Origin: a virus | Length of the DNA stretch: 32,964 nucleotides | IMG/VR virus record: IMGVR_UViG_3300022074_004717 | Coordinates: 1-32,964 of that record | Reading direction: 5' to 3' (one strand) | In this document: piece by piece, positions 1 through 32,964 of the stretch | Layout: every line of letters begins with the position of its first letter | How positions within the stretch are numbered: position 1 is the stretch's first letter | The notes under the pieces: model-generated | The model's input: only the letters and a program-made list of their open reading frames with translations | Databases searched by the model: none | What the model was told of the DNA's origin: nothing | Made by a program: the position numbers and the translations under genes

Positions 1-155
1 GTAGTGCCAGTAAGCCAGCCACCAATTGCAAGATAAGCAGTGGGAAAAAGAAGTAGTCCAGACCAGCCCACAAAGACAAAGCGATCCCGTTTAAGCCAGT
101 CATCAAGGACATCGAACCACCCCCTCTTTGGTTGTGTAAGTGTTGAAGTAACCAT
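1..155 (-). CDS. psbD: Photosystem II D2 protein, N-terminal fragment
   Basis: The 51 codons read from the ATG at 155 to the window edge match the start of the D2 reaction-centre protein: an N-terminal stretch beginning [20 protein letters not shown], followed by [16 protein letters not shown] leading into the first membrane helix. D2 pairs with D1 in the photosystem II core, and cyanophages carry it to keep photosynthetic electron flow going during infection. The gene runs off the left edge, so most of it is not visible. It lies 68 bases downstream of psbA on the same strand. There is no clear Shine-Dalgarno sequence before the ATG; the leader is AT-rich (TTAAATAAAAATG). Confidence 0.95.
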
Positions 156-176
156 TTTTATTTAACGTTAAGGAAT

Positions 177-201
177 AAAAAAAGGGGTCGTAATGACCCC
201 C
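177..201 (-). terminator. Rho-independent terminator after psbA
   Basis: On the minus strand a GGGGTC stem (195-200), a 5-base loop and GACCCC (184-189) are followed by seven Ts (177-183). It lies 23 bases past the psbA stop and before the psbD start, so psbA transcripts should mostly end here and psbD would depend on read-through or on a promoter in the short gap. Confidence 0.85.
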
Positions 202-223
202 ATTTGTGTTGGATGGTTGATAA

Positions 224-1300
224 TCAACCGATAGAAGGTGCGGTCAAGGCCACAGGTGTGGACTCAGCAGCCGCAAGATCCAAGGGGAAGTTGTGAGCGT
301 TACGCTCGTGCATGACTTCCATTCCAAGACCTGCTCTGTTGAGAACATCTGCCCAGGTGTTGACGACACGTCCTTGCCCATCGATGATGGATTGGTTGAA
401 GTTGAACCCGTTGAGGTTGAACGCCATGGTGCTGACGCCGAGGGCGGTAAACCAGATACCCACGACTGGCCAGGCAGCAAGGAAGAAGTGCAGTGAACGG
501 GAGTTGTTGAACGATGCATATTGGAAGATAAGACGACCGAAATATCCATGTGCTGCAACAATGTTGTATGTTTCTTCTTCTTGTCCGAACTTATAACCAT
601 AGTTCTGAGACTCGTTCTCGGTGGTTTCACGAACCAGCGAAGAAGTAACCAGAGAACCGTGCATTGCGCTGAACAGCGAACCACCGAACACACCTGCAAC
701 ACCCAACATGTGGAAGGGGTGCATCAGAATGTTGTGCTCTGCTTGGAAGACAAGCATGTAGTTGAACGTGCCAGAGATTCCCAATGGCATTGCGTCAGAG
801 AACGAACCTTGACCGAAGGGATAGACCAGGAAGACTGCGGATGCTGCTGCAACAGGTGCAGAGTAAGCAACACAGATCCAAGGACGCATACCGAGACGGT
901 AAGAAAGTTCCCACTCACGACCCATATATGCGTAGATGCCGATAAGGAAGTGGAAGACTACGAGTTGGAAAGGACCACCATTGTACAGCCACTCATCCAG
1001 AGAAGCTGCTTCCCAGATGGGATAGAAGTGAAGACCAATTGCGTTGGAAGAAGGAACAACTGCACCAGAGATGATGTTGTTACCATAGATCAGCGAACCA
1101 GCGACTGGTTCACGGATACCGTCGATGTCCACAGGGGGAGCAGCGACGAAGGCGACGATGAAGCAGATAGTTGCTGCCAACAGAGTTGGAATCATCAGAA
1201 CGCCGAACCAACCTACATACAGGCGGTTGTTGGTAGAGGTGACCCACTGGCAGAAAGACTCCCATGTGGATGTTTGTTGACGCGAAAGTGTTGTTGTCAT
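224..1300 (-). CDS. psbA: Photosystem II D1 protein
   Basis: A full-length D1 reaction-centre protein of 358 residues, starting [13 protein letters not shown]. The reading frame stays open 50 codons further upstream, but that extension does not look like D1 and covers the leader, so the ATG at 1300 is used. D1 binds P680, pheophytin, QB and the manganese cluster; the helices, the [17 protein letters not shown] region, the [11 protein letters not shown] stretch and the mature end NFPLDLAA followed by a short cleaved tail are all present. The residue equivalent to position 130 is Glu (MGREW), which marks the high-light D1:2-type form. The gene is uninterrupted, so no intron. It has its own promoters at 1450-1483 and its own terminator at 177-201. 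Confidence 0.98.
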
Positions 1301-1349
1301 TTGAATAGGGTAATGTATGAGTACGGGGGGACGCACTAGTTTTATTATT

Positions 1350-1372
1350 CCCACACCACCCTCCAGTGTGGG
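1350..1372 (-). other. Stem-loop in the psbA leader
   Basis: CCCACAC (1350-1356) and GTGTGGG (1366-1372) form a 7-bp stem with a 9-base loop, 50 bases upstream of the psbA start. No T-run follows on either strand, so it is not a standard terminator. It may affect stability or translation of the psbA mRNA (inference). Confidence 0.5.
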
Positions 1373-1449
1373 TATTAGAGACGTATTTTGTTTCCCTAGA
1401 GGTCTCGGTTTAAGGGGAAATGGTGTGTTACGTTTCGTAACGTTCAACA

Positions 1450-1457
1450 TATTTATA
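1450..1457 (-). promoter_or_regulatory. T4-type late promoter for psbA
   Basis: Exact TATAAATA on the minus strand, the late-promoter motif of T4-like phages, about 150 bases upstream of the psbA start. It overlaps the -10 box of the sigma-70-type promoter at 1455-1483. Confidence 0.65.
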
Positions 1458-1483
1458 TTAGCATAATCTCACACTCCCGTCAA
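1455..1483 (-). promoter_or_regulatory. Sigma-70-type promoter for psbA
   Basis: Minus strand TTGACG (1478-1483), a 17-base spacer and TAATAT (1455-1460). This fits the host vegetative promoter consensus and would allow psbA expression early, before the phage late sigma factor is made. It gives a leader of about 150 bases. Confidence 0.7.
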
Positions 1484-1510
1484 CCCCTGAGTATCCACTC
1501 GAACTAAAAA

Positions 1511-1561
1511 TATAAATAACAAGTTTTTTAGAGTGAGTTTAAGAAACTTAATCTCTAAATA
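1511..1561 (+). promoter_or_regulatory. Late promoter motifs for the plus-strand island
   Basis: TATAAATA lies at 1511-1518 and a second motif, CTAAATA, at 1555-1561, upstream of the ATG at 1588. Both match T4-like late elements and point toward the only plus-strand genes of the window, suggesting late expression of these exported proteins. Confidence 0.6.
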
Positions 1562-1587
1562 GATGTGAGTACATACGATTAATTAAT

Positions 1588-2085
1588 ATGAGAAAGGCAC
1601 TAGTTGCTCTTGGAATGTTACTGATGACTACCACCGCTGCCAATGCTGGTGGACTTGTTACTAAGCACACTTCAAGTGTCCAACTAACTGTTGACGCTGC
1701 TCGTGCTACCTCTACCAGGATAGGTTCTACATTTAGCATCTCTGGATCTAATATAGATACTACTGACGGTACTACCGCAGGAACTGTCTCTGCTGGTACG
1801 ATTACCTCTGGAGTATATGCCCCAGGAACGATTGCTGCTACTCAGGATACTGCTGGTGCAGCATTCTCATTTAGTCAATCCTACACTCAAGCAGATGCAG
1901 TCCCAACTGCGGCAGCTTCCCTTGGTGCTACTCCAAACTTCTCAAGCGTTACTTCATACGCGGCAGGAGCAAAGGATACACTTGCTGGTACTGTAACCAG
2001 TGCTGGTATTCTTACAGTAACGGCAGGTGGAGCTGGAACTAGTGCCACGGGACAATTCGTAAGTGAGATCACTGTTATTGACTGA
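1588..2085 (+). CDS. Exported protein of unknown function, Ser/Thr/Ala-rich
   Basis: 165 residues with a clear Sec signal peptide (MRKALVALGMLLMTTTAANA, cleavage after about residue 20) followed by a low-complexity, beta-rich sequence full of Thr, Ser, Ala and Gly. No enzyme motif is seen. Two stretches, STFSISGSNI and FSFSQSYTQ, resemble WQYSVTGTNV and FQFTQTYSG in the next gene, so the two may be distant paralogues. The late promoter upstream and the fibre-like composition suggest a structural or surface protein, but this is inference. First gene of the plus-strand island; 14 bases separate it from the next. Confidence 0.8.
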   Translation: MRKALVALGMLLMTTTAANAGGLVTKHTSSVQLTVDAARATSTRIGSTFSISGSNIDTTDGTTAGTVSAGTITSGVYAPGTIAATQDTAGAAFSFSQSYTQADAVPTAAASLGATPNFSSVTSYAAGAKDTLAGTVTSAGILTVTAGGAGTSATGQFVSEITVID

Positions 2086-2099
2086 TAACGGAGATCGTC

Positions 2100-2570
2100 A
2101 TGACTTTTGGAGGGACGATATTAAAATATGTGATAGGTGTGGTGGTTGCAAGTGTCATACCTGCAACTGCCCTGGCGGTCCCTGTGGTCCCAAACTTCAC
2201 CCAGGGCTCAATGACGAGTCACACAGAGACAACATCGAAGGTGACTGAAACTATTAACTCTATAGATTATAATACAGGATGGCAATATTCAGTAACTGGC
2301 ACAAACGTGGGCAATGGTGGGGCAGCGTTGAATCCATCAAACGTGACCAACAGTGTAATGGTAAATCCTCTCGGAGGATTAGAAGGACAGGTTTCAACAA
2401 CAAATACGTCTGCCAATCTGGGGTCAGCGAAGTTTGTAATAACAGATCCGAAAGAAGCGTTTCAATTCACACAAACGTATTCGGGTCCGGGGATGTCAAA
2501 TCAAACAATAATTCAAAGGGTAACGGAGGTTACAAGCGTAACCGATACAACAAGTGTCTTTACCCAATAA
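2100..2570 (+). CDS. Exported protein of unknown function
   Basis: 156 residues starting with a hydrophobic signal segment (about residues 8-26, ending TALAVP). The remainder is Thr/Ser/Asn-rich and probably beta-structured, with no recognised domain. A good ribosome site (CGGAG) precedes the ATG. It shares two short motifs with the upstream gene and probably belongs to the same family of small exported phage proteins. Its last codons overlap the open frame of the next gene. Confidence 0.8.
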   Translation: MTFGGTILKYVIGVVVASVIPATALAVPVVPNFTQGSMTSHTETTSKVTETINSIDYNTGWQYSVTGTNVGNGGAALNPSNVTNSVMVNPLGGLEGQVSTTNTSANLGSAKFVITDPKEAFQFTQTYSGPGMSNQTIIQRVTEVTSVTDTTSVFTQ

Positions 2571-3568
2571 TCGCATTACTTATTGCATCACCAGTTAAAG
2601 CAAACGTAGGTGGTGTATCAGCAACAGCAAATCCAATCGCAAATAGTAGTGGCTCAGTGACGAATCAGGCCATTCAGGTTTTGCAAGGTCCATATGTAAC
2701 AAACACCTATGGTGGTGGAATCTCTTGTCAAGGTCCTACAGCAAATATAACTCCCTTTATTACACATAGTAGAAGTTATCAAGATCCATTTGAACGATTC
2801 TATTATGAACCACAATATGATGGTAGAGATGTCAAAGGACAGAAAGTAGAAATACAACAGCAAGTCAAAAACTATCCTTGGGAAGAATGGTATGATGATC
2901 GCACCTATATCTCAGATGGTAGTGATGGAAATGACCCCGGCACTGAACAAAGATGGTTTCCGGATGGTGCAGATATGACCATCGTCATAGAAGATATCCA
3001 ACCAGATGGTATTCCCGATAGACCAGGACGTGTGTTATGGGATAAACCAGTTAGAACAGGTCAGCAAGATAATTTATCTACCAATATTGGATTATCAGCA
3101 ACATTATCTTTCCCACTTGATGGCGGACTACAAGAAAGATGTAAGGCAGCAGCAGATACACAAACTCAATTAATGAGACAAACAGTTGCTAACAAGAGAT
3201 TGGATTTTGAGATCGCCCGTCTTAAGAATTGTGGAGAATTAATGAAGAGAGGAATCAGTTTTCATCCCAAGAGCCCTTATTATGCTATTTGTGCTGATGT
3301 TGTAGTTCAAAATGTAAATACTATTCCACAACATAAACATAGTATCCCTCCTATTTCTTCTTCTTCGGTTCCTTCAAGACGGGTAGTCCCCTCTTCTCCC
3401 GATACTGATTCGCGATCACCTCTTGGCGGGACAATCTCCGGGGTTTCTTTCCCAATAAGGTCTGCACCTTTGTCAGCACCTTCTTCACAACCGGTTTCAC
3501 CACTCTTAACAAAAGATCAGCAAGAGGTTTTGCAAGTATTGCCGAAGACGTTGCCACGACAGCAATAG
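2531..3568 (+). CDS. Exported protein of unknown function; start codon not identifiable
   Basis: About 345 codons in frame from 2531. The N-terminal stretch YKRNRYNKCLYPIIALLIAS followed by PVKA looks like a signal peptide (basic end, hydrophobic core, Ala at the cut site), yet the frame has no ATG, GTG or TTG there; the nearest ATG is at 2279, deep inside the previous gene and giving an implausible sequence. A good GGAGG lies at 2525-2529. The C-terminal half has a conserved-looking block with CKAAADTQTQLM, NKRLDFEIARLKNCGELM and ISFHPKSPYYAICADVV, then a Ser/Pro-rich tail. That tail (3351-3568) is antisense to the end of the convergent gene. Possible explanations are a rare start codon, a frameshift from the preceding gene, or a sequence error. 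Confidence 0.6.
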   Translation, partial: YKRNRYNKCLYPIIALLIASPVKANVGGVSATANPIANSSGSVTNQAIQVLQGPYVTNTYGGGISCQGPTANITPFITHSRSYQDPFERFYYEPQYDGRDVKGQKVEIQQQVKNYPWEEWYDDRTYISDGSDGNDPGTEQRWFPDGADMTIVIEDIQPDGIPDRPGRVLWDKPVRTGQQDNLSTNIGLSATLSFPLDGGLQERCKAAADTQTQLMRQTVANKRLDFEIARLKNCGELMKRGISFHPKSPYYAICADVVVQNVNTIPQHKHSIPPISSSSVPSRRVVPSSPDTDSRSPLGGTISGVSFPIRSAPLSAPSSQPVSPLLTKDQQEVLQVLPKTLPRQQ

Positions 3569-4154
3569 AAGCAGTAGCAGTTACAGCACCTGCTGATGGA
3601 ACATTACCTATAATTTGTTCAGCGATGCCAATATCTTCTGTAACCTGAATACATTCTTTACCTACCAATCGGTAATCAATAACTTTTTGGTCTCCCTTAA
3701 TAAATCCAACAGGTTCCTTGAGATCTTGTGCTTCTGTTGGACAGGGGATATCTTGCTGTGGTGTTTTAGGAACAGCGGGTGTTTCTGGTGTTGGTGGTTT
3801 CGGTGCCTCTGGTTCTTCTGGTGCTCTAACTGGAGGAACTTCCTGTGACTTTTGCTCTGTTTGATATTGAAGTCTTCTTGCATCATAGTTAATGGCAGAG
3901 AAACTTGGCATCTCTCCATCACAAAATATTTTTACTTGGTCCGGATCATTATTTGGCAGATTGACATTTTCATTACTATCCTTATGCGACTTCACACATC
4001 CAGGCATATCAATAATAGGAAGACCCACCTGCGAAGTCACAGGTGGGTATATTGGAATAGCAGATGACGGTTCAGTTAACCAACGTGGTGTTGTCGGAAT
4101 GTTTATATCGCGAATATTAATCGGTTTAATATCAAGACCAACAAAGGGTATCAT
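3351..4154 (-). CDS. Proline-rich protein of unknown function with basic C-terminus
   Basis: 267 residues. The N-terminal third has no recognised fold; residues about 105-135 are a proline/glutamate-rich linker (APEEPEAPKPPTPETPAVPK). A hydrophobic alanine/valine segment follows (about 190-215), which may cross or bind a membrane, and the end is strongly basic (KKVLTKVQTLLGKKPRRLSR, finishing in KKKK). No enzyme motif. The ATG overlaps the stop of the upstream gene (ATGA). The last 218 bases are antisense to the plus-strand gene ending at 3568. Confidence 0.75.
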   Translation of the reverse strand: MIPFVGLDIKPINIRDINIPTTPRWLTEPSSAIPIYPPVTSQVGLPIIDMPGCVKSHKDSNENVNLPNNDPDQVKIFCDGEMPSFSAINYDARRLQYQTEQKSQEVPPVRAPEEPEAPKPPTPETPAVPKTPQQDIPCPTEAQDLKEPVGFIKGDQKVIDYRLVGKECIQVTEDIGIAEQIIGNVPSAGAVTATASIAVVATSSAILAKPLADLLLRVVKPVVKKVLTKVQTLLGKKPRRLSRQEVIANQYREKRGLPVLKEPKKKK

Positions 4155-4357
4155 CAGTCTTCAAAGTATTTTTTAATAACTTCTAAACGTTCCTCCTCCT
4201 TCGCAATCAAATCAATCTGATCCTGTACAGAAGCAAGAATATCTGGATGCTCACCAATACCTACAGGATTCTTGAGATAAATCTCAATATTCATTTTTGC
4301 TTTCTTAATATTCCCAATAGCAAGTGCTTTGAGAGCTTCCAACATTTCTCTTCTCAT
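4154..4357 (-). CDS. Small helical protein of unknown function
   Basis: 67 residues, starting MRREMLEALKALAIGNIKKA and ending in a charged helix (AKEEERLEVIKKYFED). Predicted to be mostly alpha-helical, with no signal or membrane segment. It overlaps both neighbours by 4 bases (ATGA), so it is translationally coupled in the operon. Confidence 0.75.
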   Translation of the reverse strand: MRREMLEALKALAIGNIKKAKMNIEIYLKNPVGIGEHPDILASVQDQIDLIAKEEERLEVIKKYFED

Positions 4358-4812
4358 ACTAATGTACCATGTGCTCTACGAATTTCTCTTAACTGTTCAA
4401 AATTTTTCTGTTTAGTGCCACCATCATATTCCCATGCATACCCTTCGGTAATCATTTGTTCGTTGAGCGACACCTGTCCATCCCCGATGTATAGCCAGCC
4501 AAGAAGACGACCATACTTCCCGACGCCACCAACAAGTTCAGTCCTAATAATAAGATCATCGTCACCAGCGATAGCACCCTCCAGTTTCTCTTTGAGCCAG
4601 TTAGTTGCGTCATAACCCAACTCCTTTTCTTCTAGGTCTCTGGTTCTCTTTTCTGGAGTATCTACACCTGCGACCCTAACTCTTTCTTTCTTTGATAAAT
4701 CAAATCCAAGATCAATAGTTACGTCAATAGTATCACCATCAACAACTCTATTAATCTCAACTACGCGGAAGTTGTAACAACTCTTCCTGCTGGGTGGAAC
4801 CATCGCGCCCAT
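4354..4812 (-). CDS. Thermonuclease-like (SNase family) nuclease
   Basis: 152 residues with the staphylococcal nuclease fold signature: VVDGDTIDVTIDLGF (metal-binding Asp), RVRVAGVDTPE (first catalytic Arg and the Glu region) and KYGRLLGWLY (second catalytic Arg). SNase enzymes are calcium-dependent nucleases cutting DNA or RNA. No signal peptide, so it should act inside the infected cell, for example on host DNA or RNA (inference). Two ATGs (4812 and 4803) are possible; the first is used. It overlaps the upstream gene by 56 bases in another frame. Confidence 0.85.
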   Translation of the reverse strand: MGAMVPPSRKSCYNFRVVEINRVVDGDTIDVTIDLGFDLSKKERVRVAGVDTPEKRTRDLEEKELGYDATNWLKEKLEGAIAGDDDLIIRTELVGGVGKYGRLLGWLYIGDGQVSLNEQMITEGYAWEYDGGTKQKNFEQLREIRRAHGTLV

Positions 4813-5023
4813 ACTCTACCTCCTTTGCATCTACTGCAGCAATAAAACCGATTAATGTAATGGCAGCAGTAATAACAGCACCGGCACCCCAAACCCAACG
4901 TTCCAATTTACGAACCCGGTCGCGAAGTTCTTCTGATACTTTTTCAGCATCTTCAATCCTGTGTTTCAGAAGGAATATCTCCTGATCCTGACTCGCATCT
5001 TTGGTGTTGATTTGATCCGCCAT
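4757..5023 (-). CDS. Coiled-coil protein with one membrane segment
   Basis: 88 residues. Residues about 10-43 are a charged coiled coil (LLKHRIEDAEKVSEELRDRV), followed by one transmembrane helix (VWGAGAVITAAITLIGFIAA) and a short acidic tail. The overall shape resembles small phage proteins of the haemolysin-XhlA type, but no family is certain. It overlaps the nuclease gene downstream and the membrane gene upstream. Confidence 0.7.
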   Translation of the reverse strand: MADQINTKDASQDQEIFLLKHRIEDAEKVSEELRDRVRKLERWVWGAGAVITAAITLIGFIAAVDAKEVEYGRDGSTQQEELLQLPRS

Positions 5024-5159
5024 CGTTCAATTCATCAAAAGCCATACGCATTATATAGACAATATAATATGTAACGCCCATAAGAAATATTATCAAACCA
5101 ATAATAACGCTCCAAGTTGGATCGCCAAAATTTTCATGTGTCCTCAGCATTAGATTCAT
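4953..5159 (-). CDS. Single-pass small membrane protein
   Basis: 68 residues with one transmembrane helix (about residues 16-36, WSVIIGLIIFLMGVTYYIVY) and a polar C-terminus. The last 71 bases overlap the next gene in another frame. A second in-frame ATG lies three codons downstream. No function can be assigned. Confidence 0.65.
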   Translation of the reverse strand: MNLMLRTHENFGDPTWSVIIGLIIFLMGVTYYIVYIMRMAFDELNDGGSNQHQRCESGSGDIPSETQD

Positions 5160-5164
5160 ATATT

Positions 5165-5482
5165 TTAATCCTCTTCTTTAGGTTCATTTCTTTTTTTCCA
5201 TAGTTCTAGAAAGTATCGATCAACTTCATATAAGTCAGATATAATAGGTAAATGGGTATCAACATCTTCCGACCAATCTTTGCATAGTGATCTCATATCT
5301 GATGAAATATTAGATGGTGTAAACATCCTTCCAAACGATGACATAGCGAAAGCAAACCTCATTCTAATGCGCTGTTCCATTTCCGTCATATTTGTCGCTT
5401 TCATAATAGATATTTTCACCTTTTCTGTACCCGAAATATACGGTGGCACATAAAAATGGTAGTGATCCGAAAAGTAGGACAT
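5165..5482 (-). CDS. Hypothetical protein
   Basis: 105 residues, soluble, with a tyrosine/histidine-rich start (MSYFSDHYHFYVPPYISG), a helical middle (TEMEQRIRMRFAFAMSSFGR) and an acidic end. No known domain. It lies 9 bases downstream of the zinc-protein gene, in the same direction, and is probably co-transcribed. Confidence 0.7.
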   Translation of the reverse strand: MSYFSDHYHFYVPPYISGTEKVKISIMKATNMTEMEQRIRMRFAFAMSSFGRMFTPSNISSDMRSLCKDWSEDVDTHLPIISDLYEVDRYFLELWKKRNEPKEED

Positions 5483-5491
5483 GGGCTAGTG

Positions 5492-5620
5492 TCATTTTTT
5501 AATTGGTCCAAATACTTTACATTTTTTACAGTTAGGACCTTCACATTCCCAACCTTTATGGCAGTGATCACAACCCTTGCCACCACATTTAGTGCAGACT
5601 ATATGAGATTTATCGGACAT
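5492..5620 (-). CDS. 42-residue zinc-binding protein (DnaJ-like cysteine repeats)
   Basis: A short gene of 42 residues with six cysteines: CTKCGGKGCDHCHKGWEC, then CEGPNCKKC. The CxxCxGxG-type spacing is like the zinc-binding repeats of DnaJ, so it probably binds one or two zinc ions. The start is well supported: GGAGGAC sits 4 bases before the ATG, and the ATG overlaps the last 11 bases of gnd, giving translational coupling. Function unknown. Confidence 0.8.
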   Translation of the reverse strand: MSDKSHIVCTKCGGKGCDHCHKGWECEGPNCKKCKVFGPIKK

Positions 5621-6674
5621 GATGTCCTCCGAACATATAACGCATTCCGTTAAGGACACGGTTTGCAAATTCTCCTAATCTTCTAGAGTTGAATCGTTCA
5701 AAGAGGGCAGCAGAGATAACAGGGGCAGGTACACCAAGGTCCACAGCAGCGTGAACAGTCCAACGACCCTCACCACTATCGCTAACTCCTCCACCGAACT
5801 TGCTAAGCTCTCTATCGCCGCGTAGTACATCAGCGGTAAGATCAAGCAACCAAGAACCGACCACACTGCCACGACGCCATAACTCAGCAACTTCAGCAAC
5901 ATCAATATCATATTGATAGTCTTCCGGATTCTCCATCGGAGCAACCTCGGCATCCCCTTCCTTAATGTATTTGGAGCCAAGATCCCCAGAATGCAGAATA
6001 TCCAACCCTTCAGCGTATGCCTGCATGATCCCGTATTCGATTCCATTATGCACCATCTTTACAAAATGCCCAGCGCCAGGTCCCCCACAGTGTAGCCAAC
6101 CATACTCAGCAGATGTTGCGTGGGAATATGGATTAGTGCGGGCTGCAGCACCAATTCCCGGTGCGAGTGCCCTAAAGATTGGAGCGCAGATGGATACTGC
6201 AGTATTTGTACCACCAACCATAAGACAGTATCCACGCTCCAGACCGTAAACTCCACCACTAGTACCGCAATCAATATATTGGATGCCAAGTTTGTCCAAC
6301 CTTTCTGCTCTCCTGCGAGAATCTTTAAAGTTGCTATTGCCATGGTCAATAATAATATCCCCGTCGCCAAGTAATGGTAGTAGTTCATTTAACGTGTCCT
6401 CAACTAGTTCTGCAGGAATGATAAGTTGAAAAATTCCAGGACACTCTGAGTAGATCGTCTCACCAGATTTCTCACCGTATATAGACACTTTTTGTTTTAC
6501 TACTTGAACAAGGCTTTCCAAAGAATCTGCAGCTGCAGTAATATACCCACTTTCTTCTGCCTCTTTTGCTTTGGCATAGTTTCTACGATATCCATAAGTT
6601 TCAATACCTTCTTTAATCATTCGGCGGGACATACCTTCGCCCATCCGACCAAGACCAATAATACCAACTCTCAT
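5610..6674 (-). CDS. gnd: 6-phosphogluconate dehydrogenase (decarboxylating)
   Basis: 354 residues. The N-terminus has the NAD(P) Rossmann motif (GIIGLGRMGEGMSRRM); the middle has DCGTSGGVYGLERGYCLMVG and the catalytic region HFVKMVHNGIEYG with Lys, His and Asn in the usual places. The enzyme oxidises 6-phosphogluconate to ribulose-5-phosphate and makes NADPH; phages use it to steer host carbon into the pentose phosphate pathway for nucleotides. The length fits the short bacterial form, not the 470-residue one. The ATG at 6674 is preferred to a GTG two codons upstream because GAGGTG sits 3 bases before it. It pairs metabolically with talC at 21227. Confidence 0.95.
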   Translation of the reverse strand: MRVGIIGLGRMGEGMSRRMIKEGIETYGYRRNYAKAKEAEESGYITAAADSLESLVQVVKQKVSIYGEKSGETIYSECPGIFQLIIPAELVEDTLNELLPLLGDGDIIIDHGNSNFKDSRRRAERLDKLGIQYIDCGTSGGVYGLERGYCLMVGGTNTAVSICAPIFRALAPGIGAAARTNPYSHATSAEYGWLHCGGPGAGHFVKMVHNGIEYGIMQAYAEGLDILHSGDLGSKYIKEGDAEVAPMENPEDYQYDIDVAEVAELWRRGSVVGSWLLDLTADVLRGDRELSKFGGGVSDSGEGRWTVHAAVDLGVPAPVISAALFERFNSRRLGEFANRVLNGMRYMFGGHHVR

Positions 6675-6676
6675 AA

Positions 6677-6826
6677 TCACCTCGACTTAATTGCTAGTAA
6701 TGTTTCGTAGGGAATCCAAGCAGGTGTTTCATTCTTAAACTGTACTTGGACTTCTGTAATAACTTTTTGAAGATCCTTTCGATAGGATTGTCTTGTATTT
6801 TTCACGCACGATAATGGATTAGTCAT
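6677..6826 (-). CDS. Small hypothetical protein (49 aa)
   Basis: 49 residues, basic and soluble, starting MTNPLSCVKN and ending ETLLAIKSR. A strong GGAGGAC lies 3 bases before the ATG, and the ATG overlaps the upstream stop (ATGA); its own stop lies just before the gnd start. These translation signals support a real gene; function unknown. Confidence 0.75.
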   Translation of the reverse strand: MTNPLSCVKNTRQSYRKDLQKVITEVQVQFKNETPAWIPYETLLAIKSR

Positions 6827-6996
6827 CAGGTCCTCCAGGGTACTGCGGATTGCATTCTTCTTCTCATTTCTGCTGCTAACGAAGCATATTCGTTATACAT
6901 TCTATCTCCAGCAACAAAACAGTGTTGTCTCTGTTCCAACGCATCAATAATCAAAACATAATCTTGTTTTGTAAAATCAGGAAAATACTTCGTCAT
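6826..6996 (-). CDS. Small hypothetical protein (56 aa)
   Basis: 56 residues starting MTKYFPDFTKQDYVLIIDAL and ending with a basic helix (LAAEMRRRMQSAVPWRT). The ATG at 6996 forms an ATGA overlap with the upstream stop, so it is chosen over a start 16 codons earlier. Soluble, helical, no recognised domain. Confidence 0.75.
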   Translation of the reverse strand: MTKYFPDFTKQDYVLIIDALEQRQHCFVAGDRMYNEYASLAAEMRRRMQSAVPWRT

Positions 6997-7139
6997 GGGT
7001 TTTCTGGGTCTAATCCTAGTTCTATGAGATAGTCTATCCACCATTGCGGATCCTTCTCTGTTTTCCAGTTTGGAACTGGTAAACCTTTCTCAGAATAATA
7101 TTCTGATATCGCATCATCTAAAATCTGTGCGATCTCCAT
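6993..7139 (-). CDS. Small hypothetical protein (48 aa)
   Basis: 48 residues starting MEIAQILDDAISEYYSEKGL, with a tryptophan-rich end (PNWKTEKDPQWWIDYLIELG). The start at 7139 follows a purine-rich GAGGAAGAGGAG, inside the 3' end of the upstream gene (26-base overlap). An earlier in-frame start would overlap far more and is not preferred. Function unknown. Confidence 0.7.
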   Translation of the reverse strand: MEIAQILDDAISEYYSEKGLPVPNWKTEKDPQWWIDYLIELGLDPENP

Positions 7140-7323
7140 ACTCCTCTTCCTCCTCGTCAACATCTGCATATGCGTCTGCCACATATGGTCCGTGTGGTTT
7201 TTTGGATTCTGCTCTGACATACTTTCGTTCATCGTTGACTGCAAAAATCCACAAACTGAGTTTCATTACAACCCATATTATCACAATAGGAGATAGACAA
7301 GCAAGTAAAACGAGTGGGTTCAT
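7114..7323 (-). CDS. Single-pass membrane protein with acidic tail
   Basis: 69 residues: an N-terminal transmembrane helix (LVLLACLSPIVIIWVVMKLS), a polar middle and a very acidic run (ADVDEEEEEYGD). The purine-rich codons of that run also serve as the ribosome site of the next gene. ATG overlaps the stop of the upstream micro-gene. No family recognised. Confidence 0.7.
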   Translation of the reverse strand: MNPLVLLACLSPIVIIWVVMKLSLWIFAVNDERKYVRAESKKPHGPYVADAYADVDEEEEEYGDRTDFR

Positions 7324-7454
7324 GTTGGTTCTCTGAAATACTCAGGTAAGGGACATCCTTTAAATCTTTCTATCTCATCCACTGATAAGACAAACATGCA
7401 CGTAACACCTAAACAAAAAGCGAATAATAATTGTAGGAAATAATTCCTATCCAT
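7320..7454 (-). CDS. Small membrane protein (44 aa)
   Basis: 44 residues with one hydrophobic helix (YFLQLLFAFCLGVTCMFVLS) and a polar end (FKGCPLPEYFREPT). ATGA overlap with the next gene, and its start overlaps the end of the upstream 27-residue gene by 8 bases. Coupling on both sides supports a real gene; function unknown. Confidence 0.6.
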   Translation of the reverse strand: MDRNYFLQLLFAFCLGVTCMFVLSVDEIERFKGCPLPEYFREPT

Positions 7455-7530
7455 GGTATCTACCTGGCCATGATAGATGCATTCCAGAGATTAGCAATAC
7501 AATAAAAGCAAATACAAACAAAAGATCCAT
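7447..7530 (-). CDS. Membrane micropeptide (27 aa)
   Basis: 27 residues, almost all one transmembrane helix (MDLLFVFAFIVLLISGMHLS), directly after PTOX. A GAGGT ribosome site lies 6 bases before the ATG, overlapping the end of PTOX. The size is like that of small photosystem or cytochrome b6f subunits, but it matches none that I can name. Confidence 0.5.
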   Translation of the reverse strand: MDLLFVFAFIVLLISGMHLSWPGRYHG

Positions 7531-7533
7531 AGT

Positions 7534-8109
7534 CTACCTCGCCGTTTCAAAGTCACTCGTATCGAGAACAGATGCTAAATCTTTCTCTCTAATAGTTAGT
7601 CGATCAGGATCTATTAATCTGATTGCCTCAGCAAGTTCTTGGAAGTGCTGAATCTCATCATTCATAATCTCACAGATCTTCTTATCATCAGGGAAACGTG
7701 TAAGATACTCAGCATATGTGAGTGAAGCATGAACCTCTACTTCATAGGAGAGGTGGTAAGCAGACCTAGGAGCCACCCAATAATAAACCACGTTGACCCA
7801 ATAATATATAAGGACGAGGTGTTTGGCAAAGAAACGATCAATCCAATAAGAATTGCCGCCCCTAGATTCCATGTATTCCAGATGTTCTGTTTCGTTAAGC
7901 GTTTGAGCAAAATGTTCCTCCATCAGATAAATGTGTTCTGGCCCACGCAATCCCATTGATTCTCGGAAATGAAGGACGCTTAAGAAAGCGAAATAAGGTG
8001 CCCGAGCAATCTCCTCAAGCACCCAGAATCGTTGATAGTCTCGACCTTTATATAAAAAGTCAATGATTGCGACTGTTAAATTGAGAAAATATGTATTAAG
8101 TGTGGTCAT
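7534..8109 (-). CDS. Plastoquinol terminal oxidase (PTOX, alternative oxidase family)
   Basis: 191 residues with the alternative-oxidase di-iron ligands: VLEEIARAPYFAFLSVLHFR (Glu), LNETEHLEYMESRGGNSYWI (ExxH), a middle Glu in HLSYEVEVHASLTYAEYL and NDEIQHFQEL (ExxH). The enzyme passes electrons from plastoquinol to oxygen and relieves over-reduction of the photosynthetic chain when carbon fixation is blocked by the phage. Cyanophage PTOX genes are known. The ATG at 8109 is preferred because GAGG lies 7 bases upstream, although an ATG at 8142 exists. It overlaps the upstream gene by 14 bases. Confidence 0.93.
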   Translation of the reverse strand: MTTLNTYFLNLTVAIIDFLYKGRDYQRFWVLEEIARAPYFAFLSVLHFRESMGLRGPEHIYLMEEHFAQTLNETEHLEYMESRGGNSYWIDRFFAKHLVLIYYWVNVVYYWVAPRSAYHLSYEVEVHASLTYAEYLTRFPDDKKICEIMNDEIQHFQELAEAIRLIDPDRLTIREKDLASVLDTSDFETAR

Positions 8110-8218
8110 CTTCATCCTCGTATAAAGGACATGGTTCTTCAAATAAATGTTGCATTCTAAGTTGTTTAATCCTCTCCCTTAATTGTTTGTAAAACTCTCT
8201 CTTCTCGTCTTCGTTCAT
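8096..8218 (-). CDS. Small charged protein (40 aa) upstream of PTOX
   Basis: 40 residues, starting MNEDEKREFYKQLRERIKQL and ending in an acidic stretch (YEDEDDHT). Strongly charged helix, no known family. The stop lies 14 bases inside the PTOX start region, so it is coupled to PTOX translation. It is the first gene after the promoter candidate at 8257-8285. Confidence 0.65.
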   Translation of the reverse strand: MNEDEKREFYKQLRERIKQLRMQHLFEEPCPLYEDEDDHT

Positions 8219-8256
8219 AGAATGACTTAATAGAAGTTTACGTAACTGCACTATCT

Positions 8257-8285
8257 AGTATAGCAAATCGTAAAATAATTCTGAA
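8257..8285 (-). promoter_or_regulatory. Weak sigma-70-like promoter candidate for the PTOX operon
   Basis: Minus strand TTCAGA (8280-8285), 17 bases, TATACT (8257-8262). The -10 box is good and the -35 is poor. It lies in the only gap (69 bases) before a long run of overlapping genes including PTOX and gnd. Confidence 0.35.
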
Positions 8286-8287
8286 TA

Positions 8288-8899
8288 TTAGCAACCACTA
8301 ACAGTTTTTGCCGCCTCTGCGCCGACCGTTTTACCAACATTCTGACCCAGCAAAGTTGCCCATCCTGCTGCTAACCACCCAATGTATGGTATGCCAGTAA
8401 GCATAGGAGCAGCACTTGCTGTAATACTAGCACCGACCATTCCTCCGGTCGATTCTCCAGCGCCCACCGACTTTATACATTCTAGGTCTTCTGCAGTCCA
8501 CGACTTTCCCTCAGAAGATTTTTCACCTCTCGGAATATTCTTCTGCCCATCCATGGTATACTCATAGGTCTCAAAGTTTTCTGACTCAACAGAACCCTGT
8601 GATGACTTACCAAACATTCCCTTTTCATCATACTCTTTATCAACAGCAGATGACTTAGTTGTGGTCAATACCTTTGGATCATTTGACTTGTAGTCAATAC
8701 GGTATCCTTCTGTCCCGACCTCAACCTTGTATGATGAATAAGGTCCAGTGGGGAGATTGATGGCAGGGAATTGGGGGCGATCGGCATACTTCTCTGTCGT
8801 CTTCATCTGATAGTTCATGAGATGCCCTAACACACCAATATGTGCCACTGCAACTACACCACCTACTCCTAGAGCACACCACTTGAATGGGTTAGCCAT
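8288..8899 (-). CDS. Membrane-associated protein with glycine-zipper end
   Basis: 203 residues. An N-terminal hydrophobic segment (WCALGVGGVVAVAHIGVLGH) acts as a signal anchor; the middle is polar and charged; residues about 150-200 are Gly/Ala-rich and hydrophobic (GGMVGASITASAAPMLTGIP, then IGWLAAGWATLLGQNVGKTV), like glycine-zipper membrane proteins. No enzyme motif. It follows the two-helix membrane protein by 10 bases, and the pair could act together in the envelope (inference). Confidence 0.75.
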   Translation of the reverse strand: MANPFKWCALGVGGVVAVAHIGVLGHLMNYQMKTTEKYADRPQFPAINLPTGPYSSYKVEVGTEGYRIDYKSNDPKVLTTTKSSAVDKEYDEKGMFGKSSQGSVESENFETYEYTMDGQKNIPRGEKSSEGKSWTAEDLECIKSVGAGESTGGMVGASITASAAPMLTGIPYIGWLAAGWATLLGQNVGKTVGAEAAKTVSGC

Positions 8900-8909
8900 G
8901 ACTTAGACC

Positions 8910-9173
8910 TCAATCTTTTTCTTTCTTGTTACTTTCCTCTTTTTTCTTTGCCGGAACAACTCCAAAAGTAGCTAACGTCCCAGTGAAGACGCTGGCAATA
9001 AAAGTCGGATCGATGTTTTTTTGAGGCATACCGGGGACAGTTACATAATTAAGAGTCAGAATTGATGCTGACCACCCTAATATAATAACTCTCACAAGGG
9101 TAGACACCCCTTCATCAGCCCATTCAAATTTATCCTTTTTGGTTTCCTCTTTCTTTACGGTAGTTGATTCCAT
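8910..9173 (-). CDS. Two-helix membrane protein, holin-like in shape
   Basis: 87 residues: charged N-terminus (KKEETKKDKFEW), two transmembrane helices (VRVIILGWSASILTLNYV and TFIASVFTGTLATFGVV) and a lysine/glutamate-rich C-terminus (AKKKEESNKKEKD). Two helices with charged ends and this length are the layout of class II holins, but sequence alone does not prove it. A lysozyme-like gene lies about 1.8 kb upstream in the same direction, which fits a lysis role loosely. Confidence 0.7.
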   Translation of the reverse strand: MESTTVKKEETKKDKFEWADEGVSTLVRVIILGWSASILTLNYVTVPGMPQKNIDPTFIASVFTGTLATFGVVPAKKKEESNKKEKD

Positions 9174-9198
9174 ACGAAAAGAAACAAGGCAACTTTAT

Positions 9199-9393
9199 TT
9201 ATGATTCGAGTTGCTCTACAGAGATTGTTGTATGTCTAAGATTATTAAATTTTTTACAAAGACTATCGCTTGATTCGTGTTGCCATTTTTGATACGCATT
9301 CTTTAAGGATTGGATGTAATCATTTCCGTCGATGCCTTTCATTTCCGCAGCAACTATGGATTTGATTAACACATCCCTTGTTAAATGTGTCAT
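9199..9393 (-). CDS. Hypothetical protein (64 aa)
   Basis: 64 residues from the ATG at 9393 (MTHLTRDVLIKSIVAAEMKG); a TTG seven codons earlier is a possible alternative. Helical, soluble, no recognised domain. No strong ribosome site is seen. It is preceded by the promoter candidate at 9427-9455. Confidence 0.65.
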   Translation of the reverse strand: MTHLTRDVLIKSIVAAEMKGIDGNDYIQSLKNAYQKWQHESSDSLCKKFNNLRHTTISVEQLES

Positions 9394-9426
9394 TTGAAAA
9401 TTTTTGTTATCCAATAACAGACTTCT

Positions 9427-9455
9427 ACATTACGAGACTGAAGAAGGTTTGTCAA
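9427..9455 (-). promoter_or_regulatory. Sigma-70-type promoter candidate
   Basis: Minus strand TTGACA (9450-9455, perfect), 17 bases, TAATGT (9427-9432, weak). It sits in the 103-base gap before the gene starting at 9393 and could drive it and the membrane-protein pair downstream. A CTAAATA late-type motif also lies at 9498-9504, overlapping the stop of the previous gene. Confidence 0.45.
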
Positions 9456-9496
9456 GAAGCCTGCCTTGGCTGTGCTTCAATTTGTATTGAATGTTA

Positions 9497-10177
9497 TTAT
9501 TTAGGAATGAATCCATTTTCAACCAACCATTCCCGCGTCTTAGGAGTTGGTTCATAGTCAGTCCACATAGTTCCAGCAGCACAAGACGTGATCGCTTTCA
9601 GAGTCATACCCTCAGTATGCCCTGCCCAGAATGCTTCTTTCTCCCACGGAATAGCGTGAGGCATATTCCTATAAGTTCTTTGTGCCATCTCCTGCCACAT
9701 CTTAGGGACATCCTCTTCATTATGAATGATAGCAATCATATTATTCTTAATACTTCCTGCCATACAATCTTGTGCAGCGTGCCATCCTTCATGACGCATG
9801 ACACTCATTAATGGTCCTGGACGACCCACATATCTTTTATTAAGAAAAAAGTTATTACCCACTGTATGGTAGACACCGCGATGACCTACAGGAAAATATT
9901 TTTCGTCTGCTAGAAACACCCCAACTCCGATCCTACTAAGGGCAGAGAGCATTCGATTGAACTCGTTAGAAATAGAATAAAAATCATCAGTATTGGAATA
10001 CTGACTAGAAATATCCAAAAGATTATTGATCTTTGTGACTCCATCTGTGCATTCCCTGAGTAACATACATCCCATGGCATCCATAGTGTAGTAACCCTTT
10101 GTAGGTTCACTGCGGACTGGTATAGTCATTCCATGAGCAGCACCGAAAAGAAGACCAGCAAGAATAAATTTAATCAT
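9497..10177 (-). CDS. Exported protein with zinc-protease-like HEGWH motif
   Basis: 226 residues with a signal peptide (MIKFILAGLLFGAAHG). The middle contains SVMRHEGWHAAQDCM, an HExxH zinc motif, and later tryptophan-rich and Glu-containing helices that could give a third ligand (for example the EKEAFWAGHTEG stretch). The motif suggests a zinc metallopeptidase or related hydrolase working in the periplasm, for example on cell wall or envelope proteins; the specific activity cannot be told. Cysteines suggest disulphides. ATGA overlap with the upstream gene. Confidence 0.7.
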   Translation of the reverse strand: MIKFILAGLLFGAAHGMTIPVRSEPTKGYYTMDAMGCMLLRECTDGVTKINNLLDISSQYSNTDDFYSISNEFNRMLSALSRIGVGVFLADEKYFPVGHRGVYHTVGNNFFLNKRYVGRPGPLMSVMRHEGWHAAQDCMAGSIKNNMIAIIHNEEDVPKMWQEMAQRTYRNMPHAIPWEKEAFWAGHTEGMTLKAITSCAAGTMWTDYEPTPKTREWLVENGFIPK

Positions 10178-10437
10178 GGTAAAGTGACGCCTCCAGTCAT
10201 TGTAGGTAGTTCAGGTGTTAGAGAGACTCCACCTGTCATTGTAGGCAGTTTGGGTGTAGCAGCATCAAGCAAGTCTGGAAGTGCTCCAGTAATCGCTTCT
10301 GCTGCTGCCTTAGACACTCTTTCTTTAACATTCTCTATAATCTTATCCCTAGAAACATAAACATACGCCCCGCCACCAATAATACTCGCCGTTCCTAGAA
10401 ATGATAATACTGCTAAAACATTAATTACTTTTTGCAT
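10174..10437 (-). CDS. Small membrane-anchored protein with C-terminal repeat
   Basis: 87 residues from the ATG at 10437, which follows GAGG by 7 bases. One N-terminal transmembrane helix (VINVLAVLSFLGTASIIGGG), an amphipathic helix (IIENVKERVSKAAAEAI) and a direct repeat at the end: LPTMTGGVSL, four residues, LPTMTGGVTLP. The DNA repeat is almost identical too (TGTCATTGTAGG and flanks). Function unknown. Confidence 0.7.
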   Translation of the reverse strand: MQKVINVLAVLSFLGTASIIGGGAYVYVSRDKIIENVKERVSKAAAEAITGALPDLLDAATPKLPTMTGGVSLTPELPTMTGGVTLP

Positions 10438-10639
10438 AGTAAACCTCAAAATATTTTGCTACCCCAAATGAAGTCTTATGACCTTGAGAGACCCAATCAT
10501 GAGCGCACTCAAAGATGGATTGACTGGAATATTTAGGAACTACACCATCCATTGGTCCACCATACTTCATAAGCAGGATTTGTAAGACCTCCTCACGTAG
10601 TTTCATTTTCTCTGGACTATATCGCCAATCATCGTTCAT
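10421..10639 (-). CDS. Hypothetical protein (72 aa)
   Basis: 72 residues starting MNDDWRYSPEKMKLREEVLQ, soluble, with CAHDWVSQGHK near the end. The ATG at 10639 follows GGAGA and overlaps the upstream gene end by 11 bases; a TTG seven codons earlier is less likely. No family recognised. Confidence 0.7.
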   Translation of the reverse strand: MNDDWRYSPEKMKLREEVLQILLMKYGGPMDGVVPKYSSQSIFECAHDWVSQGHKTSFGVAKYFEVYYAKSN

Positions 10640-11003
10640 GATAGTTCTCCGATCCGCCAATAGTGTTCATTTGTATTGTAATCCTTCCAGATCGAGTTGC
10701 AATCTCATACATGTCCTGATGAATTGTTTTGGATTCACCAGTGCCATAATACTTATGTGCCTCCTTCTTAAATGCTTCATATTCTCTCTCCATGTAATCT
10801 TTATTCTCATCAGAAAAAGTTGCTGGTCCAAACCACTTATCATCTTTCAGATACTGTGGGGCAGGAACTGTGGTATGTTCTGAGGCAGAAACATTAAATG
10901 GGATGAATGGAAGATTCACACCTCCAGATGTAACTTTGATGCCAGTATTAGGAAGCATACTTTTTACCCTACCTAGAAGTTTCTGTTTGAGTTTATTTAA
11001 CAT
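10629..11003 (-). CDS. Hypothetical protein (124 aa)
   Basis: 124 residues with a basic amphipathic start (MLNKLKQKLLGRVKSMLPNT), a hydrophobic/proline patch (GGVNLPFIPFNVSASE) and a helical charged second half. No known domain or membrane helix. Its ATG overlaps the stop of the lysozyme-like gene (TAATG), so the two are coupled. Confidence 0.7.
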   Translation of the reverse strand: MLNKLKQKLLGRVKSMLPNTGIKVTSGGVNLPFIPFNVSASEHTTVPAPQYLKDDKWFGPATFSDENKDYMEREYEAFKKEAHKYYGTGESKTIHQDMYEIATRSGRITIQMNTIGGSENYHER

Positions 11004-11572
11004 TATGAAAGAACAAGTTTCTTAGAATAGTTATATGCATACGTCTCGCGCTTTCCTTTGATCCCCCAACCTAACCAACGATATGCTGGTTTCATATAAT
11101 ATGATACACTTTGTCCGCTACCTTCAAACGTAGGTAGATGCTTTTGAAATACATTCTCATTGATCATATAACGAGTCTGGCATACCAACTCGCTAGGATC
11201 GCAATCATACTTTTTAGCGAACATTCCTAACCCATTATAACGCTTCGGAGTAGTCCACTGGATGATTCCATACCCACCGCGATAGCAACGGTCATAAGGA
11301 ACTCTAGCGCCTCCTTCGCATACATTGGCACGGAAGTTACTCTCTTGTTTAATGTTACCCAGAATCGTTGCAAGTGCATTACGGTCTTTAATGTTTGTAC
11401 TTTGTTGTAACCTACTTAGAATATATTTTTCTTCTGGTGTGCATTCGGGACAGTTCCATGTTTTCTGATGCGAATCCGTGTCCGTAGCAGCAATAGCCGT
11501 AGTTACAGCATTTGGAGCACATGACGTGCCTAGAAATCCTAGCACTGAAAGAGCAACAAATGACTTAAACAT
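11003..11572 (-). CDS. Lysozyme-like lipoprotein (phage tail lysozyme domain)
   Basis: 189 residues. The start is a signal peptide with a lipobox (VLGFLGTSC, Cys at 18), so the mature protein may be lipid-anchored. Residues about 60-130 resemble the phage lysozyme-2 / tail lysozyme domain: ALATILGNIKQESNFRANVC with the catalytic Glu, then GGYGIIQWTTPKRYNGLGMF. Such domains cut peptidoglycan glycan strands. An export signal on a peptidoglycan enzyme points to a lysis or entry-exclusion role (inference). There is no ribosome site: the ATG directly follows the T-run of a hairpin, 25 bases after a consensus promoter. Confidence 0.8.
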   Translation of the reverse strand: MFKSFVALSVLGFLGTSCAPNAVTTAIAATDTDSHQKTWNCPECTPEEKYILSRLQQSTNIKDRNALATILGNIKQESNFRANVCEGGARVPYDRCYRGGYGIIQWTTPKRYNGLGMFAKKYDCDPSELVCQTRYMINENVFQKHLPTFEGSGQSVSYYMKPAYRWLGWGIKGKRETYAYNYSKKLVLS

Positions 11573-11595
11573 AAAAGGGGAGCATGATGCCCCCC
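11573..11595 (-). terminator. Terminator-like hairpin at the start of the lysozyme-like gene
   Basis: Minus strand GGGG (11592-11595), GCA/TGC inner stem around 11582-11590, CCCC (11577-11580) then TTTT (11573-11576), immediately before the ATG at 11572. It would end transcripts from the hli operon upstream. Transcripts from the promoter at 11597-11625 begin within the hairpin and should escape it. Confidence 0.65.
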
Positions 11596-11596
11596 T

Positions 11597-11625
11597 ATTA
11601 TAAGGTATTCGGTTTTTCCTGTCAA
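11597..11625 (-). promoter_or_regulatory. Perfect consensus sigma-70 promoter for the lysozyme-like gene
   Basis: Minus strand TTGACA (11620-11625), 17-base spacer, TATAAT (11597-11602): an exact match to the vegetative consensus. The expected start site (about 11590) falls inside the terminator hairpin, giving a leader of about 18 bases. Confidence 0.85.
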
Positions 11626-11765
11626 TTATTTGGTGCCGTGGAAGGGATCATCATACCTCCCCCCAAATCGTCATCATCCTCATCATCACTTGCCAATACC
11701 AACATAACAATAAATGGTGTGACTATGAAAATCAGTGTTTGTAACACTGTCCAGTCATAAATCAT
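11622..11765 (-). CDS. Single-pass membrane protein with acidic segment (47 aa)
   Basis: 47 residues: a transmembrane helix (TVLQTLIFIVTPFIVMLVLA) and an acidic run (SDDEDDDDLGGG). The ATG at 11765 makes an ATGA overlap with the preceding micro-gene, which decides the start. Last gene of the hli operon; function unknown. Confidence 0.65.
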   Translation of the reverse strand: MIYDWTVLQTLIFIVTPFIVMLVLASDDEDDDDLGGGMMIPSTAPNN

Positions 11766-11827
11766 GAGTTTTTTGCTGCTGCAGCAATTGGAATTAGCAA
11801 AAGCACTGCTACTGCTATAAATCCCAT
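11762..11827 (-). CDS. Membrane micropeptide (21 aa) in the hli operon
   Basis: 21 residues (MGFIAVAVLLLIPIAAAAKN plus Ser), one hydrophobic helix. Its ATG overlaps the stop of the small hli gene (TGATG) and its stop overlaps the next start (ATGA). The neat coupling on both sides argues that it is translated, though it is very short. Confidence 0.45.
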   Translation of the reverse strand: MGFIAVAVLLLIPIAAAAKNS

Positions 11828-11934
11828 CACCAAATACCTGGAATGAGTTGTCCGGTAATAGCATAAGATCCCATTGCTGCTACTACTCCAAGCATTGCTG
11901 CCCAACCATTAATGCGTTCTGCTCTTTCGTTCAT
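11827..11934 (-). CDS. hli: High-light-inducible protein, minimal 35-residue form
   Basis: 35 residues, essentially only the chlorophyll-binding helix: ERAERINGWAAMLGVVAAMG then ITGQLIPGIW. The ExxNGxxAMxG signature of Hli / one-helix light-harvesting-like proteins is present. These bind chlorophyll and carotenoid in the thylakoid and protect photosystem II under stress; phages carry many. ATGA overlap with the upstream gene. It is too short to be found by usual length cut-offs. Confidence 0.88.
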   Translation of the reverse strand: MNERAERINGWAAMLGVVAAMGSYAITGQLIPGIW

Positions 11935-12167
11935 TGTCCTGTCTCCTGTAAAGTTAGATAAAAGTTTTCGTTCGTTGGTTTTCTACCATCTAATTCGTAG
12001 ATAGTAGAGTCTCCATAAGTCTTATGGTCCTTGTACCCTACCATTCTCCCCTTCGTGTTCTGGAGAGCAGGCATGAATACAATATAGAAAAATACTCCCG
12101 GTGCTCCGATAATAAAAGCACTTGCGATTACATAGTATGTTAGAAGTTCAGCCAGGGAAGTTTCCAT
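11931..12167 (-). CDS. Small membrane protein, weakly PsbM-like
   Basis: 78 residues with an N-terminal membrane helix (YYVIASAFIIGAPGVFFYIV) and a polar tail (GYKDHKTYGDSTIYELDGRK). The helix pattern, with Ala-Ser then a Pro and aromatic residues, recalls photosystem II subunit PsbM of marine cyanobacteria, but the match is weak and the tail longer. Lies between a 28-residue micro-gene and hli, with overlaps on both sides (TAATG, ATGA), so a thylakoid role is plausible (inference). Confidence 0.65.
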   Translation of the reverse strand: METSLAELLTYYVIASAFIIGAPGVFFYIVFMPALQNTKGRMVGYKDHKTYGDSTIYELDGRKPTNENFYLTLQETGQ

Positions 12168-12253
12168 TAGTAAGTTTCCGATAATTGTTCAACAGAGTAA
12201 GCAAGCAAAACAAAGAATGAAATGCTTGTTACGGTAAAAATCAATTCAGACAT
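12167..12253 (-). CDS. Membrane micropeptide (28 aa) in the hli operon
   Basis: 28 residues with one helix (LIFTVTSISFFVLLAYSVEQ). Start overlaps the stop of hli (ATGA), stop overlaps the next start (TAATG). The size is that of small photosystem II or cytochrome b6f subunits, but I cannot match it to one. Confidence 0.55.
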   Translation of the reverse strand: MSELIFTVTSISFFVLLAYSVEQLSETY

Positions 12254-12462
12254 CAGATCATGCCAAAGAAAAGATTACCAGTCAGCGAGTATGAGAACAC
12301 AGCAAAGAAGAAACCAATCATCGCGGTGCGACCATTCAGTTTTTCTGCACGTTCTGCATAAGTCTCATATCCATAACGTTGTGCGTCAGTATCTGAGATA
12401 TACATTTTAGGTTCTTTGGCGAACAAATTTTGGCGTCCACCGTCTTCAGTTGTTACAGTCAC
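12253..12462 (-). CDS. hli: High-light-inducible protein
   Basis: 69 residues starting at a GTG preceded by GGAG at good spacing. A polar N-terminal part is followed by the chlorophyll-binding helix ERAEKLNGRTAMIGFFFAVF and SLTGNLFFGMI, with the ExxNGRxAMxG signature. Protects photosystem II during infection. First gene after a perfect sigma-70 promoter, and head of a five-gene operon of tiny membrane proteins with overlapping ends. Confidence 0.92.
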   Translation of the reverse strand: MTVTTEDGGRQNLFAKEPKMYISDTDAQRYGYETYAERAEKLNGRTAMIGFFFAVFSYSLTGNLFFGMI

Positions 12463-12489
12463 GATACACTCCGTAATGTTTCTTTACAT

Positions 12490-12518
12490 ATTATATAGGA
12501 AACATAAAGTTTTGTCAA
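12490..12518 (-). promoter_or_regulatory. Perfect consensus sigma-70 promoter for the hli operon
   Basis: Minus strand TTGACA (12513-12518), 17-base spacer, TATAAT (12490-12495). The -35 box overlaps the stop codon of the upstream gene. It suggests strong expression by unmodified host polymerase, i.e. early in infection. Confidence 0.88.
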
Positions 12519-12709
12519 TCCTCATCAGATTTATTTTGTATTTTTGCGAACTCTTTTAGCAAAAGCATGTGTTCATTCTCTAAATCTTCAACTCTGTATT
12601 GAAGTTTCTCAACCAGAGTATAGATGTCTTTCACCTCTGCAATGTTCTGATCACCCCTGTCAGAGTCATCATAGAACCATTTCATCATTTTTTTAACTTT
12701 CTTTTTCAT
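12515..12709 (-). CDS. Small coiled-coil protein (64 aa)
   Basis: 64 residues: basic start (MKKKVKKMMKWFY) and a coiled-coil helix (LVEKLQYRVEDLENEHMLLL). No domain recognised. It overlaps the 3' end of pstS by 17 bases and is probably co-expressed with it. Confidence 0.7.
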   Translation of the reverse strand: MKKKVKKMMKWFYDDSDRGDQNIAEVKDIYTLVEKLQYRVEDLENEHMLLLKEFAKIQNKSDED

Positions 12710-13661
12710 TGATAGTTTCTACTATTTTAAGAGACTTTTGACGAAGTTCTTCTGGGAGAGGAACATATCCTAATGAATCCGAAAGTGATTGTGCTTTCGT
12801 GCTCAACATATATCGGAGAGTTTCCTTCACTCCGGGAACAGACTCTGGATATGCAAGAATCCAAGTCAAAGAGACAATCGGGTAAGCATTTTCACCAGTA
12901 GGATTTGGATCTGCACCACGAAGTTTATCGTCTAGGACAATCTTAGCAAGACCAGCAGCAGAAGTTTCTGCATTTGCTTTTACAAAGTTGCCATCCTTAT
13001 TCTGAAGAGCAACTTGTTGGAATTTACCGCCATTCACATAACCATAGTTCAGATAACCAATGGCACCAGGTTGATTCTTGATAGTAGCAGCAACACCAGA
13101 GTTACCTTTATTACCAACGCCAACAGGCCATTGGACTGCCTTACCGGTTCCTACAGTCTTCTTCCACTCTGGAGAGAAAGCAGACAGGGAGTTGGTGAAA
13201 CCTTTGGTAGTACCAGAACCATCAGAACGATAAACAGTCAAAATTTTCTTATCTGCACAACCAAACTCAGACCAGTTAGTAATCTTACCAAGGAACACAT
13301 CAGCAAGTTGAGTCTGTGTCATCTTGGCATCACAACCAAGATAATTGTAAGCAGGAACAATGGCACCACCAGTCATGGGAACATGAACCATAGGCAGTTT
13401 CTGCTTCTTATCACTTACGGCACCATCAGAGGCACCAAAGTCAACAGTCTTGGCATGATACTGACGAACACCAGCACCACTACCAACTGCTTGATAGTTC
13501 ACTTGGTTTCCAGTCTCCTTTGCCATAATTTGGAACCAGGAGTTATACAGGGGAGCAGGGAGGGTTGCTCCTGCTCCATTCAATGTAAACGATGTTTTCT
13601 CTGCGCTACCACAAGCAACCATCAGGGGAGTGACAGCAATAACTGCTGCGAATGCTTTCAT
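12693..13661 (-). CDS. pstS: Phosphate-binding protein of the Pst transporter
   Basis: 322 residues with a lipoprotein signal (ending PLMVAC, Cys at 17) and the PstS phosphate-binding loops: LNGAGATLPAPLYNSWF, GSGAGVRQYHAKTVDFGASD and YRSDGSGTTKGF. PstS captures phosphate for the host Pst ABC transporter; cyanophages use it when host phosphate is low. There is no Shine-Dalgarno. A promoter with a perfect -10 box and an inverted repeat resembling a Pho site lies upstream (13698-13747), so control by the host PhoB/PhoR system is likely, as known for other cyanophage pstS genes. Confidence 0.95.
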   Translation of the reverse strand: MKAFAAVIAVTPLMVACGSAEKTSFTLNGAGATLPAPLYNSWFQIMAKETGNQVNYQAVGSGAGVRQYHAKTVDFGASDGAVSDKKQKLPMVHVPMTGGAIVPAYNYLGCDAKMTQTQLADVFLGKITNWSEFGCADKKILTVYRSDGSGTTKGFTNSLSAFSPEWKKTVGTGKAVQWPVGVGNKGNSGVAATIKNQPGAIGYLNYGYVNGGKFQQVALQNKDGNFVKANAETSAAGLAKIVLDDKLRGADPNPTGENAYPIVSLTWILAYPESVPGVKETLRYMLSTKAQSLSDSLGYVPLPEELRQKSLKIVETINEKES

Positions 13662-13697
13662 TTGTTTATTTTGTAAATTGCTTAGGTTTACCTGAAT

Positions 13698-13747
13698 ATT
13701 ATAACAGGAAACCTCAATATGTAGTGCAGGTTAAACTAATTTTAACC
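13698..13747 (-). promoter_or_regulatory. pstS promoter with Pho-box-like inverted repeat
   Basis: Minus strand TATAAT lies at 13698-13703, with no good -35 box at the right distance. Upstream is a perfect inverted repeat GGTTAAA-5-TTTAACC (13729-13747); TTTAACC resembles the TTAACC units of cyanobacterial Pho boxes. A good -10 without -35 fits activator-dependent transcription. Confidence 0.55.
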
Positions 13748-13748
13748 A

Positions 13749-13778
13749 TAAAAAAACCTCCCCATAAGAGGAGGTTAG
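13749..13778 (-). terminator. Rho-independent terminator after the outer-membrane protein gene
   Basis: Minus strand AACCTCC (13770-13776), loop, GGAGGTT (13755-13761) and a run of Ts (13751-13756 and on). It separates the gene at 13797-14177 from pstS, so pstS has an independent transcript. Confidence 0.85.
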
Positions 13779-13796
13779 CATTACGTAACGTGAGGA

Positions 13797-14177
13797 TCAG
13801 AAGTCGAACTTAACTCCGACCTTGGTTCCCCAATCAACGATCTCATCACCATCAGCATCTTCACCGGCAGTCATACCAGCAATCTCGCCATAGATACCCA
13901 GAGTCTCAGTTGCGGCGTAAGATACACCAACCTTACCGGACAGTTCAGTCTCGGTATCATCAGCAACTTCGCTATGAACGAAAGCAGGACCACCTTGGAC
14001 ATAGTAAGATACACGACCAGCAGCACCTTCGTATCCAACGTGAAGGTCTGTGGTTGCCCCAGAGTACTCGCCGTCAGGATATGCGGCATTGGCCTCCAGA
14101 TTGACATAGGGACCTGCTACGGCAGCGCCAGCGAAAAGGGGAAGTGCAGCAGATGCTGCGATTACGGATTTGAACAT
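13797..14177 (-). CDS. Small outer-membrane beta-barrel-like protein
   Basis: 126 residues with a signal peptide (MFKSVIAASAALPLFAGAAVAG) and alternating beta-strand pattern (YVNLEANAAY, TDLHVGYEGA, GRVSYYVQGGPAF, LSGKVGVSYAA), ending in GVKFDF with terminal Phe, the usual end of outer-membrane barrels. It is too short for a trimeric porin and looks like an 8-strand small barrel. It could change outer-membrane permeability or be a surface protein made late. The gene has a late promoter (14315-14322), a structured 137-base leader, a GAGG ribosome site and its own terminator. Confidence 0.75.
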   Translation of the reverse strand: MFKSVIAASAALPLFAGAAVAGPYVNLEANAAYPDGEYSGATTDLHVGYEGAAGRVSYYVQGGPAFVHSEVADDTETELSGKVGVSYAATETLGIYGEIAGMTAGEDADGDEIVDWGTKVGVKFDF

Positions 14178-14200
14178 TAGTTTTACCTCGTTTATTTACT

Positions 14201-14271
14201 TGCGGAATGGTTACCCGCAGATGAAAAGAACCTCGACTTGGTTCTGCTGTTTCCTCGATTGATCAGATCGA
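14201..14271 (-). other. Three consecutive stem-loops in a 5' leader
   Basis: Inverted repeats TGCGG/CCGCA (14201-14205, 14215-14219), AGAACC/GGTTCT (14227-14232, 14240-14245) and TCGAT/ATCGA (14255-14259, 14267-14271) lie between the late promoter and the gene at 14177. They would fold in the mRNA leader and could stabilise it or control translation. No known riboswitch is recognised. Confidence 0.45.
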
Positions 14272-14314
14272 TTAGACTCACTCAAATAATTGCGGAGGTC
14301 GTCTATGGAAAAAG

Positions 14315-14322
14315 TATTTATA
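14315..14322 (-). promoter_or_regulatory. T4-type late promoter
   Basis: Exact TATAAATA on the minus strand, 138 bases upstream of the outer-membrane protein gene and directly downstream of the end of the glycan cluster. Confidence 0.7.
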
Positions 14323-14323
14323 G

Positions 14324-14347
14324 TAACAAAATTATATCATTTTGTTA
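14324..14347. repeat. AT-rich perfect inverted repeat at the end of the glycan cluster
   Basis: TAACAAAAT, six bases, ATTTTGTTA: a perfect 9-bp inverted repeat. One arm contains the TAA stop of the gene ending at 14345. It may act as a 3' end hairpin of the cluster transcript, though it has no GC-rich stem. Confidence 0.5.
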
Positions 14348-15154
14348 ACTAGGTGGGTTGTCCTCACTCTTGGCATTAGAGTTTTCAGTAATCCTACCTA
14401 GGAAAGGATCATAGTTCATCCACTCACGAATGTCAACTGATGGTCCTTGTTGTTGCCAGTAATTTGACAGTGCATCATGTGGTGCTTTATGAAACACCGT
14501 AATATGCTCCTGGTGAATTGTAGATCCAAAGTTCATATTATACAAGAACAATGGAATCGTATAAGTTCTACCAGTCTCAAGGATAGTGTCCTCTGAAACT
14601 GCTCTTGGTTTCACACCATTATCAAGTTTATATTTGTCCCCACGAATATGATGTCTCATCATCTTCGCAGCATGATGTCGAGAGATAAGATAGACAGCAG
14701 CAGAGAAGTCATTGATAAACTTCAAGTGCAACTTCACATGAATATCACCCGTACATATGGTGGTTAGTTGAAGACAATCCCAGTCATATGGTGCCAGACC
14801 GATAAACTCCTGCCATGTAAAGTTCCAATGGCGAACTGTTGAGAAATCCACATCATCCTCAAGAATCATGCAGTAATCATCATCAGTTTCTTCATAGAAA
14901 TGCTTGATGGCTTTGAGATGTGACATACAGCATCCCAACTCATTCTGAGATACATTGTCAGGAATTCTTCCTTTAAGATAAGATGATACATCATCCTCTC
15001 TACCATCATATCCAGAGATACGAGTATGATTTTCTACCTTCCAATACTTAAATTGCTCCTCCATGTAGAAACGTCTGTCTTCATCAGCATCAAGATTTAA
15101 CCAATAGATATGGGGAATACCTTTCAGTTTGAAGGCAGATTTATTTTTCTCCAT
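14345..15154 (-). CDS. Glycosyltransferase family 25-like
   Basis: 269 residues from the ATG at 15154; an in-frame ATG at 15178 is an alternative, and neither has a clear ribosome site. The GT25 pattern is visible: IPHIYWLNLDADEDRR near the N-terminus, ELGCCMSHLKAIKHF and MILEDDVDFS (the acidic metal/nucleotide site). GT25 enzymes, such as LPS galactosyltransferases, add a sugar from a nucleotide donor to LPS or protein glycans. Last gene of the sugar cluster, 4 bases after a GT11 gene. Acceptor and sugar unknown. Confidence 0.85.
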   Translation of the reverse strand: MEKNKSAFKLKGIPHIYWLNLDADEDRRFYMEEQFKYWKVENHTRISGYDGREDDVSSYLKGRIPDNVSQNELGCCMSHLKAIKHFYEETDDDYCMILEDDVDFSTVRHWNFTWQEFIGLAPYDWDCLQLTTICTGDIHVKLHLKFINDFSAAVYLISRHHAAKMMRHHIRGDKYKLDNGVKPRAVSEDTILETGRTYTIPLFLYNMNFGSTIHQEHITVFHKAPHDALSNYWQQQGPSVDIREWMNYDPFLGRITENSNAKSEDNPPS

Positions 15155-15158
15155 CTTA

Positions 15159-15965
15159 CTAAATTCGTGTCCATCCATCGGGAATAATGTCTTTTGTATT
15201 GTGGTCTTTTGTGTATCCAGTTCCAAACCATTGCTTAGGTGCGATTACTTTCTTCTTCTTATTCGCAGACAACCATGCACCCCACCAAGAGAATGTGGAG
15301 TTAGCAATAATAAAGTCAGAGCACAAACTCATCAGACATAAATCAACACGATTGTCGTCATTCTCAGAGACCATAAAGCGATCATCAGAGAACAGTTCTT
15401 GCTCCTGACACCATGCTGGGTCATCGGAGAATACAATCACCTCACGATCATCACTAAAGTGACTCAATGCTTGCTCATAATACTCTATGGAACATGGTGG
15501 ATGATTATCACTATTAATAACATAGTCACCACGACGAACATGAAGTGCAATCGGAAAGTCCAACTGCCATATCATCTCTTGACAAGGTTGAAGAACTTCA
15601 CTCTTAAAAACAAAGTCTTCACGAATCTCATCCTCAATCTTCTTGAAGTATTTCTCTGTCTGAAAGTAACCTTGAAGACTTACGTGGTCAGGACACATCG
15701 CATAGAGTTCCTCATCAAAGTGAAAAAATCTCTCCTGAACTGTTGGAGCATGTCCATTATTCAGTAGTGCTACCTTGACCGGTAGATCAAAAGAATCAAA
15801 CAACTCGGTACGGAGCATATTGCCAATACCATCATCTACTGCATCCTTATAATAAGGAATACAGATGTCAGTCTCAATGTTTCTTGCAATCCCTTTCAGA
15901 GACGCATATTGAAACATCTGATTGGCGAGTCTACCCATTCGCCCAAGGGCATTGAATCCTATCAT
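15159..15965 (-). CDS. Glycosyltransferase family 11 (alpha-1,2-fucosyltransferase type)
   Basis: 268 residues. GT11 motifs: the N-terminal GRMGRLANQMFQYASLKGIA, ALHVRRGDYV (the HxRRGDY donor site), and the C-terminal FIIANSTFSWWGAWLS. These enzymes transfer L-fucose from GDP-L-fucose. It is clearly related to the GT11 gene at 16762 (shared GYFQTEKYFK, WCQEQE, LCLMSLC and SFSWWGAWL), so the two are paralogues separated by a GT2-like gene. ATGA overlap with the upstream gene. Confidence 0.9.
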   Translation of the reverse strand: MIGFNALGRMGRLANQMFQYASLKGIARNIETDICIPYYKDAVDDGIGNMLRTELFDSFDLPVKVALLNNGHAPTVQERFFHFDEELYAMCPDHVSLQGYFQTEKYFKKIEDEIREDFVFKSEVLQPCQEMIWQLDFPIALHVRRGDYVINSDNHPPCSIEYYEQALSHFSDDREVIVFSDDPAWCQEQELFSDDRFMVSENDDNRVDLCLMSLCSDFIIANSTFSWWGAWLSANKKKKVIAPKQWFGTGYTKDHNTKDIIPDGWTRI

Positions 15966-16771
15966 TTCAATTGTTCTATACGTCGTTTAAGGTAGTCCTG
16001 GTTTTCATAATACTCCACTAGCGTATTCCTGTCAAATGTTTTGATAGTGTTCCAGAGAGTATAGTTATTATTAAAATTTGGATTACTAAACCAGGAGTTA
16101 TATGTCCTACCATGCTCTAAATGATAGGCATAACTATTCAATCTGACAATCCGATTACCAAGTATACTCATCCTATAATAAAACTCATCATCTTCACATC
16201 CCCATGAGATAAAGTTCTCATTCATCATGTAGGAATCAATATACTTCTGTCGATCTACGAACTGACACCACCCAATCGTTGAGTTATGTAGCGACTTTTT
16301 CTTATCAAGTGTTTCAGTATTCAGAGTCTGAACAAACTCATTAAAGATATCCATATCATATTCTGCTCTCCACTGATAGATACCACACTGATACGGATAT
16401 ACTACGTCTGCCTCTCCCTGCATTATCAACTGATAGGCATTATGATATGATTCTTTGGGTAGAATACAATCAGCATCGTAGTTTGCCACAACCTTGGTAT
16501 CTGAAGCAACTATCAGATCATTAAGAACTTTACTCTTACAGAACAAGTCTTCATCAGACTCCTCAAAGATATGTGTCAGATTTAATACCTTAGTCCCAAC
16601 ATACTTTTTAATCTCAGGTATAGCTCTAAACTTAAAGGTAGAATGCTTTGATACTTCTTTGACGATTACTTTTGCATTTGTGTGATACAAAAGATAAGAA
16701 ACCGAAGATATGATGTTCCTCAGTCTATCCTCTGTTTCTATTCGTGTTGGAACAAGAAATGTTAGATCCAT
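15962..16771 (-). CDS. Glycosyltransferase, GT-A fold (GT2-like)
   Basis: 269 residues. Starts MDLTFLVPTRIETEDRLRNI, has a DxD-type site (VVANYDADCILP) and a C-terminal acceptor/catalytic block WGCEDDEFYYRMSILG, as in GT2/GT27-type transferases with a galactosyltransferase-like end. The ATG at 16771 is chosen over a GTG two codons earlier because AAGGAG lies 5 bases before it. It overlaps the GT11 gene upstream by 10 bases. Sugar unknown. Confidence 0.85.
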   Translation of the reverse strand: MDLTFLVPTRIETEDRLRNIISSVSYLLYHTNAKVIVKEVSKHSTFKFRAIPEIKKYVGTKVLNLTHIFEESDEDLFCKSKVLNDLIVASDTKVVANYDADCILPKESYHNAYQLIMQGEADVVYPYQCGIYQWRAEYDMDIFNEFVQTLNTETLDKKKSLHNSTIGWCQFVDRQKYIDSYMMNENFISWGCEDDEFYYRMSILGNRIVRLNSYAYHLEHGRTYNSWFSNPNFNNNYTLWNTIKTFDRNTLVEYYENQDYLKRRIEQLK

Positions 16772-17619
16772 AACCACTCCTTCGGAATCAAATCATCCAT
16801 CTTATAGTGATCATATTGCGATCCAAACCATTTTTTTGGTGCAACTATTGTCTTATCTGGATTATCAATCAACCATGCGCCCCACCAAGAGAATGAACTG
16901 TTGGCAATAATAGCATCCGTGCATAGGGACATCAAACACAGGTCCGTCCAAGGCACTCTCTGACCATCATACATCTCGTCTGTGGTCTCTGAGAGGATAA
17001 ATCTGTCTGGTTGGAAAAATTCCTGCTCCTGACACCACTCAATCACATCAGAAAATACTACTACGGGAACATTCTCCGGGAACTTTGAGAGTGCTCTCTT
17101 ATAGTAATCCCATGTCTGAACTGGATGTGCTGCTTCCAGATTCACATATGCCCAAGGAAGTTTTGGATCACCACGACGAATGTGTAAGAAAATCTTCTGC
17201 TCAGAATCAATACTATCAATCATGTCTTTACATGGTTCATAGATTTCATCTTGGAACTGAAAGTCCTCACGTATTTCTTTCTCTACGTTCTTAAAGTACT
17301 TTTCAGTCTGAAAGTATCCATCAAGATTCACATCATCAGGGCACAAGTCAAATAGTTCTTGATTGAAATGAAACTCTTTCCATACAGCCCATCGATTATT
17401 ATCTGGAATACCATGATGATCCTCAGTGGCACCAGTCATCTTGAAAGTATCAAACATACAATAGTTGTTCTCACATCCGAACTCATCAACACCCGATGTG
17501 CCTGGTGGTGGAATCACCCAATCAAATCCACGATTCGCAGCAATACCTCTGAGTGCTGCATACTGAAACATCTGGTTGCCAAGACGACCAGACTTACCAA
17601 GTTTATTAAATGATAACAT
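16762..17619 (-). CDS. Glycosyltransferase family 11 (second copy)
   Basis: 285 residues with GT11 motifs: GKSGRLGNQMFQYAALRGIA, FLHIRRGDPK, and IIANSSFSWWGAWLID. In the donor motif the usual RRGDY reads RRGDP. Related to the gene at 15159, but with an insert (about residues 35-60) not shared. Likely uses GDP-L-fucose or a related GDP-L-sugar; the GDP-mannose 3,5-epimerase-like gene in this cluster could supply GDP-L-galactose (inference). Its start overlaps the stop of the upstream SDR gene. Confidence 0.9.
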   Translation of the reverse strand: MLSFNKLGKSGRLGNQMFQYAALRGIAANRGFDWVIPPPGTSGVDEFGCENNYCMFDTFKMTGATEDHHGIPDNNRWAVWKEFHFNQELFDLCPDDVNLDGYFQTEKYFKNVEKEIREDFQFQDEIYEPCKDMIDSIDSEQKIFLHIRRGDPKLPWAYVNLEAAHPVQTWDYYKRALSKFPENVPVVVFSDVIEWCQEQEFFQPDRFILSETTDEMYDGQRVPWTDLCLMSLCTDAIIANSSFSWWGAWLIDNPDKTIVAPKKWFGSQYDHYKMDDLIPKEWLWI

Positions 17620-18473
17620 CAGTAACCATACTCCTTTTTCATTTCATTAAATACTTTTCTTATCCCCACATCAATAGTGGTCTTGGGAACCCACCAATTT
17701 AAAATATAATTGTCTGCCTCATTTCTTTTGTCCATCTGAACACTGTCTTTAGCCAGTCCAGAGTTGATCTTTACATCATGCATATCAATTAATCCAAAAC
17801 AACCCTGAATGATGTTAGCAATCTCTCTGACAGTATTGGAATGGAATGATGTAATGTGAAGTGGATCTTCTGGTTTGAAGTCAGTATAATTTTCCATAAC
17901 TGTCTCTAGTGCTTCGCAGCAGTCCTCAGCATAGAGAAACTGACGTTCTTCTGTTCCATCAGTCAACATTTCAAACTGACCCTCCTCAAATCCTTTACGG
18001 ATGAAGTCAGTAATCACATGAGCTTTCTCCATATCTTTTTCAATACCATAGACATTCCAGAACTTAACAGTCAGTCCTTTGAGTGCAGTAGTATGCAGTT
18101 CACCAACACGTTTCATTACACCATAAGGAGAATATGACATGTTACTCATCTGAGATGAAGCAAATACAAACCTCTTGTGATACTTCTCAAGTAAGGCAAA
18201 GGTATTTGCCATCATGCGGGTATTATTACTAATGAACTCAAACGTATGCTGATACTTCTTAAGATACCGTGAACCACCAACATCAAACGAAAGAAAGAAT
18301 ACAAAATCTGCATTCTTAATAATACTCTCAATATAAGTGTTTGGTGTTACTCTAAGATCATTTTGAGGTCCATCAATAATATCAACACCAATAACATCGT
18401 GCCCCTTGCCTAGAAGATATTCCTCTAAATATGCACCAATCTGACCGGCAGATCCTAAAATAGCAACTCTCAT
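17619..18473 (-). CDS. NAD-dependent sugar epimerase/dehydratase (extended SDR)
   Basis: 284 residues. The Rossmann motif is RVAILGSAGQIGAYLEEYLL, and the catalytic triad is visible: FASSQMSN (Ser) and SPYGVMKRVGE (Tyr and Lys). Extended SDRs convert nucleotide sugars (epimerisation, dehydration or reduction). The ATG at 18473 forms an ATGA overlap with the HAD phosphatase gene, so it is preferred to a GTG two codons earlier. The pairing with a HAD phosphatase and the kinase and nucleotidyltransferase upstream recalls the last step of ADP-heptose synthesis (HldD), but specificity cannot be read from the sequence. Confidence 0.85.
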   Translation of the reverse strand: MRVAILGSAGQIGAYLEEYLLGKGHDVIGVDIIDGPQNDLRVTPNTYIESIIKNADFVFFLSFDVGGSRYLKKYQHTFEFISNNTRMMANTFALLEKYHKRFVFASSQMSNMSYSPYGVMKRVGELHTTALKGLTVKFWNVYGIEKDMEKAHVITDFIRKGFEEGQFEMLTDGTEERQFLYAEDCCEALETVMENYTDFKPEDPLHITSFHSNTVREIANIIQGCFGLIDMHDVKINSGLAKDSVQMDKRNEADNYILNWWVPKTTIDVGIRKVFNEMKKEYGY

Positions 18474-18817
18474 ACCCACAATACTCTCCCATCCTTAAAG
18501 AAGTCGGCACAATTTATTCCTCGATCATCAATGTAATAATCTGCTGTTGGTTTACCAAGATGAAGTTCATGATATTTACATCCCCACAAACTTAATTGTA
18601 TCTCAGTAAACTCGTAAAATTCTTTTTTAGCCAGGTCTGCATTATTTTTATGCCTACCCATTCCTCTGGCAGTTAAGTATATGATGATGTGCCCTTCATC
18701 ATATAGTTTATTTATTTTATCAATCCTATCATTGATTGGCAATGCCTGATCGTATCTGGTTTCGTCAGTTGGTCCAGGAATGCAGATAGTTCCATCAATA
18801 TCAACAACATATTTCAT
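18470..18817 (-). CDS. HAD-family sugar phosphatase
   Basis: 115 residues with HAD motifs: VVDIDGTIC (nucleophile and acid Asp), IYLTARGMGRH (motif II Thr), a Lys in LGKPTADYY and YIDDRGINC (motif IV acidic pair). Short HAD proteins of this type occur in capsule and LPS clusters and remove phosphates from sugar phosphates. Within this cluster it could do the GmhB-like step between kinase and nucleotidyltransferase (inference). Overlaps both neighbours by 4 bases. Confidence 0.85.
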   Translation of the reverse strand: MKYVVDIDGTICIPGPTDETRYDQALPINDRIDKINKLYDEGHIIIYLTARGMGRHKNNADLAKKEFYEFTEIQLSLWGCKYHELHLGKPTADYYIDDRGINCADFFKDGRVLWV

Positions 18818-19632
18818 TCTACTATCACCTCATATAATCCAATACATCCACCTTCTGGGACGTGCCAATTACAAATGCAGCAATATATTTTTCCATTCTC
18901 TTCATATATTGAAAGTGGATCCTCTACAGCACTTTTACCAGTAATAAGGTCTGGACCCATAACAGAGGTCTTTAGATCAGAAGTAAGGGTATATAAGTAT
19001 GGTTTATGATTCCAGGCATCTGTAGTTCTATGTCCCAATCCAACATATAAATCAAGTTTTTCGCTATAAATTAACGGACTACCACCTCTGCTCGATGAAA
19101 TGGGCAGTCCTCTCTTCACATTTTCAAATGGTGTCACCCAGGTACACTCTCCTGTTTCCACATCACAATGTAGAATATTAATTTCAGGATCGATAGTTAA
19201 GATAATGTACAACTCATCATCTTTTACAAGTGCCATCCAGTTTTTTCCAAGGACTCTAAGAGGTGATGGAGGAACTCCATCGATAAAAAGATTGATTGCT
19301 CTTTCCTCTAGAATATCAACCAACTTATATCTCAGTATCTCTTGATGATTTGGATCCCAAGTTAAAGAATAAGGTTTACTATTATACACAAAGGTTCTAG
19401 GATCCTCACCCTGTGTTATCGGTTTTCTGTATATGAGATTAAAATCTTCATCATAATGAATAATGTCCAGAACATCATCTAAACTGGCATTACCAGTTCT
19501 GCATGTGCCAACGTAACCTTTACCACCAGGATATTTTACCATACTGGCATACATTCCAATATCATAATATCCATCAGATTGTCTGGTCCAATGATGGAAG
19601 TCTTTTATATGCTTTAGAGTTGCTGTAGTCAT
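18814..19632 (-). CDS. Five-bladed beta-propeller protein, GH130/GH43-like
   Basis: 272 residues with repeated beta-propeller blades. An EDPR motif (GEDPRTFVYNSKPYSLTW) and RGGSPLIYSEKLDLYVGLGH plus AVEDPLSIYEENGKIYCCIC resemble GH130 mannoside phosphorylases and related propeller enzymes acting on mannose-type glycans; some members make rather than break bonds. It lies among glycosyltransferases, one base after the GT10 gene, so it may transfer or trim a sugar in the same glycan. Catalytic residues beyond EDPR are not certain. Confidence 0.65.
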   Translation of the reverse strand: MTTATLKHIKDFHHWTRQSDGYYDIGMYASMVKYPGGKGYVGTCRTGNASLDDVLDIIHYDEDFNLIYRKPITQGEDPRTFVYNSKPYSLTWDPNHQEILRYKLVDILEERAINLFIDGVPPSPLRVLGKNWMALVKDDELYIILTIDPEINILHCDVETGECTWVTPFENVKRGLPISSSRGGSPLIYSEKLDLYVGLGHRTTDAWNHKPYLYTLTSDLKTSVMGPDLITGKSAVEDPLSIYEENGKIYCCICNWHVPEGGCIGLYEVIVE

Positions 19633-19633
19633 A

Positions 19634-20443
19634 TTATTGTAGATAATTTTCCCAGATAAAATCTTCTAGAACTTCCATCTTCTTTGCTCTCTCTAAGTTA
19701 TCATGGATTGCATCCATACTATCATAGTATAAATCTTCAGAAACATCAAATTCATCACTCAAAGTGATTATACCGTCCGTATTAAAATAATTCCCAATAT
19801 CAGAAGCACCAAGGTAAACAGGAATGGTGCCTGTAGCAAAACAATCTAATATTTTCTCAGTAAAATATGTCTCATACTCTCCATTCTCAATCGCTACAGA
19901 GAACATATAATCACACAGACCTTCCTCTTTTAATTCAATTTCATTAAATCCTCGACCATATAAATCAACCTGATCTCCAATCCTTTCAACCCATTCAAGA
20001 CGCTTTGCATGACCAGCACACATATTCTTATTGGATGCAATCATGGAAATCATCTTAGATTTGTCATAAATCTTAGGTTCTTTAATCCAAAATCCTTGTG
20101 CAGGAACCCATTTATACTTATCACCCAAGGCAAGTAATCTCTGGTCGTGAGTAAAGATTGTATGATATGTTTCCTCGACTAATTTTTGATTTTCAATTAT
20201 ACTTTCTACCAGTGAAGGTCTAATATATTTGGACTCTAGAAGCCACAAATATTTTGGACCCTTACGATTATCTCGTATTCCATCATTGATTGTATTATCA
20301 ATATAGAAAGTTCCGTCTGCTAGAGGATCGTCAACCGACCACTCAAGATACTTTGACTCTTTACCATGAACTGAATATCCTTTATTACCATTGGTAAGGT
20401 GGGTGAAAGTATTTCCAACCAAGTTATATTTTACTCTACTCAT
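19634..20443 (-). CDS. Glycosyltransferase family 10-like (alpha-1,3-fucosyltransferase type)
   Basis: 269 residues. The C-terminal half has the GT10 signature block: ENGEYETYFTEKILDCFATG and TIPVYLGASDIGNYFN, with the N-terminal half lacking clear motifs. GT10 enzymes transfer L-fucose from GDP-L-fucose, so this is a third fucosyltransferase-type enzyme in the cluster. It overlaps the FkbM-like gene upstream by 4 bases. Confidence 0.85.
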   Translation of the reverse strand: MSRVKYNLVGNTFTHLTNGNKGYSVHGKESKYLEWSVDDPLADGTFYIDNTINDGIRDNRKGPKYLWLLESKYIRPSLVESIIENQKLVEETYHTIFTHDQRLLALGDKYKWVPAQGFWIKEPKIYDKSKMISMIASNKNMCAGHAKRLEWVERIGDQVDLYGRGFNEIELKEEGLCDYMFSVAIENGEYETYFTEKILDCFATGTIPVYLGASDIGNYFNTDGIITLSDEFDVSEDLYYDSMDAIHDNLERAKKMEVLEDFIWENYLQ

Positions 20444-21225
20444 AATATAACTGGACCTTTGTAAAAGTCTTCGTGTATGTATAAGGTATTAAGACCATCC
20501 GTTACTGCTTCAATATATTCATTCGGCAATGCATAAGTCACTGGGTCTTTACCAGTATGATAAGTCTCAATAAACATAAGTCTTGGTCGATGCTTATCAA
20601 AGTCAATACCATTAATAATACTAACCTCAGCAGATTCCGCATCGATCAACATGAAATCAATGTCATAAGGACATCCATTCTCTTCTAAGATATCAGAGGT
20701 TCTATCGCAAAGAACACGTCTTCCTTGATAATTATATGGATCAATCTCTTCTGTAATCGTGAAATCGCTAGTATCTACTAATGTCTCATGATGCTCCAAG
20801 ATACAAACCTTTTTACTATCAGATGCACCTTTACGAATAAACTTAATTTTATTAAAGTGCTCTTCTGATAGTGTCTTTTTGAAGACTGGTTCCAATTCAT
20901 TATCAATAAACTCACGAAGAGGATCAATATAAATTCCAGTCCAACCCTGTTGGATCAATTCTACAGTGTGATTGTCTCCTTGGATAATCTTACCACTATC
21001 CCAATCTACATCCCAATCAAGAATCCTATCGCTGTTATTAGGATTAACATATCCTTTCTCTCCAGATCCAGTGGAACTATGAAATCCCATCTTTGTCCAG
21101 TCAAGCACCTCACCAACACCAATTTCTACAAGAAATCCATCAGTCTTATTTTTAAAGAACTGCTCGTAGATATTGACAATCCATGGAGATTGTCCATTTC
21201 TCATTCTATCTGAAAATTTTAACAT
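20440..21225 (-). CDS. FkbM-like SAM-dependent methyltransferase
   Basis: 261 residues. SAM-binding start TDGFLVEIGVGEV, and DFMLIDAESAEVSIINGIDF followed by PRLMFIE, the FkbM-type pattern (IDxEGxExxIL...). Such enzymes methylate sugar hydroxyls or related groups. The long insert between motif I and the acidic motif is unusual. Probably methylates a sugar of the glycan made by this cluster. One base separates it from talC. Confidence 0.75.
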   Translation of the reverse strand: MLKFSDRMRNGQSPWIVNIYEQFFKNKTDGFLVEIGVGEVLDWTKMGFHSSTGSGEKGYVNPNNSDRILDWDVDWDSGKIIQGDNHTVELIQQGWTGIYIDPLREFIDNELEPVFKKTLSEEHFNKIKFIRKGASDSKKVCILEHHETLVDTSDFTITEEIDPYNYQGRRVLCDRTSDILEENGCPYDIDFMLIDAESAEVSIINGIDFDKHRPRLMFIETYHTGKDPVTYALPNEYIEAVTDGLNTLYIHEDFYKGPVIL

Positions 21226-21226
21226 A

Positions 21227-21898
21227 TCAATTCATCCAAGCAGAGAAATCTTTCATGAATCCATTATAAGACTCTGTTGTTTTGGGATGGGAAACCATCT
21301 CCTTAATCACAGGAAGTCCTGTGGTTACAATATCAGCACCATAATCCCATGCATCGCATACGTCCTGCTGTGTGCGAATACTACCAGCAATGATCTGAGT
21401 ATCCAAACCATTCTCAAGGATGTAACGTCTAGTTCTCTTCAAAGCTCGCTCTACATCACCACCGTGTTGCTTGAGGCGGCAATAGAACAGAGAGACATAC
21501 TTAGCACCAGCAGAGGCACAATGGATAAGTTGCTGCTCGCTGTAGCAAATGGTAGCGTTGATCTTCACACCATTCTTAGAGCAAGTCTTAATTGCCCTCA
21601 GTTCATCAAATCCAACAGGGATTTTGACATACAAATCAGGACATACAGTAGAAAACTTTTCATAGATCTCACATGCTTGCTTCACAATCGCATCATATTC
21701 TTCAGCAAAAACTTCTACACTTAGAGAAAGATTCTCTGCTCCACAATACTCAGAGAGTTTCATGATCAAGTCATCAAAACTTCCTTGTGGTTCCTTAGCA
21801 ATAATAGATGGGTTGGTAGTTACACCCTGAATCACACCCATATCATGTGCTACCTTAATCTCATCAAGGTTAGCAGTATCAGCAAACAGATAATTCAT
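21227..21898 (-). CDS. talC: Transaldolase (TalC / fructose-6-phosphate aldolase type)
   Basis: 223 residues, the short TalC type. Motifs: FADTANLDEI, GVTTNPSIIAKE, the Schiff-base Lys in DLYVKIPVG, and QIIAGSIRTQQD, with TTGLPVIKEM near the end. Transaldolase moves dihydroxyacetone units between pentose-phosphate intermediates, interconverting sedoheptulose-7-P and fructose-6-P. Cyanophage talC is known as a carbon-redirecting gene, but here it is inside a sugar cluster, with an ATGA overlap to a cupin and followed by a methyltransferase, so it may also feed the cluster's own precursor pathway. Confidence 0.93.
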   Translation of the reverse strand: MNYLFADTANLDEIKVAHDMGVIQGVTTNPSIIAKEPQGSFDDLIMKLSEYCGAENLSLSVEVFAEEYDAIVKQACEIYEKFSTVCPDLYVKIPVGFDELRAIKTCSKNGVKINATICYSEQQLIHCASAGAKYVSLFYCRLKQHGGDVERALKRTRRYILENGLDTQIIAGSIRTQQDVCDAWDYGADIVTTGLPVIKEMVSHPKTTESYNGFMKDFSAWMN

Positions 21899-22320
21899 TC
21901 GTCCTCAGTAAATACGTAAGTTTTGCCGTCTTCGACGATGTTAGAGTCAGTATCATCATCTTTATTTGACCATTCTATCACAACTGTATCTTCAATTGCA
22001 ATACGCATATGCATCAATCCAGGCGGTATGTGAAATACATCACCTGCTTCGAGAATAATTGATTTGTTTTTTGCTCTTCCAATCCTCATTCCCACCTTTA
22101 ATTTACCAGATTGGATATAATAAAACTCGTCCTTATTCACATGATACTCCATGCTACTCTGAGTGCCACCTTTCATGAATACTTCTTTGAGTGTGAAGTC
22201 TTCAGTTGCAAACACAGTAGTGATGTATCCCCAATACTTGTCTCTCTTCTCCTCACACTTTAAGACTGGTGGTAAATCTTGTCTCCCATAACTATTGTCC
22301 GTAGTATTTGTTGATTCCAT
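21895..22320 (-). CDS. Cupin-domain protein (sugar isomerase/epimerase-like)
   Basis: 141 residues from the ATG at 22320 (an ATG eight codons earlier is possible). Double-stranded beta-helix motifs: MEYHVNKDEFYYIQSGKLKV and AGDVFHIPPGLMHMRIA, with His and Glu ligands. This type occurs in sugar-phosphate isomerases (phosphomannose isomerase C-terminal-like) and sugar epimerases, and as binding proteins. It sits between araD and talC, so a sugar phosphate is the likely ligand. Overlaps the end of araD by 29 bases. Confidence 0.75.
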   Translation of the reverse strand: MESTNTTDNSYGRQDLPPVLKCEEKRDKYWGYITTVFATEDFTLKEVFMKGGTQSSMEYHVNKDEFYYIQSGKLKVGMRIGRAKNKSIILEAGDVFHIPPGLMHMRIAIEDTVVIEWSNKDDDTDSNIVEDGKTYVFTEDE

Positions 22321-22996
22321 TTTTTCTTTCAAAGTGTTTTTCATACAAAATTTCAGATAGATCCGACATTTCTAGTGATGGGTTTATCTTTATAGTATAA
22401 TAAGCCATCTCTGCTATTTCTTCAAGCACAATAGCACACTCAAGAGTCCTCTTTGCTGAATTAGAGAACACCATCACACCATGACCAGGTAAAAGTATTG
22501 CTGGAATATTAAGTGGATTAATTTTATACTTTTGGAAGTAGTCAACAACAGACTGTCCTAGATTTTTTTCATATTCATCTAGTTCATTTCTGTGTAGTTG
22601 TCTAGCAACAGGAATATCAGAGAGAAAATAATCAGCATGAGTTGTTCCTAAAATAGGAATTGATTTTAATGCCTGTGCCCAAGAAGTAGCAAACTTAGAA
22701 TGACTGTGTATAATTGATTTTATCTGAGGAAATGCTTTATAAATCTCCAAGTGGATGGCAGTATCTACGGATGGTTTCATTCCCGAGATCTGATTACCAG
22801 TATAAAGTTCTATGATACAAAGATCACTAAACTTTATTTCGTCGAAATTGACCCCAGAAGGTTTTATCACAACGTGCTTTCCATCTTTAGAAAGCACACT
22901 AGCATTACCCCAAGTTAATTTAACTAGATTATTTTCTTTTAATGCCTTGTTGAGTTTGAGACAATCCTCAATCTCATTCAATATTGTTGGAAACAT
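22292..22996 (-). CDS. L-ribulose-5-phosphate 4-epimerase-like class II aldolase
   Basis: 234 residues from the ATG at 22996, chosen over a GTG 12 codons earlier. Class II aldolase/epimerase motifs: WGNASVLSKDG, KPSGVNFDEI, zinc histidines in IIHSHSKFA and LLPGHGVMVF, and GTTHADYFLSDIP with the Asp typical of AraD rather than FucA. The end, ERKNGINKYYGQ, matches the AraD C-terminus. AraD interconverts L-ribulose-5-P and D-xylulose-5-P, so it could pull pentose-phosphate carbon into an L-sugar. Such a gene is unusual in phages. Overlaps the kinase gene by 23 bases. Confidence 0.88.
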   Translation of the reverse strand: MFPTILNEIEDCLKLNKALKENNLVKLTWGNASVLSKDGKHVVIKPSGVNFDEIKFSDLCIIELYTGNQISGMKPSVDTAIHLEIYKAFPQIKSIIHSHSKFATSWAQALKSIPILGTTHADYFLSDIPVARQLHRNELDEYEKNLGQSVVDYFQKYKINPLNIPAILLPGHGVMVFSNSAKRTLECAIVLEEIAEMAYYTIKINPSLEMSDLSEILYEKHFERKNGINKYYGQ

Positions 22997-23747
22997 AATC
23001 AAATGCTCTTTTATTAGCAAAGTGTGGATCACCTGTTGCTAGCAAAGCAGCATAGAAGCAATCACCTGCACCAATCGTATTTATTGGTTTGTCTACAGCA
23101 TCTGTAAAATATTTGACACCATTAACCATACATCCCCTAGATCCTAATGTAACACAAATGTTAGTTATTCTATCCGTAAATTGGGATTCGTACTCATTAC
23201 AAACAATATAATCCATATCAAAGTACATACCATAATTATGCTCCTTACTAGAAACTTGAGAAGCAGCATAAGTTATCTTTGCATTGTTCGCCACATGAGA
23301 AACAAATGACTCTTTTATGAATCCACACCGATAATCTGAGAACGCTATCACATCATACTCATTCAGATCAAAATTCTCTAGAACTGATACTGATGACTCA
23401 TCATTAACATCATTTATCTGTAAATGTTTATATCTAGAATCACCATGACTCACCCAATATCTTGTCTTCTTGTTATTTTTTCCCTGAAAATAATTCAGTA
23501 CCTTGACTCCATATTGTTCCTCAAAAATTTTTCCCATCTCATAACTCATAGACGTGGCAAAAGTTACATTTCTACCAAATTTAGAGAGATATTTTGCTAC
23601 ATTAGCAGCTCCACCATAATCAGTCATCCGAGTTACTAATGAAGTTTTAATAGTAGGAGACTCTAGAGAAAGACCACAAGCCTCCAATTCAATAGTTTCG
23701 TCAAGGATGGTGTCACCAACAACCAAATACTTCAAATTTTCTCGCAT
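22974..23747 (-). CDS. PfkB-family sugar kinase, HldE/RfaE kinase-like
   Basis: 257 residues. The start (YLVVGDTILDETIELEACGL) and YGGAANVAKYLSKFG resemble the kinase half of HldE, and NTIGAGDCFYAALLATG is the PfkB C-terminal signature with the catalytic Asp. HldE kinase phosphorylates heptose-7-P at C1. Its partner nucleotidyltransferase domain, usually fused behind it, is instead on the preceding gene (23732-24592), overlapping by 16 bases. Substrate unknown; a sugar phosphate made by the neighbouring isomerase is likely. It is shorter than a full PfkB kinase (about 300 residues), so some loops are missing. Confidence 0.85.
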   Translation of the reverse strand: MRENLKYLVVGDTILDETIELEACGLSLESPTIKTSLVTRMTDYGGAANVAKYLSKFGRNVTFATSMSYEMGKIFEEQYGVKVLNYFQGKNNKKTRYWVSHGDSRYKHLQINDVNDESSVSVLENFDLNEYDVIAFSDYRCGFIKESFVSHVANNAKITYAASQVSSKEHNYGMYFDMDYIVCNEYESQFTDRITNICVTLGSRGCMVNGVKYFTDAVDKPINTIGAGDCFYAALLATGDPHFANKRAFDYVSNNIE

Positions 23748-24592
23748 GTCTCCATATCCCGAATTTTATGCATGACATTAGTAGTTGAGTATTCGCCAAC
23801 AAGAGGATAAACTTTCACTTGAATACTACCAGGTATTCCATCACGTTCTCTTACTTCATTTGCGGTCCATTCGGACCCCTTTACAATAACTTCTGGACTT
23901 AATGTCTCATATAAATCTTGAAGTTCTTCAGTTGAATCAAAGATAACAACTTCATCAACATACTTTATGGATTCAAGAATTCTTCTACGATCTTCTTCAC
24001 TATTAATTGGTCTATTATTGCCCTTTAATTCTCTTACTCTACGATCAGAATCAATAGCAACAACAACGTTTGTTCCTTGTATTTTAGAGAACTTCAGCAG
24101 TTCAAGATGCCCTTTATGTAAGATATCAAAAACACCATTTGTAAGTACAATTCCACTATTATTATCAATCTTAGTGGTGCGTTTGATATGGCGACCCTCA
24201 CCCCATGCCTCTTCCAACCACATCCTTGACATCTCTCTCATTTCAATTTGAGATGACAACCAGGAACCAAGGCATAGCACGTTAGAATCATTGTGTTCCC
24301 TAGACTTAACAGCAGTCAGTTCATTATGTGCAAGAACTGCACGAACTCCAGGATAGCGATTAGCAACAATACTCATACCGACACCAGTTCCGCAGAGGAG
24401 AATGCCTCTATCTGCCTCCTTATTACTTACTATGGTAGAAAGTTGTGCAGCATAGTCTACATAATCAACACTTACGTCTGGTGTGAATGGTCCAATATCA
24501 ATAACACGATAACCTTCACCCTTCAAAAAACTTTTTAATTGTTGCTTGTCTGTAACTCCATTATGATCAGAAGAAATAATAATAGTTTTCAT
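23732..24592 (-). CDS. Fusion: RpiB-type sugar-phosphate isomerase + HldE-type nucleotidyltransferase
   Basis: 286 residues in two domains. Residues 1-140 are RpiB/LacAB-like: SSDHNGVTDKQQLKSFL, the catalytic Cys in LLCGTGVGMSIVANRYPG and SREHNDSNVLCLGSW. Residues about 145-280 are a cytidylyltransferase-like domain: GIVLTNGVFDILHKGHLELL (HxGH) and VIVKGSEW, as in the HldE adenylyltransferase that makes ADP-heptose. Joining an aldose-ketose isomerase to a nucleotidyltransferase places the first and late step of NDP-sugar synthesis on one chain. It overlaps the kinase gene by 16 bases and the upstream methyltransferase gene by 4. Confidence 0.9.
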   Translation of the reverse strand: MKTIIISSDHNGVTDKQQLKSFLKGEGYRVIDIGPFTPDVSVDYVDYAAQLSTIVSNKEADRGILLCGTGVGMSIVANRYPGVRAVLAHNELTAVKSREHNDSNVLCLGSWLSSQIEMREMSRMWLEEAWGEGRHIKRTTKIDNNSGIVLTNGVFDILHKGHLELLKFSKIQGTNVVVAIDSDRRVRELKGNNRPINSEEDRRRILESIKYVDEVVIFDSTEELQDLYETLSPEVIVKGSEWTANEVRERDGIPGSIQVKVYPLVGEYSTTNVMHKIRDMETCEKI

Positions 24593-25221
24593 TTTACTTT
24601 AGGCGTAATAATAAGATACCCTTGATCTCTCAAGTCAGTTTTAAAATCATGAGTTTTTTCAAACTTTTCATACAAGAAATTAGCACTGGTTTGTAGATTT
24701 AATTCCTCTTGAAGCCAATCATACTTCCATACAATACCTTGCTGTAGACACTCAACTTTAGCATCCTTTTGATAAAGAATCAAATCATCGATGATGATCA
24801 TATCTTTTGATACATCACGATGTTTTAAGATAATATCAACCTCTTCTTCTAAAGGGAAAGCATCCTGCATATGCTCTCTAATAGATTCTTCATAACTACA
24901 CTTATGAAAATCTGCTCCAGGAAAATGAGCATCTAAAAAAAATAAAACAGGAGATTCTTGTGGTAGTTCTGGAACACATTCATCCAAAATATCAGTAGAT
25001 TTACCAACCAAAAATTCAATATCACATGTGGATCTATCTTTAAGTTTATTGTAAGAAAACTCCACCATATCTTCATCGATATCAACGGTATAACATCTCT
25101 TAAATGGATACTTAATCGCATGTTCTAACGCTTCTGCTTGACCAGTTCCTGTCTCAAAGTAATATTCTAGACCATAATCCTTAATATATCCATCCAATCT
25201 GTGTCGCCGTAAGCATCCCAT
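24589..25221 (-). CDS. SAM-dependent methyltransferase-like protein
   Basis: 210 residues. Class I methyltransferase pattern: LEYYFETGTGQAEALEHA (SAM loop), CYTVDIDEDMVEFSYNKL (acidic motif II) and PVLFFLDAHFPGADFHKCSY followed by DMIIIDDLIL, like TylF-type and Methyltransf_24 sugar O-methyltransferases. Third methyltransferase of the cluster. Overlaps the fusion gene by 4 bases. Confidence 0.75.
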   Translation of the reverse strand: MGCLRRHRLDGYIKDYGLEYYFETGTGQAEALEHAIKYPFKRCYTVDIDEDMVEFSYNKLKDRSTCDIEFLVGKSTDILDECVPELPQESPVLFFLDAHFPGADFHKCSYEESIREHMQDAFPLEEEVDIILKHRDVSKDMIIIDDLILYQKDAKVECLQQGIVWKYDWLQEELNLQTSANFLYEKFEKTHDFKTDLRDQGYLIITPKVK

Positions 25222-25231
25222 GAATAATCTC

Positions 25232-25999
25232 CTAATTAATAAGTTTCCAATTCGAATTGCAATTATCTTTCATATACGAAAAGTCATCTGGAAGATGTTT
25301 TTCTGGATTCCAATCGCTGGTATATTTAGAGTAAACATATACATTATTCAAACCCAATTTGTCCAAAACATACCATACACCCGTCTCCATAGTATGAATC
25401 TCTTGAGCATGTTCAAAGACTTTACACCAATCAAATAAAGAAAATCCCTCAATTGCATCCATGTATACGTTCAAGTAATCATTATCAGGTTTGATATTCT
25501 CTCGATACTCACATCGAGGTGGAGTTCCACAACTTTTATTAATTAGATTAAACGGTTTACTTAGATCAAGTCCAAGATGTTTAACTAAAGCATCCTCTCT
25601 ATCATCAAACCTCCTAAACGCCAAATAATCTTTCCAATCCAGATAATCTAAATTGCAAAAATTATACTTTATATGACCATGTGCTCTAGGATTGCCATGA
25701 CATTTACATGGTGATAGGGTATAATCTGCAGTCTGGAGAGGGATGAAAAGAAATTGCTCTGACTGTAAGCAACTATGACTATTACATTGATAAACTTCTT
25801 TAAAAGGAAAGTCTTCATTCTCTCTGGGAAAGTGAAGATCATCATCTCCCATATATTCCTCAAGATAAGAATATACTGTATCAACTGGCCAGATGACCTC
25901 TTTATACTCTGTATTCTCTTGAAATACTTTTGCAATCTTTTGACAAAAAAGAATATCTCCAAATCCTGCTGGTTGTTTAATAATGCAGTATTTTTTCAT
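25232..25999 (-). CDS. GT9/heptosyltransferase-like protein
   Basis: 255 residues. The N-terminus KQPAGFGDILFCQKIAKVFQ resembles the GxGDxL start of GT-B transferases such as LPS heptosyltransferases, and the end has TMETGVWYVLDKLGLNNVYV, similar to the DTGxxHxAxAL acceptor/donor loop of GT9 but with the His missing. It contains a cluster of cysteines and histidines in the middle (CLQSEQ, PCKCHGNPRAHGH) of unknown role. A GT9-like enzyme next to HldE-like genes would fit a heptose or heptose-like sugar; the assignment is tentative. Confidence 0.5.
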   Translation of the reverse strand: MKKYCIIKQPAGFGDILFCQKIAKVFQENTEYKEVIWPVDTVYSYLEEYMGDDDLHFPRENEDFPFKEVYQCNSHSCLQSEQFLFIPLQTADYTLSPCKCHGNPRAHGHIKYNFCNLDYLDWKDYLAFRRFDDREDALVKHLGLDLSKPFNLINKSCGTPPRCEYRENIKPDNDYLNVYMDAIEGFSLFDWCKVFEHAQEIHTMETGVWYVLDKLGLNNVYVYSKYTSDWNPEKHLPDDFSYMKDNCNSNWKLIN

Positions 26000-26646
26000 T
26001 CTTTTACAAATACAGCGTCACCCCAATTGCGTTCTAAACAATAATCAGTATGAACATGCTTAAATCCATATGGTTTTAAGTATTCATATACCTCATCGAA
26101 GTTTGGATTTTTGTGGTAGTGAGGGTTAAAGAAAGTAACCTCACAGTTAATAACATTAATTTTCCTCAGAACTTCAGTTGCTCCATTAAATACCATCAAC
26201 TCAGCACCTTGAGTATCAATATTCATCATATCAAATGAATTATCAATTTCATTTCTTTCTAAGAAAGTATCAACCGATAAAGAATTTAACTTAATAGTTC
26301 CACGATAGCAATCAGATCCCCACCAAGAATTTCTTGCTTTAAGAATAGAGGACATTCCTTTGTTACCGACAAGATGTCCAGCATCCCAACCATAGTACAG
26401 ATTGAAGTCAAGTTCAACATCATCTTGATCTGAGATTAACTGATTGTATGGGCGACTTTGAACCTCATTAATATTCATAATCTCAATATTTTCCAGAAGT
26501 TCTCCATATACCTCAGGGTTTGCTTCCACCCATACGACTTCCTCAACACCCATATCTCTGTATTGGGGTAGTTCTCCACCACGATCTGCACCTACATGCA
26601 GAACTCTAGTTACCTTATTAGCAATTATATTGTGATCAAACGACAT
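25996..26646 (-). CDS. FkbM-family methyltransferase
   Basis: 216 residues from the ATG at 26646, which overlaps the end of the epimerase gene by 11 bases; an earlier in-frame start would overlap it by 86. FkbM pattern: VLHVGADRGGELPQYRDMG, VVWVEANPEVYGELLENI and FDMMNIDTQGAELMVFNGAT. FkbM enzymes O-methylate sugars. Coupled to the GDP-mannose 3,5-epimerase-like gene, so it may act on the same sugar. Confidence 0.9.
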   Translation of the reverse strand: MSFDHNIIANKVTRVLHVGADRGGELPQYRDMGVEEVVWVEANPEVYGELLENIEIMNINEVQSRPYNQLISDQDDVELDFNLYYGWDAGHLVGNKGMSSILKARNSWWGSDCYRGTIKLNSLSVDTFLERNEIDNSFDMMNIDTQGAELMVFNGATEVLRKINVINCEVTFFNPHYHKNPNFDEVYEYLKPYGFKHVHTDYCLERNWGDAVFVKE

Positions 26647-27688
26647 GGTTAATCTGTTCCTCAATCCAATTGTATGTTTTACGAATACCATTCTCAAGCG
26701 ATTGGGAATAGTTCCATCCAAGTTTTTCGCGGATCAAATCATTATTAGAATTACGACCACGAACTCCCGTAGGAGCATCTAATTTATAAATCTTCTTGAC
26801 ATCTTTGCCAGAGACCTTGGCAGCAGTGTCTACCAGTTGGTTAATGGTAACCATTTCTTCTGATCCGATATTCACAGGACCAAGAAAATCTCCATCCATC
26901 AATCGTCGAGTTGCTTCAATGCATTCGTCAATGAACAGGAAGGAACGAGTCTGTAAGCCATCTCCCCACACCTCGATTGCTCCACCCTCCTCCGGGAGGT
27001 AAGCGACTTTACGGCAGATTGCAGCTGGTGCCTTCTCTCTTCCACCGTCCCAAGTTCCTTCCGGTCCAAAAATATTGTGATACCTAGCAATACGAACAGG
27101 AGTGCCATAGTTGCGGTTATATGCAAGGTAGAGTCGCTCTGAGAATAGTTTTTCCCATCCATACTCAGAGTCTGGGTTTGCGGGGTATGCGGATTCTTCA
27201 CGGCAATCAGGATTATCAGGGTCAAGTTGGTTGTGCTCCGGATACATGCAGGCAGAACCAGAGTAGAAAATCTTAGTTGTATTCGTTAATGTATAATCAT
27301 TGAACTCTTTCTGTGCTTCAAGGACATTCAGATTGATGCTAACAGAATTATGCATAATATCAGCATCATTTTCACCAGTAAAAACAAACCCAGCTCCGCC
27401 CATATCAGCAGCAAATTGGTAGATTTCATCAAAAGTTTGATGATACTGCTGAGGAACAGAAGCGTAGAAGTTTCCAAGATATCCCTTGAATCTAATTACT
27501 CTATCTACAAAACTACGATCGCGTAGATCTCCATAGATAAATTCATTTGCCTCTGTGTCTGAGAACTCAGGACGTTTAAGATCTACACCACGTACCCAAT
27601 ACCCCTCAGACCGCAAACGTTTTACCATATGACTTCCAATAAAGCCACCTGCACCAAGTACAAGTGCAGTTTTCGTATAGTCAGACAT
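26636..27688 (-). CDS. GDP-mannose 3,5-epimerase-like enzyme
   Basis: 350 residues, an extended SDR with strong likeness to plant/bacterial GDP-mannose 3,5-epimerase: GAGGFIGSHMVKRLRSEGYW, QFAADMGGAGFV, SGSACMYPEHNQL (catalytic Cys), EYGWEKLFSERL (Tyr and Lys), RYHNIFGPEGTWDGGREKAP (second Lys), WGDGLQTRSFLFIDECIEA (Arg) and VRGRNSNNDLIREKLGW. The catalytic residues described for the plant enzyme are kept. It epimerises GDP-D-mannose at C3 and C5 to GDP-L-galactose (with GDP-L-gulose as side product). First gene of the sugar cluster, behind a promoter at 27713-27741. The fucosyltransferase-type enzymes downstream may use its product. Confidence 0.92.
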   Translation of the reverse strand: MSDYTKTALVLGAGGFIGSHMVKRLRSEGYWVRGVDLKRPEFSDTEANEFIYGDLRDRSFVDRVIRFKGYLGNFYASVPQQYHQTFDEIYQFAADMGGAGFVFTGENDADIMHNSVSINLNVLEAQKEFNDYTLTNTTKIFYSGSACMYPEHNQLDPDNPDCREESAYPANPDSEYGWEKLFSERLYLAYNRNYGTPVRIARYHNIFGPEGTWDGGREKAPAAICRKVAYLPEEGGAIEVWGDGLQTRSFLFIDECIEATRRLMDGDFLGPVNIGSEEMVTINQLVDTAAKVSGKDVKKIYKLDAPTGVRGRNSNNDLIREKLGWNYSQSLENGIRKTYNWIEEQINHVV

Positions 27689-27712
27689 GTATCAAAAAGT
27701 TTCTTCCTATAT

Positions 27713-27741
27713 ATCATACAAAAAAAGACGGTTGTTGTCAA
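27713..27741 (-). promoter_or_regulatory. Sigma-70 promoter of the glycan cluster, inside a terminator
   Basis: Minus strand TTGACA (27736-27741), 17-base spacer, TATGAT (27713-27718). The -35 box forms part of the terminator stem-loop at 27720-27745. It is 25 bases upstream of the ATG at 27688 and is the only good promoter seen ahead of about 13 kb of coupled glycan genes. Confidence 0.8.
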
Positions 27742-27745
27742 CCGC
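27720..27745 (-). terminator. Rho-independent terminator overlapping the cluster promoter
   Basis: Minus strand CGGTTG (27739-27744), 4-base loop, CAACCG (27729-27734), and seven Ts (27720-27726). Ends transcripts from the upstream genes (27853 and beyond). Confidence 0.85.
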
Positions 27746-27851
27746 CTCAAAGGTCTTTCATGCACGCCACTTACTCTTTGTCCTGAAGCAAGAAACAGAG
27801 CGGGAGTATAAACCCCATCCGCACCACTTGCTCTTAGGAGAAGCAAGAAAC
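27746..27851 (-). ncRNA. Candidate structured RNA with a duplicated hairpin
   Basis: No gene is supported in this stretch. On the plus strand a segment of about 35 bases (27762-27796) is repeated imperfectly at 27821-27851: both contain GAAGCAAGAAAC at their ends and CCACTTRCTCTT inside. In each copy, CTTGCT on the minus strand can pair with AGYAAG (one copy with a G-U pair), giving two similar hairpins. Between them GCGG/CCGC can form a third. The stretch ends exactly at a terminator, as expected for a small RNA or structured 3' UTR. No known RNA family is recognised. Confidence 0.35.
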
Positions 27852-27852
27852 C

Positions 27853-28053
27853 TCAGACTTTTTTCTTGACACTTTGATACCAAGTATAAAGTTCTTCCAT
27901 CTTAGCAGCTAAGTCGGACTCCACTCCACCTGCACCCCCACGATCAGGATGTGCTTGAGCTTCCAACTTCTTCAATCGTGCTTCAACTTCGACATCATAT
28001 TTTGACATCGCTGCACCACTTGCAGATTTTGCTGCGCTTCCTTTTGCTGCCAT
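27853..28053 (-). CDS. Small protein with J-domain-like HPD motif (66 aa)
   Basis: 66 residues: Ala/Ser/Lys-rich start (MAAKGSAAKSASGAAMSKYD), a helix containing KKLEAQAHPDRGGAGG and a helical end (MEELYTWYQSVKKKV). HPDRGG is the turn of DnaJ J domains, which stimulates DnaK; here the helices around it are shorter than in a full J domain, so it is at most a minimal J-like protein. A CTAAATA late motif lies 27 bases upstream. Confidence 0.7.
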   Translation of the reverse strand: MAAKGSAAKSASGAAMSKYDVEVEARLKKLEAQAHPDRGGAGGVESDLAAKMEELYTWYQSVKKKV

Positions 28054-28079
28054 TTTTCTAATAAATTAACATCTCAAAA

Positions 28080-28086
28080 TATTTAG
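28080..28086 (-). promoter_or_regulatory. Late-promoter-like CTAAATA motif
   Basis: Minus strand CTAAATA followed by TTTTGAG, 27 bases before the ATG at 28053. It matches the late element of T4-like cyanophages and could give that small gene its own late transcript. Confidence 0.5.
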
Positions 28087-28102
28087 TTTTTAGAGGGTCT
28101 AT

Positions 28103-28144
28103 GACTCCACCACCTAGTTTTACGAACTAGGAAACGCAGGGGTC
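28103..28144. other. Nested inverted repeats in a 117-base intergenic stretch
   Basis: CCTAGTT (28113-28119), loop, AACTAGG (28125-28131) form a perfect 7-bp hairpin; outside it GACTCC (28103-28108) can pair with GGGGTC (28139-28144). No open frame is supported between 28054 and 28170. Not a tRNA: T and D arms are absent. Confidence 0.45.
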
Positions 28145-28170
28145 AATTAACCATCCCGACCAGGGCTAGT

Positions 28171-28404
28171 TTAACGACTTACCGAGTCTTTGACATAACA
28201 AGGAACACCTTCAGGGTCTAACCATTTAGTGTATTCAAAATCATCAATGGCAGTCAGAAGTTGCATCTGATTGTCAAGGAGATACATGTCTCTGAAACGC
28301 TTTGTCCAACTATCTGCTTTTTGAATGCGATAGTCGGGGAACCCATTTTCAAGGGTTCCACACTCAACATAACGATATGGAAAACGCTCTAGGAGTACCT
28401 TCAC
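28171..28404 (-). CDS. Hypothetical protein (77 aa)
   Basis: 77 residues, soluble, starting MKVLLERFPYRYVECGTLEN, aromatic-rich, with an acidic/aromatic middle (LTAIDDFEYTKWLDPEG). No recognised domain. The ATG overlaps the upstream stop (ATGA), so it is coupled to the next gene upstream. Confidence 0.7.
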   Translation of the reverse strand: MKVLLERFPYRYVECGTLENGFPDYRIQKADSWTKRFRDMYLLDNQMQLLTAIDDFEYTKWLDPEGVPCYVKDSVSR

Positions 28405-28616
28405 GCTACCTCCACAGTTTCAAGATCAGCAACCAAACAATCAATTAAAATCTCGTAGTCATCCAGTGGATCACCAGAGAAAATTACATCATTGTTCTCA
28501 TAAAACTTGCGAACCTTTTTGTAAAGTTTCGGATTCTTTACATCCAGGTAGAAATCACCATTTGCTGCCCCACGGAGGGTTTGAATGTCTTTCTTGAACT
28601 TTTCTGCGATTGTCAT
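28401..28616 (-). CDS. Hypothetical protein (71 aa)
   Basis: 71 residues from the ATG at 28616 (MTIAEKFKKDIQTLRGAANG), soluble and acidic at its end (DDYEILIDCLVADLETVEVA). A longer frame would run into the tRNA-Ile gene, so this start is used. A consensus promoter lies at 28639-28667. Confidence 0.75.
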   Translation of the reverse strand: MTIAEKFKKDIQTLRGAANGDFYLDVKNPKLYKKVRKFYENNDVIFSGDPLDDYEILIDCLVADLETVEVA

Positions 28617-28638
28617 TGTCTTGCGTATTGACCTTAGT

Positions 28639-28667
28639 ATTATAAGGGAATGACGGAGAACCGTCAA
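28639..28667 (-). promoter_or_regulatory. Sigma-70 promoter overlapping a hairpin, after tRNA-Ile
   Basis: Minus strand TTGACG (28662-28667), 17-base spacer, TATAAT (28639-28644). The inverted repeat TGACGG-TTCT-CCGTCA (28651-28666) covers the -35 box and directly follows the tRNA 3' end. The hairpin may help end or process the tRNA transcript, while the promoter starts the next transcript. Confidence 0.75.
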
Positions 28668-28739
28668 TAGGACCGCTGGGAGTTGAACCCAGTTCACACC
28701 GTTATAAGCAGTGGGCCTTAACCGATAGGCGACGGTCCC
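28668..28739 (-). tRNA. tRNA-Ile(UAU)
   Basis: 72 bases folding into a full cloverleaf: acceptor GGGACCG/CGGTCCT, D arm GCCT...AGGC with GG in the loop, anticodon stem CACTG/CGGTG with loop CTTATAA (anticodon UAU), T arm CTGGG-TTCAACT-CCCAG. No CCA is encoded. Reads AUA, a codon most bacteria read with a modified CAU tRNA. Confidence 0.9.
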
Positions 28740-28919
28740 TCAGGATCCTTCTTCGTGATCTGTGTATAAGCGTATGAGTTCATCATCCGCTGGGATCATC
28801 ACTGCTTTATTTCCATCTTCATTTATTACGCCAAGTGTTTCTCCATTCTCAACTCGGTCCATAAGTTCTTCCCAGTTCTCCTGCCAGTGTTCCACGGTGT
28901 AAAAAGGAATGTCATCCAT
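28740..28919 (-). CDS. Phd/YefM antitoxin-like protein (59 aa)
   Basis: 59 residues from the ATG at 28919 (MDDIPFYTVEHWQENWEELM). The pattern, an N-terminal strand, a helix with WEELMDRVENGETLG, the turn VINEDGNKAVMIPADDEL and an acidic end, resembles the Phd/YefM antitoxin fold. No toxin gene is seen next to it. It might counter a host toxin or repress its own promoter; it could also be an unrelated small protein. The stop abuts tRNA-Ile. Confidence 0.6.
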   Translation of the reverse strand: MDDIPFYTVEHWQENWEELMDRVENGETLGVINEDGNKAVMIPADDELIRLYTDHEEGS

Positions 28920-28939
28920 AGGTGTAATATGTATAAGAG

Positions 28940-29013
28940 TCGGGGCGACACGATTCGAACATGCGACCTCTGCTTCCCAAAAGCAGCGTTCTACCAAGCT
29001 GAACTACGCCCCG
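28940..29013 (-). tRNA. tRNA-Pro(UGG)
   Basis: 74 bases: acceptor CGGGGCG/CGCCCCG, D arm GTTC...GAAC, anticodon stem CTGCT/AGCAG with loop TTTGGGA (anticodon UGG), T arm GCATG-TTCGAAT-CGTGT. No encoded CCA. Confidence 0.95.
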
Positions 29014-29331
29014 TCAAATTCCTGATCCGATAAATTGACCGTTGTCATCTTCATCGTCGTCGTCCTCATCATCAACCAGTTCATCCAGTTTCAATTTCTG
29101 AATTCTTTGATTAAGTTCAGTATACTCATCATCTGGCATTTTGTCAAAGTTTACAACCAGAAGCGGTTCACCAGAAGTAACTTCGTTCATCTCAGGATGT
29201 TTTATCGTGGGTTTCTTTGAATACCCATTTCTACCACTACTGATCATCCAACCCTGTGCCATGATTGAAAAAGCAAAAGCAACCATAGCAACCCAAAGAA
29301 ATAAAAATAGATATTGTGGAATGTCATTCAT
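29014..29331 (-). CDS. Membrane-anchored protein with acidic C-terminus (105 aa)
   Basis: 105 residues. One N-terminal transmembrane helix (YLFLFLWVAMVAFAFSIMAQ), a conserved-looking region (GWMISSGRNGYSKKPTIKHP), and a very acidic run near the end (LVDDEDDDDEDDNGQ). No enzyme motif. The stop abuts tRNA-Pro and the ATG overlaps the upstream stop (ATGA). Confidence 0.75.
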   Translation of the reverse strand: MNDIPQYLFLFLWVAMVAFAFSIMAQGWMISSGRNGYSKKPTIKHPEMNEVTSGEPLLVVNFDKMPDDEYTELNQRIQKLKLDELVDDEDDDDEDDNGQFIGSGI

Positions 29332-29591
29332 GATAGCACCTTAAGAACTTCCTCCTTTACATTATCTATAATCTCCTGCATTACGTCAACATCTATACCC
29401 ATAAACGGAGGGATCATACCAATCACACGGAAAAATCCCTCCGCAAATAATGCAAGGAATAAAATACCAAGACACATACTGATGATTGATGCGTTACGAT
29501 TATGCTGTCGTATCGCATCCTCAATCATCTCTTCACATTCCTCTTTCGTTACGTAATGTGCTGGTTTAATCTCATTCATTCTGTGAGACAT
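29328..29591 (-). CDS. Single-pass membrane protein (87 aa)
   Basis: 87 residues: a polar start (KEECEEMIEDAIRQHNRNAS), one transmembrane helix (IISMCLGILFLALFAEGFF) and an amphipathic end helix (VMQEIIDNVKEEVLKVLS). Two ATGs (29591 and 29579) are possible with weak ribosome sites. Coupled to the next gene by an ATGA overlap. Confidence 0.7.
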   Translation of the reverse strand: MSHRMNEIKPAHYVTKEECEEMIEDAIRQHNRNASIISMCLGILFLALFAEGFFRVIGMIPPFMGIDVDVMQEIIDNVKEEVLKVLS

Positions 29592-29727
29592 TTCTAAGAT
29601 TTTCCATTGGATCCGGAAGTCCTTTTACTATAGCACATGCTCTCTTATAATAGAAGTTGTCTGTTGTGCCGTTCTCCTCAAATTTCTCTTTAATGATCTT
29701 CCAGTTTTGTAAGTCGTCAGGATGCAT
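29572..29727 (-). CDS. Small hypothetical protein (51 aa)
   Basis: 51 residues starting MHPDDLQNWKIIKEKFEENG, soluble, ending MENLRNVSQNE; contains FYYKRACAIVKGLPDP. Its end overlaps the next gene. A promoter candidate lies at 29758-29786. Function unknown. Confidence 0.65.
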   Translation of the reverse strand: MHPDDLQNWKIIKEKFEENGTTDNFYYKRACAIVKGLPDPMENLRNVSQNE

Positions 29728-29757
29728 AGTAGAAAGAAAATGTCTACATCTCTATTT

Positions 29758-29786
29758 AATGTAGCAACCTGTTACCATGGCGTCAA
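29758..29786 (-). promoter_or_regulatory. Sigma-70-type promoter candidate
   Basis: Minus strand TTGACG (29781-29786), 17-base spacer, TACATT (29758-29763), 31 bases upstream of the ATG at 29727, in the 79-base gap between two genes. It could drive the three small genes downstream and tRNA-Pro. Confidence 0.5.
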
Positions 29787-29806
29787 GTATGTGTGAATTT
29801 ACTAAC

Positions 29807-30055
29807 TTATCTTTCTTCAAAGTCAATTTTACGAACTTTGCGTTTACGCCTCTCCTCTTGATAAAGAAGTTCACTCCTTGAGAAGTGACTATCTATCTTC
29901 TTCTCTACATTAGAAGAAATCATGACAACTCTATCAAGATCAACAGCGCCAACCTTGTTATCAACTACCCTCATCTGATTTGGGCAACCACAGAATTGTA
30001 CTTTACTAGTGGATGTTAGTTCTTTTCCACATTCTTTGCATCTTACGGTAATCAT
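29807..30055 (-). CDS. Zinc-ribbon-like small protein (82 aa)
   Basis: 82 residues. The N-terminus has two cysteine pairs (CKECGKEL and FCGCPNQ) making a probable zinc ribbon; the remainder is helical and basic at the end (EERRKRKVRKIDFEER), which could bind nucleic acid. No exact family recognised. Lies between tRNA-Val and the promoter candidate at 29758-29786. Confidence 0.75.
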   Translation of the reverse strand: MITVRCKECGKELTSTSKVQFCGCPNQMRVVDNKVGAVDLDRVVMISSNVEKKIDSHFSRSELLYQEERRKRKVRKIDFEER

Positions 30056-30078
30056 TTTTCATAGACCTATTTTAAGGA

Positions 30079-30150
30079 TGGGTGAAGAGGGATTCGAACC
30101 CCCGACCAATTGCGTGTAAAGCAACTGCGCTACCACTGCGCCATTCACCC
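30079..30150 (-). tRNA. tRNA-Val(UAC)
   Basis: 72 bases: acceptor GGGTGAA/TTCACCC, D arm GCGC...GCGC, anticodon stem GTTGC/GCAAT with loop TTTACAC (anticodon UAC), T arm GGGGG-TTCGAAT-CCCTC. No encoded CCA. Two bases separate it from tRNA-Asn. Confidence 0.95.
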
Positions 30151-30152
30151 GA

Positions 30153-30224
30153 CTCCCCCGGCAGGATTCGAACCTGCGACCAGACGATTAACAGTCGTCG
30201 GCTCTACCGCTGAGCTACAGAGGA
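30153..30224 (-). tRNA. tRNA-Asn(GUU)
   Basis: 72 bases: acceptor TCCTCTG/CGGGGGA with two G-U pairs, D arm GCTC...GAGC, anticodon stem GACGA/TCGTC with loop CTGTTAA (anticodon GUU), T arm GCAGG-TTCGAAT-CCTGC. No encoded CCA. Confidence 0.95.
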
Positions 30225-30242
30225 TTGAGAAGGACCGTAGTC

Positions 30243-30872
30243 CTAGATTATTTCTACTATGTCTTGTGGTTTGATAACAGAATTAAATGTATATGCCTCG
30301 GGGTTAAGTCCCCAAAGATTTTGGAGTGCTTGTTTATCAAGAGATGTAAATCCATAATAGAAAAAAGCAGGACCTTGATAAACATTATATGACATAATGG
30401 TATCTGCTACTGTGAAATCAGGATGATCTCCTTGCCCCCTTGGGTGTCCAAGTCCAAGAGTATGTCCGAGTTCATGACGAAGAATATACTTCTCAAGGAG
30501 ACTAACGTGATCGTCATTGTCTCTAAAGAAAATTTTCATTCTCTTTGTGGTAGCAGATGCTCTACCAACAACTGCATCATCAACAAGAAATGTTGAGTCC
30601 TGATGACCTAAATCACCAAACTCAAGACGAGTGCTATCAGTAATTTCTGGCACTGAAATAAATCGGATGTCATCGTCACGCTTTCTTGTCCTCTTAAAAG
30701 TAATTCCAGTTACTTCATCAATCTCTTCGAGCATAGCACGAATTTCTTTTCTCTCCGCTCGCGATATTGTTTTCTTTTTCCAAGAGTAATTAATTACCTT
30801 ATCATATCCAGACAAGTAATCCATATATCGGAACCAATCATTTGATATGATATCATCAATTGTTTTTTGCAT
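30243..30872 (-). CDS. Metzincin-type zinc metalloprotease
   Basis: 209 residues. The zinc motif HELGHTLGLGHPRG (HExxHxxGxxH) and a downstream Met-turn (DTIMSYNVYQG) define a metzincin, the class with serralysins, astacins and matrix metalloproteases. The N-terminal half has no signal peptide, so it should act in the cytoplasm or be packaged in the virion. Such a protease could cut a host or phage protein; the target is unknown. It overlaps a small upstream gene by 17 bases. Confidence 0.85.
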   Translation of the reverse strand: MQKTIDDIISNDWFRYMDYLSGYDKVINYSWKKKTISRAERKEIRAMLEEIDEVTGITFKRTRKRDDDIRFISVPEITDSTRLEFGDLGHQDSTFLVDDAVVGRASATTKRMKIFFRDNDDHVSLLEKYILRHELGHTLGLGHPRGQGDHPDFTVADTIMSYNVYQGPAFFYYGFTSLDKQALQNLWGLNPEAYTFNSVIKPQDIVEII

Positions 30873-31023
30873 TACTCTCTCTCTTCAATTTAAAGTAAAG
30901 TTTGTAGTACCTTTTTTTCATTTCATCTAAAATAGAAGCATCTTCTAAAAAGTTGAGTCTCCTGCATTGAGCAGAACTACCCTCCAATTCACTTAATAGC
31001 AGTAAGATATCTACTGGTTTCAT
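30856..31023 (-). CDS. Small hypothetical protein (55 aa) before the metzincin
   Basis: 55 residues starting MKPVDILLLLSELEGSSAQC and ending in a basic, tyrosine-rich helix (EMKKRYYKLYFKLKRES). The ribosome site is excellent (AAGGAG, 6 bases before the ATG). It overlaps the metalloprotease start, so the two are translated together; it might be a regulator of it (inference). Confidence 0.75.
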   Translation of the reverse strand: MKPVDILLLLSELEGSSAQCRRLNFLEDASILDEMKKRYYKLYFKLKRESNAKNN

Positions 31024-31041
31024 TTGTTCTCCTTAGGAGAA

Positions 31042-31112
31042 AGCGAAATACGGGACTCGAACCCGTGACACCAACTTGGAAGGATGGGATGTTACCACTA
31101 CACCAATTTCGC
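31042..31112 (-). tRNA. tRNA-Gly(UCC)
   Basis: 71 bases: acceptor GCGAAAT/ATTTCGC, D arm GTGT...ACAT, anticodon stem CCATC/GTTGG with one T-T mismatch and loop CTTCCAA (anticodon UCC), T arm ACGGG-TTCGAGT-CCCGT. No encoded CCA. Confidence 0.92.
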
Positions 31113-31116
31113 AAGA

Positions 31117-31190
<74 letters not shown>

Positions 31191-31199
31191 AAATGAGGA

Positions 31200-31427
31200 T
31201 CAACCTCTCTCTAGTCCGTCATTGTATTCAACGTAATCATCATACTCGTCTTGCTTGATTTCGTCAACTGATACAACTTCCAAATCTTCTTGCGGATCAA
31301 ACCATTCGTCAAACTCTGCCATTAATGCCATCTGGTCATAGATACGATCAACTCCTTTCTCATTATAATCTTTAACTTTATCGATTGCCCAATGTCGGAT
31401 ATGGTCAACCAGTTCTGAAGTCTCCAT
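31200..31427 (-). CDS. Acidic hypothetical protein (75 aa)
   Basis: 75 residues from the ATG at 31427 (METSELVDHIRHWAIDKVKD), which follows AAAGGA and overlaps the nuclease-like gene by 23 bases; the frame is open further upstream, but only in antiparallel-looking sequence within that gene. Ends in a very acidic stretch (IKQDEYDDYVEYNDGLE). Function unknown. Confidence 0.7.
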   Translation of the reverse strand: METSELVDHIRHWAIDKVKDYNEKGVDRIYDQMALMAEFDEWFDPQEDLEVVSVDEIKQDEYDDYVEYNDGLERG

Positions 31428-31857
31428 CGTAGTAGTCCTTTCTGAAGTATCTGCTAAGGATGTTGCTATTGTAGTATGCGGGTCCTCCTGTGTCAAGAGA
31501 TTCAGTGAGGACTCCGTTGATAAAGAGTTGTCTTGTTTCTTCGAAGTTTGTTTTGCCAGGTGTTTTATGTAGTGACAAGATAGTTCTACTAAAATTTTGT
31601 CTACCCAATCGTTCAATGTCTTCCTTAAGTTCCGGGCAAGACCCATAATACTTTCTCCAATCAGATTCTTGTTTTACTTTGCGCTTTTTTCCTTTTGGAG
31701 TTCTGAAGGACCAAAAATACTTTCGCCCAATGTATTGTCGTTTGTTTGAGAGATTGGTAATGTTATAAACAAAACCGTGGTTATCCCCAATAAGACTCCC
31801 ATCAAAAGGGACGCCATTATAGATCCATGGGTTTTCATAATCAGTACCTGTACTCAT
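31405..31857 (-). CDS. GIY-YIG-like endonuclease
   Basis: 150 residues from the ATG at 31857. The block HGFVYNITNLSNKRQYIGRK resembles the GIY...YIG core, followed by a basic stretch (RTPKGKKRKVKQESDWRKYY), a possible catalytic Glu in TNFEETRQLF and an Asn-rich end (YYNSNILSRYF). T4-like phages use such nucleases as homing enzymes or, like DenA, against host DNA. The first GIY motif is degenerate (GFVY). It overlaps the upstream gene by 17 bases. Start uncertain (31893 is possible). Confidence 0.65.
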   Translation of the reverse strand: MSTGTDYENPWIYNGVPFDGSLIGDNHGFVYNITNLSNKRQYIGRKYFWSFRTPKGKKRKVKQESDWRKYYGSCPELKEDIERLGRQNFSRTILSLHKTPGKTNFEETRQLFINGVLTESLDTGGPAYYNSNILSRYFRKDYYDGDFRTG

Positions 31858-31996
31858 CAAGTATGTCCAATACCTTATCAAGGTATTTATCAATCATGTG
31901 GGACACACCACCACTTATCTGTTCATCATGAAGTTCTTTCTTCAACTTCAATACCCGGACATGCATTTCGTCCTTGGTCAATTGATTTCTGGGCAT
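31841..31996 (-). CDS. Small helical protein (51 aa) after nrdB
   Basis: 51 residues, starting MPRNQLTKDEMHVRVLKLKK and ending in an amphipathic helix (MIDKYLDKVLDILDEYRY). Soluble and charged; no known domain. Its ATG abuts a hairpin that follows the end of nrdB. Confidence 0.65.
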   Translation of the reverse strand: MPRNQLTKDEMHVRVLKLKKELHDEQISGGVSHMIDKYLDKVLDILDEYRY

Positions 31997-32026
31997 AGGG
32001 GGAGATTACAACCTCCCCTATTTAAG
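31996..32026 (-). promoter_or_regulatory. Hairpin and late-type motif between nrdB and the next gene
   Basis: Minus strand TTAAATA (32019-32025) is followed by the inverted repeat TAGGGG...CCCCTA (31996-32020). The hairpin ends on the first base of the ATG at 31996 and contains the only AGGGGAGG that could be a ribosome site. No T-run follows, so it is a weak terminator at most. Confidence 0.45.
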
Positions 32027-32032
32027 CATATA

Positions 32033-32964
32033 TCAGAGTTGGAATCCACTAAATGTGTCTTTCTTAACATCTTGTTTGATTCCACCGACTACATAGGATT
32101 CAACCTCAGTCTCCTGTGGTGCCACCTGAAGACCCTTAGAGGAGATCCAGTGCTGCGTCCAAGGCAGTGGATTGTTCTTAGCAGCAATATCATACTGTGG
32201 GGTCAACCCGATGGACTTCAGACGACGATTCGCAATCCACTCAACATACTGCTGAAGAAGTTTGTCATTCAGACCAATCATAGATCCATCACGGAACAGA
32301 TAGTCTGCCCAACGCTTTTCTTCATTGACTGCGTTGTCAAACATCTTGTAGGTCCACTCCTCCTCTTCCTTCATGATCTGCTGCATTTCAGGATCATCTC
32401 CTCCTCTCCACTTGTTGAGGATGTTTTGAGTGATTGCAAGATGCTGATTCTCATCTCTGGCGATAAGTGAGATAATCTTTGCGGATCCCTCCATAAGTTT
32501 AAGTTCGCCAAACGCAAAGCTGCAAGCGAAACTAACATAGAAACGGATACCCTCTAAGACATTGACATTTGCGACAGCACGATAAAGTTTGCGCTTCAAT
32601 TCGCGTCGTTCCCATTGACCAGCATAGTGACCCTCGCTTGCGAGTTCCCACATCGTTCCACCATCATACTGATGGGCACCTGCGATGAAGTCATCATATG
32701 CTGATGTGACGCTGCTAGCACGCTCTAAGATACGGTCATCAGTCACGATCTTGTCAAAGACCTCTGATGGGTCGCTATAGACGTTCTTGATGATGTAAGT
32801 GTATGAGCGACTATGGATCATCTCCATGAATCCCCAGACCTCCATACATGCTTCCAGTTCTGGTAAGGAACAGTATGGAATGAACGCCATACCAGGACCA
32901 CGACCCTGGATAGAATCAAGCATGATCTGATATTTCAGATTCGATGTGTAAATGTGCTTTTGTT
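32033..32964 (-). CDS. nrdB: Ribonucleotide reductase class Ia beta subunit, 5' end outside window
   Basis: The frame is open to the right edge: codons before the first ATG in the window (32923) read YTSNLKYQIMLDSIQGRG, matching NrdB, so the start lies outside. About 310 codons are visible. Di-iron and radical residues: WGFMEMIHSRSYTYII (Glu, His and the radical Tyr), EGIRFYVSFACSFAFGE (Glu) and ARDENQHLAIT (Glu and His). NrdB makes the tyrosyl radical used by NrdA to reduce ribonucleotides. The C-terminal FSGFQL tail is the NrdA-binding end. Typical of T4-like cyanophages. Confidence 0.95.
   Translation of the reverse strand, partial: QKHIYTSNLKYQIMLDSIQGRGPGMAFIPYCSLPELEACMEVWGFMEMIHSRSYTYIIKNVYSDPSEVFDKIVTDDRILERASSVTSAYDDFIAGAHQYDGGTMWELASEGHYAGQWERRELKRKLYRAVANVNVLEGIRFYVSFACSFAFGELKLMEGSAKIISLIARDENQHLAITQNILNKWRGGDDPEMQQIMKEEEEWTYKMFDNAVNEEKRWADYLFRDGSMIGLNDKLLQQYVEWIANRRLKSIGLTPQYDIAAKNNPLPWTQHWISSKGLQVAPQETEVESYVVGGIKQDVKKDTFSGFQL

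Follow-up and report, generated by a model that had tools for sequence, protein, structure and literature searches.

What are six small overlapping reading frames, two of them hli genes and four of them unnamed, doing together in a viral genome? Our preferred reading, to which we give a probability of about 55%, is that they form an early-type phage unit for photosynthetic-membrane micro-proteins that keep photosystems running, in which the two Hli proteins, Hli1 and Hli2, make up a pair resembling HliA(B) and HliC. The window, by which we mean the whole stretch of DNA that was analysed, is a 32,964-base virus contig (IMG/VR record IMGVR_UViG_3300022074_004717) whose genes include psbA, pstS, a cyanophage OMP gene, transaldolase-like and 6-phosphogluconate-dehydrogenase-like genes, and a PTOX gene (Pfam AOX match, E 2e-11). 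Since this gene content is accompanied by nucleotide matches that fall only in records of cyanophages and of a few marine viruses, the window is, judged by its sequence, a fragment of a T4-like cyanophage (cyanomyovirus). A cyanobacterial operon was rejected on the same grounds, and the cassette belongs to the phage. Elsewhere in the window, the 5′ end of the 408-aa psbA ORF (224–1450, minus strand) overlaps a PhotoRC-II RNA (Rfam RF01717; 1337–1430, minus strand; E 6e-11), which probably puts the actual start of psbA further downstream, and two wcaG RNA motifs (Rfam RF01761; 27756–27855 and 28098–28192, minus strand) are found, one strong and one at threshold.

The six ORFs of the cassette run along the minus strand from 12462 to 11622 and encode, in order, proteins of 69 (Hli1), 28, 78, 35 (Hli2), 21 and 47 residues (Table 1). 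Neighbouring ORFs overlap by 1 or 4 nt, the five junctions reading TGATG, TAATG, ATGA, TGATG and ATGA, and identical stop/start overlaps recur in relatives (74 loci analysed). The promoter 5′ of hli1 is kept in 65 of 65 loci, without mismatch in 46 and with one mismatch in 19; promoter sites with at most one mismatch number 9 in the window against 0.43 expected from shuffles. The overlaps, the promoter and the conservation of the ORFs exceed chance. As such, the sequence-only reading, which had described an overlap-joined operon of hli genes and micro-ORFs under a perfect sigma-70 promoter, was accurate on both counts; it had not identified the DNA as that of a phage. Terminator-like hairpins in the region number 9 against 1.9 expected, and one of them lies, together with a second promoter, between the 47-residue gene and a downstream lysozyme-like gene (Phage_lysozyme2 Pfam match); from these consensus matches alone, the cassette therefore looks like a transcription unit of its own. 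Unmodified host sigma-70 is held to serve the early genes of cyanophages (PMC2984593).

Table 1. Features of the cassette and its flanks in the window
Feature	Position	Strand	Evidence or remark
Cassette promoter	12490..12518	-	Exact TTGACA, 17 nt, TATAAT; sigma-70-type
hli1, 69 aa, GTG start	12253..12462	-	phrog_178, E 1e-30; Psb34/HliA-like N-terminus
28-aa single-helix membrane peptide gene, no family	12167..12253	-	148 phage records; 1-nt overlaps on both sides
78-aa protein of phrog_961 / T4-GC 987 type	11931..12167	-	phrog_961, E 1e-35
hli2, 35 aa, minimal Hli, ERINGW replacing ExxNxR	11827..11934	-	phrog_178, E 2e-19
21-aa single-helix membrane peptide gene	11762..11827	-	Relatives at 97/115 viral hli2 junctions
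47-aa membrane protein, acidic tail ending Gly/Met/Pro	11622..11765	-	phrog_905, E 1e-8; phrog_905 and phrog_17393 related
Second perfect sigma-70-type promoter, ahead of lysozyme-like gene	11597..11625	-	Consensus match
Terminator-like hairpin and T-rich stretch, cassette end	11576..11596	-	Consensus match only

A different arrangement is seen upstream of hli1 in relatives such as L029, L008, L023 and L042, and not in the window, where the −35 TTGACA forms the loop of a GC hairpin. These terminator-promoter composites read GGAACCC TTGACA GGGTTCC TTTTTTAC TATAAT, with the T-run after the hairpin serving as the promoter spacer. Of 49 contexts, 16 have stems of at least 5 pairs at the −35 box, whereas shuffling the partners gave 2.9 on average and 9 at most.

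The two Hli proteins differ in length and in motif. Hli1, whose gene starts with GTG in the window and with ATG in relatives, carries the ExxNxR motif of a Hlip as EKLNGR, and N-G-R is present in all aligned Hli1 sequences. Its N-terminus matches NCBIfam Psb34 (NF033486, E 3e-7), as it does in 25 of 25 relatives, over positions 1–24 of 53 only and at 30.1 bits against a cut-off of 45. Because Hli1 keeps ExxNxR and falls below the full-length Psb34 cut-off, we regard it as HliA/B-like and not as Psb34. In Synechocystis, HliA/B and Psb34 have this N-terminus in common, its presumed binding site is made up of CP47, D1, PsbH and PsbL, and HliA/B pair with HliC as a heterodimer (PMC9458560). Hli2 is without an N-terminal extension and matches phrog_178 over positions 34–68 only. 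The Arg of ExxNxR is replaced by Trp or Leu in 39 of 44 distinct Hli2 variants, with E and N kept; Hli2 thus departs from the Hlip motif, and its helix still matches phrog_178, so that we call it Hli-like. Each of 17 phage genomes examined has two hli genes, a single long one and a single short one. Since a stable chlorophyll site is held to need two ExxNxR helices (PMC8617258) and Hli2 is mostly without the Arg, it is reasonable to infer that Hli1 and Hli2 pair as a heterodimer, although the Arg-less Hli2 could instead mean weak rather than selective pairing.

Between hli1 and the 78-residue gene lies the 28-residue frame, for which tblastn returned matches in 148 phage records, with E values as low as 1e-6. 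Most of the matched sites have no annotated feature or only the 1-nt overlap with hli; S-TIM61 annotates the frame as a hypothetical protein, and Bellamy carries it too. Among 58 distinct occurrences, the 5′ neighbour is hli in 47, and the 3′ neighbour is the 78-residue gene in 39 and petF in 16. The frame has a dN/dS of about 0.12–0.15 and a mean diversity at codon positions 1/2/3 of 0.29/0.12/0.49, a codon-position statistic reached by 0 of 20,000 shuffles, the p value being rough as the sequences are kin by descent. The 21-residue frame was searched for with a DNA pattern covering the end of hli2 and Met-Gly-Phe alone, which returned 117 viral stretches, 115 of them readable. At 97 of these 115 hli2 junctions a peptide of 20–24 residues is encoded, nearly always of the form MGF..LIPI..S, and in 96 of the 97 an ATGA-coupled acidic-tail protein follows. 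With a dN/dS of about 0.40 and a permutation p of 0.0135 at codon positions, again rough for sequences related by descent, selection on the 21-residue peptide is indicated, weaker than on the 28-residue one; in both frames the diversity by codon position is as expected of coding sequence. The sequence-only reading had staked its case on translation and conservation of these two frames, and both frames are conserved.

A rival reading takes the 21- and 28-residue frames for spacers that couple translation and whose products are idle. Both are very short and overlapped on either side, the dN/dS of the 21-residue frame is modest, and the slot after hli2 can carry other short helices or no micro-ORF. 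Against this stand strict length and the conservation of particular residues, with the MGF...LIP pattern in the 21-residue peptide and an invariant C-terminal E-T-Y in the 28-residue one, whose sequence is kept before petF as well as before the 78-residue gene. We therefore consider idle spacers very improbable. At L178, L182 and other junction loci, a helix of 26–29 residues (MGFLAVA...QSGDES type) replaces the 21-residue peptide after hli2, and one hli2 junction locus encodes a 41-aa fusion of the MGF helix with an acidic tail.

Such short genes had been expected to be easily missed, and this is borne out not only by the 28-residue gene but also by the complete genome of S-CAM22, in which an un-annotated 21-residue frame lies between hli2 and the acidic-tail gene. 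In SynMITS9220M01, where the order is hli1, 28-residue gene, 78-residue gene, hli2, acidic-tail ORF, one or two short ORFs and psbA, the 28-residue and acidic-tail ORFs are un-annotated. Neither Pfam nor NCBIfam holds a family for the 28-, 21- or 47-residue proteins, and tblastn of the 21- and 47-residue proteins against phages gave no match, possibly through the low-complexity filter. PDB profile searches returned nothing for the 28- and 21-residue peptides and, for the 47-residue protein, nothing beyond short matches to chains of eukaryotic receptors, most of them at tag-like DYKDDDD stretches. The statement that these peptides match no photosystem subunit that can be named is confirmed by the Pfam, NCBIfam and PDB profile searches, and the homologue search proposed alongside it found all four unnamed ORFs conserved in phages.

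The acidic-tail family, phrog_905, is present in 13 of 17 phage genomes, directly 3′ of the short hli in 11 of the 13 (in one across a 21-residue gene) and within the psbD cluster in S-CAM8 and ACG-2014f. These placements bear on whether the 21- and 47-residue proteins are a holin-like lysis module belonging to the downstream lysozyme-like gene. Their single-helix products, the Phage_lysozyme2 match of the gene that follows in the window, and the lysozyme- or hydrolase-like gene found 3′ of the cassette in about half of relatives would all suit such a module. However, a separate promoter precedes the lysozyme-like gene, loci without a following lysozyme still have the acidic-tail family next to the short hli or in the psbD cluster, and the endolysin linkage expected of a holin/lysis module does not hold for the 21- and 47-residue genes across relatives. 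As the stable partner of the acidic-tail protein is hli2, a lysis role is unlikely, and we give it very little weight. In ACG-2014f, a 40-aa acidic-tail protein (AIX30136.1; L095 4742–4864) that coincides with a phrog_905 match is labelled carboxylesterase, a probable misannotation.

The 78-residue protein matches the phrog_961 profile over positions 1–72 of 73, a full-length member, is T4-GC 987 in S-ShM2, and has homologues in 242 phage records. The family, hereafter 961, combines a single helix, kinked at GAP, with a basic tail that hardly varies, ALQNTKGRMVGYKDHKxYGDSxIYE; AlphaFold2 predicts a kinked helix and a disordered tail at a mean pLDDT of 66, too weak for a fold search. Taking the nearest recognised gene within 1.2 kb on either side as the neighbour, photosynthesis genes (hli, petF, psbA/psbD) flank 961 in 157 of 159 IMG/VR viral loci, these loci being the best matches to two queries, so that the proportions are not a census. 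The flanking pairs are hli/hli in 81, psbA/psbD in 28, petF/hli in 18, hli/petF in 18, petF/psbD in 8 and prx/hli in 2, with 2 loci one-sided and 2 without such neighbours. The order psbA-(petF)-961-psbD is found in S-CAM4, S-CAM8, ACG-2014d, S-ShM2, Syn2 and ACG-2014f. This genomic context supports the idea of a kit of small thylakoid subunits.

Two further arrangements were observed around 961. In several phages (L056, 190–348 relative to the match; L074; L084) a soluble-looking family of 51–52 aa, MPNxDALWxDxQKLDDLYxELLWxPDDELQF..., once annotated as AbrB-like, is inserted between 961 and hli2. ACG-2014f (KJ019095.1) carries two copies of 961 (173418 and 176764) and of the acidic-tail gene (175159 and 178505), each pair 3,346 bases apart, so that either the psbA-961-psbD block is duplicated in tandem or the assembly has produced the second copy.

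A search of 84,980 cellular genomes with two conserved 961 peptide patterns matched 40 stretches and gave one relative, on a phage-derived contig. This lone ‘cellular’ 961 (L085, NZVE01000057.1, a ‘Rhodobacteraceae’ MAG) was rejected because its contig is a cyanophage fragment binned in error, with the hli cassette and further genes resembling those of the window.

The 78-residue protein had been said to recall PsbM, and it could be a phage PsbM that takes the place of the host protein where the PSII monomers meet in the dimer, with a stromal tail in addition. PsbM is the one photosystem protein that the 961 profile returned from the PDB, as two PsbM sequences that share one register along the helix (961 profile 13–33 against PsbM 8–28), and the psbA-961-psbD gene order would suit it. 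The matches, with E values of 0.9–1.4 over 21 residues, make PsbM a weak lead, and an unrelated viral helix, HCV p7, scored better. Pfam gives no PsbM match for the 78-residue protein, which is twice the length of PsbM, nor does a distant homologue of 961 match PsbM. We regard a phage PsbM as quite improbable.

That distant homologue, found by pairwise comparison (42% identity over 53 residues, E 4e-15) in the marine virus AG-345-O18 and 30 IMG/VR contigs, brings in another set of photosynthesis genes. In about half of its contigs it sits with ndhP (PDB 6khi_P, E 2e-8), psaJ (Pfam, 4e-16) and ndhI, which it overlaps by 4 nt in several. In the viral blocks of L292–L306, ndhP, psaJ, the 961-like gene and ndhI are joined by 4-nt overlaps in varying order, the NdhP ORF being 44 aa. 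In L309–L314, L316–L320 and their kin, no photosynthesis neighbour was detected beside it, and in L314 it lies between genes that by eye resemble T4 gp55 and gp47. The existence of this sublineage weakens a pure neighbourhood argument for 961.

The main rival to PSII as the complex of 961 is PSI/NDH-1, in which case the 78-residue protein and its petF neighbours would work for cyclic electron flow through NDH-1/PSI. On that reading NDH-1, or an assembly of PSI with NDH, would have 961 as an accessory subunit, and the Hli pair would merely be co-transcribed. The overlaps with ndhP, psaJ and ndhI point this way, as do the direct petF neighbours in 44 of the same 159 loci and the proposal that phage infection favours cyclic flow (PMC5082946). 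Nevertheless, the psbA/psbD and hli/hli pairs in that sample weigh against it, and PDB profile searches returned no NDH chain for 961 and no NdhP match for any cassette peptide; the pairwise comparison of the 961-like protein with viral NdhP gave E 0.07, so that it is not assigned to NdhP. We find service to cyclic flow unlikely. The placement of 961 at PSII is favoured because it is so often encoded between the genes for D1 and D2.

From anatomy, conservation and genomic linkage we infer the following course of events under the preferred reading of a photosystem-maintaining phage unit. Host RNA polymerase would transcribe the cassette, as its promoter suggests, and the ORF overlaps would couple translation to give similar amounts of the products, which would insert into the photosynthetic membrane during infection. 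The N-terminus of Hli1 may dock on the CP47 side of PSII assembly or repair intermediates, where Hli1 would pair with the short Hli2, as HliA(B) does with HliC, and excess excitation would be dissipated while D1 is replaced. The pair would thereby shield CP47-containing PSII intermediates in a phage that itself encodes psbA. The 78-residue protein would act as a virus-specific accessory subunit, its helix serving as an anchor and its invariant basic tail lying on the stromal face, most likely of PSII, while the 28-residue peptide and the 21-residue peptide with its acidic-tail partner would be further single-helix companions of the same complexes. That the products are photosynthetic-membrane proteins is something we hold with fair confidence; the partner complex of each is less certain. 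Only tentatively do we propose that 961, the 28-residue peptide and the 21-residue/acidic-tail pair are virus-evolved micro-subunits without a cellular ancestor. If so, electron flow would be retuned by virus-made parts, and not by borrowed host genes, that fit into PSII, PSI or NDH-1.

Photosynthesis genes in phages, such as psbA, psbD, petF and hli, are commonly seen as borrowed from the host, and here small membrane proteins accompany them in hundreds of viral genomes. If these proteins bind photosystems, they would be virus-made subunits and would offer a handle on the effect of infection on ocean photosynthesis. The Hli1/Hli2 pair also makes phage use of the CP47 docking site, contested by HliA/B and Psb34, directly testable. 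Hli, psbA and psbD are already known from cyanophages, and the catalogues list phrog_961 and phrog_905 with no function given; a search of largely open literature found no paper on the ORF between psbA and psbD. As far as the literature searched shows, it is new that 961 is tied to photosynthesis gene clusters of three kinds, that the 28- and 21-residue genes form conserved families, that the 21-residue gene is coupled to the acidic-tail gene, and that a long Hli with a Psb34-type N-terminus is paired with a short one.

The cassette shares its viruses and neighbourhoods with cyanophage psbA, psbD, petF and hli03, of which hli03 and psbA are core genes (PMC3037559); unlike those genes, 961 and the genes of the 28-, 21- and 47-residue proteins have no assigned cellular family. 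The 78-residue protein is a clear member of phrog_961/T4-GC 987, for which the catalogue gives no function, and the 47-residue protein matches phrog_905, a function-less entry as well. Viral psaJ/ndhI/ndhP blocks embed the distant 961 homologue by 4-nt overlaps, whereas the hli1-961-hli2 cassette was not seen in them. Compared with cyanobacterial HliA/HliB and Psb34, phage Hli1 has the same N-terminal motif together with an ExxNxR helix, and phage Hli2, like HliC, is short and without an N-terminal extension. In contrast to host Hlips, phage Hli2 mostly has Trp or Leu in the Arg position, and in contrast to the host HliA/B-HliC pair, the phage pair is encoded together with four unnamed micro-proteins.

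Follow-up and report, generated by a model that had tools for sequence, protein, structure and literature searches.

A set of five to six tightly packed genes, carried by marine and freshwater phages and by one SAR11-group marine bacterium, may direct the synthesis of a nucleotide-activated seven-carbon, possibly longer, sugar for a surface glycan, a reading to which we assign a probability of about 0.5. It draws on the domains present, their conserved linkage, intact catalytic residues and altered pocket positions in the RpiB and AraD proteins. The same genes recur together across 36 loci, so the set is a conserved module, more than a chance assembly.

Gene content and conservation of the module

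Five minus-strand genes, with overlaps of 4 to 59 bases between adjacent open reading frames (ORFs), form a continuous run at 21227-24592 of the window, which is the whole 32,964-nt stretch of viral DNA analysed here (Table 1). The preliminary description had placed this run here, with a HAD phosphatase and an SDR downstream, and the ORF list and profile matches bear out all of the five ORFs and their domains: LacAB_rpiB (1.2e-43) fused to CTP_transf_like (3.4e-17), PfkB (1.3e-10) in a kinase that also matches the heptose-7-phosphate kinase model TIGR02198 (4.4e-13), Aldolase_II in AraD (5.1e-41), Cupin_1 in the cupin (6.7e-09) and TAL_FSA in TalC (2.6e-40). Both downstream genes are present as well, and three genes stand between the HAD and talC. 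We prefer the internal ATG start of AraD because the resulting 234 residues agree better with the lengths of its relatives.

Table 1. Genes of the module and its downstream flank in the window.
Feature	Position	Strand	Remarks
RpiB-HldC-like nucleotidyltransferase fusion	23732-24592	-	286 aa; RpiB residues 1-143, nucleotidyltransferase residues 145-280
PfkB/HldA-like sugar-phosphate kinase	22974-23747	-	257 aa
AraD-type 4-epimerase	22292-23032	-	GTG start; likely start ATG at 22996 (234 aa)
Metal-type cupin, like the phosphomannose-isomerase part of GMP_PMI	21895-22344	-	
TalC transaldolase	21227-21898	-	
Small HAD phosphatase, EcbF/BcbF type	18470-18817	-	TIGR01689 9.7e-09
SDR	17619-18479	-	present in window

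The 36 loci, 35 viral and one from a SAR11 genome, were selected for carrying the RpiB-nucleotidyltransferase fusion. Kinase and cupin are found in 36/36 and TalC likewise in 36/36 (the L190 copy, which its record shows in two frames, being counted as present), the HAD in 34/36 (that of L231 counted from tblastn) and the AraD family in 33/36. The HAD is absent from the count only in L190 and L195, both cut short, the latter by the contig end. Fusion identity to the window reaches down to 46%, and the neighbouring genes vary; the search for the same gene set in other phages and bacteria that had been proposed as a check thus found it together 36 times within changing flanks. Near-identical contigs and repeats were left out (L002, L004, L006-L009, L018-L020, L167-L182, L184, L193, L199, L207-L222, L224, L226, L227, L229, L230 and L233-L236); the L001 fusion is 100% identical to that of the window, and L005 and L010 are alike in identities and coordinates. 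From 40 AraD loci examined we dropped L204, whose AraD is of the ordinary kind and has no module around it, and L205, where the end of the contig leaves a fragment of 75 residues; no TalC match was found in either record.

No phage record among 50,697 covered the fusion to 80%, in a collection from which records very near the window may have been left out, and the gene set is undescribed in the open-licence PMC literature among the matches listed. Beyond the SAR11 genome that served as search centre, the fusion was found in 0/396 other genomes of the order and 0/397 of the phylum (1/397 and 1/398 with the search centre), and the cupin in 0/384 of the class (1/385 with it); with a lone SAR11 genome among the matches listed, no sign of a common bacterial pathway was found.

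Residues and relatives of the module enzymes

The RpiB domain keeps the catalytic residues D9, H10, C67, T69 (Ser in one copy), H100, N101, R134, H135 and R138, and in the window it exceeds the cut-off of the subfamily model PRK05571 (149.8 bits against 135) and falls just under that of the equivalog TIGR01120 (135.7 against 138.65). It shares fold family and catalytic residues with the RpiB/LacAB isomerases but differs from them in the invariant residues N11, N90 and W111 (N11 and W111 each in 37/37) and in being fused to a nucleotidyltransferase in every copy compared; K96 is kept in only 34/37. At the W111 position, 25 of 27 ordinary RpiB-family proteins, six of them divergent members, have Arg (20/21 among those keeping both catalytic His), and at the N11 position these 21 all have Ala or Gly. 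According to parts of PMC3755991, the corresponding Arg113 of MtRpiB binds the phosphate group and lies over part of the pocket, and in LacAB, where Arg113 is replaced, the pocket is 3 Å longer. Matched by its place in the beta5/alpha5 loop rather than by superposition, Trp111 is the predicted replacement for the phosphate-holding Arg of pentose RpiB. The Arg by itself does not exclude longer sugars, since E. coli RpiB has it and is reported, by a title cited in PMC4783025, as taking allose-6-phosphate. An AlphaFold model of the fusion was poor (pLDDT 58) and was set aside.

The AraD protein matches E. coli L-ribulose-5-phosphate 4-epimerase (1jdi) over its full length in a profile comparison (7.9e-69) and has its catalytic residues in common. 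N28, K42, S44, G45, S74, D76, H95, H97, T116, D120, H171 and Y229 are present in 34/34 rows and E142 and H218 in 33/34. They include the zinc and catalytic residues of the epimerase. Unlike the E. coli enzyme, module AraD has Val at the Ser75 position in 32/34 copies, including the window, against Ser in 7/7 ordinary proteins. The window protein lies below the cut-offs of both TIGR00760 (228.2 against 389.1 bits) and the subfamily PRK08193 (246.6 against 257). AraD is also absent from four whole records whose module has none beside it, and so is not essential to the set.

TalC carries F138 and E62 in 36/36 rows, and F138 shares its alignment column with the Phe of the transaldolases 3r8r and 1vpx. 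We take Phe and Glu, in place of the Tyr and Gln of fructose-6-phosphate aldolase, to mark a transaldolase, and the module protein is of this type; the window copy scores below the cut-off of its equivalog model. It is not the usual cyanophage TalC: 0/502 phage records with a TalC match reach 60% identity to it, and identity in 10 of the 502 is 36-40%. In 16 large cassette records TalC is matched once apiece, and the coordinates identify that match as the cassette copy in 16/16. The module suggests that TalC in some phages may serve nucleotide-sugar synthesis, beyond the pentose-phosphate pathway alone.

Both activation enzymes resemble those of heptose pathways. The GAGD motif of the kinase is invariant, its best solved relative is the heptose-7-phosphate kinase 4e84 (2.8e-09; next 9.7e-07), and TIGR02198 is its best named model in the window, far below the cut-off (49 bits against 345). 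The nucleotidyltransferase has 5x9q, which we take to be HldC, as best solved relative (2.3e-27), and scores 125.1 bits against the heptose-1-phosphate nucleotidyltransferase model TIGR02199 (cut-off 181.5). These relationships support a heptose-type assignment of the pair.

In the cupin, His68, Glu73 and His112 are invariant, and His/Glu/His is found in 44/44 rows. TIGR01479 is matched by 30/37 rows, a set that includes seven second-type cupins from these loci; the window copy matches at 1.8e-05, far under the cut-off. Its predicted structure (pLDDT 88.7) aligns with the archaeal phosphomannose isomerase (PMI) 7zvy at Z 15.0, but PMI, CapF, Pac13 and other cupin families tie for the best fold match, so that structure alone gives no function.

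Comparison with ADP-heptose synthesis and a sister cyanophage module

The ADP-heptose pathway (GmhA, HldE or HldA/HldC, GmhB, HldD) shares with the module an HldA-like kinase, an HldC-like nucleotidyltransferase, a small HAD and a ketol isomerase step; the module differs in having an EcbF/BcbF-type HAD, in adding RpiB, AraD, TalC and the cupin, and in that neither an HldD-like epimerase nor GmhA/SIS was found. GmhA/SIS (PF13580) was detected in 0/16 large module records, which are fragments and include four from one lineage, and above cut-off in 8/14 control genomes. Within loci that extend only some kilobases to each side, the search for an HldD-like epimerase gave only weak SDR matches (22-32% identity) for 14/37 sequences, none in the window; in SDRs scanned from eight of those 14 loci the best model was GalE in seven and GDP-fucose synthase in one. 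A broad-family SDR is present in 25/36 loci. The SDR at 17619, once put forward as the last step, is no constant member of the module: a close homologue (at least 71%) lies beside the other genes only in the window/L001, L002, L003, L004 and L014, and we reject it for this reason and because the eight SDRs scanned are GalE- or GDP-fucose-synthase-like. The original claim of an analogue for every step of ADP-heptose synthesis is thus supported in part, and its epimerase step is not supported.

A sister module in cyanophages (P-SSM2 PSSM2_309-313, S-SSM7 SSSM7_126-133) has a homologous nucleotidyltransferase, kinase, HAD and cupin (43%, 27%, 55% and 36% identity, respectively, between P-SSM2 and the window). 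Its cupin is present in 50/60 loci and in 26/26 with full flanks, where an HldD-like epimerase is found in 23 and the HAD in seven. Two of the sister SDRs score 210-212 bits against the heptose epimerase model TIGR02197 (cut-off 274.6) and 42-53 against GalE. RpiB, AraD or TalC lie within 4 kb in 0/60 sister loci, and GmhA/SIS was found in 0/26 sister-module records, of which five are cyanophage entries marked as complete genomes. Because nucleotidyltransferase, kinase, cupin and HldD-like epimerase occur together there without RpiB, AraD, TalC or GmhA, the chemistry of our module looks like heptose activation, and a PMI-like cupin may stand in for GmhA in those heptose-type modules of cyanophages that have none.

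The cupin may accordingly rival RpiB as the substitute for GmhA: it is PMI-like in sequence and accompanies a sister module that has neither RpiB nor GmhA, which puts the role of RpiB as isomerase in doubt. The earlier proposal of RpiB rather than GmhA is thus consistent with the GmhA/SIS result in the large records, but its choice of RpiB now has a competitor. Two candidate isomerases are one more than a plain heptose route needs.

A proposed route and its alternatives

We infer the substrates, reaction order, product and nucleotide of the following route, whose stereochemistry is that of general sugar chemistry. TalC would convert fructose-6-phosphate (F6P) and erythrose-4-phosphate to sedoheptulose-7-phosphate (S7P). 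S7P has the same configuration at C3 and C4 as D-xylulose-5-phosphate, so inversion at C4 by AraD, where present, would give D-manno-heptulose-7-phosphate. A ketol isomerase, either the RpiB domain or the PMI-like cupin, would then form an aldoheptose-7-phosphate, the HldA-like kinase would phosphorylate C1, the HAD would remove the 7-phosphate and the nucleotidyltransferase would yield an NDP-heptose; with RpiB and its usual outcome at C2, the sugar would be D-glycero-D-galacto-heptose. More tentatively, and at odds well short of even, the product might be an undescribed nucleotide sugar such as NDP-D-glycero-D-galacto-heptose or an NDP-octose, its stereochemistry set before activation by TalC, AraD and RpiB, all three retuned beyond pentoses, which would replace GmhA and the post-activation HldD. 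On either view, an unusual sugar destined for glycans would be derived from central carbon metabolism, in phages for the most part and in a single SAR11 polysaccharide island.

An alternative that we consider rather unlikely is that TalC, RpiB and AraD merely refill S7P and pentose-phosphate pools, with the cupin substituting for GmhA in an ordinary NDP-manno-heptose route. The sister module, with its cupin, 0/60 loci with RpiB, AraD or TalC within 4 kb and 0/26 records with GmhA/SIS, speaks for it, but the RpiB pocket is altered in 37/37, RpiB is fused to the nucleotidyltransferase in every copy compared, the module lacks the sister's HldD, and an ordinary RpiB is encoded in the SAR11 genome alongside the fused one.

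Less probable again is an NDP-pentose, the second of the two products first considered, in which AraD would convert D-xylulose-5-phosphate to L-ribulose-5-phosphate, RpiB would form L-arabinose-5-phosphate, and kinase, HAD and nucleotidyltransferase would yield NDP-L-arabinose. The AraD catalytic set is kept, and there are phage precedents: parts of PMC6024577 propose activated-pentose genes for RB69 DNA arabinosylation, although with enzymes of other families, which give SIS-like and NTP-transferase-like matches, and parts of PMC12838424 describe a UDP-xylose pyrophosphorylase encoded by Thanatos. This product, however, leaves TalC without a role in all 36 loci, AraD is gone from four records that retain the rest of the set, and the kinase and nucleotidyltransferase are nearest to heptose enzymes. 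Because RpiB and AraD are altered at their phosphate positions and TalC belongs to the module, we favour the longer-sugar reading over the pentose.

We regard as doubtful a scheme in which RpiB, with AraD, would supply an aldopentose-5-phosphate, TalC would add the dihydroxyacetone unit of F6P to give an octulose-8-phosphate, the cupin would isomerise it, and kinase, HAD and nucleotidyltransferase would activate an NDP-octose. Every enzyme, both isomerases included, would then have a step; the C3/C4 configuration of TalC products is that of F6P, and the cupin is PMI-like (TIGR01479 in 30/37 rows; 7zvy, tied with other cupins). Nevertheless, we know of no octose-acting kinase or nucleotidyltransferase of this kind, and the changed RpiB pocket is unexplained if its product is ordinary ribose-5-phosphate. 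That unrelated carbohydrate genes were merely gathered in a variable phage region, such as those that collect glycosyltransferases and LPS genes according to parts of PMC7029224, is very improbable for genes that recur together in 36 loci whose neighbours change and whose fusions are as little as 46% identical to that of the window.

Neighbouring genes and the SAR11 island

A heptosyltransferase was sought beside the module. ORF 25232 of the window looks GT9-like by eye and was rejected, Pfam, NCBIfam and a solved-chain profile search being unconvincing; three neighbour genes tried, from L232, L017 and L190, gave no Pfam match, and L228 has a PF01075 match below threshold (17.4 against 22 bits). 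The SAR11 TalC is nearest to another subfamily (TIGR02134, 241 bits; cut-off 282), and the SAR11 island also contains a GmhA-like SIS gene. Directly upstream of talC in this copy lies a gene of the PF01075 heptosyltransferase family (1.5e-18).

The gene set and its conservation

Domain matches confirmed the preliminary description of five overlapping ORFs as TalC transaldolase, a cupin, AraD, a PfkB-family kinase and RpiB fused to a CTP_transf-like nucleotidyltransferase (NT), and the HAD phosphatase and SDR genes were also present as claimed.

Features of the window and of compared loci
Record	Position	Strand	Feature
Window	21227-24592	-	Five overlapping ORFs, TalC to fusion
Window	23732-24592	-	RpiB-NT fusion
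Window	21895-22344		phrog_7851 'cysteine dioxygenase'; label looks wrong, group contains PMI-like (phosphomannose isomerase-like) cupin
Window	18470-18817		HAD phosphatase; phrog_1238 label 'phosphoheptose isomerase' looks wrong, protein is a small HAD phosphatase
Window	17619-18479		SDR
Window	18814-19632		272-aa protein without Pfam or PHROG match; also in L003 and L189
Window	28668-31191	-	Six tRNA genes (Ile, Pro, Val, Asn, Gly, Arg), upstream of sugar genes
Window	12693-13661		Domain of PstS-like phosphate-binding protein
Window	5610-6680		6-phosphogluconate dehydrogenase domain
L003	16058-16396		Second cupin straight after HAD; PMI domain match 3.9e-24
L191	9085-10558		New and sister modules back to back
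L198	9901-11402		New and sister modules back to back
L084 (P-TIM68)	5326-6471		'Transketolase' near sister module; best match E1 subunits of 2-oxoacid dehydrogenases
L276 (SAR11 island)	1240-2769		Another 509-aa protein, NT first then kinase, the reverse of HldE order (domains read by eye)

The window is a virus record of 32,964 bases, and about a fifth of the stretch from 12000 to 32964 aligns with the T4-like cyanophages S-SM2 and Bellamy at ~79% identity. PstS-like proteins and 6-phosphogluconate dehydrogenase are host-like genes common in cyanophages.

The gene set is one module. A scan of viral contigs with the fusion as query retained the best 80 of 262 relatives, among which 20 (L001-L020) were covered over both fusion domains. 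Scans with AraD and the cupin supplied further loci, and the comparison set comprised 36 fusion-carrying loci, 35 viral and one bacterial. The kinase, cupin and TalC were found in all 36 (in L190, TalC lies beyond the compared stretch and is split over two frames), the HAD gene in 34, the remaining two loci ending early, and an AraD-family gene in 33. HAD immediately follows TalC in 29 of the 36; further genes intervene in the window, in L001 (identical fusion) and in L003, and HAD lies upstream in L014 and L228 and after AraD in the SAR11 locus. The 37 fusions, window included, form 31 clusters at 95% identity, with a lowest identity to the window of 46%. Fusion and TalC were also carried by all 30 loci from the cupin scan, and the module by 38 of 40 from the AraD scan (exceptions L204, L205). 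A second cupin like that of L003 is present in seven loci.

AraD is optional to the module. A whole-record search that found it in L228 and L231 detected none in the entire records of L223, L225, L232 and L233 (33,120 to 196,877 bases), and the L228 gene is a class II aldolase of a different subfamily (PRK06557, 244 bits, cut-off 251).

Active-site residues

The RpiB domain retains its catalytic residues, and N11, N90 and W111 each occur in 37 of 37 fusions. In 27 ordinary family members, one from each of 27 genomes, G/A predominates at the first of these positions, D (24) at the second and R (25) at the third; among the 21 keeping both catalytic His, the counts are 21, 18 and 20. One SAR11 genome carries both kinds, ordinary G11/R111 and fused N11/W111. 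W111, in the beta5/alpha5 loop, matches by position Arg113 of Mycobacterium tuberculosis RpiB, described as binding phosphate and partly covering the pocket; in LacAB, which act on hexose phosphates, the Arg113 counterpart is replaced and the pocket is 3 A longer (PMC3755991). Speaking against a simple rule that Arg excludes longer sugars, Escherichia coli RpiB has Arg at this position and, according to a title that PMC4783025 cites, also accepts allose-6-P. K96 (34/37) occupies the position of LacA Met92, four residues ahead of the His that opens the ring.

The AraD catalytic set is intact, with Val in 32 of 34 rows at the position of Ser75, vs Ser in 7 of 7 ordinary AraDs; Ser75 takes part in phosphate binding. 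TalC F138 and E62, the residues of the transaldolase type, are present in 36/36 rows. Equally invariant are kinase GAGD (39/39), NT HxGH (37/37), HAD D6, D8, T49, K89 and D98 (34/34) and the cupin His/Glu/His (44/44).

A bacterial copy and a sister module

One single-cell genome of SAR11 carries consecutive genes for TalC, fusion, kinase, cupin, AraD and HAD on contig CACBXW010000002.1. Genes for a PF01075 heptosyltransferase-family protein (1.5e-18), a GmhA-like SIS protein and a KdsB-like protein lie upstream; the fusion is located ~25 kb from 23S-tRNA-16S genes on the same contig. The SAR11 TalC is closest to a different subfamily, TIGR02134, so a different transaldolase occupies the same module slot. 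The fusion is rare in bacteria, occurring in 0/396 other genomes sampled from the order and 0/397 from the phylum.

Homologues of the NT, kinase and cupin occur in many cyanophages with no RpiB, AraD or TalC beside them; each of these three was found within 4 kb of the NT in 0/60 retained NT-only loci. Where 4 kb was available on both flanks, kinase and cupin were present in 26/26 sister loci, an HldD-like epimerase in 23 and HAD in seven. The P-SSM2 and S-SSM7 epimerases score 210-212 bits against the TIGR02197 heptose epimerase (cut-off 274.6) and 42-53 against GalE. No SIS/GmhA gene was seen in 26 sister-module records or 16 with the new module. The activation enzymes therefore look heptose-type, and both modules have a cupin, with no GmhA seen. 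Since L191 and L198 hold both modules, two activated sugars may arise within one infection.

Proposed pathway and use

Building on the directly observed linkage, domains, intact catalytic residues and altered pocket positions, a route can be proposed in which TalC would supply sedoheptulose-7-phosphate (S7P), AraD would invert it at C4, a ketol isomerase would yield aldoheptose-7-P, and kinase, HAD and NT would complete an NDP-heptose. S7P and xylulose-5-P have identical C3/C4 configuration. RpiB as isomerase, with its usual C2 outcome, would give D-glycero-D-galacto-heptose; the PMI-like cupin, which matches the PMI domain in 30/37 rows, would as isomerase give manno-configured sugars or, if TalC takes a pentose acceptor, octoses. 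We class the module as a heptose-type nucleotide-sugar pathway in new form; none of the papers listed in searches of an open-licence library described this gene set. Phage precedents for an activated pentose, via other enzymes, are described for RB69 (PMC6024577) and Thanatos (PMC12838424).

Because the window additionally encodes FkbM methyltransferase and fucosyltransferase-family (GT10, GT11) proteins, the sugar is likely destined for a glycan on the virion or host surface. One published proposal for pelagimyophage glycosyltransferases is that they alter the host O-chain (PMC7029224). In eight loci (L005, L010, L011-L013, L015-L017) a GT11 gene ends right before the module, upstream of the fusion, and is a possible candidate user of the sugar.
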